Part shown: in pieces, positions 1 to 64,000 of the stretch
Numbering within the stretch: the first letter of the stretch is position 1
How the letters are laid out: the number at the start of each line of letters is the position of its first letter
Origin: Aliishimia ponticola
GTDB lineage: Bacteria; Pseudomonadota; Alphaproteobacteria; Rhodobacterales; Rhodobacteraceae
Direction of reading: 5' to 3'
Assembly (NCBI RefSeq): GCF_004803475.1
Contig: NZ_SRKY01000005.1
Span: 248,001-312,000 of the forward strand
DNA: 64,000 nucleotides
Translations under genes and position numbers: made by a program
The notes under the pieces: generated by a model
What the model was told of the DNA's origin: nothing
Seen by the model: only the letters and a program-made list of their open reading frames with translations
Database searches by the model: none

Positions 1-2036
1 TGACAGCGCAAGCGCTTCTCAAGGATGTATTCGGATTCGACGCATTCCGTCCCGGTCAGGGGGAAATCGTCGATGCCGTGAATGATGGGCAGAACGTGCT
101 GGCCATCATGCCGACTGGTGGCGGAAAATCCCTGTGTTTCCAATTGCCTGCGTTGATGCGTGACGGAGTCACGGTGGTGATCTCGCCGCTGATTGCGTTG
201 ATGCGCGACCAGGTGCGCGCGCTTCAGGCGCTGGGCGTGGAGGCCGGTGCACTGACCTCTGGCAATACGCCGGAGGAAACCGATCAAGTGTGGCAGGCGC
301 TTGAGGAACGGCGGCTCAAGCTGCTGTATATCGCGCCGGAACGTCTTGGCGCGGGATCTGCCATTGGGATGTTGCGCCGTGTGGGCGTCAGCCTCATCGC
401 GGTGGACGAGGCGCATTGCGTCAGCCAATGGGGCCATGATTTCCGTCCAGATTACCTTCGGATCGGGGAACTTCGGCGCGCTTTGGATGTGCCCCTTGCG
501 GCGTTCACTGCCACCGCCGACGCGGAAACCCGTGCGGAAATTGTTCAAAAGCTCTTCGATGGGGCGGAGCCGCGCAGCTTTCTTCGCGGCTTTGATCGTC
601 CCAACCTGCATCTTGCCTTTGGGGCGAAGAACCAGCCACGCCAGCAAATCCTTGGCTTCGCCGCTGCGCGCAAAGGCCAATCCGGCATCGTCTATTGCGG
701 CACGCGCGCGAAAACCGAAACGCTGGCCAAGGCGTTGCGCGACGATGGCCATAGCGCGATTCACTATCATGGCGGCATGGATGCCGATGATCGGCGCGAG
801 GCGGAACAGAAATTTCAGCGCGAGGATGGCTTGATCGTCGTTGCCACGGTCGCGTTTGGCATGGGCGTCGACAAGCCGGACATCCGCTGGGTCGCCCATG
901 CGGATCTGCCAAAATCGATCGAGGCCTATTATCAGGAAATCGGCCGGGCCGGGCGGGACGGCGCGCCTGCCGAGACGCTGACCCTGTTCGGTCCCGAAGA
1001 CATCCGATTGCGCCGGTCGCAAATCGACGAAAGCCTTGCCCCGCCAGAACGGCGCAGCGCGGATCATGCCCGGCTCAATGCGCTTTTGGGCCTGGCAGAG
1101 GCGCTGGAATGTCGCCGTAAGACTCTTTTGGGTTACTTCGGTGAAACGCCTGAAAAATGCGGTCGCTGCGATCTGTGCGATCAGCCGCCAGATGTGTTCG
1201 ACGGGACAACGGCGGTGCGCAAGGCGCTCTCCGCGATCTTGCGTACCGGGGAATCCTTTGGCGCGGGGCATTTGATCGACATTTTGCTTGGCACCGAAAC
1301 GGAGAAAGTCATCGCGCGCCGTCACGATCAGCTTCAGACCTTTGGTGTCGGCAAGGAATACGACCGCCGTCAATGGCAGGCCGTGTTTCGCCAGATGATG
1401 GGGCACGATCTGATCCGTCCGGACCCGGAGCGTCACGGGGCGCTGCGTATGACGGATACGGCACTGCCGATCCTGCGGGACGAAGCCCAGATTTCCCTGC
1501 GCCGCGACACGATCCGCGCGGCCAGTCGTCGACCCGCGATCAAAACGCTGGTGTCCGAAGAAGACGCGCCATTGCTTTCTGCGCTCAAGGCCAAACGGCG
1601 GGCGCTGTCGGAAGCCGCCAAGATGCCCGCCTATATGGTGTTCAACGATAAGACATTGATTGAAATGGCAGAACGGCGTCCAGAAACGTTGGACCAGTTG
1701 AGCCAAATCAACGGTATCGGCACCAAGAAGCTGCAGACCTATGGCGCCGCGTTTCTTGAGGTCATCACCGGGGCGGAAGCGCGGGTTCATCCCTCTCGCA
1801 TGAAATTGGCGGGGCAGGATGCGGGCGCAGTGTATGATGCGCTGCTCAAGGTGCAGACGGAACTGTCGCGCGGCTCGGACGGTACGGAAAAGCCGCTGAG
1901 TTGTTCTGCATCGCAACTGTCGAAGGTCGCGAAGCTGCATCGCCCGGATGAGCGCGCGGTAGAGCAGGTTTTGGGCGACCGGCGTATGGAACGGTTCGGC
2001 GCTGCGTTTCTGGACGTTCTGCGACACGCAAGCTAA
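1..2036 (+). CDS. recQ: ATP-dependent DNA helicase RecQ (start codon cut by window edge)
   Basis: 3'-5' superfamily 2 helicase that unwinds DNA in recombinational repair and fork rescue. The frame is open from base 3 (TAQALLKDVFGFDAFRPGQ), the usual RecQ N-terminus. The window opens with 'tg', so an ATG lacking only its first base is the likely start, giving about 678 residues. Seen: Walker A TGGGKS near residue 40, DEAH box near 136, a zinc-binding Cys cluster (C-R-R-K ... CGRCDLC), a winged-helix region, then an HRDC domain and a second HRDC-like C-terminal segment. yaaA follows 32 bases downstream on the same strand. Family assignment is firm; only the first base of the start is inferred. 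Confidence 0.95.
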   Translation, partial: TAQALLKDVFGFDAFRPGQGEIVDAVNDGQNVLAIMPTGGGKSLCFQLPALMRDGVTVVISPLIALMRDQVRALQALGVEAGALTSGNTPEETDQVWQALEERRLKLLYIAPERLGAGSAIGMLRRVGVSLIAVDEAHCVSQWGHDFRPDYLRIGELRRALDVPLAAFTATADAETRAEIVQKLFDGAEPRSFLRGFDRPNLHLAFGAKNQPRQQILGFAAARKGQSGIVYCGTRAKTETLAKALRDDGHSAIHYHGGMDADDRREAEQKFQREDGLIVVATVAFGMGVDKPDIRWVAHADLPKSIEAYYQEIGRAGRDGAPAETLTLFGPEDIRLRRSQIDESLAPPERRSADHARLNALLGLAEALECRRKTLLGYFGETPEKCGRCDLCDQPPDVFDGTTAVRKALSAILRTGESFGAGHLIDILLGTETEKVIARRHDQLQTFGVGKEYDRRQWQAVFRQMMGHDLIRPDPERHGALRMTDTALPILRDEAQISLRRDTIRAASRRPAIKTLVSEEDAPLLSALKAKRRALSEAAKMPAYMVFNDKTLIEMAERRPETLDQLSQINGIGTKKLQTYGAAFLEVITGAEARVHPSRMKLAGQDAGAVYDALLKVQTELSRGSDGTEKPLSCSASQLSKVAKLHRPDERAVEQVLGDRRMERFGAAFLDVLRHAS

Positions 2037-2068
2037 GTCCTCCCCCGAATGTAGAAGGGAAAGCAGCC

Positions 2069-2839
2069 ATGCTCGTGGTGATATCGCCTGCAAAACGTCT
2101 GGACTGGTCAGAGCGGGATGTGGACATGACGTCCCCCGACTTTCAGCAGGACGCGATCCGGTTGAACAAGACAGCGCGGAATCTGACGTTGAAAGACCTC
2201 AAATCGCTGATGGGGTTGTCGGACGATCTTGCACGGCTTAACCGCGACCGGTTCCAGAACTTTGCCGATGCGCCCGAAGCGAACCAGACCCGTCCGGCGG
2301 CGCTTGCCTTTGCGGGCGACACCTATCAGGGGCTGGAGGCGGCGACTTTGGATGCCGACGAAATGGCTTGGGCGCAGGACCATCTGCGTATCCTCTCCGG
2401 GCTTTACGGGGTGCTGCGGCCGCTGGATGCGATGCAGCCCTACCGTCTGGAAATGGGGAGCAAGCTGAAAACCCGGCGCGGTGGAACTCTGTATGCGTAT
2501 TGGCGCGACCAATTGTCCAAGGCGCTGAACGCGCAGGCCGATGTGTTGGGCGCGGACACACTGATCAACTGCGCGAGTCAGGAATATTTCGGTGCCGTCG
2601 ATCTGGACGCGCTTAAATTGCGCGTCGTCACGCCGGTCTTCATGGAAGACAAGGGGACCGGCCCCAAGATCGTCAGCTTCTTCGCCAAGAAGGCACGCGG
2701 TGCGATGGCGCGGTATATCATCCAGCGGCGGATCACCGATCCATCGGGGATTTTGGATTTCGATCTGGGCGGTTACGCTTATCAGCCCGCGATGTCCGAA
2801 GCCGATAAACCTGTGTTCATGCGCCCCTATCCTGAGTGA
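2069..2839 (+). CDS. yaaA: YaaA family protein (peroxide stress, UPF0246)
   Basis: 256-residue protein beginning MLVVISPAKRLDW, the hallmark N-terminus of the YaaA/DUF328 family, and full length for it. In E. coli YaaA lowers intracellular free iron and so limits Fenton damage during peroxide stress, and the family has a DNA-binding fold; that role is taken from the family, not seen here. No signal peptide or membrane segment. It lies just behind recQ, so both may be cotranscribed. Its stop codon abuts the convergent kinase gene, with no terminator space between them. Confidence 0.9.
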   Translation: MLVVISPAKRLDWSERDVDMTSPDFQQDAIRLNKTARNLTLKDLKSLMGLSDDLARLNRDRFQNFADAPEANQTRPAALAFAGDTYQGLEAATLDADEMAWAQDHLRILSGLYGVLRPLDAMQPYRLEMGSKLKTRRGGTLYAYWRDQLSKALNAQADVLGADTLINCASQEYFGAVDLDALKLRVVTPVFMEDKGTGPKIVSFFAKKARGAMARYIIQRRITDPSGILDFDLGGYAYQPAMSEADKPVFMRPYPE

Positions 2840-5236
2840 TCAGGCCGCGGCGCTGGCGAAAGGATCAAGCGTGTCTTGTGGGCGGCACATATTGATCATC
2901 TCATGGATCGCAGGTTTGCGCAGCGGTTTGGTCATATAATGGTCCAGACCGGCTTCGAGGATGCCCATCCCGTCGCCATCCATCGCATGGGCGGTCAGCG
3001 CAACGATGGGAACACGCCCGCCGGTTTCCTGTTCGATCCGCCGGATTTCCTGCGTCGCTTCCTTCCCGTCCATTTCCGGCATCGAAATATCCATAAAGAT
3101 CATGTCCGGGGCAAAGCTGCGGAACTTTTCGACCGCCTCACGACCGTTATTCGCGATCTCTACTTCGATATCGAGTGCCTTGATCATCTTGCGGAAAACC
3201 AACTGATTGGTCTTGTTGTCCTCGGCCGCGAGCACCCGCATGCGGCGCGTTGTCGGCGCCGATGATGCCGGAGTTTCGGGCGCCGCGGCCGCGTCCAAAG
3301 GCGACGGCGTGGCGGCTGTTATCGGCTGCGGCTCCGGCGGGGGGGCGGGCGCGGCGACGACCTTCGTTTCCGTGACTGGGGGCGTGGCTTCGACCTGGGG
3401 TTCAGGCGCGGCGGGCAAGGCCGGCGCTTTATCTGAGGTGGGGGCTTCACGGTGCCGGAATACCGGCATGGGGAAATCGCTGTCCTGCTGCGGTTCGTCC
3501 GGGTTCGTGAATTCAACCCCCAGATCGCGGAGGATCGAAAACAGCCGTTGCCGGGGCAGCGGACGCGGGATGATCGCGGAAACCTCAGCCTCGATACTCG
3601 GATCGGTGAGGCCGCCGGGATTCGACGTCAGAATGATCACCGGGGTCGTGTCGCCGCGCGCCCGAATTTCCTTGATGAAAGTCGGCCCGTCCATCCCCGG
3701 CATTTGGTGATCGACCAGCACCAAATCAAAGCCTTCGCTCATCAAATCCAGCGCTTGTATGGCGCTTTCCACATCCATCACGGTCGCCGACATGGACGTC
3801 AATTGCCGGCGCAAAATGTCACGGTTTGTCGAATTGTCGTCGATGATCAGAACGCGCTGGATATTCTCGGGCAGGCGCATATGCGGCGGCGATCTGTCTG
3901 CTTGCAAGTCCAGCGGCAGCTTGAAACCGAAACAAGAGCCGATCCCAAGTTCGCTTGTCACCCACATCTCACCGCCCATCAGGTGTACCAGCCGTTTGGA
4001 AATCGCGAGGCCAAGCCCGGTCCCCTCGAACTTCCTGTTCCGCTCATCCTCGACCTGCGTGAATTCACCAAAGACATGCGCCTGCTTTTCTTCGGAGATA
4101 CCAATGCCCGTATCCTCAACCGCGATATGGACGTTCGTCCTGTCGCTATTCGGGTCCGGTGCACCGGTGACGCGCACAAGCACGTGGCCCTCGGGGGTGA
4201 ATTTCACCGCATTGCCAATCAGGTTCGTCAGGATTTGCCGAATGCGGCCAGCATCGCCGATAAAAAGATGCGGCAAGAACAGGTCGTAGTCCAACAACAG
4301 CGCGACGTTCTTTTCACGCGCGGCGGGCTGCACCAGCATCAGAACTTCGTGGATCGCTTTTTCAAGGTCGAACGGTCCGTTATGCAGCACCATCTTCTGG
4401 GCCTCGATCTTGGAATAATCGAGTACGTCATTGATGATGACCAGCAGCGCCTCTCCGGAATTGCGGATCGTATCGGCATAAAGCCGTTGTTCTTCCGTCA
4501 GATCGGATTCGGCAAGGAGTTCCGCCATGCCAACCACGCCGTTCATGGGGGTGCGAATCTCGTGGCTCATATTTGCCAGGAAGGAAGACTTGGCGCGCGC
4601 GGCAGCCTCTGCCCGTTCGCGGGCTTCTTCCAGTTCCCGTTCATACCGTACAGTCGCCGTGATGTTCAGGCCCAGCGATACCACATCACCGCCCACCCCG
4701 CGGTGGTCGACCACCTTGATATAGGTGCCGTTCCACAGGCGGATGACAACCGGGCTCGGCTCTGAGTGCTGGCGTCGGCGCAGCATATCCGCGCGCCAAT
4801 CCGCGGCAGACAAATCGCCGGTATCGACGATGCCTTCTTCGGTCAGAAGTTGCAGGATGCGGGCATAGGCGATGCCGGGCTTGACCTCTTCCAACCCTTC
4901 GAACACCACGAGATAACTGTCATTGGCGGCGATCAGCTTGTCATCCGTGTCGAAGAAGGCGAACCCGTCCTGAATCGTCTGGATCGACAGCCACAGACGC
5001 CGTTCGGCGATTTCGACCTTCTGGTGCGCGACGGAAAGATCCGATTTGACCCGCTGATATTCGCTGGTCACGGTTTCGACCTTCGCGCGGGTTTCGACGA
5101 TTTCTTCCGACAAGGCGCGCGCATGCAAACCGAGCTTTCGGTTCGCGGCATAAAGTTCCGCCTGTTTCAGTTCCAACAGGCGTTCCGCCGCCAGGCGACC
5201 GCGCCGTTCCTGAGCGAGTTTTTCAGCCAGACTCAT
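2840..5236 (-). CDS. Soluble hybrid sensor histidine kinase with two receiver domains
   Basis: 798-residue cytosolic hybrid kinase without membrane segments. Order: N-terminal coiled coil (about 1-80), PAS-like domain (about 80-190), second helix, HisKA with phosphoacceptor His225 in MSHEIRTPMNGV, HATPase (N box about 340, G boxes DTGIGI and GTGLGL), a first receiver (about 470-590, VLIIDDN ... VDHQMPGMDG), a Pro/Ala-rich linker (about 605-670) and a second receiver (about 675-790, VLAAEDN ... FMDISMPEMDG). No Hpt domain, so phosphate must pass to a separate Hpt protein or act inside the receivers. The signal is unknown; the PAS suggests a cytosolic or redox cue. It follows the DUF4159-type operon at a gap of about 100 bases, where GGTGA-AAA-TCACC (5277-5289) forms a small palindrome. 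Confidence 0.93.
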   Translation of the reverse strand: MSLAEKLAQERRGRLAAERLLELKQAELYAANRKLGLHARALSEEIVETRAKVETVTSEYQRVKSDLSVAHQKVEIAERRLWLSIQTIQDGFAFFDTDDKLIAANDSYLVVFEGLEEVKPGIAYARILQLLTEEGIVDTGDLSAADWRADMLRRRQHSEPSPVVIRLWNGTYIKVVDHRGVGGDVVSLGLNITATVRYERELEEARERAEAAARAKSSFLANMSHEIRTPMNGVVGMAELLAESDLTEEQRLYADTIRNSGEALLVIINDVLDYSKIEAQKMVLHNGPFDLEKAIHEVLMLVQPAAREKNVALLLDYDLFLPHLFIGDAGRIRQILTNLIGNAVKFTPEGHVLVRVTGAPDPNSDRTNVHIAVEDTGIGISEEKQAHVFGEFTQVEDERNRKFEGTGLGLAISKRLVHLMGGEMWVTSELGIGSCFGFKLPLDLQADRSPPHMRLPENIQRVLIIDDNSTNRDILRRQLTSMSATVMDVESAIQALDLMSEGFDLVLVDHQMPGMDGPTFIKEIRARGDTTPVIILTSNPGGLTDPSIEAEVSAIIPRPLPRQRLFSILRDLGVEFTNPDEPQQDSDFPMPVFRHREAPTSDKAPALPAAPEPQVEATPPVTETKVVAAPAPPPEPQPITAATPSPLDAAAAPETPASSAPTTRRMRVLAAEDNKTNQLVFRKMIKALDIEVEIANNGREAVEKFRSFAPDMIFMDISMPEMDGKEATQEIRRIEQETGGRVPIVALTAHAMDGDGMGILEAGLDHYMTKPLRKPAIHEMINMCRPQDTLDPFASAAA

Positions 5237-5339
5237 TCATCGCCCCGAATTACTTGGGGTGGTTTTCCATGATCAGGGTGAAAATCACCTTAATCGCGGG
5301 CAATGGATCGGGAAAACTTGCCCCGCGAACAGGCGGCTG

Positions 5340-7379
5340 TCAGCGTCGGCCTTCGCGCAGCCATCCGGCGGTGATGAACCCCGCGGACAACAGCAAGACC
5401 AGCCACGGGGGCAGCAGGAACATCTGGCGCACGTCCAGCGTCTGATAGGCATTGCGCGGAGTAATCCCGATCCAGCCGCGCCCGGCAGCCGGGCGGCCCA
5501 TGCGCACCTCGCGCAAGCGGGGCATCCCCTCTTCGAGCCGCAACGCGCCACCGCGCAGCACATCCACCGCGGGCTGCATCACATCCGCCGTGGCAATCGT
5601 TTCGACAAACTCGCGCGGGGCTGCGGGACCAAGGCCGATCACGCTTTCCAGTTCGCCGTCTTCAAGCCGGTAAAGGCCGATTTCAGGCCCGTCGAAATTG
5701 CCTTCATAAAGACCGGGCCGGGTTTGCGTCATCTCGACCTCGGTCCGGGTGCCATCGGGCGCTGTCACGGTGACTGTGCCGATATCGTCCGACATCGTGC
5801 GCCGCGTGATACGCATGCTTTGCCCGGTGGCATTCGCGGTGAGCGCCTCTTCCTCCAGCTCGGGTTCGCCCATCATCCAATGCGCCAGCCGCCGTAGCAG
5901 TTCGAGTTGCGGGCCGCCGCCTTCATGCCCGCGCGACCAAAGCCACGCATGATCCGATGCCAGAAGCGCCACGCGCCCCTCTTCGACCCGATCCAGAACC
6001 AGAAGTGGGCGGTCGCCATCGCCGGACATCACCGTGTGGCCGGACCGTGTGGTAAGATCGATCTGACGCAGCCACCGCCCCCAATCCCCGCGACCGGGGA
6101 GGTTTTCGGTGACCGGATGGCGTTCGCCCAGTTCCGTCACGGTTGGCAGGAACGGCTCTTCGATAACGCGCGCGGTGGGTTCCGCCGGAAGTACGCGCCC
6201 AAGCGGGGAGCGGAACAGGCTGGATGCGCCCGCGAAATCCGGCCCGGCAGCCACCAGAACCGCGCCGCCCTTGGCGATGTAATTGGCGACGTTCTCAAGA
6301 TAGATCGCGGGCAAGATTCCGCGCCGCTTGTAACGGTCAAAGATAATCAGGTCGAAATCGTCGATCTTCTCCAGAAAAAGTTCGCGGGTGGGAAAGGCGA
6401 TGAGGCTGAGTTCGCCCACGGGCACGCCATCCTGTTTTTCCGGGGGGCGCAGGATGGTGAAGTGGACGAGGTCGACAGAACTATCTGATTTCAGAAGGTT
6501 ACGCCATGTACGCCCGCCCGCATGAGGCTCGCCCGACACCAGCAACACGCGCAGACGGTCGCGCACACCGTTGATCTGGATCAGCGCCGTGTTGTTGCGC
6601 GCGGTCAATTCGCCCGCTTCTTCCGGGACGGTGAATTCGATGACGTTTCGGCCCCCATGCGGAAGCGTCACAGGCAGGTTGAACTCCTGGCCAATCGGCA
6701 TCTGAAAGGTCTGCGGGGGCGCACCATCGACAGAGATTTGCAGCCGCGCCAAGGTCGCATCCGGCGCGGCGCCCTGATCTTCGATCTTGAGCTTCAGCGT
6801 GACGGGTTCGCCGATGATGGCAAAAGCTGGCGCGCCGGTCACCACAAGGCGGCGATCCCAGTCGGTCGCTTCGCCGGTTTGCAAAAGGTGAAGCGGGGCG
6901 GGCAGGTTCGGCGCGCGAGTTGCATCGTGAATGCGCCCGTCCGAAACCGCGATCACCCCGGCGATGCGGGACAGTGGCTCATCCGCCAGCGCCTCGACAA
7001 TCGTGTCCATCAGCAGCGTGCCCCCGTCGTCGGGGCCGTCATTGACGGTCAGCAGGCGCATTTCGGTATTCTCACGCGCGGCAAGGGTGCTGGTCAGATT
7101 GTCAATCGCGGCACTGGTCTGGGCATCGCGTGCGCCAAGCTTTTGACTGGCGGACCGGTCCTCCACCACCAGCACGATATCGGACAGTGGGGCGCGGTCC
7201 TCTTGCTGGTAAAGCGGGCCGCAAAGCGCGGCCAGTACGACGACGCCCGCCATACCGCGCAGCGCCCATCCGGTGAGACCGCGCCAGAAGGCAAATACGA
7301 CGAAGCCAAGGGTCAGCACGGCCAGAACCGCAATCACGGGCCATGGCAGCAGGGGCGAGAAGAGAACCGTTCCGATCAT
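5340..7379 (-). CDS. vWA/glutamine-amidotransferase-like membrane protein of the MoxR-DUF58 operon
   Basis: 679 residues. Two N-terminal membrane segments (about 10-30 and 38-55) and one at the C-terminus (about 650-672) flank a large extracytoplasmic part. After the first helices comes a vWA-like strand (DIVLVVEDRSAS), later a class I glutamine-amidotransferase-like fold (RVLLVSGEPHAGGRTW ... LIIFDRYKRRGILP) without a clear catalytic Cys triad. It is the last gene of the moxR operon, its ATG overlapping the upstream stop by four bases. Such proteins accompany MoxR ATPases and DUF58 proteins, probably as part of an envelope complex assembled or remodelled by MoxR. Exact role unknown. Confidence 0.8.
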   Translation of the reverse strand: MIGTVLFSPLLPWPVIAVLAVLTLGFVVFAFWRGLTGWALRGMAGVVVLAALCGPLYQQEDRAPLSDIVLVVEDRSASQKLGARDAQTSAAIDNLTSTLAARENTEMRLLTVNDGPDDGGTLLMDTIVEALADEPLSRIAGVIAVSDGRIHDATRAPNLPAPLHLLQTGEATDWDRRLVVTGAPAFAIIGEPVTLKLKIEDQGAAPDATLARLQISVDGAPPQTFQMPIGQEFNLPVTLPHGGRNVIEFTVPEEAGELTARNNTALIQINGVRDRLRVLLVSGEPHAGGRTWRNLLKSDSSVDLVHFTILRPPEKQDGVPVGELSLIAFPTRELFLEKIDDFDLIIFDRYKRRGILPAIYLENVANYIAKGGAVLVAAGPDFAGASSLFRSPLGRVLPAEPTARVIEEPFLPTVTELGERHPVTENLPGRGDWGRWLRQIDLTTRSGHTVMSGDGDRPLLVLDRVEEGRVALLASDHAWLWSRGHEGGGPQLELLRRLAHWMMGEPELEEEALTANATGQSMRITRRTMSDDIGTVTVTAPDGTRTEVEMTQTRPGLYEGNFDGPEIGLYRLEDGELESVIGLGPAAPREFVETIATADVMQPAVDVLRGGALRLEEGMPRLREVRMGRPAAGRGWIGITPRNAYQTLDVRQMFLLPPWLVLLLSAGFITAGWLREGRR

Positions 7380-10138
7380 TGGCCGAGCCTGTCGAGAAGT
7401 GCTGGCACGTGGACCTGATCGGATTTGTAGTTACCGGTCAGCACATGCATCACAAGGTTGATCCCAAAGCGGTAGGCCAGTTCGCGCTGCCGTTCGCCGG
7501 AAAAGCCGCGCCCGATAGGCAGCAGCGCGGCGCCGGACTGATTCACAGCCCATGCGGCGGCCCAATCATTGCTGCCGATAACCACGGGCGTGACATTGTC
7601 GTTCAGGTTGCGGAAGGGCATGCCTTCGATCGCTTCGACATCCGGCGGGGCGGCTTCGACCCAGACATCCCGGCCCGTGTGGCGGCCGGGGAAATCCTGA
7701 AGCAGGTAGAATGTGCGTGTCAGAACGTGGTCATTGGGCACTTTTTCCAGTCGGGGCACATCCAGCGGCGCGGCCAGTTGTTGCAGCTTGCGCGCGTTGG
7801 GGCTGCTTGCCGACAGGCTGGTGATATCTGCGTCGCGGGTGTCGAACAGGATCAAACCACCCGACCTGAGGTATTCGTTCAGTTTGGCATATGCTTCGGC
7901 GGACGGGCGCGGCTGTTCCGGCGTGATCGGCCAGTAGAGCATCGGGAAGAACGCAAGCTCGTCGGTTTCGAGGTTCACCCCAATCGGCTCTGCCGGTTCG
8001 ACCGACGTGCGGAAGAACAGCGCGTCCGACAGTCCGCGCAGTCCGGCTTGGGCGATGTCGTCCACCGTGTCATTGCCGGTCATGACATGAGCCAACACCA
8101 CATCCGATGTGGCGTTAAGGGCGAATTCCTCCTCCGCGTCCTGGGCCTGCGCCGGAAGTGGCGGAAGCATCAGCGCCAAAGCGATCAGCCCGGCGGCCGC
8201 GCGCGCGCCGGTCAAACGCCCCGAAAGGGCGAGCGATGCGAGAATATCAGCCATCAGCAAGACCAGTGCCGCCGCCAGAAGTGGGCCGCCCAGCGGGCGC
8301 TGCACCGGACCGTCCAGCCCCGTGACAGCGACAGTTGCGGGCCATGTCGCGGGTTCCAGCGTGTCGTCTTTTTCCAGCGCATTGCGCGACACGGTCTGCC
8401 GATCCCGCTGGTAGACGCCGGGGGGAAAGGCGGGGCCGAATTCGCCTGCGCTCATGGTTGCATCGCTGACCCCGGCCAATGCGTCGGCTTTCGCGAAACT
8501 GCCCGTCCCGTCCAGAACGCGGACAGCTTGCCACGTGTCGCCGCTGGTGGCGGTCACGGTGGCATTGTCATCGGACACGCCCATCAAACGCTCCAGCATA
8601 TCGATGAAAAGGACCGAGAGCGGCAGGTTCGACCATTCGGCATTTGCCGTCACGTGGAACAGAACGACTTGTCCCAGACCGACGGGTTTGCGGGTCACGA
8701 CCGGGGTGCCATCGGTCAGTTGTGCGATCACGCGGTCGGACAGTTCGGGACCGGGCTGCGCCAGGACCTGCGCTGTGACGGTAACATCTGCGGGCACGTC
8801 CAGCCCGACGAAGGGGGAATCTTCGGCAAAATCGGCAAGGCCTTTGGGTTCGCCCCAGCTCATAGCACCGCCGACAGACCGCCCGCCCAGACGCAGGCGC
8901 ACCGGCATAAGGGGGTCTTCGGTATCGCGGCTGATATCGCTGGCTGCGACACGCGGCCCAGCAAAGCGGATCAGCATGCCGCCGTCTTCGACCCATGCCT
9001 GCAGCGCCTCCTGTTCTTGCGGGGCAAGGATCGCCACATCCGCAAGCAGCACCGCATCGGGATTGGCCGGCAGGGCCTCGTTCAAGGACAGATCCAGCAG
9101 GTCAACCTTGCCGGACAGGGCCTCCCCCACATAGTGCAGGGGCGATAGAAGTTGCAGCGCCTCGCGGTCCCCTTGCGAGGCGATCAACGCGACCTCCACC
9201 CGGCGCAGGGAGTCCGCGACAAGCGTCGTGGCACCGGTGCTTTGCGTGCCGTCTACAGAAAAATGCGTGACCCGGTCGCGGATCTCGTCCGGCAGGGTCA
9301 GGGAAAGCGATGCGACGCGGTCGCCCGCGCCAAAGGTGATCTCTCCGCGCTCTAGTACAGCGGGGTTGCCAGCGGGATCGCGGCCCTGCGCAAGGATGTT
9401 CATCGTCGTCGCACCCGCCCCGTCCGAGCGGATCGCGCTAAGACGTACTTCGCCCTCTTCATAAGTGGCGGGGCGCAGGCCCACTACGGCGGTATCGCCT
9501 TGCAGCACTTGGATGGTGCCGCGCTCTTGCGCCAGTGCGAGCAATTCGCCGCGCCCGGCATAGTCCAATCCATCGCTAAGCCAGACGGTGTCGAATTCGG
9601 GAAGGCCTTGCAGCTGATCCCGCGCGGCATTCAGCATGGTCGGGCCGGGCTGCCATGGGTTCGGTTCCATCGCGGCGAGCCGTTCAGCGACGCGCTGCGC
9701 GGGTTGGAAGGTCACGGGGGCCGGGTCGGAAAGGTTCAGCAAGCCCACGGGGCGGCGCAACTGCACGGCCACGTCAAGACGCCCCAGAATTGCAGCGCGG
9801 GCCCGCTGCCAACCGGGCGCGCCTGCCCAACTGCCGTCTACGATGACAAGGATCGGTGTATCGCTGCGCGTCATCCGTTCTTGGGAATTCAGGACCGGCC
9901 CTGCCAGCCCGACGATCAGCGCAGCAACGGCCAGCAGCCGCAGCAACAGCAGCCACCACGGGGTTCGGTCCGTGACGGTATCATCATCGCCCAGCCCCAG
10001 CAGCAGCGCCACACCGGGAAAACGCCGCCGGATCGGGGCCGGGGGCACGGCGCGCAGGATAAGCCACAGGATCGGAAGCGCGATCAGCGCCAGAAGCAGC
10101 CACGGGGCGGTAAAGCCGATACTGCCAAGCCCCATCAT
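7376..10138 (-). CDS. DUF4159 / BatA-like N-terminal domain membrane protein
   Basis: 920 residues from the ATG at 10138, chosen because it makes an ATGA overlap with the DUF58 stop; a longer frame begins 10 codons earlier. The N-terminus (GFTAPWLLLALIALPILW) is the aerotolerance-regulator/BatA type with two membrane helices, followed by a degenerate vWA region (ILVIVDGSWAG). Further helices lie around 630-680, and the last 240 residues are DUF4159 (LNEYLRSGGLILFDTRDAD), a fold related to glutamine amidotransferases. Third gene of the moxR operon and translationally coupled on both sides. Likely an inner-membrane partner of MoxR; the biochemical function is unknown. Confidence 0.87.
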   Translation of the reverse strand: MMGLGSIGFTAPWLLLALIALPILWLILRAVPPAPIRRRFPGVALLLGLGDDDTVTDRTPWWLLLLRLLAVAALIVGLAGPVLNSQERMTRSDTPILVIVDGSWAGAPGWQRARAAILGRLDVAVQLRRPVGLLNLSDPAPVTFQPAQRVAERLAAMEPNPWQPGPTMLNAARDQLQGLPEFDTVWLSDGLDYAGRGELLALAQERGTIQVLQGDTAVVGLRPATYEEGEVRLSAIRSDGAGATTMNILAQGRDPAGNPAVLERGEITFGAGDRVASLSLTLPDEIRDRVTHFSVDGTQSTGATTLVADSLRRVEVALIASQGDREALQLLSPLHYVGEALSGKVDLLDLSLNEALPANPDAVLLADVAILAPQEQEALQAWVEDGGMLIRFAGPRVAASDISRDTEDPLMPVRLRLGGRSVGGAMSWGEPKGLADFAEDSPFVGLDVPADVTVTAQVLAQPGPELSDRVIAQLTDGTPVVTRKPVGLGQVVLFHVTANAEWSNLPLSVLFIDMLERLMGVSDDNATVTATSGDTWQAVRVLDGTGSFAKADALAGVSDATMSAGEFGPAFPPGVYQRDRQTVSRNALEKDDTLEPATWPATVAVTGLDGPVQRPLGGPLLAAALVLLMADILASLALSGRLTGARAAAGLIALALMLPPLPAQAQDAEEEFALNATSDVVLAHVMTGNDTVDDIAQAGLRGLSDALFFRTSVEPAEPIGVNLETDELAFFPMLYWPITPEQPRPSAEAYAKLNEYLRSGGLILFDTRDADITSLSASSPNARKLQQLAAPLDVPRLEKVPNDHVLTRTFYLLQDFPGRHTGRDVWVEAAPPDVEAIEGMPFRNLNDNVTPVVIGSNDWAAAWAVNQSGAALLPIGRGFSGERQRELAYRFGINLVMHVLTGNYKSDQVHVPALLDRLGQ

Positions 10139-11007
10139 GCGGATACTCCCATCGCGCGATAAAGCCACAAGAGTCCGGCCTGCGCTGAATGATCAGTGTG
10201 ATGCGTCGAAAATTGCCATCCTGCCAAGGCGCATAGTTCCGTCAGTTCGGCTTTGCGCGCGGCGAGACGTTCCAGATAACGGTCCCGCAGGTCGCCAGCT
10301 TTCAGCGTTTCGTGGCTAAGCGTGCCGCCCATGCTTTCAAAAATGGTGCGCCCTTTGAAAGGAAACGCTTCTTCGGTCGGATCAAGAACCTGATACATGC
10401 AGCCGCGCACGCCGCGATCGGCAGCTTTGGACAGGGCAAGGCGTACTTCATCCAGCGGGCCAAGGAAATCAGAGATAAAGACAGCCCGCGCGCTGGGGAT
10501 CATAGCGCGGTGCTCTGGCGGGGCGTAATCCGCCTCGTCGTGAGTCGCGAGATACTCGGCCAGGCGCAAGATCTGTTGATTGCCGCGCCGTGGGGGCAGG
10601 GTGGTGCCGGTCAAGCCGACCCGTTCCCCGCCGCGCACCAGCAGAATGGAGAGTGCGAGGCCCAAAAGCCGGGCGCGGTTGCCCTTGGTGGGCAGATTGT
10701 CGTCGCTGTGAAATTGCATCGACGCGCCACGGTCGATCCAGATCATCACCGATTGCGCGATCTGCCATTCGCGTTCGCGGACATATTCGATGTCTCCGCG
10801 CGCAGAGCGGCGATGGTCGATCATGCGGCGGCTGTCGCCAAGCTGTGCGGGCCGGTATTGCCAGAAATTGTCGCCCAAGCCCGCCCGGCGCCTGCCATGT
10901 TCGCCAAGAAGGACGGACCCGGCAAGGTGTTCGGCCCGTGCCAGCAGGGGCGGGAACTGTGCCGCCTCTGCTTCGGCGCTGACGCGCAGGTGGGCCGGAT
11001 CGTTCAC
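10135..11007 (-). CDS. DUF58 domain protein
   Basis: 290-residue soluble protein with the DUF58 signature YRPAQLGDSRRMIDHRRSA near residues 51-69, followed by a vWA-like strand with a degenerate metal site (WIDRGASM). DUF58 proteins are the standard partners of MoxR AAA+ ATPases and are thought to be vWA-type adaptors or substrates. The start overlaps the moxR stop (ATGA) and the stop overlaps the next start, so the four genes form one translationally coupled operon. Shorter than membrane-anchored DUF58 proteins; no transmembrane helix seen. Confidence 0.9.
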   Translation of the reverse strand: MNDPAHLRVSAEAEAAQFPPLLARAEHLAGSVLLGEHGRRRAGLGDNFWQYRPAQLGDSRRMIDHRRSARGDIEYVREREWQIAQSVMIWIDRGASMQFHSDDNLPTKGNRARLLGLALSILLVRGGERVGLTGTTLPPRRGNQQILRLAEYLATHDEADYAPPEHRAMIPSARAVFISDFLGPLDEVRLALSKAADRGVRGCMYQVLDPTEEAFPFKGRTIFESMGGTLSHETLKAGDLRDRYLERLAARKAELTELCALAGWQFSTHHTDHSAQAGLLWLYRAMGVSA

Positions 11008-12011
11008 GCGGCGGCCTCGTGGCGGGACAGGCTTTCTGCGGTCTCAAGGATCAGGTCGGACAGGCTGTCACCCCGCGCCCGCGCCGCGAATCCAAGCGCC
11101 ATCCGGTGGCTCAGTACCGGGCGGGCCATGTCGATCACGTCCTCCGCCGATGGGGCAAGCCGGCCATCAATAAGGGCCTTGGCGCGCACCGCCATCATAA
11201 AGGCCTGCGCCGCACGCGGGCCGGGCCCCCAGGCAACGGTGTCGCGCACCTTGTCGCTGGCCGACGGGTCATTGGGCCGGAACGCGCGGACAAGATCGAG
11301 GATCAGTTCCACAACGCTTTCGCCCACTGGCATCCGTCGCAGCAAGGTCTGCGCTGCCAGCACCTCGGCCGCGGTGAAGACCGCCGTGGCTTTTTCTTCG
11401 CTGACACCGGTGGTCGCCAGCAGAATATCGCGTTCTGTGCTGCGGTCGGGATAGGGCACGTCGATTTGTACAAGGAACCGGTCAAGCTGCGCTTCGGGCA
11501 GCGGATAGGTGCCTTCCTGTTCAATCGGGTTCTGCGTCGCCAGCACATGGAACGGTGTGCCAAGCGGTCGGGTTTCCCCTGCGACGGTCACAGATTTTTC
11601 CTGCATCGCCTGAAGCAATGCCGATTGGGTCCGGGGCGAGGCGCGGTTGATCTCATCCGCCATCAGAAGTTGGCAAAAGATCGGGCCGGGAATGAACTTG
11701 AAGCCGCGATTGCCATCGGCACTGGTTTCCAGAACCTCCGACCCAAGAATATCCGCAGGCATCAGGTCCGGTGTGAACTGGATGCGGTTTCCGTCCAGGC
11801 CCATCACGGTCGACAGCGTTTCGACGAGCCGTGTTTTGCCCAGTCCGGGAAGTCCGATCAGCAGCCCGTGGCCGCCACAAAGAAGCGCGGTAAGGGTCAG
11901 TTCGACAACGCGTTCCTGACCAATGAACCGCTTTGTGATCGACGCTTTCGCCTGACCCAGTTTGTCGCCCAGTAGTTCGATATCGGCCACAAGGTTTTCC
12001 GCGTCGCTCAT
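11004..12011 (-). CDS. MoxR family AAA+ ATPase
   Basis: 335 residues from the ATG at 12011, preceded by the Shine-Dalgarno GGGGAAG. An in-frame extension upstream to 12248 runs antisense through the divergent DUF1285 gene and is rejected. Seen: Walker A GLPGLGKT (53-60), Walker B LLMADE (115-120), sensor region VLATQNPIEQEGTYPLPEAQ and an arginine-finger segment. MoxR proteins are chaperone-like ATPases that mature or activate vWA-containing complexes. First gene of a four-gene operon (MoxR, DUF58, DUF4159, vWA-like membrane protein) expressed from the 68-base divergent region shared with DUF1285. Confidence 0.93.
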   Translation of the reverse strand: MSDAENLVADIELLGDKLGQAKASITKRFIGQERVVELTLTALLCGGHGLLIGLPGLGKTRLVETLSTVMGLDGNRIQFTPDLMPADILGSEVLETSADGNRGFKFIPGPIFCQLLMADEINRASPRTQSALLQAMQEKSVTVAGETRPLGTPFHVLATQNPIEQEGTYPLPEAQLDRFLVQIDVPYPDRSTERDILLATTGVSEEKATAVFTAAEVLAAQTLLRRMPVGESVVELILDLVRAFRPNDPSASDKVRDTVAWGPGPRAAQAFMMAVRAKALIDGRLAPSAEDVIDMARPVLSHRMALGFAARARGDSLSDLILETAESLSRHEAAA

Positions 12012-12079
12012 GACTTCCCCTTCACGCTGCTTATATCCTGCACATAGGACTATAGCGTGGTTAAAGAAGGTGTAACGAC

Positions 12080-12655
12080 ATGAGTTCACAAAAATCCGTG
12101 ACACCGACCCCAAAAGGGCTCGAACAGTCTGTTCTTGAGGCCAAATCGCGGGGTTTGCCGCCGGTGCACCTGTGGTCGCCGCCGTTTTGCGGCGATATCG
12201 ACATGCGGATCGCCCGAGATGGCACGTGGTTTTACGAAGGCTCGCCAATTGAGAGATTCGAACTCGCGCGGCTGTTTTCCACGATTCTGCTGTTGGAGGA
12301 TGGTAAATACTTTCTTGTCACCCCGGCGGAGAAGGTCGGGATCACCGTGGATGACGCGCCTTTTGTCGCCGTTGATTTCGAGTGCAGCGGTAGCGGGCCA
12401 GCGCAGGTTCTGACCTTCGAGACGAATATGGGCGAAACGGTCCAGGCTTCTGCCGATGATCCAATCCGGATGGAGCGGGACGCGGAAACCGGCGAACCTG
12501 CGCCTTACGTTCATGTGCGCTCGGGTCTGGAAGCGTTGATCGACCGGAAAAGCTTTTACCGTCTGGCCGAGATTGGCGAGGTTCACGAAGGCCAGTTCGG
12601 CGTCTGGTCCGGTGGCGTCTTTTTCGCCTTCATGCCTGCGGACGAATTGGAATAG
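12080..12655 (+). CDS. DUF1285 domain protein
   Basis: 191-residue cytosolic protein with the DUF1285 pattern LWSPPFCGDIDMRIARDGTW near residues 30-50 and a second conserved stretch (IERFELARLFSTILLLEDG). The family is common in alphaproteobacteria and has a double-barrel structure, but its biochemical role is unknown. Transcribed divergently from moxR, with only 68 bases between starts, so the two promoters must overlap. In many relatives it precedes a NUDIX and a CCA-adding enzyme; here a hydroxypyruvate isomerase-like gene follows instead, after about 200 bases in which I see no gene. Confidence 0.88.
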   Translation: MSSQKSVTPTPKGLEQSVLEAKSRGLPPVHLWSPPFCGDIDMRIARDGTWFYEGSPIERFELARLFSTILLLEDGKYFLVTPAEKVGITVDDAPFVAVDFECSGSGPAQVLTFETNMGETVQASADDPIRMERDAETGEPAPYVHVRSGLEALIDRKSFYRLAEIGEVHEGQFGVWSGGVFFAFMPADELE

Positions 12656-12853
12656 GTGCAATCGGTCACGCCGAGGCATTGGCGACCGCTTCTTTACCCC
12701 CCCCTTGACCGTGGCGTCTGCGCGATGTGACAGCGGCCAATCGTCGTTGCGTTTGCATTTGGCGGTTCAATAACAGGTTGGTGTCACGCGCATTGAGTGT
12801 ATTCTTGGCGCGGGACATTTTGATTTAGCGATTACTCCAAGGGGGACGCCTAC

Positions 12854-13621
12854 GTGAAATTTGCGGCAAACCTGAGTCTGTTATGGCCTGAATTGCCATT
12901 TCTGGACCGTTTCGATGCGGCTGCGGCCGCTGGTTTCGATGCGGTCGAAGTGTTGTTCCCGTATGATATGGCCGCGCCCGAAATCCTGTCTGCCATGCGC
13001 CGCAGTACGATGCGGATGGTGCTGATCAATGCGCCCCCGCCGAACTACACGGGCGGATTGCGCGGCTTTGCGGCGCGGCCCGATGGTACGGATCGCTTTC
13101 GATACGATATGAAGCGCGTGTTCCGCTATGCCGAGGCACTTGGCGCGGGGCTGATACATGTCATGGCGGGAGAGGCCGAAGGCGAGGACGCTTTCGATAC
13201 CATGGTCGCCAATCTCAAATGGGCGTCGCGCCAAGCGCCCAAGGGGGTGACGCTGACGATTGAACCGCTCAACGGCAAGGATATGCCGGGGTATTTTCTG
13301 AACAGCTACCCGTTGGCGGCAAAGGTGCTGGACGCGGTGAAGAAACCCAATGTGCGCCTGCAATACGATACCTATCACGCGCAGGTCATCCACGGCGATG
13401 CGGTCGATATCTGGAAGCGCTATGGTCTGCGCGCGGCGCATGTGCAGTTGGGCGATGCCCCGGGCCGCGTCGCGCCGGGCGATGGGCAGATCAATTTCAG
13501 CGCCTTTTTCAACGCGATGCGCGAAACCGGTTATGACGGCTGGATCAGCGCGGAATATAAGCCGGGGAGTCGGCAGACCGAAGACAGCCTTGGCTGGTTC
13601 AAGAAGTTGCGGGTGTCCTGA
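12854..13621 (+). CDS. hyi: Hydroxypyruvate isomerase family TIM-barrel protein
   Basis: 255 residues beginning MKFAANLSLLWPELPFLDRF, typical of the Hyi/OtnI branch of the xylose-isomerase-like TIM barrels. Metal/acid-base residues are visible in TIEPLNGKDMPGYFLN, LQYDTYHAQ and AHVQLGDAPGR, with a final AEYKPG. Hyi interconverts hydroxypyruvate and tartronate semialdehyde in glyoxylate assimilation; OtnI homologues act on 2-oxo-tetronates, so substrate cannot be fixed from sequence. No pathway partner is adjacent. The ATG follows AAGGGGGACGCCTAC. Convergent with polA, 18 bases apart. Confidence 0.85.
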   Translation: MKFAANLSLLWPELPFLDRFDAAAAAGFDAVEVLFPYDMAAPEILSAMRRSTMRMVLINAPPPNYTGGLRGFAARPDGTDRFRYDMKRVFRYAEALGAGLIHVMAGEAEGEDAFDTMVANLKWASRQAPKGVTLTIEPLNGKDMPGYFLNSYPLAAKVLDAVKKPNVRLQYDTYHAQVIHGDAVDIWKRYGLRAAHVQLGDAPGRVAPGDGQINFSAFFNAMRETGYDGWISAEYKPGSRQTEDSLGWFKKLRVS

Positions 13622-13639
13622 CGCGGCGGGTGGGGCGCT

Positions 13640-16438
13640 TTAATGCGCCTCCGCCCAGTTTTGGCCCTTGCCTGCATCGACGGTGAGGGTGACGTCCAGC
13701 TTTACCACCGGATCGGCGGCCCCTTCCATCACGTCGCGGGCCGTGTCGATCAAAGCGTCTTCGGCCCCGTTTTCCACCTCGAAGAGCAGTTCGTCATGCA
13801 CCTGTAGCAGCATCGTCGCGGGCTGGCCTTCGATGGCGGCGGGCATGCGGATCATCGCGCGGCGGATGATATCTGCGGCGGTGCCTTGAATCGGCGCGTT
13901 GATCGCGGCGCGCTGGGCGAACCCGGCGCGGGGGCCTTTGGCGTTGATCTCGGGCGTGTGGATTTTCCGCCCGAACAGGGTTTGGACGTAGCCATGTTCC
14001 TTGGCGAAGGCCTTGGTGTCGTTCATGTAATCCTTGATGCCGGGGAAACGCTCGAAATAGCGGTCGATGAATCCCTGCGCCTCGGCCCGGGGGATACGCA
14101 GATTGCGCGCCAGTCCGAAGCCGGAAATGCCATAGATCACCCCGAAATTGATCGCCTTGGCCTGACGGCGGATATCGGGCGTCATCTCGTCAAGCGGCAC
14201 GTCGAACATCTCGGACGCGGTCATCGCGTGAATGTCCAGCCCGTCGCGGAACGCCTGCTTGAGCGCGGGGATATCCGCGATATGGGCAAGAATGCGCAGT
14301 TCGATCTGGGAATAGTCGAGAGACACAAGCGTCTTGCCGGTTTCGGCGACAAAGGCCTCGCGGATACGGCGGCCTTCCTCTGTCCGGATCGGGATGTTCT
14401 GCAGGTTCGGGTCGGTCGAGGCGAGCCGCCCCGTGGACGCGCCCGTGATCACGTAAGACGTGTGAACGCGGCCGGTTTCCGAATGGATATGTTCTTGCAG
14501 GGCGTCGGTATAGGTCGATTTCAACTTGGACAGTTGCCGCCAGTCCAGCACCCGCGCGGGCAGTTCATGTTCGGTGGCAAGGTCTTCCAGCACGTCCGCG
14601 CCCGTGGCATAGGCCCCGGTCTTGCCGCGCTTCCCACCTTCGAGGCCCATTTTGTCGAAGAGGATTTCGCCAAGCTGCTTGGGCGAGCCGACATTGAAGG
14701 TCTCTCCCGCCAGTTCATGGATTTCGGCCTCAAGCCCCGCCATTTTCTGAGCGAAGGCATTGGACATGCGCGACAGCACGTCCCGGTCCACCTTCACGCC
14801 GGACATTTCCATATCGGCAAGGACTTTGACCATCGGACGTTCCAGCGTCTCGTAGACGCGTGTGACCTGGGCCTGATGCAGCTGCGGTTTGAACAATGTC
14901 CAAAGGCGCATGGTTACGTCGGCATCCTCGGCCGCGTATTTGGCGGCGTCGTCGATTGGCACCTTGTCGAAGGTGATCTGGCTTTTGCCGGTGCCCAGCA
15001 GGGTCTTGATCGGGATCGGCGTGTGGTTGAGATAACGCTCGGACAGGGTGTCCATGCCGTGCCCGTGCTCTCCGCCATGCATGGCATAGGACATGAGCAT
15101 GGTGTCATCGAACGGCGCAACCGTAATGCCAAGGCGGGCCAGAATCTTGGCGTCGTACTTCATGTTCTGGCCGATTTTCAGGATGCTCGGGTCTTCCAGC
15201 ATCGGCTGAAGGATGGCCAGAGCGTCGTTGAACGGCATCTGCCCCTCTGCCAGATCGTCGGATGCGAAAAGATCATCCCCGGCAGAGGCCTTATGTGCGA
15301 GCGGGACGTAACAGGCCTTTCCCGGATCGACGCACAGGCAAACGCCCACCAGATCGGCGGTCATTTCGTTCAGACCGGTCGTTTCGGTATCGACCGCGAC
15401 ATAACCGCGGGCCTGCGCCTTTTCGACCCAGGATTTGAGCGTTTCGGCATCGCGCACCGTGGTGTAGTTCGACGCGTCCAGCGGTGGCATTTCCGGCGCG
15501 GCGGCGCTTTCGGCGGCCTTGGTCGGCGCATCGGGAATGGCTGGCGGTTCGACCCCAAGCTGGTCCGCGATCCGTTTGGTCAGCGTGCGGAATTCCATTT
15601 CAGCGAGGAAAGGCATCAGCACGTCGGGATCGGCGTCGCGTACTTCCAGATCGTCGAGGTTGAATTCCAGCGGCGTCTCACAGTCAAGCTGCACCAGCCG
15701 CTTGGACATTTCGATCTGATCGCGCATGTCGATCAGCGTCTGGCGGCGCTTGGGCTGCTTGATCTCTTCGGCGCGGTCCAGAAGCTCTTCGAGCGATCCA
15801 TACTCATTGATCAGTAGCGCAGCGGTCTTGATGCCGATGCCGGGCGCACCGGGCACGTTGTCCACACTGTCGCCCGCAAGAGCCTGCACATCGACCACGC
15901 GCTCTGGTCCGACGCCGAATTTTTCGATCACGCCGTCGCGGTCGATGCGACGGTTTTTCATCGCGTCCAGCATTTCGACACCATCGCCCACAAGCTGCAT
16001 CAAGTCCTTGTCGGAGCTGATGATCGTGACGCGCCCACCCGCGTCGCGGGCCTGACAGGCAAGGGTCGCGATGATGTCATCCGCTTCAAAGCCTTCCTTT
16101 TCCTTGCAGGCGATGTTGAAGGCTTCGGTCGCGGTGCGGGTCAGGGGAATCTGCGGGCGCAGATCCTCGGGCATGGCCTCGCGGTTGGCTTTGTACTGAT
16201 CGTAAATCTCGTTGCGGAAGGTGTGGCTGCCCTTGTCGAAGATCACCGCCACATGGGTGGGCGCGTCGGGGCCCGTGTTCCCTTCGACATAGCGGTGCAG
16301 CATGTTGCAGAAACCGGCGACCGCGCCAATGGGCAGGCCGTCTGATTTCCGCGTGAGCGGCGGCAGCGCGTGATAGGCGCGGAAGATGAATGCCGATCCG
16401 TCGATCAGGTGCAGGTGGTGGCCCTTGCCGAATGCCAT
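13640..16438 (-). CDS. polA: DNA polymerase I
   Basis: 932 residues, full length, with all three activities. The 5'-3' exonuclease/flap domain covers about 1-290 (HLHLIDGSAFIFRAYHALPP). The 3'-5' exonuclease keeps its DxE motif (VAVDTETTGLNEM, about residue 350), so proofreading looks intact. The polymerase domain includes motif A DYSQIELRILAHI, motif B RRQAKAINFGVIYGISGFG and motif C QVHDELLFEV. It fills gaps in repair and removes Okazaki primers. Single gene, convergent with hyi and set apart from the zf-CHCC gene by about 170 bases. Confidence 0.98.
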   Translation of the reverse strand: MAFGKGHHLHLIDGSAFIFRAYHALPPLTRKSDGLPIGAVAGFCNMLHRYVEGNTGPDAPTHVAVIFDKGSHTFRNEIYDQYKANREAMPEDLRPQIPLTRTATEAFNIACKEKEGFEADDIIATLACQARDAGGRVTIISSDKDLMQLVGDGVEMLDAMKNRRIDRDGVIEKFGVGPERVVDVQALAGDSVDNVPGAPGIGIKTAALLINEYGSLEELLDRAEEIKQPKRRQTLIDMRDQIEMSKRLVQLDCETPLEFNLDDLEVRDADPDVLMPFLAEMEFRTLTKRIADQLGVEPPAIPDAPTKAAESAAAPEMPPLDASNYTTVRDAETLKSWVEKAQARGYVAVDTETTGLNEMTADLVGVCLCVDPGKACYVPLAHKASAGDDLFASDDLAEGQMPFNDALAILQPMLEDPSILKIGQNMKYDAKILARLGITVAPFDDTMLMSYAMHGGEHGHGMDTLSERYLNHTPIPIKTLLGTGKSQITFDKVPIDDAAKYAAEDADVTMRLWTLFKPQLHQAQVTRVYETLERPMVKVLADMEMSGVKVDRDVLSRMSNAFAQKMAGLEAEIHELAGETFNVGSPKQLGEILFDKMGLEGGKRGKTGAYATGADVLEDLATEHELPARVLDWRQLSKLKSTYTDALQEHIHSETGRVHTSYVITGASTGRLASTDPNLQNIPIRTEEGRRIREAFVAETGKTLVSLDYSQIELRILAHIADIPALKQAFRDGLDIHAMTASEMFDVPLDEMTPDIRRQAKAINFGVIYGISGFGLARNLRIPRAEAQGFIDRYFERFPGIKDYMNDTKAFAKEHGYVQTLFGRKIHTPEINAKGPRAGFAQRAAINAPIQGTAADIIRRAMIRMPAAIEGQPATMLLQVHDELLFEVENGAEDALIDTARDVMEGAADPVVKLDVTLTVDAGKGQNWAEAH

Positions 16439-16607
16439 GTCATGTTCCCCCGGTTGCTTGCGCCCTTCATGCCACGCGCCATGCCGAGGTGCCAGACGCG
16501 ATCAGGCGGCACGGCGGTGCCGCATGTGATGAATCTGCGTTCAAGCCACGCAGGCTTCGGGGAGGCCCCCGAGCCCCCGCTGATCCGTGGCGGTCAGACT
16601 CTGCCGA

Positions 16608-16790
16608 TCAGGCGGCTTCGTCTTGGTGGTCTTTGTGGACGTATTTGCAATCGCAATAGGGGCATTCGACCCAACCGGTGTCGGCGGGGATATGCAGCCA
16701 GACGCGCGGATGGCCCAGAGCGCCTTCTCCGCCGTCGCATGAGACGCGGTAGGTGTCGACGATTTTGGTTTCCGGTGCCTTCATGGTCAT
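16608..16790 (-). CDS. zf-CHCC zinc-finger protein (NDUFS6-like)
   Basis: 60-residue protein with the C-x(n)-H-x(n)-C-x2-C arrangement of the zf-CHCC family: [20 protein letters not shown] then [10 protein letters not shown]. The family is homologous to the zinc-binding subunit NDUFS6 of mitochondrial complex I and is widespread in alphaproteobacteria, where it can associate with NADH:quinone oxidoreductase. Start ATG at 16790 or the ATG two codons on; GAAGGGA lies upstream of both. A weak GC hairpin follows the stop (about 16553-16576) without a T-run. Standing alone between polA and dnaE2. Confidence 0.85.
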
Positions 16791-16993
16791 GGCGGGAGTC
16801 CCTTCGCTTCACATGGGGCTCTTATGCGTCATGCGAGGGGTTGCGGCAAGAGATCAGGTGTCGCGGCCGATCCTGTATGGGCCGGTGCGGGCGATGTCGG
16901 TGGGCAGTGCGATGGCGTGCGGCATCAGGGGGCCCTTTGCCAGGGCCGAGCTGGATGCGACGGACCCGTGTCTTGCGAAAAGACTCCATATGA

Positions 16994-17008
16994 GAACAAA
17001 ACGTGAAT
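16994..17008 (+). promoter_or_regulatory. Candidate LexA (SOS) box before dnaE2
   Basis: GAAC-N7-GAAT, one mismatch from the alphaproteobacterial LexA site GAAC-N7-GAAC (reverse complement GTTC-N7-GTTC). It ends 11 bases before the preferred dnaE2 ATG. dnaE2 is a classical SOS gene in alphaproteobacteria, which makes the location meaningful. No good -35/-10 pair was identified, so this is a candidate only. Confidence 0.45.
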
Positions 17009-17019
17009 ATAAAGTGGAT

Positions 17020-19920
17020 ATGTTCGCTGAACTGTCTGCTCAATCGAACTTCACGTTCCTGACCGGGGCCACGCATCCCGAAGAATACCTGCGCCGGGCT
17101 GCGGCGCTGGGTCTGTCGGGTGTTGTCATTGCCGATGACAATTCCGTGGCGGGGATCGTTCGGGCCCATACAGAGGCGCGCAATATCGCGCGTTTGGTCA
17201 AGCAGCGGCGCGATTGGGACGTGGCCCATGGCCCGATTGGTCCGCCGCGCCCCGATCATATCCCGGCGCCCGGCGGATTCCCGGTTTACAATGCGCCGCG
17301 CTTGATTCCCGGGGCGCGTATCTGCTGCCGGGATGCGCCTCCGATCACCGCGTTGCCGGTGGATCGCCCGGGCTGGGCGCGGCTGTGCCGGTTGATCTCT
17401 CGCGGGCGATTGCGGGCGGAAAAAGGATCGTGCGAACTGTATCTGTCCGACCTTGTGGAACTGTCCGAGGGGCTGGAGTTGCTGATCTGGCCGGGACGGG
17501 GCTGGCAGAAGGCCGCATGGGAACTGCGCGAGGCCGGGGCGCGGCGGCACCTGCTGCTGTTCCCGCGCTATGACGGGCGCGATGCGCAGCGACTCGACCG
17601 TCTGTCGGAAGCGGCCGCGAATGAGGGGCTGGGCACCATCGCCTCTGCCGCGCCGCGAATGCATCACGGGCGTCGCCGCCGCCTTGCCGATGTGCTGACT
17701 GCCATTCGCACCGGCTGCCGGGTGGATGATCTGGGGCGCGCGGCCATGTCCAATGGCGAGCAGCGCCTGCGTTCAGAGGCAGAGTTGCGTCGCTTGCTTG
17801 GTCCGCATGCAGCAGCGGTGGACCGGGCAATTGACCTTGCGGGGCGGCTGGAATTCTCCCTTGATGTGCTGCGCTATGAATATCCGAGCGAGGTCGCCGA
17901 TGGTGAAAGCCCGGCAGAGCGGTTGGCGCGGCTGGCGGAGGAGGGGCTGAACTGGCGCTACCCTGCCGGGGCGCCTGACCGGGTGCGCAAGCTGCTGCGC
18001 CACGAGCTCGACCTGATCGGCAAGCTGAAATACGAACCCTATTTCCTGACGGTGCGGGATGTGGTCGCCTTTGCCCGGTCACGCGGAATCTTGTGCCAAG
18101 GGCGTGGATCCGCGGCCAATTCGGTGGTCTGCTATTGTCTTGGCGTGACGTCTGTCTCGCCCGAGATCGGCACGATGGTGTTCGAGCGTTTCGTGTCCGA
18201 GGCGCGGGACGAGCCGCCCGATATCGACGTGGATTTCGAACATGAGCGGCGTGAAGAGGTGATTCAACACATCTATGCGCGGTATGGCCGTCACCGGGCG
18301 GGACTGTGCGCCACTGTCATCCACTACCGTGGCAAGCGGGCGATCCGCGAAGTGGGCCGTGCCATGGGGCTGACCGAAGACACGATCAGCGCGCTCTCCT
18401 CTCAGCTTTGGGGGTTCTTCTCGACCAAGGGGCTGGAGGCAGAGCGGATGGCCGAGATCGGGCTCGACTATAACGACCCGCGCCTGCGCCAGACCATGGA
18501 ACTGGTCTATGAGATCAACGGATTTCCACGCCATCTCAGCCAGCATGTCGGTGGGTTCATCATGACCGAGGGGCGGCTTGATGAACTGGTGCCCATCGAA
18601 AACGCGACGATGGAGGACCGCACCGTCATCTGCTGGGACAAGGATGATATCGAAACGCTGGGCATTCTGAAGGTTGATGTGCTCAGTCTTGGGATGCTGA
18701 CCTGTATCCGAAAGTCGTTCGAGTTGATGAAACAGCATCACCGGCTGGACTACGATCTTGCCACGCTGCCGCCCGAGAACCCGGCGGTGTATGACATGCT
18801 GTGCCGGGCCGACAGTATCGGCGTGTTTCAGGTGGAAAGCCGGGCACAGATGAACTTCCTGCCTCGGATGAGGCCGCGCTGTTTCTACGATCTGGTGATC
18901 GAGGTGGCGATTATCCGGCCGGGGCCGATTCAGGGGGACATGGTACACCCCTATATTCGTCGCCGAAACGGAGAGGAGGAGGTCAGCTTCCCGTCCGACG
19001 CGCTGGGCGCGGTACTGTCCAAGACGCTGGGTGTGCCGCTGTTTCAGGAACAGGCGATGCAGATTGCCATCGTGGGGGCGGGCTTTACGCCGGATCAGGC
19101 CGACCGTCTGCGGCGGTCGCTGGCGACCTTCAAGAAGCACGGGAATGTCAGCGAATTTCGCGGCCTCTTCATGCGCGGGATGAAGAAGAACGGTTATGAC
19201 GAGGATTTCGCGGCGCGCTGTTTCTCCCAGATCGAAGGTTTCGGAAGCTATGGGTTCCCCGAAAGCCACGCGGCCAGTTTCGCGCTGCTTGTCTATGCCA
19301 GCGCGTGGATCAAGTGCCATCATCCCGGCATCTTTGCCTGTGCGCTGCTCAATTCGCAGCCGATGGGGTTCTATGCCCCGGCCCAGATCGTGCGGGATGC
19401 GCGTGAACACGGGGTCGAAGTGCGCCCGATCTGCGTCAATTCCAGCTTCTGGGACAATGTGATGGAACCGGACGGAGAGGGCGGGTTGGCCCTGCGTCTG
19501 GGGTTCCGGCAAATCAAGGGCCTGCCCGAAGAGGATGCCACATGGCTGACGCAGGCGCGCGGCAATGGTTATCAGTCGGTGCGGGATGTGTGGCGGCGGG
19601 CCGGGCTGGCGCCGGGCCTGATCGAACGGCTGGCAGAGGCGGATGCCTTCGCTTCTTTGAGGCTGTCCCGACGCGAGGCGCTGTGGGAAGCGAAAAGCTT
19701 CGCGCCCGGTGCGGAATTGCCGCTGTTTGCCGGGGATCTGGATGGGGAAATCGTGGATGAGCCTGCCGCGCTCTTGCCGGAAATGACATTGGGCGAACAG
19801 GTGGTGGAGGATTACGTCGCGACCCGGCTCACGCTCAAGGCGCATCCCGTGGCCTTGCTGCGCCATCTTCTGACGCCAGGGGCGGAGGAGGTCACGTCTG
19901 TCCCACCGTCCAAGACCTGA
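17020..19920 (+). CDS. dnaE2: Error-prone DNA polymerase DnaE2, C-terminally shortened
   Basis: C-family polymerase for SOS mutagenesis and translesion synthesis. 966 residues from the ATG at 17020 (MFAELSAQSNFTFL, the usual PHP start); an ATG ten codons upstream would overlap the candidate LexA box. PHP domain about 1-270; palm catalytic aspartates D401/D403 (PPDIDVDFEHERREE) and D553 (ILKVDVLSLGML); finger and helix-hairpin-helix region (GSYGFPESHAASFALLVYAS) intact. The protein stops soon after LKAHPVALLRHLLTPG, where family members normally continue with an OB-fold of roughly 100-130 residues. No remnant is visible before the next gene. There is no imuA or imuB next to it. Confidence 0.92.
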   Translation: MFAELSAQSNFTFLTGATHPEEYLRRAAALGLSGVVIADDNSVAGIVRAHTEARNIARLVKQRRDWDVAHGPIGPPRPDHIPAPGGFPVYNAPRLIPGARICCRDAPPITALPVDRPGWARLCRLISRGRLRAEKGSCELYLSDLVELSEGLELLIWPGRGWQKAAWELREAGARRHLLLFPRYDGRDAQRLDRLSEAAANEGLGTIASAAPRMHHGRRRRLADVLTAIRTGCRVDDLGRAAMSNGEQRLRSEAELRRLLGPHAAAVDRAIDLAGRLEFSLDVLRYEYPSEVADGESPAERLARLAEEGLNWRYPAGAPDRVRKLLRHELDLIGKLKYEPYFLTVRDVVAFARSRGILCQGRGSAANSVVCYCLGVTSVSPEIGTMVFERFVSEARDEPPDIDVDFEHERREEVIQHIYARYGRHRAGLCATVIHYRGKRAIREVGRAMGLTEDTISALSSQLWGFFSTKGLEAERMAEIGLDYNDPRLRQTMELVYEINGFPRHLSQHVGGFIMTEGRLDELVPIENATMEDRTVICWDKDDIETLGILKVDVLSLGMLTCIRKSFELMKQHHRLDYDLATLPPENPAVYDMLCRADSIGVFQVESRAQMNFLPRMRPRCFYDLVIEVAIIRPGPIQGDMVHPYIRRRNGEEEVSFPSDALGAVLSKTLGVPLFQEQAMQIAIVGAGFTPDQADRLRRSLATFKKHGNVSEFRGLFMRGMKKNGYDEDFAARCFSQIEGFGSYGFPESHAASFALLVYASAWIKCHHPGIFACALLNSQPMGFYAPAQIVRDAREHGVEVRPICVNSSFWDNVMEPDGEGGLALRLGFRQIKGLPEEDATWLTQARGNGYQSVRDVWRRAGLAPGLIERLAEADAFASLRLSRREALWEAKSFAPGAELPLFAGDLDGEIVDEPAALLPEMTLGEQVVEDYVATRLTLKAHPVALLRHLLTPGAEEVTSVPPSKT

Positions 19921-19992
19921 ATGCGGCGGCGCGCCGGACCCGCCAGCGCGCCGCACAAGTTGTGTCACATCGCCAGTTTCAGGCGATCCGGA

Positions 19993-20562
19993 TCAGGCGG
20001 CCAGCGGCTTGCCAGCGCGCTTCCACTTGAGCCCTTCGAACACTTGGTCCACGGGCGTTTGAGCCACGTGGTTGGTGTAGTTCGACATGGTCTTTTGGGC
20101 GATGCCCAGGATGATGTTCAGAACGGCGCGGTGATCGTAGCCTGCATCAAAGAACGTCTGCATCTGCGCTTCGCTCACATTGCCGCGCTCACGCACCATT
20201 TGCAGGGTGAATGTCCGCAGCGCTTCCAGTTTCGCGTTCGGCAGCGGCGTTTCGTTGCGAAGGGCTTCGCTGATCTCGTCGGATACCTTCATCATCTTCG
20301 CGATCCCCGTATGCGCCGGAACGCAGTAGTGGCACTCGTGCTCGACGTTGATCGTCTGCCAGACCACGGTCAGTTCATCCGCGTCGAAATCGGATTCGGT
20401 GAACAGCTTGTGCAGGATTTGGTAGCCTTCAAATGCCTGGGGGCTTTCCGCCAGCACCTTGTGCAGACCCGGCAAGCGGCCGAACGCCTTTTGCGAGTTT
20501 TCCAGCAGCGGCTTGGACGCTTCGGGTGCGGAATCGAGATCGTGGGACGGGAAGTCGGTCAT
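19993..20562 (-). CDS. Carboxymuconolactone decarboxylase / AhpD-like protein
   Basis: 189 residues from the ATG at 20562, preceded by AAAGGAC; 13 more in-frame codons upstream lie in the operator region and are not favoured. The AhpD-like active site is present: VEHECHYCVPAHTG, with a CxxC thiol pair, upstream Glu and downstream His. Related proteins act as thiol peroxidase partners or peroxidase-like enzymes; true gamma-carboxymuconolactone decarboxylation is unlikely without a protocatechuate cluster. It is divergent from a TetR regulator and the 104 bases between them hold two identical TetR-type operators, so it is presumably the regulator's target. Confidence 0.88.
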   Translation of the reverse strand: MTDFPSHDLDSAPEASKPLLENSQKAFGRLPGLHKVLAESPQAFEGYQILHKLFTESDFDADELTVVWQTINVEHECHYCVPAHTGIAKMMKVSDEISEALRNETPLPNAKLEALRTFTLQMVRERGNVSEAQMQTFFDAGYDHRAVLNIILGIAQKTMSNYTNHVAQTPVDQVFEGLKWKRAGKPLAA

Positions 20563-20613
20563 GGGATTGTCCTTTCGAGACAGAAAACTGTGATGCGACA
20601 CAAATGCTCTTTC

Positions 20614-20629
20614 TTGAGCGATCGTTCAA
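20614..20629. promoter_or_regulatory. TetR-family operator, copy 1
   Basis: TTGAGCGATCGTTCAA, a near-perfect 16-base palindrome (one asymmetric pair: TTGARCGATCGYTCAA). Identical to copy 2, with centres 24 bases apart. It lies between the divergent AhpD-like and TetR genes, so bound regulator would control both. Confidence 0.85.
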
Positions 20630-20637
20630 GTATATAT

Positions 20638-20653
20638 TTGAGCGATCGTTCAA
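20638..20653. promoter_or_regulatory. TetR-family operator, copy 2
   Basis: Second identical 16-base TTGAGCGATCGTTCAA palindrome, separated from the first by GTATATAT and ending 13 bases before the TetR ATG. The AT-rich spacer probably contains a -10 element shared by or overlapping the divergent promoters. Confidence 0.85.
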
Positions 20654-20666
20654 GAATTGGTGATCC

Positions 20667-21242
20667 ATGCCGCGCAAACCTGAATTCAACCGCGACGACC
20701 TGATCGGCCGCGCCCGTGACCTGTTCTGGCAGCGCGGTTGGGCTGGCACGTCCCTGAAAGACCTTGAGCGGGTGCTGAAAATGAATCCGGGCAGCTTCTA
20801 CGCGGCGTTCGGGTCCAAGGATGCGCTGTTCGGGCTTGCCATGGATCGCTATGCGAAGGACGGGCGCGAGCGTTTGCGCAACTTGGCAGAGGATTCGGGG
20901 CCACTGACGGCGTTACAGCAGTTTCCCCAGCTGGTGATTGGCAGCGCCGATGCGCCTGCGAAAGCCTGTATGCTGGCAAAGACGGTGCTGGAGCTTCAAA
21001 CGCGCGGCCATCCGTTGGCGGATCAGGCGAACCAGCATCTGCGCGCGATGGAGGACCGATTTGCGGATTTGTTCCGACAAGCTCAGCAATTGGGTGAAAT
21101 CAGTTCGGACCATGATCCCGCGATCCTCGCGCGGCGATATCAGTCTGACTTGATGGGGCTGCGAATCTCGGCCGAACGGGGGGATATCGACGCCAGTGCC
21201 ATCGCGGATGAAATCGCGGAAAGCCTGTCTCGGCTCGGCTAA
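20667..21242 (+). CDS. TetR/AcrR family transcriptional regulator
   Basis: 191 residues. N-terminal TetR DNA-binding domain: RDDLIGRARDLFWQRGWAGT followed by SLKDLERVLKMNPGSFYAAF, the recognition helix being NPGSFYAAFGSK. The C-terminal ligand/dimer domain resembles the TetR_C_16/AcrR type with ACMLAKTVLEL containing a single Cys. Divergent from the AhpD-like gene, with two identical palindromic operators between, so autoregulation and control of that gene are likely. Its tail overlaps the dinB tail by four bases in convergent orientation. Confidence 0.93.
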   Translation: MPRKPEFNRDDLIGRARDLFWQRGWAGTSLKDLERVLKMNPGSFYAAFGSKDALFGLAMDRYAKDGRERLRNLAEDSGPLTALQQFPQLVIGSADAPAKACMLAKTVLELQTRGHPLADQANQHLRAMEDRFADLFRQAQQLGEISSDHDPAILARRYQSDLMGLRISAERGDIDASAIADEIAESLSRLG

Positions 21243-22492
21243 CGCAGCGCGCGACCTTTCAAAATGGCATCAGCGCCGAAGCGTTCGCGGATCTTGTCGG
21301 TCGCGCGCTCTGCCCGTTCGCGTTGTTCGGCGCCGGGGTCTAGCAGATCGCCAGCGGACCCGGCTTGATGTGCCGGGACCAGATGCGACAGGCCGCAGCC
21401 CAAAAGGCGGAACGGGCCTTCGCCGCTGACCTGATCGAACAAGGCGCGCGCGGTGCGGTAAACCGTGTCGGCAGTTTGCGTCGGCTCGCGCAGGCCGGTC
21501 TGCCGTGACAATTGGCTATGGTTCGCGCGCTTCAGTTTCAGCGTCACGACCCGCCCGGCAAGATCCTTGGCCTTGGCCCGGTCGGCGACCTTCTCCGCCA
21601 TGCGCCACAGGTGCCCGTCCAATACGTCGGGATTGGCGGTATCTTCGTTGAAGGTCGTCTCATTCGAGATCGACTTGATCGGCTCATGGGCGGAAACCGG
21701 GCGGCGATCCTCACCCCGTGCAAGATGCCAAAGCCGGGTTCCCATCGACCCGAACCGCGCGGTCAAATCGGCCTGATCCCAGCGCAAGAGGTCCGAAAAT
21801 GTGCGAATACCCGCCTTTTCAAGCGCCTCTTGCCCGGCATGGCCAACACCCCAGATCAAGCGAACTGGCTTGTCGCGCAGGAAATCGGCGGTCTCGGCCT
21901 TGCCTATGACAGAAAAGCCGCGCGGCTTTTCCAGATCGGAGGCGACCTTGGCCAGAAACTTGTTATGGCTGAGGCCGATGGACCCGGTCAGCCCCAGTTC
22001 GGTCTTCATCCGCCGTACCAGACGTCCCAGCATGACCGCGGGCGGGGCACCGTGCAGGCGTTCTGTCCCGGATAGGTCAAGAAACGCCTCGTCCAGTGAC
22101 AGCGGTTGGATCGCGGGGGTCAGATCCTCCATCATCGCGCGAATCTGGCGGGACGCCTTGGCATATGCCTCCATCCTCGGTTTCACGAAGACCGCATCGG
22201 GACACAATTTGAGAGCCTGATAGGTCGGCATCGCCGACCGGACTCCGCGAATCCGCGCGATGTAACAGGCCGTCGACACCACACCCCGCCTGCCGCCGCC
22301 AATGATGACGGGCTTGTCCTCCAGCTCTGGATTGTCGCGCTTTTCCACCGACGCATAGAAGGCGTCGCAATCCATATGGGCGATGGACAGCGAGAACAGT
22401 TCCGGATGCGAAATAACGCGCGGTGATCCGCAGTTCGGGCAGCGCGAACCGGCATCGAAAGCTGTTGTGCAGTCACGGCAAAGGGCAGGCAT
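21239..22492 (-). CDS. dinB: DNA polymerase IV with N-terminal zinc ribbon
   Basis: 417 residues from the ATG at 22492 (MPALCRDCTTAF); the frame extends 28 codons further upstream but with no Shine-Dalgarno. Y-family translesion polymerase. The N-terminus carries two CxxC pairs (C5, C8, C18, C21), a zinc-ribbon extension before the catalytic core, seen in other alphaproteobacterial DinB proteins. Catalytic residues are intact: HMDCDAFYASVE (D41, D43) and SLDEAF (D134, E135), which distinguishes it from the inactive ImuB. No obvious LexA box was found upstream. Located 1.3 kb from dnaE2. Confidence 0.95.
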   Translation of the reverse strand: MPALCRDCTTAFDAGSRCPNCGSPRVISHPELFSLSIAHMDCDAFYASVEKRDNPELEDKPVIIGGGRRGVVSTACYIARIRGVRSAMPTYQALKLCPDAVFVKPRMEAYAKASRQIRAMMEDLTPAIQPLSLDEAFLDLSGTERLHGAPPAVMLGRLVRRMKTELGLTGSIGLSHNKFLAKVASDLEKPRGFSVIGKAETADFLRDKPVRLIWGVGHAGQEALEKAGIRTFSDLLRWDQADLTARFGSMGTRLWHLARGEDRRPVSAHEPIKSISNETTFNEDTANPDVLDGHLWRMAEKVADRAKAKDLAGRVVTLKLKRANHSQLSRQTGLREPTQTADTVYRTARALFDQVSGEGPFRLLGCGLSHLVPAHQAGSAGDLLDPGAEQRERAERATDKIRERFGADAILKGRALR

Positions 22493-22596
22493 GAGGCAGA
22501 GTAACACAAACCAAGGGGAGCGGGAGGGGGCGGTGTAGCGGACGCGCGCGGCACGCAATCGCACCGCACGCGCCAACGTATCATATCAAGCCCGCG

Positions 22597-23421
22597 TCAG
22601 TCCCAGTCGGGTGCCAGGCTATCGGGCGACACCATCCGCCCATCGGGACGGACAAGCGCATCGATGCGCGCGACCTCCTCCGGCGTCAAAGCTATTTCTG
22701 CCGCTGCAAGGTTCCCGGCCAACCTGTTTTTGGTCGCCGTCTTGGGGATCGCAATGCCATTGGGGATTTGCAGCAGCCAGGCCACGGATATCGCCGCCGC
22801 GTTGGTGCCATGCGCCTCGGCGATCTCATGCAGGACGGGGTCATCCATTACGTTACCTTGTGCGAGCGGGCAATATGCCTCCACCGGTATGTTGCGCGAG
22901 GCCAGATAGGTCAGAAGTTTCGACTGGTCGATATAGGGGTGCAATTCCACCTGGTTGGCGGCCACCGGCGCGTTCAGGATGCTTTCGGCCTCCTGCGTCT
23001 GCGCAATGGTGAAGTTCGAGACCCCGCCGAAGCGCACTTTGCCCTCTTCGATCAGCGCATCGAGAACCGGCAGGGTTTCGGCCAATGGCACCTCGCGCGA
23101 AGGCCAGTGCAACAGCAAAAGATCGATGTAATCGGTGCCAAGAACCTTCAATGACTGCTCGGCCGCAGCCCTGAAATCGCCCGCAGCGAAATCCTTGGGC
23201 AGAATTTTCGTGGTCAGGAATACCTGATCGCGCGGAACATCGCTGTTGCGCATCCCCTCGCCGACGTCGGCTTCGTTGTCATAGGCGCGGGCGGTGTCGA
23301 TATGTCGATACCCCTCGGCCAGCGCGGCGGCCACGATATCACGGGCCTCGCCCGGGGACATTTTGAAGGTGCCAAGGCCTAGATTCGGGATGCCGGCGGG
23401 GCCGATATTTCTGATAGTCAT
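22597..23421 (-). CDS. Aldo/keto reductase
   Basis: 274 residues from the ATG at 23421 with AAGGACG upstream. NADPH-dependent oxidoreductase with the complete catalytic tetrad: D42, Y47 (IDTARAYDNEADVG), K72 (TTKILP) and H105 (LLLLHWPSREVPL), plus a C-terminal NADPH-binding segment (IPKTATKNRLAGN). Closest in pattern to 2,5-diketo-D-gluconate reductase/DkgB-type enzymes that reduce methylglyoxal and other aldehydes; physiological substrate not determinable. Single gene, divergent from the NUDIX gene. Confidence 0.92.
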   Translation of the reverse strand: MTIRNIGPAGIPNLGLGTFKMSPGEARDIVAAALAEGYRHIDTARAYDNEADVGEGMRNSDVPRDQVFLTTKILPKDFAAGDFRAAAEQSLKVLGTDYIDLLLLHWPSREVPLAETLPVLDALIEEGKVRFGGVSNFTIAQTQEAESILNAPVAANQVELHPYIDQSKLLTYLASRNIPVEAYCPLAQGNVMDDPVLHEIAEAHGTNAAAISVAWLLQIPNGIAIPKTATKNRLAGNLAAAEIALTPEEVARIDALVRPDGRMVSPDSLAPDWD

Positions 23422-23542
23422 GTCTGCGTCCTTGTGTTGGATGTTCAACATAGACAACGCGGCGTGCCGCTGCGACGTTCCAAACAGAATTTTTCACGCT
23501 TTTCGGTCGCCCAAAGGGGGCCGAACACAGCAGGAGGCATCG

Positions 23543-24001
23543 GTGGCCAGCCATTACAGCGATTTCATGGGGGCGAAGGTGGCGCTGTTCATCGGCGCGC
23601 ATCTTCTGGTTTTGCAGCGCGATGACAAACCCGGTCTGCTGTGGCCCGGGTATTGGGATCTGCCCGGCGGCGGGCGCGAAGGCGCGGAAACGCCGCTTGA
23701 AACCGCGCAACGTGAAACGCAGGAGGAATTTGGCCTGACGCTTGCGCCAAACGCCTTTCACTGGGCGCGGGCCAGCACCAATTCGATTGGACGGGCGGTC
23801 TGGTTCTTTGTCGGGGCGCTGCCCGAACAGACGCGCGGCGCGGTGCGGTTCGGCGATGAAGGGCAGGGATGGGATTTGTTCGGCGTGGACCACTTCATGT
23901 CGCATGACAAGGTGGTGCCGCAGTTCAAAAACCGGCTTGCGGATTACTTGCGCGGCGTGCCGCCGGACCCTCTTTTTCGGAAAGGCCCCCCGCCGTCTTG
24001 A
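23543..24001 (+). CDS. NUDIX hydrolase
   Basis: 152 residues from a GTG start at 23543 with the excellent Shine-Dalgarno AGGAGG eight bases upstream; this is preferred over earlier in-frame starts that overlap the reductase gene. Full Nudix box: GGGREGAETPLETAQRETQEEFGL spans residues about 44-67, with the metal-binding REXXEE glutamates present. Such small enzymes hydrolyse nucleoside diphosphate derivatives, including oxidised nucleotides; the substrate is not evident. The stop codon lies in the loop of a GC-rich hairpin. Confidence 0.88.
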   Translation: MASHYSDFMGAKVALFIGAHLLVLQRDDKPGLLWPGYWDLPGGGREGAETPLETAQRETQEEFGLTLAPNAFHWARASTNSIGRAVWFFVGALPEQTRGAVRFGDEGQGWDLFGVDHFMSHDKVVPQFKNRLADYLRGVPPDPLFRKGPPPS

Positions 24002-24009
24002 GCGGGGGG
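23986..24009 (+). terminator. GC-rich hairpin over the NUDIX stop codon
   Basis: CCCCCCGC and GCGGGGGG form a perfect 8-base stem with an 8-base loop that contains the TGA stop. No T-run follows, so it may be a weak or Rho-assisted terminator or an mRNA 3' stabiliser. Confidence 0.4.
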
Positions 24010-24098
24010 AGGTGACGAACCTCAGGAAGAACCGGTCCGTCGGGGAGTATCACCTGATGCAATCTACGCTACTTGTGGTTGATCAGCCTGCAAAGTAT

Positions 24099-24122
24099 GG
24101 AATACCAGACTTTGGGTATTCC
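24099..24122. terminator. Hairpin between convergent NUDIX and pyrF genes
   Basis: GGAATACC and GGTATTCC form a perfect 8-base stem around an 8-base loop, in the 159-base convergent gap. Placed where a bidirectional terminator would be expected, but without flanking T-runs. Confidence 0.4.
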
Positions 24123-24160
24123 CCGACGCCTGTGCCCAAATTCACACAGGTTTAGCGAGG

Positions 24161-24850
24161 TCAGCCCAGTTCAGCCACTACATCTAGGGCAGCTTGGCGC
24201 GGATCAGGTGCCTGATAAATAGGCCGTCCGACGACGATATGGTCGGAACCGGACGCGATTGCGTCCTTTGGTGTCTGGATACGCTTCTGATCGCCGCTGG
24301 CGGACCCCATAGGGCGCACACCGGGCGTGACGATCAGGCGACCCTTGGATTCGGGCAGGGCGCGGATCAAGGCCGCTTCCAGCGGCGAGGCGATGACGCC
24401 ATCAGCGCCCGCGTCGAACGCACGGCCCGCGCGTTCCACGACCAGATCCTGAACCTCTCCCGGTTTGATCAGCCCGGCGTCAAGATCGCTCCGGTCTAGC
24501 GAGGTGAGAATGGTCACAGCGAGGATCTTCAGGTCTTTCCCCGCCGACCCTTGCTTGGCAGCCGAAACCACATGCGGATCGCCATGCACCGTCAGAAAGT
24601 CGAGATCGAACTGCGCAAGACCGCGCACGGCGTTTTCGACCGTGTTGCCGATATCGAACAGCTTCATGTCCAGAAAGATGCGCTTGCCGTGCTCTTGCTT
24701 GAGTTCATTGGCAAGGGCGAGGCCACCGCCGGTCAGCATGCCCAGACCGATCTTATAGAAGGACACCGCGTCGCCGATGCGTTCGGCCAAGTCCAGCCCG
24801 GCCACGGCATTCGGCACGTCCAGTGCCACGATCAATCTGTCGTCTGACAT
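24161..24850 (-). CDS. pyrF: Orotidine 5'-phosphate decarboxylase
   Basis: 229 residues, full length. Last step of de novo UMP synthesis: decarboxylation of OMP. The catalytic D-x-K-x2-D motif is intact in FLDMKLFDIGNT (D61, K63, D66), and the phosphate-binding end of the barrel is seen in IVTPGVRPMGSASGDQKR and HIVVGRPI. The start codon is five bases behind a perfect hairpin whose 3' arm contains the only Shine-Dalgarno-like sequence (GGGGA), suggesting translational control. Downstream of a small conserved gene on the same strand. Confidence 0.97.
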   Translation of the reverse strand: MSDDRLIVALDVPNAVAGLDLAERIGDAVSFYKIGLGMLTGGGLALANELKQEHGKRIFLDMKLFDIGNTVENAVRGLAQFDLDFLTVHGDPHVVSAAKQGSAGKDLKILAVTILTSLDRSDLDAGLIKPGEVQDLVVERAGRAFDAGADGVIASPLEAALIRALPESKGRLIVTPGVRPMGSASGDQKRIQTPKDAIASGSDHIVVGRPIYQAPDPRQAALDVVAELG

Positions 24851-24855
24851 AGTGT

Positions 24856-24877
24856 CCCCAATCCTGTGTGATTGGGG
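24856..24877 (-). promoter_or_regulatory. Leader hairpin masking the pyrF ribosome binding site
   Basis: Read on the minus strand: CCCCAATC, loop ACACAG, GATTGGGG, then ACACT and the pyrF ATG. The stem is eight perfect base pairs. The 3' arm holds the GGGGA that would have to serve as Shine-Dalgarno, so folding should limit ribosome access. It could instead be a terminator for the upstream small gene, though no T-run follows. Confidence 0.5.
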
Positions 24878-24925
24878 TGTCTCTACGAAAAGCGGATCAG
24901 GCTGTCTATGCCCGGCGGCTGTGCG

Positions 24926-25258
24926 TTATGCTGCGCGGCCCCGGAAGAAACCGTATTGGCCCAGCGGAAGACCACGGCGCAAGAGCGGCCTGACATTATC
25001 CGCGTCAGGTGTCTGTTCTGGCAAGGTTTGGGGATCAGATGCCCGCGACGAACAAAGCCCGCGGTCAGCACCGTGGCGGCGCAAGGCTTGAGTGACCAGA
25101 CCATCGGCGGCATCTTCGAAATCCATCGTGATCGGCGCATCAATCGCGCAGGCATAGGTGACCGGGGTGTCGTCGTGAACGGTGACGCGCGCCTCGAAAG
25201 CTTGCTCTGCCGCGTTGTAGATCACGTTCGAACATTCGGTTTTGTACTGCTCAGTCAT
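24926..25258 (-). CDS. Conserved small protein of unknown function
   Basis: 110 residues: an N-terminal folded part ([21 protein letters not shown] ... [20 protein letters not shown], about 1-60) and a basic, Arg-rich low-complexity tail ([20 protein letters not shown]). I recognise the general type as an orphan protein found next to clpB or pyrF in Rhodobacterales but know no function. No signal peptide or membrane helix. It reads toward pyrF with a 75-base gap that holds the pyrF leader hairpin, and is divergent from clpB. Confidence 0.7.
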
Positions 25259-25410
25259 GTCGGTTTCCCTTCATGTTGTTATGCTTTGTTAACCAACATG
25301 GGGGCGAAAGGTTCCCTTACGAGGGGGAAAACAGCCCAGATCGCTTCACAATTGAGTCAACGAACCTGCGAATTGACGCGGGTCAAAGCGCTGAAAAAGC
25401 CCGGCTCTAT

Positions 25411-25439
25411 CTTGAACGCAGGACGTCCGATCACCATTT
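25411..25439 (+). promoter_or_regulatory. Sigma32 (RpoH) heat-shock promoter of clpB
   Basis: CTTGAA (25411-25416), 15-base spacer, CACCATTT (25432-25439), one mismatch from the sigma32 pattern CTTGAA-N13-15-CCCCATNT. It sits about 80 bases before the clpB ATG, and clpB is a standard heat-shock gene. The rest of the 260-base gap between the divergent genes shows no further gene. Confidence 0.65.
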
Positions 25440-25519
25440 CGTCATCGAGGCCTCGAAAGGGTTCTGCGCTGCGAATGTGGGCGGGACGGAAGGGAGGCGC
25501 TTTGAAAAAGGAGAGAGCC

Positions 25520-28135
25520 ATGGACTTGTCGAAGTTCACGGAGCGGTCGCGCGGATTCGTGCAAGCTGCGCAAACGATCGCCACGCGGGAAAACCACCAA
25601 CGGCTGGTGCCCGAGCACATTCTGAAAGCATTGCTGGATGACGAGCAGGGACTCGCATCGAACCTCATCAACCGCTCTGGCGGGGATGCGTCCCGTGTTA
25701 CGACGGCGCTAGAGCAAGCGCTGGCCAAACTGCCGAAGGTGACGGGCGATGCGGCGCAGACCTATCTGGATCAGTCGACCGCGAAGGTCCTGACTGAGGC
25801 AGAGACAATTGCCAACAAGGCCGGGGACAGCTTCGTTCCAGTGGAACGTATCCTGATGGCTTTGGCCATGGTGAAATCCGGTGCGAAAACCGCGCTGGAG
25901 GCTGGGAACGTCACCGCGCAGGGGCTGAACACTGCCATCAATGACATTCGTAAGGGCCGCACGGCGGACAGTGCGAGTGCCGAAGAAGGCTATGACGCGC
26001 TCAAGAAATACGCACAGGACCTGACCGAGCGTGCCCGCGAAGGCAAGATCGATCCGATTATCGGGCGGGATGACGAAATTCGCCGCGCGATGCAGGTGCT
26101 GAGCCGTCGGACGAAAAACAACCCGGTGCTGATCGGTGAACCCGGTGTCGGTAAGACCGCTATCGCCGAAGGTTTGGCATTGCGGATCGTCAATGGCGAC
26201 GTGCCTGAAAGCCTGCGGAACAAAAAGTTGCTGGCGCTGGATATGGGCGCGCTGATTGCTGGCGCGAAATATCGTGGTGAATTCGAGGAGCGCCTGAAAG
26301 CGGTTCTGAACGAAGTCACCCATGCGGCGGGCGAAATCATTCTTTTCATCGACGAGATGCACACGCTTGTTGGCGCAGGCAAAACGGATGGCGCGATGGA
26401 CGCGGCCAACCTGATCAAGCCGGCGCTTGCGCGGGGTGAACTGCACTGCGTTGGCGCAACCACGCTCGACGAATACCGCAAATATGTTGAGAAGGACGCG
26501 GCGCTGGCCCGTCGTTTCCAGCCGGTGATGGTGCAAGAGCCGACGGTAGAGGATACGATCTCCATCCTTCGTGGCATCAAGGAGAAGTATGAACTGCACC
26601 ACGGTGTGCGTGTCAGCGACTCCGCGTTGGTTGCGGCGGCGACGCTGTCGCATCGCTATATCACCGACAGGTTCCTGCCGGATAAGGCGATCGACCTTGT
26701 TGACGAAGCGGCAAGCCGTTTGCGCATGGAAGTGGACAGCAAGCCCGAAGAACTGGACGCATTGGACCGGCAGATCCTGCAAATGCAGATCGAAGTCGAG
26801 GCGCTGAAGCTCGAAGACGACGCGGCCTCGCAGGAACGCTTGGCCAAGCTCGAAAAAGAGCTGGCCGACCTTCAGGATCAGTCGGCGCAGATGACGGCCC
26901 AGTGGCAGTCCGAACGGGACAAGCTGGCATCGGCGCGCGACATCAAGGAGCAGTTGGACCACGCCCGGGCGGAACTTGAGATCGCCAAGCGCGAAGGCAA
27001 CCTCGGCAAAGCGGGGGAGTTGAGCTATGGGGTGATCCCGCAGCTTGAAAAGAAACTCGCCGAGGCCGAAGGTCAGGAAAGCGAAGCGATGGTGGCCGAG
27101 GCCGTGCGCCCCGAACAGATCGCCGCTGTGGTCGAGCGTTGGACCGGCATTCCGACAACGAAGATGCTGGAAGGTGAGCGTGAGAAGCTGCTGCGCATGG
27201 AAGATGGTCTGCACAAGCGGGTCATCGGTCAGGACACGGCCGTGCGTGCGGTCGCCAATGCGGTGCGCCGTGCCCGTGCTGGCCTGAATGACGAGAACCG
27301 CCCGCTTGGGTCGTTCCTGTTCCTTGGGCCGACCGGTGTCGGTAAGACCGAGCTGACCAAGGCGGTGGCGGAGTTCCTGTTTGACGACGACAACGCGATG
27401 GTTCGCATCGACATGTCCGAGTTCATGGAAAAACACGCGGTCGCCCGTCTGATCGGCGCGCCTCCGGGCTATGTCGGCTATGACGAAGGCGGTGTGTTGA
27501 CCGAAGCCGTTCGGCGCAGGCCTTATCAGGTCGTGCTGTTCGACGAAGTCGAAAAAGCGCACCCGGATGTGTTCAACGTGCTGTTGCAGGTTCTTGACGA
27601 TGGTGTCCTGACAGATGGTCAGGGCCGCACGGTCGACTTCAAGCAGACGCTGATCATCCTGACGTCGAACCTTGGGTCTCAGGCGCTTAGCCAGTTGCCC
27701 GAAGGCGCGGACAGTGCGCAGGCCAAACGCGACGTGATGGATGCGGTGCGGGCGCATTTCCGGCCCGAGTTCCTGAACCGTCTTGATGAGACTGTGATCT
27801 TCGATCGGCTTGGCCGCGAAGACATGGACGGGATCGTCGATATCCAGATGGCGCGTCTGCTCAAACGGCTTGCCGGGCGGCAGATCGAACTGGAACTGGA
27901 CGAGGCCGCGCGGCAATGGCTGGCGGATGAGGGCTATGACCCGGTCTTCGGGGCGCGTCCTCTCAAGCGGGTGATTCAGCGCGCGCTTCAGGATCCGTTG
28001 GCGGAAATGCTGCTGGCGGGCGACCTGAAGGATGGCGATTCGGTCAGTGTGACAGCGGGCGCAGATGGCCTGCTGATCGGTGACCGTGTGGCGCCGTCCA
28101 ACCGGCCCAAGCCGGACGACGCGGTCGTGCATTAA
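25520..28135 (+). CDS. clpB: ATP-dependent disaggregase ClpB
   Basis: 871 residues from the ATG at 25520, with AAAGGAG upstream; an in-frame extension over 200 codons upstream is rejected because it runs through the promoter. Hsp100 disaggregase working with DnaK. N-domain about 1-145 ([20 protein letters not shown]), first AAA+ domain with Walker A GEPGVGKT (206-213), coiled-coil M-domain about 410-530 ([15 protein letters not shown]), second AAA+ with Walker A GPTGVGKT near 610 and a DNLGSQ-like sensor ([11 protein letters not shown]). No P-element for ClpP binding. Sigma32-type promoter upstream and a strong terminator downstream make it a monocistronic heat-shock gene. Confidence 0.97.
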
Positions 28136-28187
28136 TACGGTGGTCTGGGCCTTGGCCCGGACGGCACCCGATATGGTCGTAACACCG

Positions 28188-28223
28188 AACTCCGGGCCTG
28201 ATGGCCCGGAGTTTCTTCGTTTA
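28188..28223 (+). terminator. Rho-independent terminator of clpB
   Basis: Perfect 11-base stem AACTCCGGGCC / GGCCCGGAGTT with a TGAT tetraloop, followed by TTCTTCGTTT. A second, slightly imperfect GC hairpin (about 28142-28162) precedes it, just after the clpB stop. Confidence 0.85.
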
Positions 28224-28452
28224 GGGCCTGTATTCCCTCAAAGCCCGCACCGCCGATGCCAATCCGAATGATGGGGCTGTTCGGTCCTTTCACCTGTTCG
28301 CGGGTCAAGTGGACAATCTGACCAGAACGCCCTGCCGCGATGCCGGTGTGCCGCGACAAGTTGGACAGATTGCGCTTTGAGGCATGAATGGGGCTGGTCT
28401 CCCACTTAGCAAGCTGACAGTTTCCCATTCGAGAGAGGGAGGCATTCGGCGG
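28224..28452. other. Promoter/leader region of the tup operon, no gene seen
   Basis: 229 bases between the clpB terminator and tupB. No credible coding frame: the open minus-strand frame here continues antisense through tupB. TGGACAATCTGACCA at 28310-28324 matches 12 of 15 bases of the palindrome before the FDH operon, and a second TGGACA lies about 50 bases further on. CAATCTG and CAGATTG form an inverted repeat across that span. No recognised molybdenum/tungsten-cofactor riboswitch could be established by eye. Confidence 0.4.
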
Positions 28453-29157
28453 ATGGGCGATCTGTGGCAAGGCTTGAGTCAGGCTTTCTGGCTGGTGCTC
28501 AGCGCGGATGCCGAGCTTGTCGAAATCGCCTTTCGGTCTTTGCGGATCACGGTGTCCGCACTGGTTCTGGCCTGCCTGATCGCGCTGCCTCTTGCTGCTT
28601 TGCTTGCAGTCCGCCGGTTCCGCTGGCGCCGCGCGGTGATTGCCACGCTGAACGCCTTGATGGGGTTGCCGCCCGTTGTTGTCGGGCTGATCGTCTATGT
28701 GCTGCTGTCCCGATCTGGTCCGCTTGGGGCATTGGGGCTGCTGTTTACGCCGACGGCGATGATCGTCGCGCAGATGATCATTATCGTGCCGCTTGTCGCC
28801 TCCATCGCGCACCAGTCGCTTCGGGATCTTTGGCAGGAATATCACGACCTGCTCATTTCGTTGAACGTCACCCAGCGGCAGAAAATCGCGACCTTGCTGT
28901 GGGATTCGCGGCGGGCGTTGCTGACGGCGGCGCTGGCGGGTTTTGGCCGTGGCATTGGCGAGGTCGGTGCGATCATGGTCGTGGGCGGGAATATCGACAA
29001 TTACACGCGCGTGCTGACCACGGCCATCGCGCTTGAGACTGGCAAAGGCGAATTCGCGCTCGCACTGGCGCTGGGCTTTGTCCTGATTGCGCTGGCCATC
29101 GCGGTGAACCTCGTCATTCACTGGTTGGGCCGCACAGAACGGGAGGGCGCGTGGTGA
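28453..29157 (+). CDS. tupB: Tungstate-type ABC transporter permease TupB
   Basis: 234 residues from the ATG at 28453 (MGDLWQGLSQAFWLV); an earlier in-frame ATG at 28384 lacks a good Shine-Dalgarno. Inner-membrane permease with five to six helices and the EAA-type cytoplasmic loop (HDLLISLNVTQRQKIATLLW), followed by GFGRGIGEVGAIMVVGGNI, characteristic of TupB/PstC-like oxyanion permeases. First of three overlapping genes, permease-ATPase-binding protein. Tungstate specificity rests on the TupA-type binding protein and overall similarity; molybdate cannot be excluded. Confidence 0.88.
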   Translation: MGDLWQGLSQAFWLVLSADAELVEIAFRSLRITVSALVLACLIALPLAALLAVRRFRWRRAVIATLNALMGLPPVVVGLIVYVLLSRSGPLGALGLLFTPTAMIVAQMIIIVPLVASIAHQSLRDLWQEYHDLLISLNVTQRQKIATLLWDSRRALLTAALAGFGRGIGEVGAIMVVGGNIDNYTRVLTTAIALETGKGEFALALALGFVLIALAIAVNLVIHWLGRTEREGAW

Positions 29158-29870
29158 GCGACCTGTTTCCGCTGACCGTTCGGGACGCCGTCGCATCGCG
29201 CCAAGGCAAGCGGCTTGTCGGGCCCGTGAACCTTGATCTGAGCGGGCAGGGTGCCTGCGTGGTTCTGGGGCCGAACGGGTCTGGCAAGACCACCTTGCTG
29301 CGGCTGCTGCATGGAATCGCGCGATTGAACAAGGGACAGATCACGTGGTCCTGCCCAAAGGCAGAGGCGCAGCGCAGGCAGGCCTTCGTGTTTCAGCATC
29401 CGGTGATGCTGCGCCGGTCGGTCCTCGACAATCTGGCTTATCCGCTTTTGCTGCGCGGCGTGCCGCGAAAGTCGGCTCAGACGGAGGCCGCCAAAATGGC
29501 GGAGCGGATCGGGGTGTCGCAGATGCTGGACCGGCCTGCGCGTGTTTTGTCGGGCGGAGAGCGGCAGAAAGTGTCGCTGGGCCGTGCCCTGATATGCAAG
29601 CCTGACCTGCTGTTTCTGGATGAACCCAGCGCGTCGCTTGATGGGCGTGCCACGCGCGAGATCGAAGACATTTTGCAATCCGCGAAGTCCGCCGGAACCG
29701 CGCTGATCCTTGCCACGCATGACATGGGACAGGCGCGACGGCTGGCGGATCGGGTCGTGTTCCTGCTGGGCGGGCAGGTGCATGAAGAGGGCACCGCGAC
29801 GGATTTCTTCGCGCGCCCCAAGACACAGGAAGCCGCCGCTTTTTTGAAAGGAGACATTGTCGAATGCTAA
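29154..29870 (+). CDS. tupC: Tungstate-type ABC transporter ATP-binding protein TupC
   Basis: 238 residues from the GTG at 29154, which overlaps the tupB stop (GTGA) and is seven bases behind GGGAGG; a GTG one codon earlier is less well spaced. ABC ATPase with Walker A GPNGSGKT, Q-loop VFQHPVMLRRSVLDN, signature LSGGERQK, Walker B LLFLDEPSA and switch His (LATHD). No C-terminal MOP/TOBE regulatory domain of the ModC kind, in keeping with Tup rather than Mod systems. Overlaps tupA by seven bases. Confidence 0.9.
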   Translation: MSDLFPLTVRDAVASRQGKRLVGPVNLDLSGQGACVVLGPNGSGKTTLLRLLHGIARLNKGQITWSCPKAEAQRRQAFVFQHPVMLRRSVLDNLAYPLLLRGVPRKSAQTEAAKMAERIGVSQMLDRPARVLSGGERQKVSLGRALICKPDLLFLDEPSASLDGRATREIEDILQSAKSAGTALILATHDMGQARRLADRVVFLLGGQVHEEGTATDFFARPKTQEAAAFLKGDIVEC

Positions 29871-30676
29871 GGAAAATCATGCTGGCCGCGAGCCTCGCGG
29901 TATGGGGTGGAATGGCGCAGGCTGCCGATGTGATGAAAATGGCCGTCACCACATCGTTCCACAATTCGGGTTTGGCAGACATCCTGCTGCCCGAGATCGA
30001 GAAAGACCTGGACCTGGAGGTTCAATTGCTGGTCGTCGGCACGGGACAGGCGCTGAAGCTAGGCCGGGCCGGGGATGTTGATGCGGTTCTTGTGCATTCG
30101 CGCGCAGCGGAAGAGGCGTTCGTCTCCGAAGGCTATGGCACGCATCGGCGCGAGATCATGTATAACGATTTCGTCTTTATCGGCCCGTCTGCCGACCCGG
30201 CAGCGATTGCCTCGGCGCAGACTGCCACCGGCGCATTGCAAGCGATTGCCGAGGCGCAGGCGGCCTTTGTCAGTCGGGGCGATGATAGCGGCACCCACAA
30301 GAAAGAGCTGTCGCTGTGGCGCGAGGCCGGGTTGGACGCGGGCGCGTTCGGCGACTGGTACCGCGCGGTTGGTGCGGGCATGGGCGCGGCGCTGAACACT
30401 GCGTCGGGGATGGATGCCTATATTCTTGCGGACCGGGCTAGCTGGCTGAACTTCGGCAACAAAGGGGGGCTGGCCCTGCTCTTTTCGGGCGACCCGGTGT
30501 TGTTCAACCAATACGCATATTTGCCGGTGAACCCGGAGCTGCACAGCCATGTCAAATCGGATTTGGTCGCGAAGCTTGAGGCTTGGCTGACAAGTCCTCG
30601 GGCGGCGGAGTTAATCAACAGCTATACGATCGGCGGCGAAACGCTTTTCGTGTTCAACGCAAAACCGGCCGGTTAG
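29864..30676 (+). CDS. tupA: Tungstate-type periplasmic binding protein TupA
   Basis: 270 residues. Signal peptide MLRKIMLAASLAVWGGMAQA with a cleavage site after AQA. The mature start MKMAVTTSFHNSGLADILLP corresponds to the TupA anion-binding TTS region, and SRGDDSGTHKKE is the second anion-binding loop typical of TupA. The ending AWLTSPRAAELINSYTIGG-ETLF is diagnostic of the family. Binds tungstate (or molybdate) in the periplasm for TupBC. Third gene of the operon. Tungstate supply would suit the formate dehydrogenase encoded 8 kb downstream. Confidence 0.88.
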   Translation: MLRKIMLAASLAVWGGMAQAADVMKMAVTTSFHNSGLADILLPEIEKDLDLEVQLLVVGTGQALKLGRAGDVDAVLVHSRAAEEAFVSEGYGTHRREIMYNDFVFIGPSADPAAIASAQTATGALQAIAEAQAAFVSRGDDSGTHKKELSLWREAGLDAGAFGDWYRAVGAGMGAALNTASGMDAYILADRASWLNFGNKGGLALLFSGDPVLFNQYAYLPVNPELHSHVKSDLVAKLEAWLTSPRAAELINSYTIGGETLFVFNAKPAG

Positions 30677-30699
30677 GGCCTGTATAGGCCAGCGCTGGA

Positions 30700-31179
30700 T
30701 CACTCATCCAGCGCCCCATGAATTGCGAATTGATCCAGCCCGGCTTCTTGTGGCTGGATCACCCTAAAGGCTTCGCGCACGCCTGCCTCGGTCAATTCGC
30801 GGGCGACAGTCAGCAGCGTGTTTGGCGCGTGATCTTCGCAAAGTTCGGCCATTTGCGCGATTTCTTCAGTGGCGACGGGCAGGGCGGCCTCGCGCGATGG
30901 CGCGCCGTAATAGGTGACAAAGTGCTCTGCCAGCAGCGCGGCCAAGGTCTCTACCTCTGCGTCTTCGATCATGGTGACCGCAACGAAGGTCACGCGACCA
31001 CCGGTTTCCAGCCCGAACCATCCGTTTGAAAACGCTTGCCGGGCCTTGCCGGTCAGATCGCCCTCGGTCCAGTTCGAAAACTCGAACCCGCCAGAAACGC
31101 ACCATTCGCCAGTTCGCGCAGGATTGGCGAAGACCCGCATGTCGCTTTCATCGAAATGGATCGCGCGTGCCAGTTTCAT
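30700..31179 (-). CDS. DUF6505-type conserved protein
   Basis: 159 residues from the ATG at 31179, with AAGGAG upstream, overlapping the biotin-ligase stop (ATGA). Begins MKLARAIHFDESDMRVFANP, then an aromatic-rich core (GEWCVSGGFEFSNWTEGDL) and an acidic helical C-terminus. No signal, no membrane helix, no catalytic motif recognised; the family label is from memory. Last gene of a coupled operon Mrp, biotin-ligase-like, DUF6505, so a role tied to Fe-S or FDH maturation is plausible but inferred from position only. Converges on tupA with a 23-base gap. Confidence 0.75.
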   Translation of the reverse strand: MKLARAIHFDESDMRVFANPARTGEWCVSGGFEFSNWTEGDLTGKARQAFSNGWFGLETGGRVTFVAVTMIEDAEVETLAALLAEHFVTYYGAPSREAALPVATEEIAQMAELCEDHAPNTLLTVARELTEAGVREAFRVIQPQEAGLDQFAIHGALDE

Positions 31180-31880
31180 GGCTGTCTCCTTAGCAATTCT
31201 GTCAGCGGGATCAGGCGCGTGGTGTCTGCATCCCGCAGGAGCATCCCGAAATCTTCGTCCGCGCCCAGAAACGTGCCGGTTTCGCCGTCCCAAGTTGCAA
31301 TTTCGCCCACACCATGTAGCAAACCGCGCCATTCTGCATGCAGCGGCGCGGGGCCGTCCTGTTCCCAGCGGGTGATCCAGTTCAGCGTGTGGCGGGCCCA
31401 TGCTTCGATCAGCAGGGGCGGATCGACCTCGGCACAGCCTTCCGCATACAGGGCGGTTTCGTCAGGGGTATCGCCGGGTGAATCACTGCTTGGCAGCAAA
31501 GGCAGCGTAAAGCCGACCGTCAGCCAGTCGGGCACGTCATCCGGCGTGTCCGATGCGCTCAGCACGTGGAACCGACCGCAGGATGCCCCGTTGATGCGGA
31601 TACCTCCGGCCCATTCCAGATGGACAGCGACCTCTGGCGGGGCCAGCGCACCAAGCGCGTTTTGAAATCCGACCCCGCATAGCGGCAACATGGCCATCGC
31701 CTTGCGCAACGGCACCTCGGGCGCAAAGACCAGCGCTGCTTCGATCTGAGAGGCGCCCAGAACGTAAGACACCAGTCCGGCATCACAGCCAAGCGCAGCC
31801 CGGCGGGCGGCGTGGCCCATGGCGTCTTCGCCCGCGTCCTCGCCCCACATGAGTGGCGGAAAGGTCAACGGCGCGCCCAT
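31176..31880 (-). CDS. Biotin/lipoate ligase-family protein with DUF4444 tail
   Basis: 234 residues. The core resembles the catalytic domain of biotin protein ligase (EVAVHLEWAGGIRINGASCG, with the substrate-loop pattern W-x-G-x-I-x-I-N), followed by a C-terminal DUF4444 segment (ATWDGETGTFLGADEDFGML). The classical GRGRRG biotinyl-AMP loop of BirA is not visible, so it may modify something other than biotin carboxyl carrier, or be non-catalytic. No DNA-binding domain. The start shares one base with the mrp stop, and the stop overlaps the DUF6505 start. Position beside Mrp and FDH genes is conserved as I recall it for Rhodobacterales. Confidence 0.78.
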   Translation of the reverse strand: MGAPLTFPPLMWGEDAGEDAMGHAARRAALGCDAGLVSYVLGASQIEAALVFAPEVPLRKAMAMLPLCGVGFQNALGALAPPEVAVHLEWAGGIRINGASCGRFHVLSASDTPDDVPDWLTVGFTLPLLPSSDSPGDTPDETALYAEGCAEVDPPLLIEAWARHTLNWITRWEQDGPAPLHAEWRGLLHGVGEIATWDGETGTFLGADEDFGMLLRDADTTRLIPLTELLRRQP

Positions 31881-32950
31881 CAGGCGGCACCTTTCGCCAC
31901 GAGCGCGGCGGCGATATCCTGAAACGCCTTGGCTTGGGGGCTGTCGGGCTGGCTGACCGTGATCGGTGCGCCGCCATCCGCCGCCTTTCGAATTTCCAGG
32001 TGCAGCGGCACTTCCGCCAGCAAGGGCACGCCCAGTTTCGCCGCCTCTGCCGCGACTCCGCCATGGCCGAACACATGCTCCTCATGCCCGCAATTGGAGC
32101 AGATATGCGTGCTCATGTTCTCGATCATGCCAAGGATCGGCACCTTGAGCTGATTGAACATGTCGATGCCCTTGCGCGCATCCAACAGGGCCACATCCTG
32201 CGGTGTAGAGACGATAATCGCGCCGTCGACCTCTGCCTTCTGGGCCAGCGTCATCTGCACGTCACCGGTGCCGGGCGGCAGGTCCACAAGCAGCACGTCG
32301 AGCGCACCCCATTGCACCTGCATCATCATTTGTTGCAACGCACCCATCAACATCGGACCACGCCAGACGACGGCTTGATCTTCATTCGTCATCAGCCCGA
32401 TCGACATCATCGTGACGCCATGATTGCGCATCGGCAGGATGATCTTGCCGTCCGGGCTGGCGGGGCGACCGGAGACACCCAACATGCGTGGCTGCGACGG
32501 GCCATAGACATCCGCATCAAGCAGCCCGACGCGGCGGCCTTGTTGGGCCAGCGCGCAGGCCAGGTTGGCGGACACGGTCGATTTGCCGACGCCGCCCTTG
32601 CCACTGGCGATGGCGATGATCCGGTCAACGCCGGGAATCTTCTGCGGGCCTTGCGGTTGCGCGGGACGGGAAGGTTTCAGATCGGGCGGCGGCGCTTTTT
32701 CGCTATGGCCGGTCATCACGATGTTGACCGCCCCGACACCGGGGAGCGCCTTGAGCGCTGCTTCGGCGGCGTCTTTAACGCGGGTATATGCCTCTGCCTG
32801 ACTGGGCGGGATTTCCATCACGAAGCGCACGCCGCCGTCATCTTCGACATTCAGCGCCCGGACAACGCCGGAGGCGACGATATCGCCCCCGGCCACCGGA
32901 TCGCTGATCTGTTTCAGCGTGCTTAGAACTGTGTCTCTATCAAGGGCCAA
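31880..32950 (-). CDS. mrp: Mrp/ApbC/NBP35-type Fe-S carrier ATPase
   Basis: 356 residues. N-terminal MIP18/DUF59 domain (about 1-75), Pro-rich linker, then a deviant P-loop GKGGVGKS (117-124), switch DADVYGPSQPRML, and a C-terminal CxxC (ICSNCGHEEHVFGHGG) that binds a bridging [4Fe-4S] cluster in the dimer. ApbC-type proteins transfer Fe-S clusters to apo-targets; here the neighbours include a polyferredoxin and an FDH with many clusters, natural clients. First of three coupled genes after the small DUF6494 gene (five-base gap). Confidence 0.93.
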   Translation of the reverse strand: MALDRDTVLSTLKQISDPVAGGDIVASGVVRALNVEDDGGVRFVMEIPPSQAEAYTRVKDAAEAALKALPGVGAVNIVMTGHSEKAPPPDLKPSRPAQPQGPQKIPGVDRIIAIASGKGGVGKSTVSANLACALAQQGRRVGLLDADVYGPSQPRMLGVSGRPASPDGKIILPMRNHGVTMMSIGLMTNEDQAVVWRGPMLMGALQQMMMQVQWGALDVLLVDLPPGTGDVQMTLAQKAEVDGAIIVSTPQDVALLDARKGIDMFNQLKVPILGMIENMSTHICSNCGHEEHVFGHGGVAAEAAKLGVPLLAEVPLHLEIRKAADGGAPITVSQPDSPQAKAFQDIAAALVAKGAA

Positions 32951-32955
32951 TGTGG

Positions 32956-33147
32956 TCAGTCCTGCCCTTGAATGGTGCCGGTGACCTCGTGGGTCATGTC
33001 CAGTTCTTCAATCGTGATCACTGCGCGCACGGCATAGGATTTGCCGGCGGTGTCCGCACCGCGCATGGCGTCCTCAATCGCTTGCTGAGACGTCACGCCC
33101 ACCTGCTTGAGAAACTTGCGCATCGACATGTTGAAATCATCGCTCAT
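32956..33147 (-). CDS. DUF6494-type small protein
   Basis: 63 residues from the ATG at 33147 with AAAGGCG upstream. Begins MSDDFNMSMRKFLKQVGVTS, then AIEDAMRGADTAGKSYAVRA and a beta-rich tail (ITIEELDMTHEVTGTI). No Cys, no membrane helix. The family label is from memory and the function unknown. It heads the mrp operon and is divergent from the cytochrome gene, with 61 bases between starts. Confidence 0.75.
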   Translation of the reverse strand: MSDDFNMSMRKFLKQVGVTSQQAIEDAMRGADTAGKSYAVRAVITIEELDMTHEVTGTIQGQD

Positions 33148-33208
33148 TCTGGTCGCCTTTCTTTGCCATGATTGACGCAGGGACGGGGCGCGGCCTAGGC
33201 TTTGCTCC

Positions 33209-33952
33209 ATGACACTGCGTGCTTTGTGCCTTTGTTTTCTGCTGCTGCCCGCATCGCTTTTGGCGCAGGACGCCGCACAGGTCCGGCTGTTCGCGCCTCA
33301 GGTGCTGGTCGAAACTGGCTTGCTTAAACATATCCTGCCGCGCTTTACCCTCAAGACCCGTGTGAGGGTCGTCGCGGTGGCGCAACCGGATGATGCGCAT
33401 CTGTCGATCGGGGATCTTGGCACGCCTGTGTTCGAAGGCGCGGGGCAGGTCTGGCATCTGGAGGTGCGGGCCGGGGACCATGTCGGCGCGGATAAATTCG
33501 CGCGCTGGCTGCGGTCCGAGATCGGGCAGCGCACCGTCCAGGGGTTCGCGCCGGGCGGAGCCGCGCTCTTTGCTCCGCCGCAACAAGTCGCCGTGCGGGA
33601 AGAGGCCGCCACGGTCGATGGCGATGCGGCGCTGGGGCACCGTGTCAGCCACCTCAAATGCACCCGCTGTCATGCGATTGATGAGGCGACGCGCGGCTGG
33701 GGAATAGGCTCTACGCCCAGTTTTGGGGTGCTGCGCGCCATGCCCGACTGGGAGGAGCGGTTCGCCGCCTTCTTTGTGCTGAAGCCGCACGGGGCTTTCA
33801 CCCAGATCACCGACGTGACGGAGCCGTTCCCGGTCGAGCGCCCGTCGCCCATTGCGCCGATCGAACTGACGTTGGATGAGTTGGACGCCCTGCTGGCCTA
33901 TGTCGCCACCATGCCCGCTGCCGATTTGGGTAAACCCCTCGAACATCAGTGA
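33209..33952 (+). CDS. Periplasmic cytochrome c with a shrunken TupA-like N-terminal domain
   Basis: 247 residues. Signal peptide MTLRALCLCFLLLPASLLAQ. Residues about 24-75 (ETGLLKHILPRF then a VRVVAVA strand and GDLGTPVF) line up with the start of the TupA encoded 2.5 kb away (NSGLADILLPEI then VQLLVVG and GDVDAVLV). Residues about 95-122 (KFARWLRSEIGQRTVQGFAP then GGAALF) line up with the TupA end (KLEAWLTSPRAAELINSYTI then GGETLF). The roughly 150 residues between are missing. A single-heme domain follows: CTRCH at C151, C154, H155. Convergent with the polyferredoxin gene, overlapping it by seven bases. Role unknown; periplasmic electron transfer is likely. Confidence 0.75.
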   Translation: MTLRALCLCFLLLPASLLAQDAAQVRLFAPQVLVETGLLKHILPRFTLKTRVRVVAVAQPDDAHLSIGDLGTPVFEGAGQVWHLEVRAGDHVGADKFARWLRSEIGQRTVQGFAPGGAALFAPPQQVAVREEAATVDGDAALGHRVSHLKCTRCHAIDEATRGWGIGSTPSFGVLRAMPDWEERFAAFFVLKPHGAFTQITDVTEPFPVERPSPIAPIELTLDELDALLAYVATMPAADLGKPLEHQ

Positions 33953-35895
33953 TCCTTGCGATCCGAGAAGTAGTCGTCGGTCGTGCGGGGCCGCGGGCGT
34001 TCTTTCCCGGCGAATGGATTGTCGTCCGAATGAAATTGCGCATTCACACGGCAATCATCGCACATCTGGATCATCCGAAGGCGGGCCGGGTCCGAGAACA
34101 TGGAATGGCCGGTTAGTTTCTCTGTAATGCGGTCAATCGCCGATTTAGAGCCGAAAAGCGCGCCGCATTCGACACAGGCAAAGGGCTCTTCCTCGTTCAG
34201 AACCTCTTGGCGCAGCGCAGCTTCGGTCAGGTCCAGGCGGGGCGCATAGGTGATCGCATCCTCCGGGCAGACCGACGCGCATAGACCGCATTGCAGGCAG
34301 GCGTCTTCCTGAAAACGCAGCTGCGGCTTGTCAGGATTGTCACCAAGCGCACCGGCCGGGCAAAGCGAAACGCAGGACAGGCATAAGGTGCAGGCGTCGG
34401 TGTCTACCAGAACCGCGCCATAGGGCGCGCCCTCGGGCAGCGGCAGGGTGTCGGTATCCGGATGGAGCGCGCGGGCGGCTTGCCGGGTGATCTGGCGACG
34501 GGTGCCCATCGGGCGCACGGGGGTCGAAACCGGGGCCGGGGGCGCGGCATCGAACAGGGATTGCGACAGGAGGTCCGGGTCAGTCAGGTCGGCAAAGCTG
34601 ACCCTGCCTTCGCCGCCAATGGCTTGGGCAAGGGCGATCTGTGCCTGCACCGCGGCCCGGTCGGTGGAAGGGCCGGGCACAAGCGTGACATCGGCGAACC
34701 CTGCGGCAAGTGCGGCGACGATCTCGGCATGGCCGAACGCACCCAGAGCGGCGATTTCCAACGGGATCACATCGGCGGGCAGGCCGCTGCCATAGCGGGC
34801 TGCAAGGCGGATCATTTCTGCCCCGAAACTGTCATGGACCAGAAGGCGCGGCGCGGTGCCGCCCGCGTCGAGATAGGCCTTGGCAAGGGTCTGCACCCGG
34901 CGGAAGGTCAGGCCGACCGGCGGCGCGTCGTAACTGACCGCGCCCGAAGGACAGGCCGCCGAACAGGCACCGCACCCGGCGCAGATCATCGGATCGATCT
35001 GGACAACGTCGCCGTTCGGCACGATCGCCCCAGTCGGACACAGGTCGAGACAGCGGGTACAGCCGGTTTGTTCCGCGCGGGAATGGGCGCATAGCGTCGG
35101 CTCTACCCGGACATAAAGCGGCTTTTCGAAGGTGCCGACCATATGCGACGCCTCGCGGACCGCCCTGGCGACAGAAGGCGCGTGGCTGGGATCGGCGCGC
35201 AGATAGCCTTCGCGCTTTTCCGGCGCAGGAAAGAGCGGTTGCTCCCCCCTCAGGTCAAGGATGATGTCGCATTCGGATTTGCCGCCATCGCGCGGGTCCG
35301 TGAAGGTCAGCGCGCCGCGCCCGCCGGGTTGGACGGTCTGCAAGGCGTCGATAACCACGCTGAAACCGCCGAACGCGCCCTGTGCGCGGCGGAGTTTGCC
35401 CAGAACCACGTCGAATGCGCGCGTGTCTGGCACATCGGCGGCATCGGACAGCAGGACGGTAACGCCCAGATAATCCTTGAGATCCTCAGCCGCAGCCAAG
35501 GCCACGTCGGCGGGGCCAAGGATCAGACACAGCCCTTCGGAGAGGACGTCGATGCTTTTGCCGGGCTCTGCGGGCAATTGCGCCTCGGCCACGAGGGCGG
35601 ACATTTTGGGTAGTGTCGGGCGTTGGTCCTGCGTCCAACCGGCCCGATCGCGCAGGTCAAGCAGTGGCGGTGCGGGATGGCCCAGATCGCCTGCCAGATC
35701 TTCGAAAACCCGCGCTTCCTGTGTGCAGCAGAAAATTGTGTCACCGGCTGCAACGGCCTTGGCCGCGACGTCGATCTGGCGGGTACATAGTGCCTCGCAG
35801 GGGGGCGGGACGTCCAATCCGGTGGTGTGGGCCAAGCTTTCGGTGTCGATCGTCTGCGTGCCTAAACAAGTGCATGTTATCAACGTCTTGGTCAT
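33946..35895 (-). CDS. Polyferredoxin (four 4Fe-4S motifs) of the FDH locus
   Basis: 649 residues, cytosolic. Two ferredoxin pairs are visible: CTRCLDLCP and CAGCGACSAACP near residues 275-320, then CTLCLSCVSLCP and CLQCGLCASVCP near 505-560. A C-terminal CVECG ... CDDC set could bind zinc or another cluster. The N-terminal third (about 1-260) is Cys-containing (CTCLG, CEALC, CC) with a Rossmann-like segment and unknown role. Proteins of this type sit beside DUF3305/DUF3306 and formate dehydrogenase genes in proteobacteria; a part in FDH maturation or electron delivery is inferred. Divergent from the DUF3305 gene. Confidence 0.88.
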   Translation of the reverse strand: MTKTLITCTCLGTQTIDTESLAHTTGLDVPPPCEALCTRQIDVAAKAVAAGDTIFCCTQEARVFEDLAGDLGHPAPPLLDLRDRAGWTQDQRPTLPKMSALVAEAQLPAEPGKSIDVLSEGLCLILGPADVALAAAEDLKDYLGVTVLLSDAADVPDTRAFDVVLGKLRRAQGAFGGFSVVIDALQTVQPGGRGALTFTDPRDGGKSECDIILDLRGEQPLFPAPEKREGYLRADPSHAPSVARAVREASHMVGTFEKPLYVRVEPTLCAHSRAEQTGCTRCLDLCPTGAIVPNGDVVQIDPMICAGCGACSAACPSGAVSYDAPPVGLTFRRVQTLAKAYLDAGGTAPRLLVHDSFGAEMIRLAARYGSGLPADVIPLEIAALGAFGHAEIVAALAAGFADVTLVPGPSTDRAAVQAQIALAQAIGGEGRVSFADLTDPDLLSQSLFDAAPPAPVSTPVRPMGTRRQITRQAARALHPDTDTLPLPEGAPYGAVLVDTDACTLCLSCVSLCPAGALGDNPDKPQLRFQEDACLQCGLCASVCPEDAITYAPRLDLTEAALRQEVLNEEEPFACVECGALFGSKSAIDRITEKLTGHSMFSDPARLRMIQMCDDCRVNAQFHSDDNPFAGKERPRPRTTDDYFSDRKDH

Positions 35896-35960
35896 GGATT
35901 TCCTGTCCTCTCCGCGGGCGTTTCCGGACGTCTCTGACCGGTTGCGCGGGGGCTAGCTAG

Positions 35961-35995
35961 CCACAAAGGCGACGGGGCGGCAATCGCTTTTGTGG
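35961..35995. repeat. 12-base-pair hairpin in the polyferredoxin leader
   Basis: CCACAAAGGCGA and TCGCTTTTGTGG pair over 12 positions (one G-U on the plus strand) around an 11-base loop. It would lie in the 5' leader of the minus-strand polyferredoxin transcript, about 65 bases before its ATG. Confidence 0.5.
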
Positions 35996-36092
35996 CGCGG
36001 TGCGTGGCTGCGGCTGACCCGGTGCAGCCGGTTGAGTGCCGAGTGATTCGCTTGCTGCGGCGCGGCAGGGATTCCGAGTGTTTTTGTAGGGT

Positions 36093-36107
36093 TGGACAAT
36101 TCGTCCA
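36093..36107. promoter_or_regulatory. Candidate FDH-operon operator
   Basis: TGGACAATTCGTCCA, arms of five bases with a five-base spacer, between the divergent polyferredoxin and DUF3305 genes. A 12/15 match occurs before tupB. Binding protein unknown; the NtrC-like regulator at the end of the locus is one possibility. Confidence 0.4.
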
Positions 36108-36240
36108 GCAGCGTGTCGGGGAGTCGATTGGTTCGGCCAAATTGACCGCCGTTGTACGGTTTCCGCGCATTCTACACAGAAAAGAGTTCTCGTCGGCGCG
36201 TTCTCGCATACTATTGTATTCAAGGGAGAAAGGTTTCTGG

Positions 36241-36804
36241 ATGATCCACAATCCGAAGGCGTATCGTGCTGTTCCGGTAGGCGTCGTGTTGCGACGTGTG
36301 CCCGGCGTGACGCGTTGGCGAAAGTGGAGTTGGTCCGCCAGTGCGGTTCTTCCCGGTGCCGCCCCGGCGCAATGGCGCGAATTGCGCCGCGAAGGCGACG
36401 CGGTGGAGTACCACGCGGATACCGTACAGCTTGAACTTCATGGCGCGGAGGCGGAGGCGTATCAGCACGGGCTCGGCTCGAAGGTGCCCAGTGTCTATGT
36501 GGTGATGCGCGAAAGCGGAGGGGAACATCCGCTGGAAATCGTGCTGGTCACGGCGTCGCCCTATGAGGCGCAGGACTACACCGATAGCGGCGAGGAAATC
36601 GTCGAAAAGGTGCCCATGCCGGCGCAGCTTCGCGGCTTGATCGAGGATTTCGTAGCGGAATTTTACCAAGAGGAAGCTTTTGTTAAGCGCAAGCGTGACA
36701 AGAAGCGCGTGGATCTGGTGCAGGATGGCGTCGGTGATCCGCGGATTGGCAAGGCTGCGGATATCTATGCCTCTCCCGCGCAACTAAGGAGACGTGTCCA
36801 TTGA
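36241..36804 (+). CDS. DUF3305 domain protein of the FDH locus
   Basis: 187 residues from the ATG at 36241, preceded by GAAAGG; the frame extends upstream but into the regulatory region. Conserved core YRAVPVGVVLRRVPGVTRW followed by WRKWSWSASAVLPGA, and the typical EAEAYQHGL ... PSVYVVMR. The DUF3305 family is found almost only beside formate dehydrogenase genes, usually followed by DUF3306 as here (TTGA overlap). Cytosolic; the C-terminus is Lys/Arg-rich. Likely an assembly factor; biochemical role unknown. First gene of the FDH operon. Confidence 0.9.
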   Translation: MIHNPKAYRAVPVGVVLRRVPGVTRWRKWSWSASAVLPGAAPAQWRELRREGDAVEYHADTVQLELHGAEAEAYQHGLGSKVPSVYVVMRESGGEHPLEIVLVTASPYEAQDYTDSGEEIVEKVPMPAQLRGLIEDFVAEFYQEEAFVKRKRDKKRVDLVQDGVGDPRIGKAADIYASPAQLRRRVH

Positions 36805-37445
36805 GCCGCGATTTCTGGACTCGGCGCCGTCAGGCGGTGTCTGCCGAAGAGCAGGCGGAGGTCGAAGCCCTCGCGGCAGAATTGCGTGCCGAGGAAGAGG
36901 CGGATCTGGATGCGCGCAGCGATGAGGTTCTGCTGGCCGAGCATGATCTGCCCGAGCCGGAATTGCTTGAATCCCCGGATGCCGTGCGCGAGTTTTTGAC
37001 CAAGGAGCTTCCGCAACGGCTCAAGACCCGTGCACTGCGGCGCTTGTGGCGGCTCAATCCCACCTTGGCCAATCTGGACGGTCTGGTGGATTATGGCGAG
37101 GATTTCACCGACAGCGCCACCGTGGTCGAGAATTTGCAAACGGCCTATCAGGTGGGCAAGGGGATGATGGCTCATGTGCAGGCCCAGCTGGAAGCGGCGG
37201 CGGAGCCTGCCCCGGTTGAATCTGCGGCAGAGCCCGAGTCCGACCTTGCCCTGGTCGAAGGTGAAGAGGACGTAACCGAAGAGCGTCCCGAGGATGCGCT
37301 GGCCCAGGTTGATCCAGCACAAGACGCGGAGGGTGACGTCGCGCGGTCCAGCCCGGCCCCTGCGCCGGTTTTCGCAGACATGTCCGATGTCCCCGCAGAC
37401 CAACCGGCGCCCCGTCGCCGCATGACATTCGAATTCGAGGTTTGA
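36801..37445 (+). CDS. DUF3306 domain protein of the FDH locus
   Basis: 214 residues from a TTG start at 36801, behind AAGGAG and overlapping the DUF3305 stop. Starts MSRDFWTRRRQAV, followed by an acidic, Ala-rich helical stretch, then the conserved core FLTKELPQRLKTRALRRLWR and NPTLANLDGLVDYGEDFTD. The C-terminal third is acidic, Pro/Ala/Glu-rich and probably disordered. DUF3306 nearly always follows DUF3305 next to formate dehydrogenase. No enzymatic motif. Function unknown, probably assembly. Confidence 0.9.
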   Translation: MSRDFWTRRRQAVSAEEQAEVEALAAELRAEEEADLDARSDEVLLAEHDLPEPELLESPDAVREFLTKELPQRLKTRALRRLWRLNPTLANLDGLVDYGEDFTDSATVVENLQTAYQVGKGMMAHVQAQLEAAAEPAPVESAAEPESDLALVEGEEDVTEERPEDALAQVDPAQDAEGDVARSSPAPAPVFADMSDVPADQPAPRRRMTFEFEV

Positions 37446-37449
37446 GCGT

Positions 37450-38064
37450 ATGAACGAAGACGCCACCATGACTGCCCCAGCCGTGAGTGAAGAGGATCGG
37501 CTGCGCGCCGACCTTTACAACTTTCTGGGTTTGATCCTGTCGCGGCCCCCCGATGACATGGTGCTGGACCAGACACGCGGGCTGAGCGGTGATGACAGCC
37601 CCATGGGCGAGGCGATTTCGGCCTTGGCGAAAGTGGCGCAACTGTCCAAGCCGCGCAGTGTGGAAAGTGAATACAACAAGCTGTTCATCGGTCTTGGGCG
37701 CGGTGAATTGCTGCCCTATGCCAGTTATTACCTGACCGGGTTTCTGAACGAAAAACCGTTGGCCAGTTTGCGTCGGGACATGGGGGCCGAAGGATTGGCG
37801 CGGGCTGAAAACGTGTTCGAGCCGGAAGACAACATCGCCAGCCTGATGGAAATGATGGGCGCTTTGATCGTCGGCCGCTTTGGTGCGCCGGCGGATCTGG
37901 CCCGTCAAAAGACGTTCTTCAACCGGCATATCGGTCCTTGGGCGGGGCATTTCTTTACCGATCTGGAAGCGGCGAAGAACTCTGTCTTTTACGCGCCGGT
38001 CGGTGCCGTTGGTCGCATCTTCATGGAGATCGAGGCCGAGGCGTTCCGTTTGGGCGCAGAGTGA
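37450..38064 (+). CDS. TorD/DmsD-family molybdoenzyme chaperone
   Basis: 204 residues, all-helical, with the family motif PYASYYLTGFLNEKPLASLR near residues 90-110 and a C-terminal HIGPWAGHFFTDLEAAKNSVFY. TorD-type chaperones bind the Tat leader of an apo-molybdoenzyme, protect it, and delay export until the cofactor is inserted. The obvious client is the Tat-leader FDH alpha subunit encoded just downstream. Sits four bases behind the DUF3306 stop, so cotranscribed. Confidence 0.92.
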   Translation: MNEDATMTAPAVSEEDRLRADLYNFLGLILSRPPDDMVLDQTRGLSGDDSPMGEAISALAKVAQLSKPRSVESEYNKLFIGLGRGELLPYASYYLTGFLNEKPLASLRRDMGAEGLARAENVFEPEDNIASLMEMMGALIVGRFGAPADLARQKTFFNRHIGPWAGHFFTDLEAAKNSVFYAPVGAVGRIFMEIEAEAFRLGAE

Positions 38065-38146
38065 CATTCACCGGCTGCGCCCTTGCGGTGCAGTCATCCA
38101 CGCGGCGGGCGACCGGCGCATAACGAAGGAAAGAAGGAGGCGCTTC

Positions 38147-38332
38147 ATGTCGAAATCTGATGACACAAGCCGCCGTGATTTTCTGAAACTGGCCGGGACC
38201 GCTGCCCCTGTAGCGGCTGTGGCCGTGGCCTCAGGGGCGCGCGAAGCCGAAGCGGCAGAGCCGGACCTGTCCCGCGACAAGATGCAAGATACGCTGCACA
38301 CGCGGGCCTATTACGACAGCGCCCGGTTCTAA
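38147..38332 (+). CDS. Formate dehydrogenase region Tat-leader mini-protein
   Basis: 61 residues from the ATG at 38147 with AAGGAGG upstream. Twin-arginine signal TSRRDFLKLAGTAAPVAAVA, cleavage region GAREAEA, and a mature part of only about 25 residues (EPDLSRDKMQDTLHTRAYYD). A family of such short Tat proteins is known beside FDH genes. Mature part is too small for a cofactor, so a role as a small FDH subunit or as a chaperone decoy is plausible. Between the TorD and alpha-subunit genes. Confidence 0.9.
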   Translation: MSKSDDTSRRDFLKLAGTAAPVAAVAVASGAREAEAAEPDLSRDKMQDTLHTRAYYDSARF

Positions 38333-38450
38333 GCCGGACATGTCATTGCGAGCCTTGGCGACTGGTTGCGTGACGCCCGACAGTCAAGGATCATGAATAT
38401 AGCCAAGCTAGCAAGGGCGGTGCCGCTCGTGCGAGCAAGGAGGGAAAAAC

Positions 38451-41400
38451 ATGCTTAGGAAAAAGACCAACGGGGTTGCGCGACGCCCCCAGCGGACTTC
38501 GATCCTGTCCGAGGCGGCAAACACCTCGGTTGACCGACGCGCGTTCCTGCGCGGATCGGGTCTGGCCATCGGCGGTCTGGCGGCAATTGCCGGAACCGGT
38601 GGCACGGTGGCCCCTGCAAACGCGGCCACAGCGGCGGCGACAGGTGCTGTCGAGTTGAAGAAATCCGTATGCACGCACTGTTCTGTCGGGTGTACCGTCA
38701 TCGCAGAAGTGCAGGACGGTGTCTGGACCGGGCAAGAGCCGGGCTGGGACAGCCCGTTCAACCTTGGTTCCCACTGCGCGAAAGGCGCATCGGTGCGCGA
38801 GCACGCTCATGGTGAACGTCGCCTGAAATACCCGATGAAGAAAGAGGGTGGTGAGTGGAAGCGCATCAGCTGGGAACAAGCCATCGACGAAGTCGGCAAT
38901 GGCATGATGTCGATCCGCGACGAAAGCGGCCCTGACAGCGTCTATTGGCTTGGTTCGGCCAAGCATAACAACGAACAAGCCTATCTGTTCCGCAAGTTCG
39001 CCGCCTATTGGGGCACGAACAACGTGGATCACCAGGCGCGGATTTGCCATTCGACCACGGTTGCGGGCGTTGCGAATACATGGGGCTACGGCGCCATGAC
39101 CAACAGCTACAACGACATTCACAAGTCGAAGGCGATCTTCATCATCGGCGGCAACCCGGCAGAGGCGCACCCTGTCTCGCTGTTGCACGTTTTGCGCGCG
39201 AAAGAGCAGAACAACGCGCCGCTGATCGTGTGTGACCCGCGCTTTACCCGCACGGCGGCCCACGCGGATGAATATGTCCGCTTCCGCCCCGGCACCGATG
39301 TGGCGCTGATCTGGGGTATTTTGTGGCACATCTTCGAAAACGGTTGGGAGGACAAAGAGTTCATCCGCACCCGTGTTTGGGGGATGGACCAGATTCGCGA
39401 GGAAGTCGCCAAATGGACCCCCGAAGAGGTAGAGCGCGTCACCGGCACGCCCGGTAGCCAGCTCAAGCGCGTTGCGCGGACCATGGCGAACAACCGTCCG
39501 GGCACCTTGATCTGGTGCATGGGTGGCACGCAGCACACCAATGGCAACAACAACACGCGTGCCTATTGCGTGCTTCAGCTTGCGCTGGGCAACATGGGCA
39601 CCGAAGGCGGCGGCACCAACATTTTCCGCGGCCACGACAACGTGCAAGGTGCAACCGACCTTGGCGTTCTCAGCCACACGCTGCCGGGCTATTACGGCCT
39701 GTCCGCAGGGGCATGGGCGCATTGGAGCCGTGTCTGGGGTGAAGATGCCGATTGGTTGAAAAGCCAGTTTGCCAGCACCACCGGCGCGGATGGCAAGGAA
39801 AAGTCCCTTCAGAACCTCACCGGTATTCCGGTGTCGCGCTGGATCGATGGTATCCTTGAAGATGCCGACAACATCGACCAGCCGAACAATGTTCGGGCGA
39901 TGGTCTTGTGGGGGCACGCGCCGAACTCGCAAACCCGGATGACGGAAATGAAAACGGCGATGGAAAAGCTCGACATGCTTGTCGTGATCGATCCCTATCC
40001 GACCGTTTCCGCCGTGCTGCATGATCGCACCGATGGGGTTTATCTGCTGCCGGCCTGTACGCAGTTCGAAACGCATGGCTCTGTCACCGCGTCGAACCGG
40101 TCGCTGCAGTGGCGCGAACAAGTGGTCGATCCGCTGTTCGAGTCGAAGCCCGATCACGAGATCATCGGCCTTTTCGCACAGAAGTTCGGTTTCCACGACC
40201 GTTTGTTCCGCAACATCAAGCTGGAAGATGATGGCATCACGCCAAACATCGAGGACACGACGCGCGAGTTCAATCGCGGCATGTGGACTGTCGGCTATAC
40301 CGGGCAAAGCCCGGAGCGGATCAAGCTGCACATGGCAAACCAGCACACCTTCGACCGCACGACGCTTCAGGCAGTGGGCGGCCCGGCGGATGGCGATTAC
40401 TACGGTCTGCCCTGGCCCTGCTGGGGAACGCCGGAGATGAACCATCCCGGTACGCCGAACCTGTATGACCTGTCGAAACCGGTCTCTGAAGGCGGGCTGC
40501 CTTTCCGGGCGCGCTTCGGCGTTGAACGGAATGGCGACAACCTGCTGGCGGAAGGCGTCTATTCGGCGGGCTCGGATATTCAGGACGGATATCCCGAGTT
40601 CACCTATCAGATGCTGGTCGATCTTGGCTGGGATGGCGAACTGACGGATGAAGAGCGTCGTTCCATCGCCATGGTCGCGGGGATCGATATCTCGGAAGAA
40701 GGCACCCATCAGGGTCTGTCGTCCAGCAACGGAGCGCAGGGCGCCGATGAGGAGGTGGGCGAACAGTCCATGTCGCCATTCCCGTCCGACTTCAATGCGA
40801 AGGCCTCTGGCGTCAACTGGAAGACCGACCTGTCAGGCGGTATCCAGCGGGTTGCGATTGCGCATGAATGTGCGCCCTTTGGCAATGCCAAGGCACGGGC
40901 CGTGGTATGGACCTTCCCGGATCCGGTGCCGCTGCACCGCGAGCCGCTCTATACCAACCGCCGTGATCTGGTTGAGGACTATCCGACCTATGACGACCGG
41001 AAGTTCTATCGTCTGCCGACGATGTATGCCTCGATCCAGAAGAACGACTTCAGCAAGGATTACCCGATTATCCTGACCTCTGGTCGTCTTGTGGAATACG
41101 AGGGTGGCGGCGACGAAACCCGATCGAACCCGTGGCTTGCAGAATTGCAGCAGGACATGTTCGTCGAAATGAACCCGCGTGACGCCAATAACCTTGGTGT
41201 GCGGGACGGCGCGCAAGTCTGGGTCGAAGGGCCGGAAGGGGGCAAGGTCAAGGTTATGGCCATGGTCACCAACCGGGTGGGCGAGGGCGTGGCCTTCATG
41301 CCCTTCCACTTCGGTGGCCACTATCAGGGTGAGGATCTACGGTCCAAATACCCGGATGGGGCCGACCCCTATGTGCTGGGTGAATCGACCAACACCGCCC

Positions 41401-41474
41401 AAACCTATGGCTATGACTCGGTAACGCAGATGCAGGAGACCAAAGCGACTCTCTGCAAGATCTGGGCCGCGTAA
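38451..41474 (+). CDS. fdhA: Formate dehydrogenase alpha (catalytic) subunit, Cys type
   Basis: 1007-residue molybdo- or tungstopterin enzyme oxidising formate to CO2 in the periplasm. Tat signal with R29-R30 (VDRRAFLRGSGLAIGGLAAI). N-terminal [4Fe-4S] ligands C74, C77, C81 and C109 (VCTHCSVGC ... GSHCAKGA). The metal ligand is Cys199 followed by the conserved catalytic His200 (ARICHSTTVAGVANTWGYG), so no selenocysteine is used. The C-terminal cofactor-binding domain runs from about 870 (PIILTSGRLVEYEGGG). AAGGAGGG precedes the ATG. Followed at 14 bases by the beta subunit. Tungsten rather than molybdenum is possible given tupABC. Confidence 0.96.
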   Translation: MLRKKTNGVARRPQRTSILSEAANTSVDRRAFLRGSGLAIGGLAAIAGTGGTVAPANAATAAATGAVELKKSVCTHCSVGCTVIAEVQDGVWTGQEPGWDSPFNLGSHCAKGASVREHAHGERRLKYPMKKEGGEWKRISWEQAIDEVGNGMMSIRDESGPDSVYWLGSAKHNNEQAYLFRKFAAYWGTNNVDHQARICHSTTVAGVANTWGYGAMTNSYNDIHKSKAIFIIGGNPAEAHPVSLLHVLRAKEQNNAPLIVCDPRFTRTAAHADEYVRFRPGTDVALIWGILWHIFENGWEDKEFIRTRVWGMDQIREEVAKWTPEEVERVTGTPGSQLKRVARTMANNRPGTLIWCMGGTQHTNGNNNTRAYCVLQLALGNMGTEGGGTNIFRGHDNVQGATDLGVLSHTLPGYYGLSAGAWAHWSRVWGEDADWLKSQFASTTGADGKEKSLQNLTGIPVSRWIDGILEDADNIDQPNNVRAMVLWGHAPNSQTRMTEMKTAMEKLDMLVVIDPYPTVSAVLHDRTDGVYLLPACTQFETHGSVTASNRSLQWREQVVDPLFESKPDHEIIGLFAQKFGFHDRLFRNIKLEDDGITPNIEDTTREFNRGMWTVGYTGQSPERIKLHMANQHTFDRTTLQAVGGPADGDYYGLPWPCWGTPEMNHPGTPNLYDLSKPVSEGGLPFRARFGVERNGDNLLAEGVYSAGSDIQDGYPEFTYQMLVDLGWDGELTDEERRSIAMVAGIDISEEGTHQGLSSSNGAQGADEEVGEQSMSPFPSDFNAKASGVNWKTDLSGGIQRVAIAHECAPFGNAKARAVVWTFPDPVPLHREPLYTNRRDLVEDYPTYDDRKFYRLPTMYASIQKNDFSKDYPIILTSGRLVEYEGGGDETRSNPWLAELQQDMFVEMNPRDANNLGVRDGAQVWVEGPEGGKVKVMAMVTNRVGEGVAFMPFHFGGHYQGEDLRSKYPDGADPYVLGESTNTAQTYGYDSVTQMQETKATLCKIWAA

Positions 41475-41488
41475 GGAGGAGTAAGAGA

Positions 41489-42082
41489 ATGGCTAGAGCA
41501 AAATTTCTCTGTGACGCCGAGCGCTGCATCGAGTGCAATGCCTGTGTCACTGCGTGCAAGAACGAGCACGAGGTTCCGTGGGGGATCAACCGCCGTAGGG
41601 TGGTAACGATCCAAGACGGCGACCCCGGCGAACGCTCGATCTCTGTCGCGTGTATGCACTGTTCGGACGCGCCCTGTATGGCGGTGTGTCCGGTCGACTG
41701 CTTCTATCAGAACGAAGAAGGCGTGGTGCTGCACTCCAAGGATCTGTGCATCGGTTGCGGATACTGCTTCTATGCATGCCCCTTCGGCGCGCCGCAGTTC
41801 CCGCAAGCGGGCAATTTCGGATCGCGCGGCAAGATGGACAAATGCACCTTCTGCGCTGGCGGACCGGAGGAGAACCACTCCACCGCCGAGTTCGCCAAAT
41901 ACGGCCGCAACCGGATCGCCGAGGGCAAGCTGCCCATCTGCGCCGAGATGTGTTCCACCAAAGCCCTGCTGGCGGGGGATGGCGACGTGGTGTCGGCCAT
42001 CTACCGTGAGCGCGTTGTTGCCCGTGGCTTCGGCTCGGGCGCATGGGGCTGGGGCACGGCCTATGATCAGAAAGGTGGCTGA
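41489..42082 (+). CDS. fdhB: Formate dehydrogenase beta (iron-sulfur) subunit
   Basis: 197 residues with four 4Fe-4S motifs: CIECNACVTACK, CMHCSDAPCMAVCP, CIGCGYCFYACPFGAPQ and a split fourth set (CTFCAGG ... ICAEMC). Passes electrons from the alpha subunit to the membrane cytochrome b. Unlike E. coli FdnH it has no C-terminal membrane helix. Ends 158 bases before the gamma gene, a gap filled with four tandem hairpins. Confidence 0.96.
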   Translation: MARAKFLCDAERCIECNACVTACKNEHEVPWGINRRRVVTIQDGDPGERSISVACMHCSDAPCMAVCPVDCFYQNEEGVVLHSKDLCIGCGYCFYACPFGAPQFPQAGNFGSRGKMDKCTFCAGGPEENHSTAEFAKYGRNRIAEGKLPICAEMCSTKALLAGDGDVVSAIYRERVVARGFGSGAWGWGTAYDQKGG

Positions 42083-42099
42083 TTGCCGTGACTGATAGC

Positions 42100-42128
42100 C
42101 GGGCGCGCGGAACTTTTCCGCGCGCCCG
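42100..42128 (+). repeat. fdhB-fdhC intergenic hairpin 1
   Basis: CGGGCGCGCGGAA, loop CTT, TTCCGCGCGCCCG: a perfect 13-base stem beginning 17 bases after the fdhB stop. The strongest of four consecutive hairpins. Followed by CACC rather than a T-run. Confidence 0.85.
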
Positions 42129-42140
42129 CACCTCCGGTGG

Positions 42141-42164
42141 CGGAATTTTCATTGGAAAATTCCG
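42141..42164 (+). repeat. fdhB-fdhC intergenic hairpin 2
   Basis: CGGAATTTTC, loop ATTG, GAAAATTCCG: a perfect 10-base stem. Its GGAA/TTCC base recurs in the neighbouring hairpins. Confidence 0.85.
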
Positions 42165-42167
42165 GGC

Positions 42168-42188
42168 CGGAAACTTTCAGAGTTTCCG
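42168..42188 (+). repeat. fdhB-fdhC intergenic hairpin 3
   Basis: CGGAAACT, loop TTCAG, AGTTTCCG: a perfect 8-base stem, three bases after hairpin 2. Confidence 0.8.
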
Positions 42189-42191
42189 TGT

Positions 42192-42212
42192 CATTTTCCG
42201 TGTCGGAAAATG
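42192..42212 (+). repeat. fdhB-fdhC intergenic hairpin 4
   Basis: CATTTTCCG, loop TGT, CGGAAAATG: a perfect 9-base stem, 28 bases before the fdhC ATG. TTTCCGTGTC occurs twice in direct orientation across hairpins 3 and 4. Confidence 0.8.
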
Positions 42213-42240
42213 GCCGCATCAATTGAGACTGAGGATAGCC

Positions 42241-43440
42241 ATGCGAGCCCTTCTCTCCCTGTTCGTCGCAATTTTTCTGGCGGTCACCGCCACCGCGCAA
42301 GAGGCCCCGCCTGCACCGGACCGGTCCGCAACCGGCGGCGCGCAAACGCTTGAGGACATCCTCGCACGCCAGCGGGGCGAGAGTATCGACGACAGCTTCC
42401 GGCGCGACAATATCGGCGACCCGGACAGTGCTGCCGGAATTGCGCAGCAATTGGGCACGCTTGGTGGCGCGTCTGACCCCGAATTGTGGCGCGCGCTGCG
42501 CTACAACGAAGCTGATATTTCCGTTTCTGCTGGTGGAGACGTTGCCAAAGTGCTCGTCCAGTCCGGCGGCATGGCATGGTATGAATTCCGCCGCGGTCCG
42601 CTGATCACTTATGGCGCGTATTTGCTGCTTGGCACGATGATCGCGTTGATCCTATTCTATACGATGCGGGGCCGTGTTCCGATCGACGGGCCCAAGTCAG
42701 GCCACACCGTCACACGCTTTCAGTTCATAGAACGCTTTGCCCATTGGCTGCTGGCGGGGTCTTTCCTGCTGCTCGCCTTCACCGGGCTGTTCGTGCTGAT
42801 GGGCCGCTTCTTCATCGCGCCGCATTTCGGGCCGGGCTTCAATGCCAGCCTGTTGGCGGGGTCGAAGTTCATTCACAACAACGTCTCGTGGGCCTTCATG
42901 ATCGCGCTGGTCATGGTCTTTGTCTTCTGGGTTATTCACAATCTTCCCGACAGGACCGACCTGAAATGGATCGCGCAAGCCGGCGGCATCGTCGGAAACA
43001 ATCACCCCCCCGCCAAGAAGTTCAACGCAGGGCAAAAGGTTATCTTCTGGTCGGTCATCCTGCTGGGCGCTTCGATCAGCGTCTCCGGGATTTCGCTGCT
43101 CTTCCCGTTTGAGTTGCCGCTCTTTGCCAAGACCTTCGGCATTCTCAACGGATGGGGTGTCAATGAATGGATCGGCATGGCGCCCTTCCCGACATCCCTG
43201 TCGCCGCAAGAGGAAATGCAGTTCGCGCAAGCGTGGCACGCCATTGTCGCGTTCGTCCTGATGGCGATCATCATCGGCCACATTTATATCGGCACCGTCG
43301 GGATGGAGGGGGCCTTCGACGCGATGGGTACGGGCGAGGTCGACGAAGCCTGGGCGCATCAGCACCACTCCATCTGGTTCGAGGAGTTGAAGGAAGAAGG
43401 CCGCGCGGACACTTCCGGCAAGGCGACTCCGGCGGAGTAG
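42241..43440 (+). CDS. fdhC: Formate dehydrogenase gamma subunit, cytochrome b556
   Basis: 399 residues from the ATG at 42241; upstream in-frame codons lie in the hairpin array. Signal peptide (MRALLSLFVAIFLAVTATAQ), a periplasmic extension of about 95 residues without known domain, then five predicted helices. Heme-ligand histidines are visible in RFAHWLLAGSF, KFIHNNVSW, QAWHAIVAF and IIGHIYIG. Transfers electrons from FdhB to quinone and anchors the periplasmic FDH. Much longer than E. coli FdnI (about 217 residues) because of the N-terminal extension, a feature of the non-enteric FDH3-like enzymes. Confidence 0.94.
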   Translation: MRALLSLFVAIFLAVTATAQEAPPAPDRSATGGAQTLEDILARQRGESIDDSFRRDNIGDPDSAAGIAQQLGTLGGASDPELWRALRYNEADISVSAGGDVAKVLVQSGGMAWYEFRRGPLITYGAYLLLGTMIALILFYTMRGRVPIDGPKSGHTVTRFQFIERFAHWLLAGSFLLLAFTGLFVLMGRFFIAPHFGPGFNASLLAGSKFIHNNVSWAFMIALVMVFVFWVIHNLPDRTDLKWIAQAGGIVGNNHPPAKKFNAGQKVIFWSVILLGASISVSGISLLFPFELPLFAKTFGILNGWGVNEWIGMAPFPTSLSPQEEMQFAQAWHAIVAFVLMAIIIGHIYIGTVGMEGAFDAMGTGEVDEAWAHQHHSIWFEELKEEGRADTSGKATPAE

Positions 43441-43463
43441 GCTTGACCGACCGCGCGCCAAAG

Positions 43464-44828
43464 ATGCCCCCGGCCACTCCCCCGGTGCTGCGGAAGGACA
43501 TGGCACGGACGCGATGGACCAGCACCCGCGCTGCGGGCAGCAATGGCGGCGCGTTCCTCCGGCGTTGGTGGGGCGCTGTGGTTTTGGCCGCGCTGATCGT
43601 CTCGCCGGTCGCCGCGCAGGAGTTTACCACGCTCAAAGGCCATGGGGGACCGATCATGGGCATTGCGGTGTCGCCGCAGGGGCAAGTGGCGACCGCCAGT
43701 TTCGACAATTCCGTTGGCCTGTGGCAGGGCCGGACGCCCACATGGCTCGAAGGACATGCGGCGGCGGTGACGGCAATCGCCTTTGGACCGGGTGGGATTC
43801 TTTACACGGGCGGTGATGATTTCGCGCTGCGGCAGTGGGGGGCATCCGCGCGGGAACTTGGCCGGCACGACGGCAAGATCACGTCAATCACGGTTTCGGA
43901 CGATGGTGCCCGGATCGCGACAGGAAGCTGGGACGGGTCGATCCGGCTTTGGTCAAGCGCAGGTGATTTTCGCGCGCTGCCGGCCCCCGGTGCCGGTGTG
44001 AACGCGGTCGCTTTCGAAAAGGGAGGTGGCACGCTTTTTGCGGCAACCTCGCAAGGGGTCGTATGGCGGTATGATCTTGAGGCCGACACGCAATTGCCCT
44101 TGGTGAAGCATGGCTTCGGCGTGAACCGTCTGGTCGTGGGCGACGAATGGCTTGCCTATGGCGCCGTGGATGGCGGCACACGGGTCATCGATCTTGATGG
44201 GCGCGAGATCGCGGATTTCACACTGGACCGCCGACCGATTCTGGCGATGGCGCATCATCCCGAAACGGGGCAGATCGCGGTGGGCGATGGACATGGCTAT
44301 ATCATGATGCTGGACGCGCATGAGTGGCGGATCACGCATGATTTTCGCGCCACGCGCAACGGGCCCGTCTGGGCGCTGGCGTTTTCGAACGATGGCACGG
44401 TACTTCACGCCGGTGGCCTCGACGACGCTGTCTATTCGTGGCCGGTGGCGTTTCTGGATCAGTTCGATCCGGCAATTGACGGGCAACGCTCGTTTCTGCG
44501 GGACGCGGCGACCATGCCCAATGGGGAACGCCAGTTCATGCGCAAATGCTCGATCTGTCACGCGCTCCAACCTGGCCCGTCGCGCAAGGCCGGTCCGTCG
44601 CTTCATGGCGTATTCGGACGCCGCGCCGGGACGCTTGCGGGGTACCGCTATTCCGATACGTTGGACGGGTCGTCGATCATCTGGACGGATGAGACAATAG
44701 ACGCCCTGTTCGACACTGGCCCGGACCATTATATTCCGGGTTCGAAGATGCCGATGCAGGTGATTGCCAAGGCGCAGGACCGGGCAGATCTGATCGCTTT
44801 TCTGAAACAGGCCACAAGGCAGGAGTGA
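43464..44828 (+). CDS. Seven-blade WD40 propeller fused to a c-type cytochrome
   Basis: About 454 residues; starts at TTG 43443, ATG 43464 and ATG 43500 are all possible, and 43500 has the best purine-rich leader (GGAAGGAC). A signal segment (RRWWGAVVLAALIVSPVAAQ) sends it to the periplasm. Seven WD40-like blades can be counted (e.g. GHGGPIMGIAVSP ... NSVGLWQ; GHAAAVTAIAFGP ... LRQW; RNGPVWALAFSN ... VYSW), enough for a closed propeller. The C-terminal 110 residues are a class I cytochrome c: heme site CSICH, distal Met in PGSKMPMQ. It follows fdhC and is likely an electron acceptor or docking protein for FDH. Confidence 0.88.
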   Translation: MPPATPPVLRKDMARTRWTSTRAAGSNGGAFLRRWWGAVVLAALIVSPVAAQEFTTLKGHGGPIMGIAVSPQGQVATASFDNSVGLWQGRTPTWLEGHAAAVTAIAFGPGGILYTGGDDFALRQWGASARELGRHDGKITSITVSDDGARIATGSWDGSIRLWSSAGDFRALPAPGAGVNAVAFEKGGGTLFAATSQGVVWRYDLEADTQLPLVKHGFGVNRLVVGDEWLAYGAVDGGTRVIDLDGREIADFTLDRRPILAMAHHPETGQIAVGDGHGYIMMLDAHEWRITHDFRATRNGPVWALAFSNDGTVLHAGGLDDAVYSWPVAFLDQFDPAIDGQRSFLRDAATMPNGERQFMRKCSICHALQPGPSRKAGPSLHGVFGRRAGTLAGYRYSDTLDGSSIIWTDETIDALFDTGPDHYIPGSKMPMQVIAKAQDRADLIAFLKQATRQE

Positions 44829-44835
44829 GTTCCAA

Positions 44836-44961
44836 ATGAAAGCAATGTTAGCCGGGTTCGCCGCCATTGTCGTTATCTCGGTCGGTGCGTGGTTGGTGCT
44901 GGAACGTGCGGGGTTCTCTTCGCAGGACGTCTATTCCAGTCAGAACGTCCGACTGGACTGA
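44836..44961 (+). CDS. 41-residue single-helix membrane peptide
   Basis: Short gene in the seven-base step between two operon members: ATG at 44836 behind AGGAG, TGA at 44959-44961, seven bases before the next ATG. It encodes MKAMLAGFAAIVVISVGAWL (one membrane helix) and a short polar tail of about 20 residues (LERAGFSSQDVYSSQNVRLD minus a few). Tight packing with correct translation signals on both sides supports it. Perhaps a small membrane subunit of the FDH complex; no family recognised. Confidence 0.65.
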   Translation: MKAMLAGFAAIVVISVGAWLVLERAGFSSQDVYSSQNVRLD

Positions 44962-44967
44962 CGGAGC

Positions 44968-46344
44968 ATGGCCGCGCTCCCAGTGCCAAATACACCGTCG
45001 TCGCAACTTCCCGCCGGGCAAGAGGGTACCAAGCTCGCTGGTGCGTCGGTCTTGATTGTCGATGACGAGCCGGGGATGCGCAACTTTCTGGCCAAGACGA
45101 TTGGGCCACGTGTAAAGCGTGTTGAGGTCGCGGCCTCCCCCGCTGAAGCGACGCGCAAACTGGACGAGGCGTTCTTCGATCTGGTCATCCTCGACAATAT
45201 CATGCCGCGGCAAACCGGGTTGGAATGGATCACCGAGCAGCGGCACAAGGGATTCTTTGCGGACGTGATTTTGATCACGGCCTATGCCGATTTGGAAACG
45301 GCGATCACGGCCCTGCGGGCAGGGGTCAGCGATTTTGTCCTCAAGCCGTTCCGGGCAAACCAGATCATTGGCGCGGTGGAGCGGACGCTGGACCGCAAAT
45401 TCCTTCGCCGGGACAATACGCTGCTGCGGCGTGAGCTTGGCGCAGACCGCGCGCATGGCCCCCTGCTTGGGCATTCGGCGGCGCTGGAACATGTGCGCGA
45501 AATCCTTGGCAGGCTGGCCCCGATGCCGACGCCGGTGCTGTTTACCGGGGCCAGCGGTACGGGCAAGGAATTGGCGGCGCGGCACCTGCATAAGACGTCG
45601 GACCGGGCCGAAGCGCCGTTCGTTGCCGTCAATTGCGCAACTATTGCACCAGACAATATCGCACCGGAACTTTTCGGAACCATAGATGAGGACCGGCAGC
45701 TGAAACCCGGTCTGCTGATGCTGGCCGACGGGGGCACGTTGTTTCTGGACGAAGTGGCCATGATGCCCGATCAGGTTCAGGCCGCCCTGCTGCGTGTGCT
45801 CGAAGACAAGAAATTGCGGCCCGTTGGCGCTGAACGCGAAGTGCCGCTGAACATCCGGTTCCTTTTTGCCACCAATGCCGATCTGGATAGTGCGCTGGCC
45901 GAAGGGCGTATGCGCGCAGACCTCTATCACCGCATCAACGTGGTCACCGTGCGGATGCCGTCGTTGGAGGACAGGTCCGAGGATATCGTCGAACTGGCCT
46001 CGTTTTTCATGGCGCAGTTTTCCCGATCTCTCGGAATGCCCGCGCTGGATCTGAACGAAGAAACGCTGCTCAAGATGCGGCGCTATCATTGGCCGGGCAA
46101 TGTGCGCGAGTTGAAGAACCTGATCGAACGGTCGGTGATCCTTGGCAGCTTCCCCGAAGAGTTCGCAGGTCGCGGGCAGGTCAGCGGCGAACAGGCGATT
46201 GAAAACCTCGACCTTGTGGCACAGCGACACATTCTGCACATTCTTGATCTGTGCGACGGTAATCGCGCCGAAGCCTCGCGGCGTCTGGGTGTGTCGCGCA
46301 AGACGATCGACCGAAAACTCGCCACATGGGCCGAGGATAGCTGA
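44968..46344 (+). CDS. NtrC-like response regulator lacking the GAFTGA loop
   Basis: 458 residues. Receiver about 27-140 (VLIVDDEP, phosphoacceptor D76 in LVILDNIMP, T104, K126). AAA+ domain about 165-395 with Walker A GASGTGK (194-200), Walker B LFLDE (258-262) and an arginine-finger segment RMRADLYHRINV. After ELFG (234-237), where sigma54 activators carry GHEKGAFTGA, the sequence is TIDEDRQLKPG, so the sigma54-contacting loop is missing. A Fis-type helix-turn-helix ends the protein (NRAEASRRLGVSRKTIDRKL). Likely FDH-locus regulator acting through sigma70-type RNA polymerase, as known for Rhodobacter NtrC; the cognate kinase is not adjacent. Confidence 0.92.
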   Translation: MAALPVPNTPSSQLPAGQEGTKLAGASVLIVDDEPGMRNFLAKTIGPRVKRVEVAASPAEATRKLDEAFFDLVILDNIMPRQTGLEWITEQRHKGFFADVILITAYADLETAITALRAGVSDFVLKPFRANQIIGAVERTLDRKFLRRDNTLLRRELGADRAHGPLLGHSAALEHVREILGRLAPMPTPVLFTGASGTGKELAARHLHKTSDRAEAPFVAVNCATIAPDNIAPELFGTIDEDRQLKPGLLMLADGGTLFLDEVAMMPDQVQAALLRVLEDKKLRPVGAEREVPLNIRFLFATNADLDSALAEGRMRADLYHRINVVTVRMPSLEDRSEDIVELASFFMAQFSRSLGMPALDLNEETLLKMRRYHWPGNVRELKNLIERSVILGSFPEEFAGRGQVSGEQAIENLDLVAQRHILHILDLCDGNRAEASRRLGVSRKTIDRKLATWAEDS

Positions 46345-46377
46345 CCCACGGGGCAGGGCACTGAAGGAGGGTTCGAA

Positions 46378-46899
46378 ATGCAGATCGCTTGTACCAAAGC
46401 TCCGGGGCGCGGGGATACCGACCTGCTGCTGTTCTCTCTGGCGCAGCGCTTGGCCGACAAAGGGTTTCGCGCAGCGGGCACAGTTCAGATCAACTCTGAA
46501 ATGCCGTGCGACGGTCCTTGCGACATGGATGTGCGCATTCTGCCCGATGGTCCAACTGTGCGGATTTCACAAAGCCTTGGCAAACACGCGCGCGGGTGCC
46601 GTCTTGATCCCGAAGCGCTGGAAACTGCCGTCGCCAAAGTCTCTGCCTCTTTGCAGGATGGTGTCGATTGCCTGATCGTCAACAAGTTCGGCAAACACGA
46701 AGCCAGCGGGCGCGGGTTTAGAAACGTGATCGCCGAAGCGATGGCCATGGATATCCCGGTGCTTGTGGGGCTGAACCGTCTGAATGATGAGGCGTTCGAA
46801 GAGTTTGTCGGCGACGCCAGCGTGCCATTGCCGCCGGACCTTGAGACGCTTGTCGATTGGATGACGGCGCAGATCGAAAGCCGATCCCAAGCGGCATAG
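46378..46899 (+). CDS. DUF2478 domain protein
   Basis: 173 residues with GAAGGAGG upstream. The DUF2478 family resembles a degenerate P-loop NTPase; here the start MQIACTKAPGRGDTDLLLFS holds a variant loop, then GPCDMDVRILPDG and HARGCRLDPEALE, and a strong core DCLIVNKFGKHEASGRGFRN. The family occurs beside molybdate transport and molybdoenzyme genes, which fits this locus, and is assumed to act in Mo/W metabolism. Last gene of the FDH block, 33 bases behind the regulator. Confidence 0.88.
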   Translation: MQIACTKAPGRGDTDLLLFSLAQRLADKGFRAAGTVQINSEMPCDGPCDMDVRILPDGPTVRISQSLGKHARGCRLDPEALETAVAKVSASLQDGVDCLIVNKFGKHEASGRGFRNVIAEAMAMDIPVLVGLNRLNDEAFEEFVGDASVPLPPDLETLVDWMTAQIESRSQAA

Positions 46900-46996
46900 A
46901 CGCGTCCGTAAATCCGGCAAATACCTAAATATAAAGTATATTCTTTCGTAAGGCCGCGGTTTTCTGACGGCGTTTGCCGTTGTCGGTGAACGTTTT

Positions 46997-47012
46997 TGAT
47001 AGGCGTCTATCA
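46997..47012. promoter_or_regulatory. LacI-family operator, copy 1
   Basis: TGATAGGCGTCTATCA: TGATAG and CTATCA are perfect inverted arms around GCGT. Its centre is 20 bases from copy 2, i.e. on the same DNA face, 80-90 bases before the LacI start. Confidence 0.8.
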
Positions 47013-47016
47013 TTTT

Positions 47017-47032
47017 TGATTGACGTCTATCA
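47017..47032. promoter_or_regulatory. LacI-family operator, copy 2
   Basis: TGATTGACGTCTATCA, the same palindrome with one arm mismatch and a central ACGT. Both copies sit inside the TTTTTGAT(A/T)G(G/A)CGTCTATCATTTT direct repeat upstream of lacI-xylA. Confidence 0.8.
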
Positions 47033-47090
47033 TTTTCACGAATTACGGTTGACCCAACGGAGCCGAAGAATCAGCTCCTGGGGAGGAAGA

Positions 47091-48173
47091 ATGAGAAATC
47101 CGACGTTAAGTGACGTCGCCAAAGCGGCGGGCGTCAGTTACGCGACCGCTGATCGCGTGGTAAATTCGCGCGGCAATGTCGCTGACAAGTCGATCCGCAA
47201 AGTGCAGGCGGCGATGGAAGCGTTGGGTTATGTCCGTGACATTGCAGCGGCAAACTTGTCGCGGGGCCGGGTTTATCGTCTGGCGTTTCTTCTGCCATCC
47301 GGCCCGAATGCGTTCTTTGCCAAGATGCGCGCGGCGCTCAGCAATCTGGCGGCGCATCTCAGTGCGGAACGCGTCGATATTCAGATCGTCGATATCGCGG
47401 CCTTTTCGCATCAAGGCCTGCGCGCCGCGCTCGCGGATATTGAGGTGCCGGGCCTCGACGGGATTGCGATTGTGGGGCTGAGCGGCGCATCGCTTCAACA
47501 GCCGCTTGCTGACCTGCGCGACAAGGGCGTTTCGGTGGTGAGCCTGGTGTCGGACCTGCGCGCGGATGAACGCGACGCTTATGTGGGGATCAACAACCTG
47601 GCGGCCGGGCGCACGGCGGCACGGCTGCTTGGCATGGCCCATTCCGGGCGGGCCGGGGCAGTGCTGACCCTCGCGGGATCGCTCGACGCAGAGGACCACA
47701 TTCAACGGCTGAACGGGTTCCGGGATGTGATCAAGGCGGACTTCCCACATCTGACAATCCTTGATCCGATCCTCGCAAAGGATGACGAAGCCGCCGTGTT
47801 TGACGGGATGGTCGAACGGTTCAAGGCCAATGACCAAATCACCGCGGTCTATAACGTTGGCGCGGGCAATCAGGGTCTGGTCCGCGCATTGGAAGCCATC
47901 GCGCCCGATCCGGCGCCGCTTTGTGTTGTTCATGAATTGGTTGCGCATTCGCGGGCGGCGCTTGAGTCCGGTTTGATCCATTTCATCATCGACCAGCGCC
48001 CCGATATCGAGGCCGCACGCGCCGTGACGATCCTGCGCGCGCTTATCGACGGACGCAGTAAGCCGCCGATGCCAGAGCTCGTTCCCATGATCTACGTGCC
48101 TGACAATCTTCCGGCCCATACCGACCCCGCCCATACAGATATCCACACAGGAAAAGCTCCCCTCCATGACTGA
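47091..48173 (+). CDS. LacI-family transcriptional regulator
   Basis: 360 residues from the ATG at 47091 with GGGAGGAAG upstream. LacI helix-turn-helix [20 protein letters not shown] at the N-terminus, hinge helix [15 protein letters not shown], then a periplasmic-binding-protein-like effector domain (about 60-340). It heads an operon of xylose isomerase, two sugar-metabolic enzymes and an ABC transporter and overlaps xylA by eight bases, so it is very probably the local sugar-responsive repressor, also acting on itself through the paired operators upstream. The effector is likely an aldose or polyol. Confidence 0.93.
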
Positions 48174-49461
48174 CTTCTTCAAAGGCATCGCGCCCCTGCA
48201 ATTCGATCCGGCATCCAGCGAGTTGGCCTTTCGCCACTACGACGCCGATGAGGTGGTTCTGGGGAAGCGGATGGAGGATCACCTTCGCTTCGCGGCGGCC
48301 TGGTGGCATTCCTTTGCGTGGCCCGGCGGGGATCCGTTCGGGGGCCAGACATTCGAGCGCCCGTGGTTTGGGGACACCATGGATTTGGCCCGGCTCAAGG
48401 CGGATGTGGCGTTTGAAATGTTCGACATTCTGAACGTGCCGTTCTTTTGCTGGCACGATGCGGATATCCGGCCCGAAGGCGCGAGCTTTGCCGAGAGCCG
48501 CCGTAATTTCGAAGAGATCGTGGACTATATCATCGGCAAGATGGAAGGGTCCAAGACCAAGCTGCTATGGGGCACGGCGAACCTGTTCAGCCATCGCCGG
48601 TTCATGGCCGGCGCTGCAACGAACCCCGATCCGGATATTTTCGCGTGGTCGGCAGCGACGGTGAAATCTTGCCTCGACGCGACGCAGAAAATGGGCGGGC
48701 AGAACTACGTGCTTTGGGGTGGGCGCGAAGGCTACGAGACGCTTTTGAACACCGATCTAAAGCGCGAACGCCAGCAGGCCGGGCGGTTCTTGCAGATGGT
48801 GGTCGAGTACAAGCACAAGATCGGGTTCAAGGGCGCTATTCTGGTCGAACCCAAGCCGCAGGAACCGTCCAAGCATCAATACGATTTCGACGTCGCGACG
48901 GTGTACGGGTTCCTCAAGGAATTCGGCCTCGAAGGTGAGGTTCAGATGAATATCGAACAAGGCCACGCGATTTTGGCTGGGCACTCCTTTGAACATGAGC
49001 TGGCGCTGGCGGCATCGCTGGGCATCTTCGGATCGATCGACATGAACCGGAACGACTATCAGTCCGGTTGGGATACGGACCAGTTCCCCAACAATGTCCC
49101 AGAGGTCGCACTGACCTATTACGAGGTGCTCAAGGCGGGCGGGTTTACCACTGGCGGAACCAATTTCGACGCAAAATTGCGGCGGCAATCCTTGGATCCG
49201 GTGGACCTGATCGCGGGACATGCGGGCGCCATGGACGTCTGTGCGCGCGGGTTGAAAGCGGCAGCGGCGATGCTGGAGGACGGCACGTTGGAGGCGATGC
49301 GCGCCGAACGCTATGCCGGTTGGGACAGCGCCGAAGCGCAGGCAATGCTAACGGGCGATCTCGCCGGGGCGGCCGCACGGGTCGAGGCGGAGGGACTCGA
49401 TCCGCAGCCGCGCTCTGGCCGGCAGGAAATTCTGGAAAATATCGTGAACCGCTTCGTCTGA
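48166..49461 (+). CDS. xylA: Xylose isomerase
   Basis: 431 residues, class II length. Converts D-xylose to D-xylulose (and D-glucose to D-fructose) with two divalent metals. Catalytic His/Asp in FFCWHDADI, metal ligands in [34 protein letters not shown] and [11 protein letters not shown], last ligand in [12 protein letters not shown]. The NIEQGHA form is usual for alphaproteobacterial XylA, so not an anomaly. Second gene of the LacI operon. No xylulokinase gene lies in the window. Confidence 0.96.
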
Positions 49462-49480
49462 ACGCGGCAGGGAGGATAAC

Positions 49481-50536
49481 ATGAAGACCATCAAGGGACC
49501 GGCGCTGTTTCTGGCGCAATTCGCAGGTGACGAGGCACCGTTCAACTCGTGGGACAGCATCACCAAATGGGCCGCCGATTGCGGTTACAAGGGGGTGCAG
49601 GTGCCAAGCTGGGATGGCCGTTTGTTCGACCTCGCCAAAGCGGCGGAGAGCAAGGATTACTGCGATGAGTTCAAGGGGCAGGCCGCCCAGAACGGCGTCG
49701 AGGTGACAGAGCTGTCCACCCACTTGCAAGGCCAGTTGGTCGCGGTGCATCCGGCCTATGACGCGGGCTTTGACGGCTTTGCCGATCCATCGGTGCATGG
49801 CAATCCCAAGGCCCGTCAGGAATGGGCGGTCGATCAGGTGATGAAGGCAATCACCGCGTCGGCCAATATGGGCATCAAGAACCATGTCAGCTTTTCCGGC
49901 GCGCTGGCGTGGCCCTATGTCTATCCTTGGCCGCAGCGCCCCGCCGGTCTCATCGAGGCTGCATTTGACGAGCTCGCCGCGCGCTGGCGTCCGATACTGG
50001 ATCATGCGGAAGAGAACGACGTCAATATTTGCTATGAAATCCATCCGGGCGAAGATCTGCATGATGGTGTGACGTTCGAGATGTTCCTCGAACGGGTCGA
50101 CAATCACAGCCGGTGCAACATGCTGTACGACCCGAGCCACTATGTTCTTCAATGTCTTGATTACATTGATAATATCGACATCTACAAAGACCGCATTAAG
50201 ATGTTCCACGTCAAAGATGCCGAGTTCAATCCAACCGGGCGGCAGGGTGTTTATTCGGGCTATCAAAGCTGGGTCGACCGGGCAGGGCGTTTCCGCTCTC
50301 TTGGCGATGGGCAGGTCGATTTCGGGGCGGTTTTCTCGAAGATGGCGGCCAATGATTTCGATGGCTGGGCCGTAGTGGAATGGGAATGCTGCCTGAAACA
50401 CCCCGAAGACGGCGCGCGTGAAGGCGCCCAATTCGTCAAGGATCACATCATCCGCGTCACGGACAAGGCGTTCGACGATTTCGCCGATGGCGGCACCGAC
50501 GACGCCGCCAATCGCAAGATGCTGGGGATTTCGTGA
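49481..50536 (+). CDS. TIM-barrel sugar isomerase/epimerase
   Basis: 351 residues with AGGGAGGATAAC upstream. AP-endonuclease-2/xylose-isomerase-like barrel: NICYEIHPGEDLHDG supplies the Glu/His metal site, MLYDPSHYVLQ and MFHVKDAEF further ligands, AVVEWECCLKHP the last Glu. Similar proteins are paired with Gfo/Idh/MocA dehydrogenases in inositol- and sugar-acid-type pathways. Substrate unknown. Its stop touches the start of the next gene (TGATG). Confidence 0.88.
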   Translation: MKTIKGPALFLAQFAGDEAPFNSWDSITKWAADCGYKGVQVPSWDGRLFDLAKAAESKDYCDEFKGQAAQNGVEVTELSTHLQGQLVAVHPAYDAGFDGFADPSVHGNPKARQEWAVDQVMKAITASANMGIKNHVSFSGALAWPYVYPWPQRPAGLIEAAFDELAARWRPILDHAEENDVNICYEIHPGEDLHDGVTFEMFLERVDNHSRCNMLYDPSHYVLQCLDYIDNIDIYKDRIKMFHVKDAEFNPTGRQGVYSGYQSWVDRAGRFRSLGDGQVDFGAVFSKMAANDFDGWAVVEWECCLKHPEDGAREGAQFVKDHIIRVTDKAFDDFADGGTDDAANRKMLGIS

Positions 50537-51672
50537 TGGCGCGTATCAGACTGGGCATGGTGGGCGGCGGCAATGACGCCTTCATCGGTGGGGTTCACCG
50601 GATCGCGTCGCGCATCGACGACCGTTTCCAATTGGTGGCGGGGGCGTTGTCCTCCACCCCGGAGAAATCGGCGGCAAGCGCCGAGGCGCTTGGTATCCCG
50701 CGCTCTTACGGCAGTTTTGACGAGATGGCCGCAGCCGAAGCCGCCCGCGAAGACGGAATTGAGGCGGTGAGCATCGTCACCCCCAACCACGTCCATGCGG
50801 CGGCGTCGATGGCGTTCTTGCGCCAAGGCATCCACGTGATCTGCGACAAGCCGCTGACCTCGACCATGGAAGATGCGGCCAAGCTGGAACAGGCTGTCAC
50901 CGACAGCGCGGCGCTGTTCATGCTGACGCATAACTATACCGGCTATCCAATGATCCGGCAGGCCCGCGAGATGGTCGCAGCGGGCGATCTGGGCGATATC
51001 CGGATCGTGCAGGCGGAATATCCGCAGGACTGGCTGACCTCACCGATGGAAAGCGAAGGCGTGAAACAGGCAGAGTGGCGCACGGACCCGGCGCGGTCCG
51101 GCGCGGGCGGATCGGTTGGCGATATCGGCACCCACGCCCATAACCTTGCCTGTTTCGTCACCGGTTTGTCGGTGGATAGTCTGGCTGCCGATCTGCAAAG
51201 TTTTGGTGCGGGGCGCAGCCTTGATGACAACGCGCATATCCTGCTGCGGTTTGCGGGTGGTGCGCGGGGGATGATTTGGTCCAGCCAGGTCGCTCCGGGC
51301 AATGAAAACGGCCTGAAATTGCGGGTCTACGGTGAAAAAGGCGGGCTTGAGTGGTGTCAGGAAGACCCCAATTACCTCTGGTTCACCCCGCATGGTGAGC
51401 CGAAGCGCCTGCTGACCCGAAATGGTCCCGGTGCGTCGGCGATCGGGCAGGCGGTCAGCCGCATTCCGGCGGGCCATCCCGAAGGATATCTTGAGGGGTT
51501 TGCCACGCTGTATAATGAAGCCGCCGATGCGATCCGCGCGGTTCAGGGCGGGGCCACACGTGAAGAGGCCATGGGCGTCTTGCCGGGGGTTGCCGCAGGC
51601 ATGGACGGGATGCGGTTTATCAATGCCTGCGTCACCTCGTCTGACAATAACGCCGCGTGGACGCCCCTGTGA
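50536..51672 (+). CDS. Gfo/Idh/MocA family oxidoreductase
   Basis: 378 residues from the ATG at 50536; a GTG one codon earlier is equally possible. NAD(P)-dependent sugar dehydrogenase. N-terminal Rossmann fold with RLGMVGGGNDAFIGGVHR, the conserved EKP-like motif as HVICDKPLTS near residue 97, and the C-terminal substrate domain with GGSVGDIGTHAHNLACFVTG (Asp/His catalytic pair D-x3-H). Probably works with the preceding isomerase in oxidising and rearranging the imported sugar. Coupled to the ABC ATPase gene by a short overlap. Confidence 0.93.
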   Translation: MARIRLGMVGGGNDAFIGGVHRIASRIDDRFQLVAGALSSTPEKSAASAEALGIPRSYGSFDEMAAAEAAREDGIEAVSIVTPNHVHAAASMAFLRQGIHVICDKPLTSTMEDAAKLEQAVTDSAALFMLTHNYTGYPMIRQAREMVAAGDLGDIRIVQAEYPQDWLTSPMESEGVKQAEWRTDPARSGAGGSVGDIGTHAHNLACFVTGLSVDSLAADLQSFGAGRSLDDNAHILLRFAGGARGMIWSSQVAPGNENGLKLRVYGEKGGLEWCQEDPNYLWFTPHGEPKRLLTRNGPGASAIGQAVSRIPAGHPEGYLEGFATLYNEAADAIRAVQGGATREEAMGVLPGVAAGMDGMRFINACVTSSDNNAAWTPL

Positions 51673-53192
51673 GCGTGCCCGCCAAACTCGCCTTGCACGG
51701 GGTCAGCAAGAGCTTCGGCCCGACGGAAGTCCTGCACGACGTGAGCCTGTCCCTGTTTGCGGGGCAGGTCCATGCGTTGATCGGCGAGAACGGCGCGGGC
51801 AAATCGACGACGATGAAAATCCTTGCCGGCTATCAGCCGCCCAGCAGTGGGCGGATCGAACTCGACGGCGCAAAGGTCCACTTCGCCAGCCTCCATGACG
51901 GCGAGATGGCGGGGATCGTGATGATCCATCAGGAGTTCAACCTCGCCGAACAGTTGACGGTCGAGCAGAACATCTTTCTTGGGCGCGAATTGCGGCGGGG
52001 TCTGTTGCTCGACAAGGCAGAGATGCGGCGTCAGGCGATTGCGCATCTGGCCCGCGTCAGCTGCGATGTGGACCCCGATACGCCGGTGTCGCGTTTGTCC
52101 AATTCGGACAAGCAGATGGTTGAGATCGCCAAGGCGTTGTCGCGTGACGCGCAGGTTTTGGTCATGGATGAGCCGACCGCTGTGCTGACAACCCGCGAGA
52201 CCGACATCCTTTTCAATCAGGTCCGTGCCTTGCGTGCGGCGGGTACAGCGGTTCTGTTCACGTCGCACAAGCTGGATGAGGTGGCCGAGATTTCCGACCA
52301 CGTTACCGTCATGCGCGATGGTGCCGTCGTGCATTCGGGGCCCAGCCAGGACATCAGCGAAGACGCGATGGCCACGGCGATGGTGGGGCGACCGGTCTCT
52401 GACCTTTATCCGCCGAAGTCAGGCGTTGCGGTAGAGGCGCCGGTGGTTCTGTCGGTCGAGGAACTGACAGTGCCGGGCTATGCGCAGGACATATCGTTCG
52501 AGCTGCGACAGGGTGAAATTCTTGGTATCGGCGGGCTGATCGGCGCGGGCCGGACCGAGGCGATGGAAGGACTCGTCGCGCTGCGCCCGGCAACGGCGAA
52601 ATCGGTCACGCTGTTCGGGCAGCCGCAGAACTTTCGCAGCCCCGGCGCGGCACAGGCCGCTGGGCTGTGCTATCTGACCGAGGATCGCAAACTGCGTGGC
52701 CTGTTGCTGGAACGCGGGATGCGCGAAAACCTGACATTGCAGACCTTGCACAAGTTCGGGCGGTTCTTCGTCGATACGAAAAGCGAAGACGCCGCGCTGA
52801 GTAAGGCGATCATCGACTTCGACATTCGCGCAGGGGACCGGGCCATCGCCGTGGGCAACCTGTCCGGCGGCAATCAGCAAAAGCTGCTGCTGGCCAAGGT
52901 CATGCTGTCGGAGCCGCGAGTGCTTATCATCGACGAGCCGACACGCGGCATCGATATCGGCACCAAGCAACAGATTTACGCGTGCCTGCGCCGGCTTGCC
53001 GCCGAGGGGCACGCGATTGTCGTGATCTCGTCAGAGATGCCGGAACTGATTGGCCTGTCGGACAGGGTCATGGTCATGCGGCTGGGCCGTGTAAGCGGCA
53101 CGGTTTCCGGCGCGGCGATCGACGAAGACACCATTGTCCGGCTGTCCATGGGGCTTGATCCGCAATCTGCCCCCAACACTGAACTTGCCTGA
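51669..53192 (+). CDS. Sugar ABC transporter ATP-binding protein, RbsA-like
   Basis: 507 residues from the GTG at 51669, which forms a GTGA overlap with the upstream stop; a GTG four codons earlier is also open. Two fused ABC domains. First: Walker A GENGAGKST, degenerate signature LSNSDKQM, Walker B VLVMDEPTA, switch TSHKLDE. Second: degenerate Walker A GLIGAGRTEAM, intact signature LSGGNQQK, Walker B VLIIDEPTRGID. This asymmetry is normal for the RbsA/XylG/AraG class importing pentoses and related sugars. Confidence 0.94.
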   Translation: MSVPAKLALHGVSKSFGPTEVLHDVSLSLFAGQVHALIGENGAGKSTTMKILAGYQPPSSGRIELDGAKVHFASLHDGEMAGIVMIHQEFNLAEQLTVEQNIFLGRELRRGLLLDKAEMRRQAIAHLARVSCDVDPDTPVSRLSNSDKQMVEIAKALSRDAQVLVMDEPTAVLTTRETDILFNQVRALRAAGTAVLFTSHKLDEVAEISDHVTVMRDGAVVHSGPSQDISEDAMATAMVGRPVSDLYPPKSGVAVEAPVVLSVEELTVPGYAQDISFELRQGEILGIGGLIGAGRTEAMEGLVALRPATAKSVTLFGQPQNFRSPGAAQAAGLCYLTEDRKLRGLLLERGMRENLTLQTLHKFGRFFVDTKSEDAALSKAIIDFDIRAGDRAIAVGNLSGGNQQKLLLAKVMLSEPRVLIIDEPTRGIDIGTKQQIYACLRRLAAEGHAIVVISSEMPELIGLSDRVMVMRLGRVSGTVSGAAIDEDTIVRLSMGLDPQSAPNTELA

Positions 53193-53201
53193 GGAAATTT
53201 G

Positions 53202-54200
53202 ATGACCGACGCCACGCAACCTTCTTCCAAGACCCGGCGAATGCCGTCGATGTCGGTGCTCGGCCCGATCCTTGCACTGGTGGTGCTGATCCTTATCGGC
53301 GCGCTGCTGAACCCGAATTTTCTAAGCGCGGGCAACATCACGAACGTTCTGGCCCGGTCCGCCTTTATCGGCATCATCGCCGTGGGCATGACATTCGTAA
53401 TCACCGCCGGGGGGCTGGATCTGTCCGTGGGATCGATGGCGGCCTTCATTGCGGGGCTGATGATCCTGGTGATGAACGCGGCTTTGCCGACCATGGGCGT
53501 CGGGGTGCCAATCATCCTGCTGGGCATGGCGGTGGCACTTGTCGCGGGGCTGCTTGCGGGGCTGTTGAACGGATATCTGATCACGGCGCTGGGGATCGAA
53601 GCCTTTATCGTCACATTGGGGTCGATGGGCATCTACCGGTCGCTTGTGACATGGCTTGCCGATGGCGGCACCTTGTCGCTCGATTTCTCGCTGCGTACGT
53701 TTTACCGCCCGGTCTATTTCGACGGTATTCTCGGTATCAGCTGGCCGATCATCGTGTTCGCGCTTGTCGTGATCATCGGTGAGATCGTGATGTCGCGCTC
53801 TGTCTATGGGCGTCACTGCGCGGCCACCGGGTCGAACGAAGAGGTCGCGCGCTATTCCAATGTCAGCGTCAAGCGCACGCGGCTGATCTCTTATGCGGCG
53901 CTGGGCGTGTTGGTCGGCATTGCAACCATCATGTACGTGCCGCGCCTTGGATCGGCCTCGTCCTCGACCGGTGTGCTGTGGGAGCTTGAAGCCATCGCTG
54001 CCGTGATCATTGGCGGCACCGCGCTCAAAGGGGGCTTTGGCCGTGTTTGGGGCACCGTCATCGGCGTGCTGATCCTGACCCTGATCGGCAACATTCTCAA
54101 TCTCACGGACTTTGTTTCGCCCTATCTCAACGGTGCGATTCAGGGCGTGATCATCATTCTCGCTGTGATTCTGCAGCGCGAAGGAAAGTCGGCAAGTTAG
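53202..54200 (+). CDS. Sugar ABC transporter permease, RbsC-like
   Basis: 332 residues from the ATG at 53202 with GAGGAAA upstream. Eight to ten hydrophobic segments; RbsC-family marks GGLDLSVGSMAAF, ALGIEAFIVTLGSMGIYRSL and the late GGTALKGGFGRVWGTVIGVL. Inner-membrane channel of the importer formed with the ATPase before it and binding protein after it. Confidence 0.94.
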   Translation: MTDATQPSSKTRRMPSMSVLGPILALVVLILIGALLNPNFLSAGNITNVLARSAFIGIIAVGMTFVITAGGLDLSVGSMAAFIAGLMILVMNAALPTMGVGVPIILLGMAVALVAGLLAGLLNGYLITALGIEAFIVTLGSMGIYRSLVTWLADGGTLSLDFSLRTFYRPVYFDGILGISWPIIVFALVVIIGEIVMSRSVYGRHCAATGSNEEVARYSNVSVKRTRLISYAALGVLVGIATIMYVPRLGSASSSTGVLWELEAIAAVIIGGTALKGGFGRVWGTVIGVLILTLIGNILNLTDFVSPYLNGAIQGVIIILAVILQREGKSAS

Positions 54201-54232
54201 GCCGCACATCCATTTCAATGGGAGGAAAAGAA

Positions 54233-55180
54233 ATGAAACATACAAGGACCATACTGGCGGGCATAATGGCAGCCGCTGTCAGCACAGCCGCCCTTGCCGA
54301 GGACGTCAAAGTCATTGGTGTCTCGATCCCGGCGGCCACCCATGGCTGGGCTGGGGGCATGAACTTCCATGCGCAGCAGACGGTCGAACGCCTTGAAGAG
54401 GTGTATCCGCAGCTTGATTTCGTGCTGGCCACCGCGTCGGACCCCGGCAAGCAGGTCAACGATATCGAAGACATGATGGCGACGCGCAACATCAGCGCGC
54501 TGGTCGTGCTGCCCTTCGAATCCGATCCGCTGACGCCGCCGGTGCAGGCCGTGTCCGAAAGCGGCGCATGGGTCACAGTGGTTGACCGGGGGCTGTCGGT
54601 GCCGGGTATCGAAGACCTGTATGTCGCGGGCGACAATTCTGGCTTTGGCCGGGTGTCGGGCGAATACATGGTGTCCAAGATGCAAGATGGCGGCGACATC
54701 GTCGTGTTCCGCGGCATCCCGACCACCATCGACAATGAACGCGTCGATGCCTTTTCCGAAGCGATCAAGGGATCGGGTATCAATGTTCTCGACATGCAGC
54801 ACGGGAACTGGAACCGCGATGACAGCTTCAACGTGATGCAGGACTTCCTGTCGAAATACGACAAGATCGACGCGGTCTGGGCCTCGGACGATGACATGGC
54901 GATTGGCGTTCTGGCCGCGATCGAGGCCGCAGGGCGGGACGATGTCCAGTTCGTTCTGGGCGGCGCGGGTATGAAAGAGATGATCAAGCGCACCGCCGAC
55001 GGCGATGAAATGATCCCGGCGAATGTGACCTACCCGCCCTCGATGATTGCCACGGCGATCGAACTGACGGCGGTTGGCCTGACCTCCAACGCGCCGGTCT
55101 CTGGCACCTTCGTCATCGGCTCTGTGCTGGTCACGCCGGAGAACGCCATGGACTTCTACTACCCTGACAGCCCGTTCTGA
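54233..55180 (+). CDS. Sugar-binding periplasmic protein, RbsB-like
   Basis: 315 residues from the ATG at 54233 behind GGGAGG. Signal peptide MKHTRTILAGIMAAAVSTAA ending ALA. Periplasmic binding protein of the ribose type: VKVIGVSIPAATHGWAGGMN at the N-lobe, DPGKQVNDIEDMMATRNISA, TVVDRGLSV hinge, and AVWASDDDMAIGVLAAIEAA in the C-lobe. Aromatic residues near the cleft (HGWAGG, NWNRDD) fit a pyranose-type ligand. Last gene of the LacI-xylA operon. The 265 bases after it contain two weak GC hairpins (5-base stems just after the stop) and no gene. Confidence 0.94.
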   Translation: MKHTRTILAGIMAAAVSTAALAEDVKVIGVSIPAATHGWAGGMNFHAQQTVERLEEVYPQLDFVLATASDPGKQVNDIEDMMATRNISALVVLPFESDPLTPPVQAVSESGAWVTVVDRGLSVPGIEDLYVAGDNSGFGRVSGEYMVSKMQDGGDIVVFRGIPTTIDNERVDAFSEAIKGSGINVLDMQHGNWNRDDSFNVMQDFLSKYDKIDAVWASDDDMAIGVLAAIEAAGRDDVQFVLGGAGMKEMIKRTADGDEMIPANVTYPPSMIATAIELTAVGLTSNAPVSGTFVIGSVLVTPENAMDFYYPDSPF

Positions 55181-55445
55181 TTTCGGGCCAGAGCGTCACC
55201 GGCTTTCGCGTCGGTGGCGTCTCGCGCCGCGCCTTCGGGGGTCTTTGTCAATCGGGCCCATCGAAGCGCGGCGTTTTGCATGAACGGCGTGCGCACTCAG
55301 CCCAAGCGACTGCATGGCATGACGGATTGTTGGGCAAAACCTGCGTCACGCGATGCTTTTCCCAGCGCCGGTGAATGGTTTCTGGCCGATCCGGGGAAGT
55401 TCTTCCATAAAGGGTTGAACGCAATATCCCGGGGTGGCGGCCAAA

Positions 55446-58400
55446 ATGGCTATTCATGCAAGTATTCATCACCTGACTCACTACACCTATGACCGGTTGG
55501 TCACGCTATCGCCGCAGATCATCCGCCTCCGTCCAGCGCCGCACAGCCGCACGCGCGTTCTGTCGCATTCGCTGAAGGTCAGCCCCGGTGGGCATTTCGT
55601 GAACCACCAGCAAGACCCTTACGGTAACTGGCTGAGCCGCTTCGTTTTTCCGGAGCCCGTGCGCGAATTCAAGATCGAGGTCGACCTGGTCGCCGATATG
55701 ACGGTCTATAATCCGTTCGACTTCTTCGTCGATGAAACCGCGAAAGACTGGCCGTTCGAGTATCCCGAAGACCTCAAGGAAGACCTTGTGATCTATCGCA
55801 CGCCCGAGCCAGAGGGCCCGCTGCTTGCGCAATTCCTTGGGTCCATCAAGTTCGACATTCCCGGAACGGTCGACTTCCTTGTCGCGCTCAACCAGCGTGT
55901 GTCCGAGGAGATCGACTATACCATCCGGATGGAGCCGGGCGTGCAGACGCCCGAGGAGACGCTGCAGGTCAAGCGCGGGTCTTGCCGGGATTCCAGCTGG
56001 CTTCTGGTGCAGACCCTGCGGCATCTGGGGTTCGCCGCGCGCTTTGTGTCAGGGTATCTGATCCAGCTTAAACCGGATGTGAAATCGCTGGATGGTCCAT
56101 CGGGAACTGAGGTCGATTTCACCGATCTTCATGCCTGGGTCGAGGTTTACATTCCCGGTGCCGGCTGGGTCGGCCTGGACCCGACAAGCGGTCTGCTGAC
56201 AGGGGAAAGCCACATTCCGCTGGCCGCCACGCCGCATTACCGCAATGCCGCGCCGATTGCCGGGGGCTTTACCAGCAACGGCGCGCCCGAGGTGAATTTC
56301 GACTTCGACATGACCGTGCAGCGCGTTTCGGAACACCCGCGCATCACCAAGCCGTTCTCCGACGATGCGTGGGAACGGCTGAATACGCTGGGGCGCAAGG
56401 TCGATGCCGATCTGGAGGCAGGCGATGTGCGTCTGACGATGGGCGGCGAGCCGACCTTCGTGTCCATCGACGATTTCGAAAGCGATGAATGGAACACCGC
56501 CGCCGTCGGCCCGACGAAGCGTGGCCTTGCGGACAAGCTGATCCGCCGTCTGCGTGACAAGTTCGCGCCGGGTGGGTTCCTGCATTACGGGCAGGGCAAG
56601 TGGTATCCGGGGGAAACCCTGCCACGCTGGACATTCTCGCTGTATTGGCGCCGCGATGGCAAGCCGGTCTGGGCCGATGAAGACCTTGTGGCGACCGAGG
56701 ATGCCGAAACGGGCGCGGATGCGGAAAGCTCTGCCAAGTTTCTGACGGTGATGGCCGAAAAGCTGGGATTGGAAACCGATTTCGTCGTGCCCGCCTATGA
56801 GGACCCGGCCGAGTGGATCATCAAGGAAGGCAATCTGCCGGAAAACGTGACGCCGGAAAATTCCAAGTTGAAAGACCCGGAGGAACGCGCCCGCATCGCC
56901 AAGGTGTTCGAGCGCGGCCTGACGGAACCTGCCGGGTACGTCCTGCCGGTGCAGCGCTGGCAATCAAAGGCGACCGGGCCGCGCTGGCTGTCCGAACGCT
57001 GGAAGCTGCGGCGCGGAAAGGTGTTCCTTGTCCCGGGCGACAGTGCGCTGGGCTATCGTTTGCCTCTGGGCACGCTGCCGCATCTGTCCGCCTCGCAATT
57101 TCCCTACACCAATGTCACCGATCCGACCGTGCCGCGCGGTCCCTTGCCTGATTACCATGAGGAAGCGGGCGAGGCGTTGCCGAAACCTACCAAGGGCCAT
57201 ACGCAGCCGGTCTCTGCACCTGCCGCTGAAGGTCCGCGTCAGACCATCGTGGAACAGGACACGGCCATCGGCGGCGCGGTGCGCACGGCGATCTCGGTCG
57301 AGCCGCGCGATGGGCGCCTATGCGTCTTCATGCCCCCGGTCGAGGATGTCGAAGCCTATCTCGACCTGCTTGCGGTGGCAGAGGAGGCGGCAAAGGAAAT
57401 GAAGCTGCCGATCCACATCGAAGGGTATGCCCCGCCGCATGATCCCCGGCTCAACGTGATCCGTGTTGCGCCCGATCCCGGCGTGATCGAGGTGAACATT
57501 CACCCGGCCCATAGCTGGGATGACTGCGTCGCCACGACGGAAGCGATCTATGCCGAGGCGCGTGAATGTCGGCTGGGTGCGGATAAATTCATGATCGATG
57601 GCCGTCACACGGGCACAGGTGGGGGCAATCACGTGGTCGTGGGCGGCGAGACGCCCAATGACAGCCCGTTCCTGCGCCGCCCGGATGTGCTGAAATCGTT
57701 GATCCTCATGTGGCAGCGGCACCCGTCCTTGTCCTATCTCTTTTCGGGGCTTTTCATCGGTCCGACCAGTCAGGCCCCGCGGATCGACGAAGCCCGGCAT
57801 GACACGCTCTACGAGCTTGAGATGGCTTTGGCCCAGTTCCCGGCACCGGGTCAGGGTCCGGCCCCGATGCCTTGGCTGACCGACCGGCTGCTGCGCAATA
57901 TGCTGACGGATGTTACCGGCAACACGCACCGCGCCGAAATCTGCATCGACAAGCTCTACTCTCCCGATGGTCCAACCGGGCGGTTGGGGCTGGTGGAGTT
58001 CCGCGGCTTCGAGATGCCGCCCCATCCGCGCATGAACCTTGCCCAGCAGTTGCTGATCCGGGCGATCATCGCCCGCTGCTGGAACGCCCCCATCTACGGG
58101 ACGCCGATCCGGTGGGGCACGGTGCTGCATGACCGGTTCATGCTGCCGCATTTCCTGTGGCAGGATTTCCTGGACCTGCTCGCCGATCTCAGCCGGCACG
58201 GCTATGATTTCGATCCGGTCTGGTACGAGGCGCAGGCCGAGTTCCGCTTCCCGTTCTGCGGCGAGGTCGAGGTCGAGAACACCAAGCTGGAACTGAAACA
58301 GGCGTTGGAACCCTGGCATGTGCTGGGCGAAACGGGCGCAATTGGCGGCACTGTGCGTTATACCGACAGTTCGGTGGAGCGGTTGCAGGTCAAGCTGACG

Positions 58401-58799
58401 ACGCTGTACCCCGACCGGTATCAGGTGATGTGCAATCGGCGGCCCGTGCCGCTGACCCGTGCCGAAACCTCCGGTGAGGCCGTGGGCGGCGTCCGGTTCA
58501 AGGCGTGGCAACCGCCCGAGGCGCTGCATCCGGTGCTGCCGGTCAATGCGCCTTTGACCTTCGACATCTATGACAGCTGGACCGGTCGTGCGATTGGCGG
58601 ATGCACCTATCATGTGGCCCATCCGGGCGGGCGGAATTACGATACCTTCCCGGTCAACGGAAACGAGGCCGAAGCGCGGCGGCTTGCGCGGTTCGAACCC
58701 TTCGGACATAGTTCGGGCGACTACCGGCCCGCGCCGGAGCATCCGCATCCGGAGTTCCCGATGACACTCGACCTTAGACGCTCTCCGGGCCTGACCTAA
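55446..58799 (+). CDS. Large transglutaminase-like protein with DUF2126 domain
   Basis: 1117 residues from the ATG at 55446. N-terminal bacterial transglutaminase domain (beta-sandwich 5-110, then catalytic core) with complete triad: C180 in [13 protein letters not shown]229 in [10 protein letters not shown]245 in GLDPTSG. From about 320 to the end is DUF2126 ([36 protein letters not shown]), related to glutamine synthetase/gamma-glutamylcysteine-ligase-like amidoligases. No signal peptide. Probably both forms and cleaves an amide bond in an unknown peptide. Its stop codon directly abuts the next ATG, so the operon is tightly coupled. Confidence 0.93.
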
Positions 58800-61193
58800 A
58801 TGACTGGCCACGTCGCGCCCCCTCCGGTAGCGCTGCCTGACATTCTGGCAGAGTACCGGCCCAAGCCCGGCGTGGCTGACGAGCTTTTCGACACGAATGG
58901 CGCGATCCGTCCGGTGTGGAACCTGCTGATCGAACATCTGTCATGTCGCACCCCGGACGTGATCGAAGAGCATTTTGCCCGTGGTCCGAAATACCTGCGC
59001 GATGCGGGCGTCTATTTCCGGCAGTATTCGACCATCCCCGCGCCAGAGCGTGAATGGCCGCTTAGCCCGGTTCCGGTGATCATCCATGAAGATGAGTGGG
59101 CTGCCATTTGCGCCGGCCTGACCCAGCGCGCCGACCTGCTGGAGATGGTCATGGCCGATCTTTACGGTCCGGCTCGGCTGATTTCCGACGGGCACCTGCC
59201 TGCCGAACTGATCGCCCATTCGCCTGAGTGGCTGCGCCCGCTTGTCGGGGTCAAACCCGCGTCGGGGCACTTTCTGCATCAGGTCTCGTTCGAGATCAGT
59301 CGAAACCCCGATGGGACGTGGTTCGTATTGGGCGACCGAACGCAAGCGCCGTCCGGGGCCGGGTTCGCGCTTGAGAACCGGATTGCCACCACGCGGATCT
59401 TCAACGATCTCTATCCGCGCAGCAATGTGCATCGGCTTTCCGGCTTCTTCCGGTCGTTCCGCGACGCGATGGACCAGCTGCCGGGCAAACAGGGACGCCG
59501 CGCCGCGATCCTGACGCCGGGTCCGAACAATGCGGGCTATTTCGAACACACCTATATTGCGCGGTATCTCGGCCTGCTCTTGCTGGAGGGCGAGGACATG
59601 CTGGTGCGCGATGGCGAGGTCATGGTGCGTACCGTCGAAGGGCCAGAGCCCTTGGGCGCGATCTGGAGGCGGGTCGATTCCGACTATCTCGATCCGCTGG
59701 AATTGCGCGAGGATTCGCAGCTTGGCACGCCGGGGCTGGTCAACGCCCTGCGCCAGGAATCGATCGATATGATCAATGCGCTCGGCTCGGGCATTCTTGA
59801 AATGCGGGCGATGATGGCGTTCCTGCCGCGTATCAGCAAGGAACTGACGGGCGCGCCGTTGCAGATGCCCAATATTGCAACGTGGTGGTGTGGCCAGTCT
59901 TCGGCGCGCGATTACGTCAAAACCAATCTGGACCGGATGATGATCGGAGGCGCGCGGGATCTTGATCTGCCCTTCGATGTCGGGGCCACCACGGCACAAA
60001 GCGAGGCGATGCGGGATGCGGGCCCCGACAAGTTGGAGGCGTGGATCGATGCCGAGGGTAAAGGCCTGGTCGGGCAGGAGCTTGTGACCGTATCGACGGC
60101 GCCCGCCTATGTGGATGGCAAGCTGATGCCGCGCCCGATGACGGTGCGCGTCACCGCGGCGCGCACGCCGAATGGCTGGAACTTCATGCCCGGCGGCTAT
60201 GCCCGGTTTGGTTTGTCGGACGCGGCCACGGCCATGGCCATGCAGCATGGCGGTTCGGTGGCCGATGTCTGGGTCGTCAGCGACGCGCCAGTGCCCGCAA
60301 GTCAGCCTGTTGTCGAAAGCAGTGCTGCGCGGATCGAGCCCGAAGCCCTGCCCAGCCGCGCCGCAGAGAACCTGTTCTGGCTGGGGCGGTACGTCGAACG
60401 TATCGACGCGGCGCTGCGCATGATCCGGGCCTACCACCTGCGTCTGGCAGAAACCGGCGACCCGGAAGACCCGCGCCTGTTCACCCTTGGCGGGTTCATG
60501 GGCAATGTCGGCATTGCCATGGACGCGACGATCCCGTCGGCGCTGATGAGCCTGCTGTCTTCCGCCCATAACTGCGCCAGCAAAGTGCGCGACCGCTTTT
60601 CCCCGGACGGGTGGGAAGCGCTGCAAGATATCGGAAAATCCATTGAACGGCTGGAACGCTCTGCCGCGCCGGGAGACGATTGCGCCCGTGCGATGAGCAT
60701 CCTGCTGCGCAAGGTCACCGGGTTCTCTGGTCTGGTGCAGGAGAACATGTACCGTTCCGCCGGGTGGCGCTTTCTTGCGCTTGGGCGGGCGCTGGAACGC
60801 TGCGACAGTATCGCGATGAGCACCATCGTGTTCGCCGATCCCGGCGCGCCGCAAGGCTGCTGCGAAATCGCGATTGAACTGGGCGACAACGCGATGACCC
60901 ATCGCCGCCGGTTCCGGGGATCGCCATCGCCGCAAAGCGTGCGCGATCTGTTGATCTGCGATCCGTTCAATCCACGCTCTGCGCTGTTTCAACTGGACCA
61001 GATACTCGAACTGGCGCGCTTTTTGCCCAAAGGCACCGATGGGCGCCCGTCCGAATTGGAACGGATCATCCTGCCGCTGCAAGCCAAGTTCGCTGTTGCG
61101 GATGCGGAGTATCTGACTGCCGATGACCTTGGAGCCTTGCGCATGGAGCTGTCCCGCGCCTCGGATGTCCTGTGGTCGATCTATCTGAGGTAG
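58800..61193 (+). CDS. Circularly permuted ATP-grasp fused to alpha-E domain
   Basis: 797 residues. The first 480 are a circularly permuted type 2 ATP-grasp ligase (GPKYLRDAGVYFRQY, TPGPNNAGYFEHTYIARYLG, SDYLDPLELREDSQLGTPGL, LPRISKELTGAPLQMPNIAT). The last 300 are an alpha-E (DUF403) helical domain (RAAENLFWLGRYVERIDAAL ... NMYRSAGWRFLALGRALERC). The two domains are separate neighbouring genes in many bacteria and are fused here. The ATP-grasp part should make a peptide or amide bond; alpha-E is of unknown role. Between two transglutaminase genes. Confidence 0.94.
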   Translation: MTGHVAPPPVALPDILAEYRPKPGVADELFDTNGAIRPVWNLLIEHLSCRTPDVIEEHFARGPKYLRDAGVYFRQYSTIPAPEREWPLSPVPVIIHEDEWAAICAGLTQRADLLEMVMADLYGPARLISDGHLPAELIAHSPEWLRPLVGVKPASGHFLHQVSFEISRNPDGTWFVLGDRTQAPSGAGFALENRIATTRIFNDLYPRSNVHRLSGFFRSFRDAMDQLPGKQGRRAAILTPGPNNAGYFEHTYIARYLGLLLLEGEDMLVRDGEVMVRTVEGPEPLGAIWRRVDSDYLDPLELREDSQLGTPGLVNALRQESIDMINALGSGILEMRAMMAFLPRISKELTGAPLQMPNIATWWCGQSSARDYVKTNLDRMMIGGARDLDLPFDVGATTAQSEAMRDAGPDKLEAWIDAEGKGLVGQELVTVSTAPAYVDGKLMPRPMTVRVTAARTPNGWNFMPGGYARFGLSDAATAMAMQHGGSVADVWVVSDAPVPASQPVVESSAARIEPEALPSRAAENLFWLGRYVERIDAALRMIRAYHLRLAETGDPEDPRLFTLGGFMGNVGIAMDATIPSALMSLLSSAHNCASKVRDRFSPDGWEALQDIGKSIERLERSAAPGDDCARAMSILLRKVTGFSGLVQENMYRSAGWRFLALGRALERCDSIAMSTIVFADPGAPQGCCEIAIELGDNAMTHRRRFRGSPSPQSVRDLLICDPFNPRSALFQLDQILELARFLPKGTDGRPSELERIILPLQAKFAVADAEYLTADDLGALRMELSRASDVLWSIYLR

Positions 61194-61197
61194 CGCC

Positions 61198-62076
61198 GTG
61201 CAGTACGACATCACGTTGACGATCGAATACAGCTATGACGGTGCGTCCGATCATGCGCGCAATCTGCTGCATCTGTTGCCGCTGCATGTCCCCGGCGTGC
61301 AAGACGTGACTGCAAGCCTGCTGACCGTGGACCCGATGCCGCAGGAGCGTTGGGACGGGCCGGATTTCTTCGGTAACATCGCCACATGGGTGTCCCATCT
61401 GGAAGCGATTGACGCGATCACCATGTCGCTCAAGACCAAGGTCAATCGGCGGTCCTCTCCTCTTGGGATGGATATTTCCGCCGGCCTCGCCACGCTCGGC
61501 TCGGATATCGACGCCATTCAAAGCCTTGCGCCCGATGCGCCGCACCACTTCCTTGGCCGGTCGCCGCGCGTGGCGCCAGCGGCAGAGATGACGGAATTCG
61601 CGCGTCAGCAGATCATCGAAGGAATGAGCACGCTCAGCGCGGTGCAGGCCATTGGTCGCGCGTTGCATGATTACCTTGATTTCGATGCGGCAGCCACGGA
61701 TGTGGACACGCCTGCCGCCGAAGCCTTCGCCCATCGTCACGGGGTGTGCCAGGACTTCAGCCATATCATGATCGCCTGCCTGCGGGGCATTGGCATTCCC
61801 GCGGGCTATGTGTCCGGGTTTCTGCGCACGGTGCCGCCGCCGGGGCAAAAACGCATGGAAGGGGCTGATGCCATGCATGCCTGGGTGCGCGCGTGGTGCG
61901 GCACGGATATGGGCTGGATCGAGTATGACCCGACCAATGCGATCATGGTCGAAGATGACCATATCATCGTGGCCTATGGTCGGGACTACTCAGACGTGTC
62001 GCCTGTGCGGGGGGTCATGCGCTCTTCAGGTGGGCACGATACCAAACACTACGTTGACGTTTTGCCGGTGGACTAG
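61198..62076 (+). CDS. Transglutaminase-like cysteine protease/ligase
   Basis: 292 residues from the GTG at 61198, four bases after the ATP-grasp stop. N-terminal beta domain (YDITLTIEYSYDGASDHARN) and catalytic core with C184 (HGVCQDFSHI), H227 (DAMHAWVRAW) and D244 (IEYDPTNA). Cytosolic, no signal peptide. Proteins like this accompany the ATP-grasp/alpha-E pair and are thought to trim or crosslink its product. Last gene of the operon; convergent with the sensor kinase eight bases on. Confidence 0.94.
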   Translation: MQYDITLTIEYSYDGASDHARNLLHLLPLHVPGVQDVTASLLTVDPMPQERWDGPDFFGNIATWVSHLEAIDAITMSLKTKVNRRSSPLGMDISAGLATLGSDIDAIQSLAPDAPHHFLGRSPRVAPAAEMTEFARQQIIEGMSTLSAVQAIGRALHDYLDFDAAATDVDTPAAEAFAHRHGVCQDFSHIMIACLRGIGIPAGYVSGFLRTVPPPGQKRMEGADAMHAWVRAWCGTDMGWIEYDPTNAIMVEDDHIIVAYGRDYSDVSPVRGVMRSSGGHDTKHYVDVLPVD

Positions 62077-62083
62077 AAGCCGG

Positions 62084-64000
62084 TTAAAGCGCGCTGTCAT
62101 GCTCCGCCTCGTCTGCTGCGGGAAGCCAGATGTCGAAGGCGGCCCCGCCCTCGTCGCGGTTGCGCACGGTGATCAGCCCCCCGGCGCGCTGAACCAAGGC
62201 CTGACTGATCGACAGGCCCAGCCCAGTGCCTTCGGCCTGTTTAGTCGTGAAGAACGGATCGAACACCGACCCGATCTTATCCTCGGGGATTCCCGGCCCG
62301 GTATCCGCAACGGTCAGGCGGACACCGGCCTGTCCGTTCCTTTCCTGCGCCTCCAGCCGCAATTCGAGCGTGCCATCATGCCCCATCGCCTGCGCGGCGT
62401 TCATCACAAGGTTCACGACAACCTGTTGCAACTCGCCCGGATCGGCCTGCACAAAAGGCGCGTCCCCGAGCGTGCATTTGACGTCGATATGGCCTTTGCT
62501 CAGCACGTGATCCACCAGTACGAGACAGTCTTCGACCACCCCGGCAAGCGATACCGCGCTGGTATATTCCGCGAAATCTCCGGGGCGCGCGAATTTCAGT
62601 AGCTTGCCGACAATGGCTTGAATCCGTGCGATCTGGCGGTCCACCAAGGTGAGTTCCGTTTCAACCAGATTGGCATCATCGCCCAGCGTGGCGCGCACCA
62701 CGTCCATATTGCCCTGTATTACCGCCACGGGGTTGTTGATCTCATGCGCGACACCGGCGGTGATCTCGCCAATCGCGGCGAGCTTTTCGCTCATCACCAG
62801 TTGGCGATAGGTCTCTTCCAACTTCTCGTTCGCGGTGCGCAGTTCCGCCGTGCGCTGATCGACAAGGACGTTTAGGTCTTCGGCATAGGATCGCAAGCGT
62901 TCGTCCCGCTCTTGCACCTGATCCAGAAGATCGTCGAGATGCGACGACACTTGCCCGATTTCGTCGCGCCGGGCCACTTGGCCATTGCGCGCGGACAAAT
63001 CGCCCCGGCCGACTTTGCGCATCGTGTCGGTCATCCGCTCAAGCGGGGTGAAAACGCCCCGCGCCAGCCATAGAAAAGCGGGTACGGTCAGCACCAGGAC
63101 CCCGGCCAGCGCCGCGCCGACGGACCAGATCGCCGCCTGTTTGTCGGCGGCGAAGGGCGCTTCGAGAAACCCGACATACAGCATCCCGACACGCTTGCCG
63201 AAACTGTCGGTGAGGGGAAGATAGCCGGAGATATACCAGTCATTCACCACGAATGCGCGGTTCAGCCACGTTTTCCCGTCGTCCAGAACGGCGCCGCGCA
63301 CCACCGCCGATACCCGCGTGCCAAGGGCGCGTACTTCTTCGAACAGGCGCACATTCGTCGAAACGCGCACATCGTCCAGAAACAGCGTCGCGGTGCCCTG
63401 CAATTCGCCGCCCGTGACCGCGTTCAGATAGACTAATGCGTTGATCGTATCGATGAATTGCAGGTTGCGGTTCAGCAGGACGCCCCCGACCAGAACGCCG
63501 GTACGCCCGGCGATGCGGACGGGGTTCGTCGCGTGCAGCACCATGCCGCGATCCTCGACGGCGCGGCCTGTGGGTACGGCGGCTTGTGTCTCTATCAGGG
63601 GGATCTTGGCGCGGGCGGCGAGCTCGGGTGACAGTGTCTCCAAGTCCTTTGCCGAGAAGACGTCGATCTGCGTGTCCGACTGCCCTGTCAGCGCGGTCGC
63701 GATCACGGGCCAGCGTTCGGCTGCGGCGCGTGCGTCATCGGCGGATAGATAGTACAGAAAATCCAGCCCCAGTTCGTCGCGTTTCGCATCAAAGAACGCG
63801 CGACCTTCGCCATTACCGGCGGTGAGCGCCAGCGCAAAATCGACAGAGCCGGCGACCGCGAGCAAGTCGTCGCTGGTTTCGACCATCAGCCGCGCCAGAT
63901 ATTGTTCGGCGATGCGCAGATCGCTTTCCACCTTGGAGATCAGAAGTTCGTCGTAATCCGCGCTCCATCTTGTGATGGCGATCAACAGGGCAAGCGGTAG
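62084..64000 (-). CDS. Membrane sensor histidine kinase (5' end beyond window)
   Basis: At least 638 residues; the frame stays open to the right edge, where LPLALLIAITRW is the end of the first membrane helix. A periplasmic sensor of about 240 residues follows (CACHE-like by layout), a second helix (AIWSVGAALAGVLVLTVPAF), a HAMP domain, a coiled coil (VDQRTAELRTANEKLEETYR), HisKA with GVAHEINNPVAVIQGN, and HATPase (NLVMNAAQAMG, DTGPGIPEDKIGSVFDPFFT, GTGLGLSI). The NPVA form of the H-box belongs to the NtrY/DctB-like class that partners NtrC-type regulators. No regulator is adjacent in the window; the GAFTGA-less regulator 16 kb away is a possible but unproven partner. Confidence 0.92.
   Translation of the reverse strand, partial: LPLALLIAITRWSADYDELLISKVESDLRIAEQYLARLMVETSDDLLAVAGSVDFALALTAGNGEGRAFFDAKRDELGLDFLYYLSADDARAAAERWPVIATALTGQSDTQIDVFSAKDLETLSPELAARAKIPLIETQAAVPTGRAVEDRGMVLHATNPVRIAGRTGVLVGGVLLNRNLQFIDTINALVYLNAVTGGELQGTATLFLDDVRVSTNVRLFEEVRALGTRVSAVVRGAVLDDGKTWLNRAFVVNDWYISGYLPLTDSFGKRVGMLYVGFLEAPFAADKQAAIWSVGAALAGVLVLTVPAFLWLARGVFTPLERMTDTMRKVGRGDLSARNGQVARRDEIGQVSSHLDDLLDQVQERDERLRSYAEDLNVLVDQRTAELRTANEKLEETYRQLVMSEKLAAIGEITAGVAHEINNPVAVIQGNMDVVRATLGDDANLVETELTLVDRQIARIQAIVGKLLKFARPGDFAEYTSAVSLAGVVEDCLVLVDHVLSKGHIDVKCTLGDAPFVQADPGELQQVVVNLVMNAAQAMGHDGTLELRLEAQERNGQAGVRLTVADTGPGIPEDKIGSVFDPFFTTKQAEGTGLGLSISQALVQRAGGLITVRNRDEGGAAFDIWLPAADEAEHDSAL

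Follow-up and report, generated by a model that had tools for sequence, protein, structure and literature searches.

The binding protein of the tungstate ABC transporter, TupA, is built of two lobes with a cleft between them. According to the accessible part of PMC5517513, lobe A contributes the ligands Thr9-11, Ser12 and His59 and lobe B contributes Arg118, Thr124 and Asp170; lobe A comprises residues 2-76 plus 201-251, and the structure 3muq is assigned to TupA in the same paper. A fusion of a binding protein with a cytochrome c has been described in Methylacidiphilum, where XoxGJ (cytochrome cGJ) is the redox partner of the XoxF methanol dehydrogenase (PMC8498564, as far as accessible); such a XoxGJ fusion is also reported in the available text of PMC8170126, where a role in cofactor insertion is proposed for XoxJ. 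DUF3305/DUF3306 proteins and NarJ-type chaperones have been tied to fdh operons (PMC4464133), and the accessible portion of that paper makes no mention of the cytochrome considered here.

We analyzed a gene that joins a trimmed TupA domain to a monoheme cytochrome c inside a formate dehydrogenase (FDH) locus. Profile, fold and alignment evidence support this architecture, which is real, unusual and characteristic of a conserved family, and agree with an earlier interpretation made from the letters of this DNA (the sequence-only reading) that had proposed it. "The window" below means the whole stretch of 64,000 nucleotides that was analyzed.

The fusion gene and its locus

The main features of the window are the following.

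33209..33952, + strand: TupA-lobe/monoheme cytochrome c fusion protein (ORF of 247 aa; family alignment A1 of 38 rows)
33209..33268, + strand: probable Sec signal peptide, residues 1-20 (hydrophobic N-terminus in the sequence; helices 2-21 in the model)
33272..33583, + strand: TupA lobe A module, residues 22-125 (two hhalign matches at E 6e-8, checked against controls; pLDDT; VIA-align Z 14.8 to 5my5)
33620..33949, + strand: monoheme c-type cytochrome domain, residues 138-247 (CTRCH 151-155; Pfam Cytochrom_C; invariant His194 as candidate distal ligand)
33946..35895, - strand: protein with several 4Fe-4S motifs, convergent, with a 7-bp overlap with the fusion gene
31880..32950, - strand: Mrp/ApbC-type Fe-S carrier ATPase, divergent, on the other flank of the fusion-gene slot
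35992..37445, + strand: DUF3305 and DUF3306 proteins of the FDH cluster
37450..38064, + strand: TorD/NarJ-type chaperone (PF02613, 1.5e-30)
38451..43440, + strand: formate dehydrogenase alpha, beta and gamma (cytochrome b) subunits (TIGR models; beta by position)
28384..30676, + strand: TupB, TupC and TupA of a tungstate ABC transporter (NF041773, ABC_tran, NF041772)

The open reading frame at 33209-33952 starts with a hydrophobic N-terminus, continues with a domain of about 100 residues and ends with the heme domain, which carries CTRCH at 151-155; the signal peptide was called from sequence and model, without a signal-peptide predictor. The tupA gene of the window (29864-30676) ends 2.53 kb upstream of the fusion gene. 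Relatives were collected into two alignments: A1 contains 38 of the 42 loci available at that stage (L015, L016, L017 and L037 were excluded) and A2 contains 47 of 49 rows (L133 and L134 were excluded). Both domains are under purifying selection, with a median dN/dS of 0.114 (0.016-0.402) for the lobe and 0.055 (0-0.272) for the heme domain over the 55 pairs left after identity and dS filters, which are not independent of each other.

The neighbourhood is that of a respiratory FDH. The alpha subunit matches TIGR01591 (2.7e-144, under the curated cut-off), the gamma subunit exceeds the cut-off of TIGR01583 with 136.7 bits, and the beta subunit was called from its position and cysteine pattern only; TupA (NF041772, 173.5 bits) and TupB (NF041773, 176.1 bits) are both under the curated cut-offs and TupC was recognized by ABC_tran. 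Titled genome records were scanned with the A1 alignment and the best 80 of 537 relatives were taken, contig ends cutting several of these loci. Among these best 80, 79 have the Fe-S protein, 77 have Mrp, 77 DUF3306 and 75 FdhA, and homologues of TupA and of TupB are each present in 40.

Some further features of these loci deserve mention. Downstream of FdhC, at 43497-44825, the window encodes a WD40 beta-propeller/cytochrome c fusion, a second scaffold-cytochrome fusion inside the same FDH cluster; of the best 80 of 537 relatives, 59 have a homologue. A biotin/lipoate ligase-family protein with DUF4444 (31176-31880) and a DUF6505 protein (30700-31401) are kept in 77 and 76 of the same 80 loci, respectively. 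In two Ruegeria loci (L087 and L092) no Mrp homologue was found at the usual slot, though most of the cluster is there.

TupA ancestry of the N-terminal domain

The sequence-only reading had noticed two separated segments matching the beginning and the end of TupA, quoting peptides that are indeed present in the fusion protein: ETGLLKHILPRF at residues 35-46 and RWLRSEIGQRTVQGF at 99-113, followed by GGAALF at 116-121. A pairwise BLASTP comparison with the TupA of the window is near chance (best E 0.047); the two sequences by themselves are thus insufficient as proof and family profiles have to decide. The NCBIfam model for TupA, NF041772, matches the fusion protein faintly (residues 11-68, E 0.16, 11.3 bits) and detects 19 of the 38 A1 members at the lax threshold of E<=10, with a best E of 5.1e-4 that is far under the 400-bit curated cut-off; this cut-off is missed by the fusion protein and by the window TupA alike. 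When the A1 profile was compared with the PDB, the top matches were 3muq (1.4e-4), 3cvg (1.5e-3), 5my5 (1.7e-3) and 3lr1 (5.9e-3), of which 5my5 and 3lr1 are TupA and 3cvg is a putative metal-binding protein. In the matches of 3muq and 5my5 to the A1 profile both end segments are in the correct order, the weaker segment alone being not significant.

The strongest evidence comes from comparing the two families directly. Sets of 62 TupA rows and 82 lobe rows (matches with 80 percent coverage and no stop) were aligned by hhalign and gave two non-overlapping, ordered matches with E 6.0e-8 and 6.2e-8, in which lobe columns 3-40 map to TupA 21-58 and lobe columns 40-104 map to TupA 197-264. Control comparisons of one reversed and ten column-shuffled lobe alignments with TupA gave E 0.067-0.39, and the lobe compared with 17 further profiles from the locus, some built from just 4-7 rows and one being the heme domain of the fusion itself, gave E 0.033-0.53. 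The TupA stretch missing from the fusion is about 138 residues (59-196), close to the loss of about 150 central residues that had been claimed. Moreover, the A1 profile matches both ends of TupA-size open reading frames in several genomes of the class (for example G303 and G381), and all 17 both-end loci that were tested (L135-L151) were recognized as TupA homologues when searched by tblastn with the window TupA.

The predicted structure leads to the same result. AlphaFold gives block-mean pLDDT values of 90-98 over residues 21-120, and among 1000 chains compared by VIA-align the Desulfovibrio TupA 5my5 ranks first (Z 14.8, 2.0 A, 104 residues, 25 percent identity), the matched range of 2-251 including both ends of that chain. 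The runners-up are 3muq (Z 12.9), 3cvg (Z 12.4) and the ModA 7t4z (Z 11.9), and ranks 6 and 7 are occupied by 3kn3 and 3lr1, which are TupA or TupA-assigned like 5my5 and 3muq. Foldseek with the whole chain also puts 3muq and 5my5 on top, in this order, at no better than E 6.2e-3 and 7.5e-3. The cleft between two lobes that defines TupA is absent from the model, which shows a single lobe corresponding to about the published lobe A. A fold unlike a type II periplasmic-binding-protein lobe, or a profile match of residues 20-125 to an unrelated known domain, had been set beforehand by the sequence-only reading as an outcome speaking against the proposal; the predicted fold is one such lobe, and the proposal withstood the test.

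The N-terminal domain thus descends from TupA, with lobe A kept and lobe B gone. That the resemblance reflects convergence or chance on a short alpha/beta domain is hardly credible: the weak pairwise E value, the modest whole-chain Foldseek scores and the fit of other type II binding proteins such as ModA could be cited for it, but both ordered profile matches lie at E 6e-8, with all controls above 0.03, and the TupA structures take the two top structural ranks as well as ranks 6 and 7. Profile and fold results together argue strongly against it.

Heme domain, distribution and history

The C-terminal part is a c-type cytochrome domain, as the sequence-only reading had stated from the CTRCH motif, and the CxxCH signature is invariant in 38 of 38 A1 rows. 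Pfam Cytochrom_C (PF00034) is found in 31 of the 38 A1 members at E<=10 (best E 6.1e-5), and on the fusion protein itself it scores 17.7 bits, under the 21.3-bit cut-off. The residues C151, C154, H155 and H194 are invariant in all 38 A1 rows, which were found without any motif filter. A PH motif at H194 occurs in 142 of 142 matches (112 distinct) of a relaxed scan, a count partly biased by the search patterns, because many of these loci come from the titled-record scan, where one of the two patterns contains PH; A1 is free of this bias. An earlier count of the histidine in 111 rows had required the PH motif in its pattern, a requirement that the relaxed scan dropped. A conserved methionine that could be the class I distal ligand was not found among the 111 rows, where no column exceeds 41 percent Met. 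Since H194 is invariant and no such methionine column exists, bis-histidine ligation of the heme by H155 and H194 is likely, the role of His194 being read from its conservation. The heme domain modelled without its heme is poor (mean pLDDT 74.8) and its best fold match weak (Z 3.9); cytochrome fold matches under Z 4 were disregarded. A kinship with the bis-histidine cyanobacterial cytochrome c549/PsbV was considered and rejected: the full-length profile matches in the PDB (E 0.043 and 0.06) vanish after removal of the CxxCH region, on which they consequently rest.

In a protein search of 248 sampled genomes of the bacterial family, the cytochrome was matched in 93, and the lobe in 91 of these; G005 and G079 match in the heme part only, and in G127, G192 and G268 the match is partial or in two pieces. 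In two of these (G192:C44 and G268:C86) the fusion match is split in two within one open frame, which suggests an insertion or strong divergence within the lobe. Among 289 genomes of the class, full-length fusions were found in four of the same family and in one outside it (G533); among 398 genomes of the phylum, at E 1e-15, 10 match, of which seven belong to the same family and the three others match over the heme part alone; and 36 of 121 genomes of the order match, all of the same family, G956 over the heme part alone. The best 80 of 537 relatives carry Rhodobacteraceae-type names (Paracoccaceae, Roseovarius, Ruegeria, Tateyamaria, Mameliella and others), apart from some metagenome bins of Alphaproteobacteria and the unexpected label Enemella. 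The record with this label (L110, titled Enemella evansiae), which we take to be an actinobacterial name, contains a Rhodobacteraceae-type FDH locus with the same coordinates as G003:C5 and is probably mislabelled.

The linkage to FDH that the earlier interpretation had proposed to survey is close. The DUF3306 marker is present in 120 of the 248 genomes (TupA in 169), and in 92 of the 93 cytochrome-matching genomes versus 28 of the 155 others; in 89 of the 93 the fusion gene lies 2.99-4.03 kb from DUF3306. Four genomes are exceptions: G009 and G127 are limited by their contigs, and G005 and G079 have lobe-less copies on marker-free contigs, in which no other FDH genes were found in the 15-19.5 kb fetched. 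Against strict linkage counts the sole full fusion outside the bacterial family (G533, L160), which has DUF6505, the ligase-family gene and Mrp on one flank, with no FDH gene in the 13 kb fetched. Conversely, the 28 genomes with DUF3306 that give no cytochrome match indicate that the gene is optional and that FDH can do without it; 20 of them were opened and no member of the cytochrome family was found in the opened stretches. In two loci that lack the cytochrome (L165 and L167) the gap between Mrp and the Fe-S gene is about 220-245 bases.

Lobe-less relatives of the heme domain adjoin FDH genes in four genomes of other families (L153, L154, L155 and L158), and the one of L154 occupies the identical slot between Mrp and the Fe-S gene; in L156, L157 and L159 none of the FDH genes of the window was found in the stretch. 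Since lobe-less relatives occupy FDH loci in other parts of the class, the lobe was probably a later addition. A tree of 48 heme domains clusters the lobe-less rows (3 changes versus an average of 8.5 after shuffling), but it is poorly resolved and its long branches are unsure. The simplest history, which we prefer without taking the tree as proof, is that an old FDH-linked cytochrome acquired a TupA lobe in the ancestry of this family and that a few losses followed. In L153 (G353) about 1 kb separates the lobe-less cytochrome from a TupBCA set, and the WD40-cytochrome and fdhCBA adjoin it, an arrangement that could possibly picture the pre-fusion state.

The donor does not look to have been the TupA next door; the sequence-only reading had proposed a duplicated tungstate-binding protein. 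An origin from that neighbour is not supported by the lobe profile, which scores 13.7 bits on the window TupA versus 34-45 bits on six more distant TupAs (L105, L098, L064, L076, L177 and L153); those of L043, L044 and L051 score 17-27 bits, and the median over the 39 TupAs at least 60 percent identical to that of the window, itself included, is 21.9 bits. These nine rows were picked individually, and the others were considered as the top twelve and as medians. Because 17 of the 62 TupA loci had been found by the A1 profile, the medians are biased, and we therefore rely on the six named proteins: those of L105, L098, L064 and L076 lie beside fusion genes, L177 was opened for DUF3306, and L153 was opened for its cytochrome, yet its TupA also matched A1.

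Ligand site, possible function and known systems

The ligand site of TupA has been lost. The TTS core of the lobe-A motif is present in 60 of 62 TupA rows versus 0 of 82 lobe rows, and the region carrying the lobe-B ligands Arg118, Thr124 and Asp170 is absent from the fusion. Nine other residues (G37, P44, R45, F46, L48, K49, G71, G106 and G117) never vary across the 82 lobe rows. Three of them, R45, L48 and K49, do not belong to the residues that TupA conserves at 90 percent, which points to a conserved surface or contact and makes them a candidate contact face.

On this basis we propose that the protein carries electrons for the periplasmic FDH as an optional partner that docks through its lobe, a proposal to which we give an even chance. 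Probable export, a heme and close linkage to FDH make an accessory electron carrier the best reading, and since the metal-gripping motif is lost, the lobe has probably been retained for docking or as a structural element rather than for sensing. A periplasmic monoheme cytochrome c would have belonged to the cluster of a tungsten/molybdenum formate dehydrogenase, and in one alphaproteobacterial lineage its N-terminus would have acquired lobe A of a TupA-type tungstate-binding protein. The lobe, presumably no longer binding tungstate, would fold independently and act in protein-protein docking, holding the heme beside the periplasmic FDH or another redox partner. Electrons from formate oxidation could then reach the periplasmic cytochrome pool through the cytochrome, in parallel with the quinone route via the gamma subunit. 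The cytochrome would be an optional accessory, as suggested by the 28 of 120 marker genomes that do without it. A point against this reading is that the FDH has its own cytochrome b subunit, so that a c-type acceptor is not required.

The sequence-only reading had offered oxyanion sensing as the alternative to simple docking; in such a sensor the lobe, alone or as a dimer rebuilding the two-lobed cleft, would bind tungstate or molybdate and tune electron transfer by the heme. The clear TupA ancestry is compatible with this idea, as are the match of all 93 cytochrome-matching genomes to TupA and the TupA homologues within the fetched flank of 40 of the best 80 of 537 relatives, but TupA is no marker of the cytochrome, being present in 27 of the 28 genomes with DUF3306 and without it. 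With lobe B, its ligands and the TTS motif lost, sensing in the manner of TupA is unlikely, and we hold the sensor as a whole to be highly improbable. The lobe could instead dock on the permease TupB, with which its ancestor works, and couple tungstate import to the periplasmic redox state or to the status of FDH; this is quite unlikely. TupB homologues are near in half of the same 80 loci and lacking from the fetched flank of the other 40, some of which are cut by contig ends, docking residues are not identifiable, and the lobe seemingly does not come from the adjacent TupA. A broader idea, that a one-lobe redox docking module keeps the contact face of TupA and would hold a bis-histidine heme against either the tungstate permease (redox-gated import) or the tungsten enzyme, thereby coupling metal supply and formate oxidation, is a long shot.

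A passive role, in which the lobe would aid folding and solubility or cytochrome biogenesis and have no specific partner, is doubtful and yet the most serious of these alternatives to docking. Relatives at similar loci live without the lobe, which has roughly double the median dN/dS of the heme domain; on the other side, R45, L48 and K49 are invariant in every lobe row without being among the 90-percent TupA residues, and the lobe is retained in 91 of 93 matching genomes.

Compared with TupA (5my5, 3lr1, 3muq; NF041772), the fusion shares the fold of lobe A, the SGL...LP near the N-terminus and the ..WL.S...I..F...G..LF at the end of the module, and differs in having one lobe, a replaced TTTS motif and an appended heme domain. 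The lobe-less cytochromes have the same heme domain with STPSF and PH motifs and the same linkage to FDH, but in them a short N-terminal stretch leads straight into the heme domain, with no TupA lobe. The WD40-cytochrome c is likewise a cytochrome c with an added scaffold domain at the same locus; its scaffold, however, is a beta-propeller and its cytochrome c is more conventional, with a GSKMPMQ motif whose methionine we take to be the heme ligand.

No description of a single-lobe TupA-cytochrome fusion was recognized in the accessible part of the open-access PMC literature. Binding proteins are usually recruited whole, whereas here one lobe has been kept, has lost its ligand motif and has been coupled to a heme domain, and the resulting conserved family is linked to a tungsten/molybdenum enzyme. 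The fusion offers a clean way to test whether one lobe by itself can act as a docking module, and also to test for a second, cytochrome c exit for formate electrons in the respiratory FDHs of these Alphaproteobacteria. The nearest precedent that we found is XoxGJ of Methylacidiphilum, likened by description and not by sequence, in which a periplasmic binding-protein domain is also fused to a c-type cytochrome and the fusion works for a periplasmic dehydrogenase. The partner of XoxGJ is the XoxF methanol dehydrogenase and its cytochrome is of the cL type, whereas the annotated neighbours of our fusion gene form an FDH cluster; moreover, the binding-protein part is here a single lobe, in contrast to XoxJ, which we assume to be a complete two-lobed protein.
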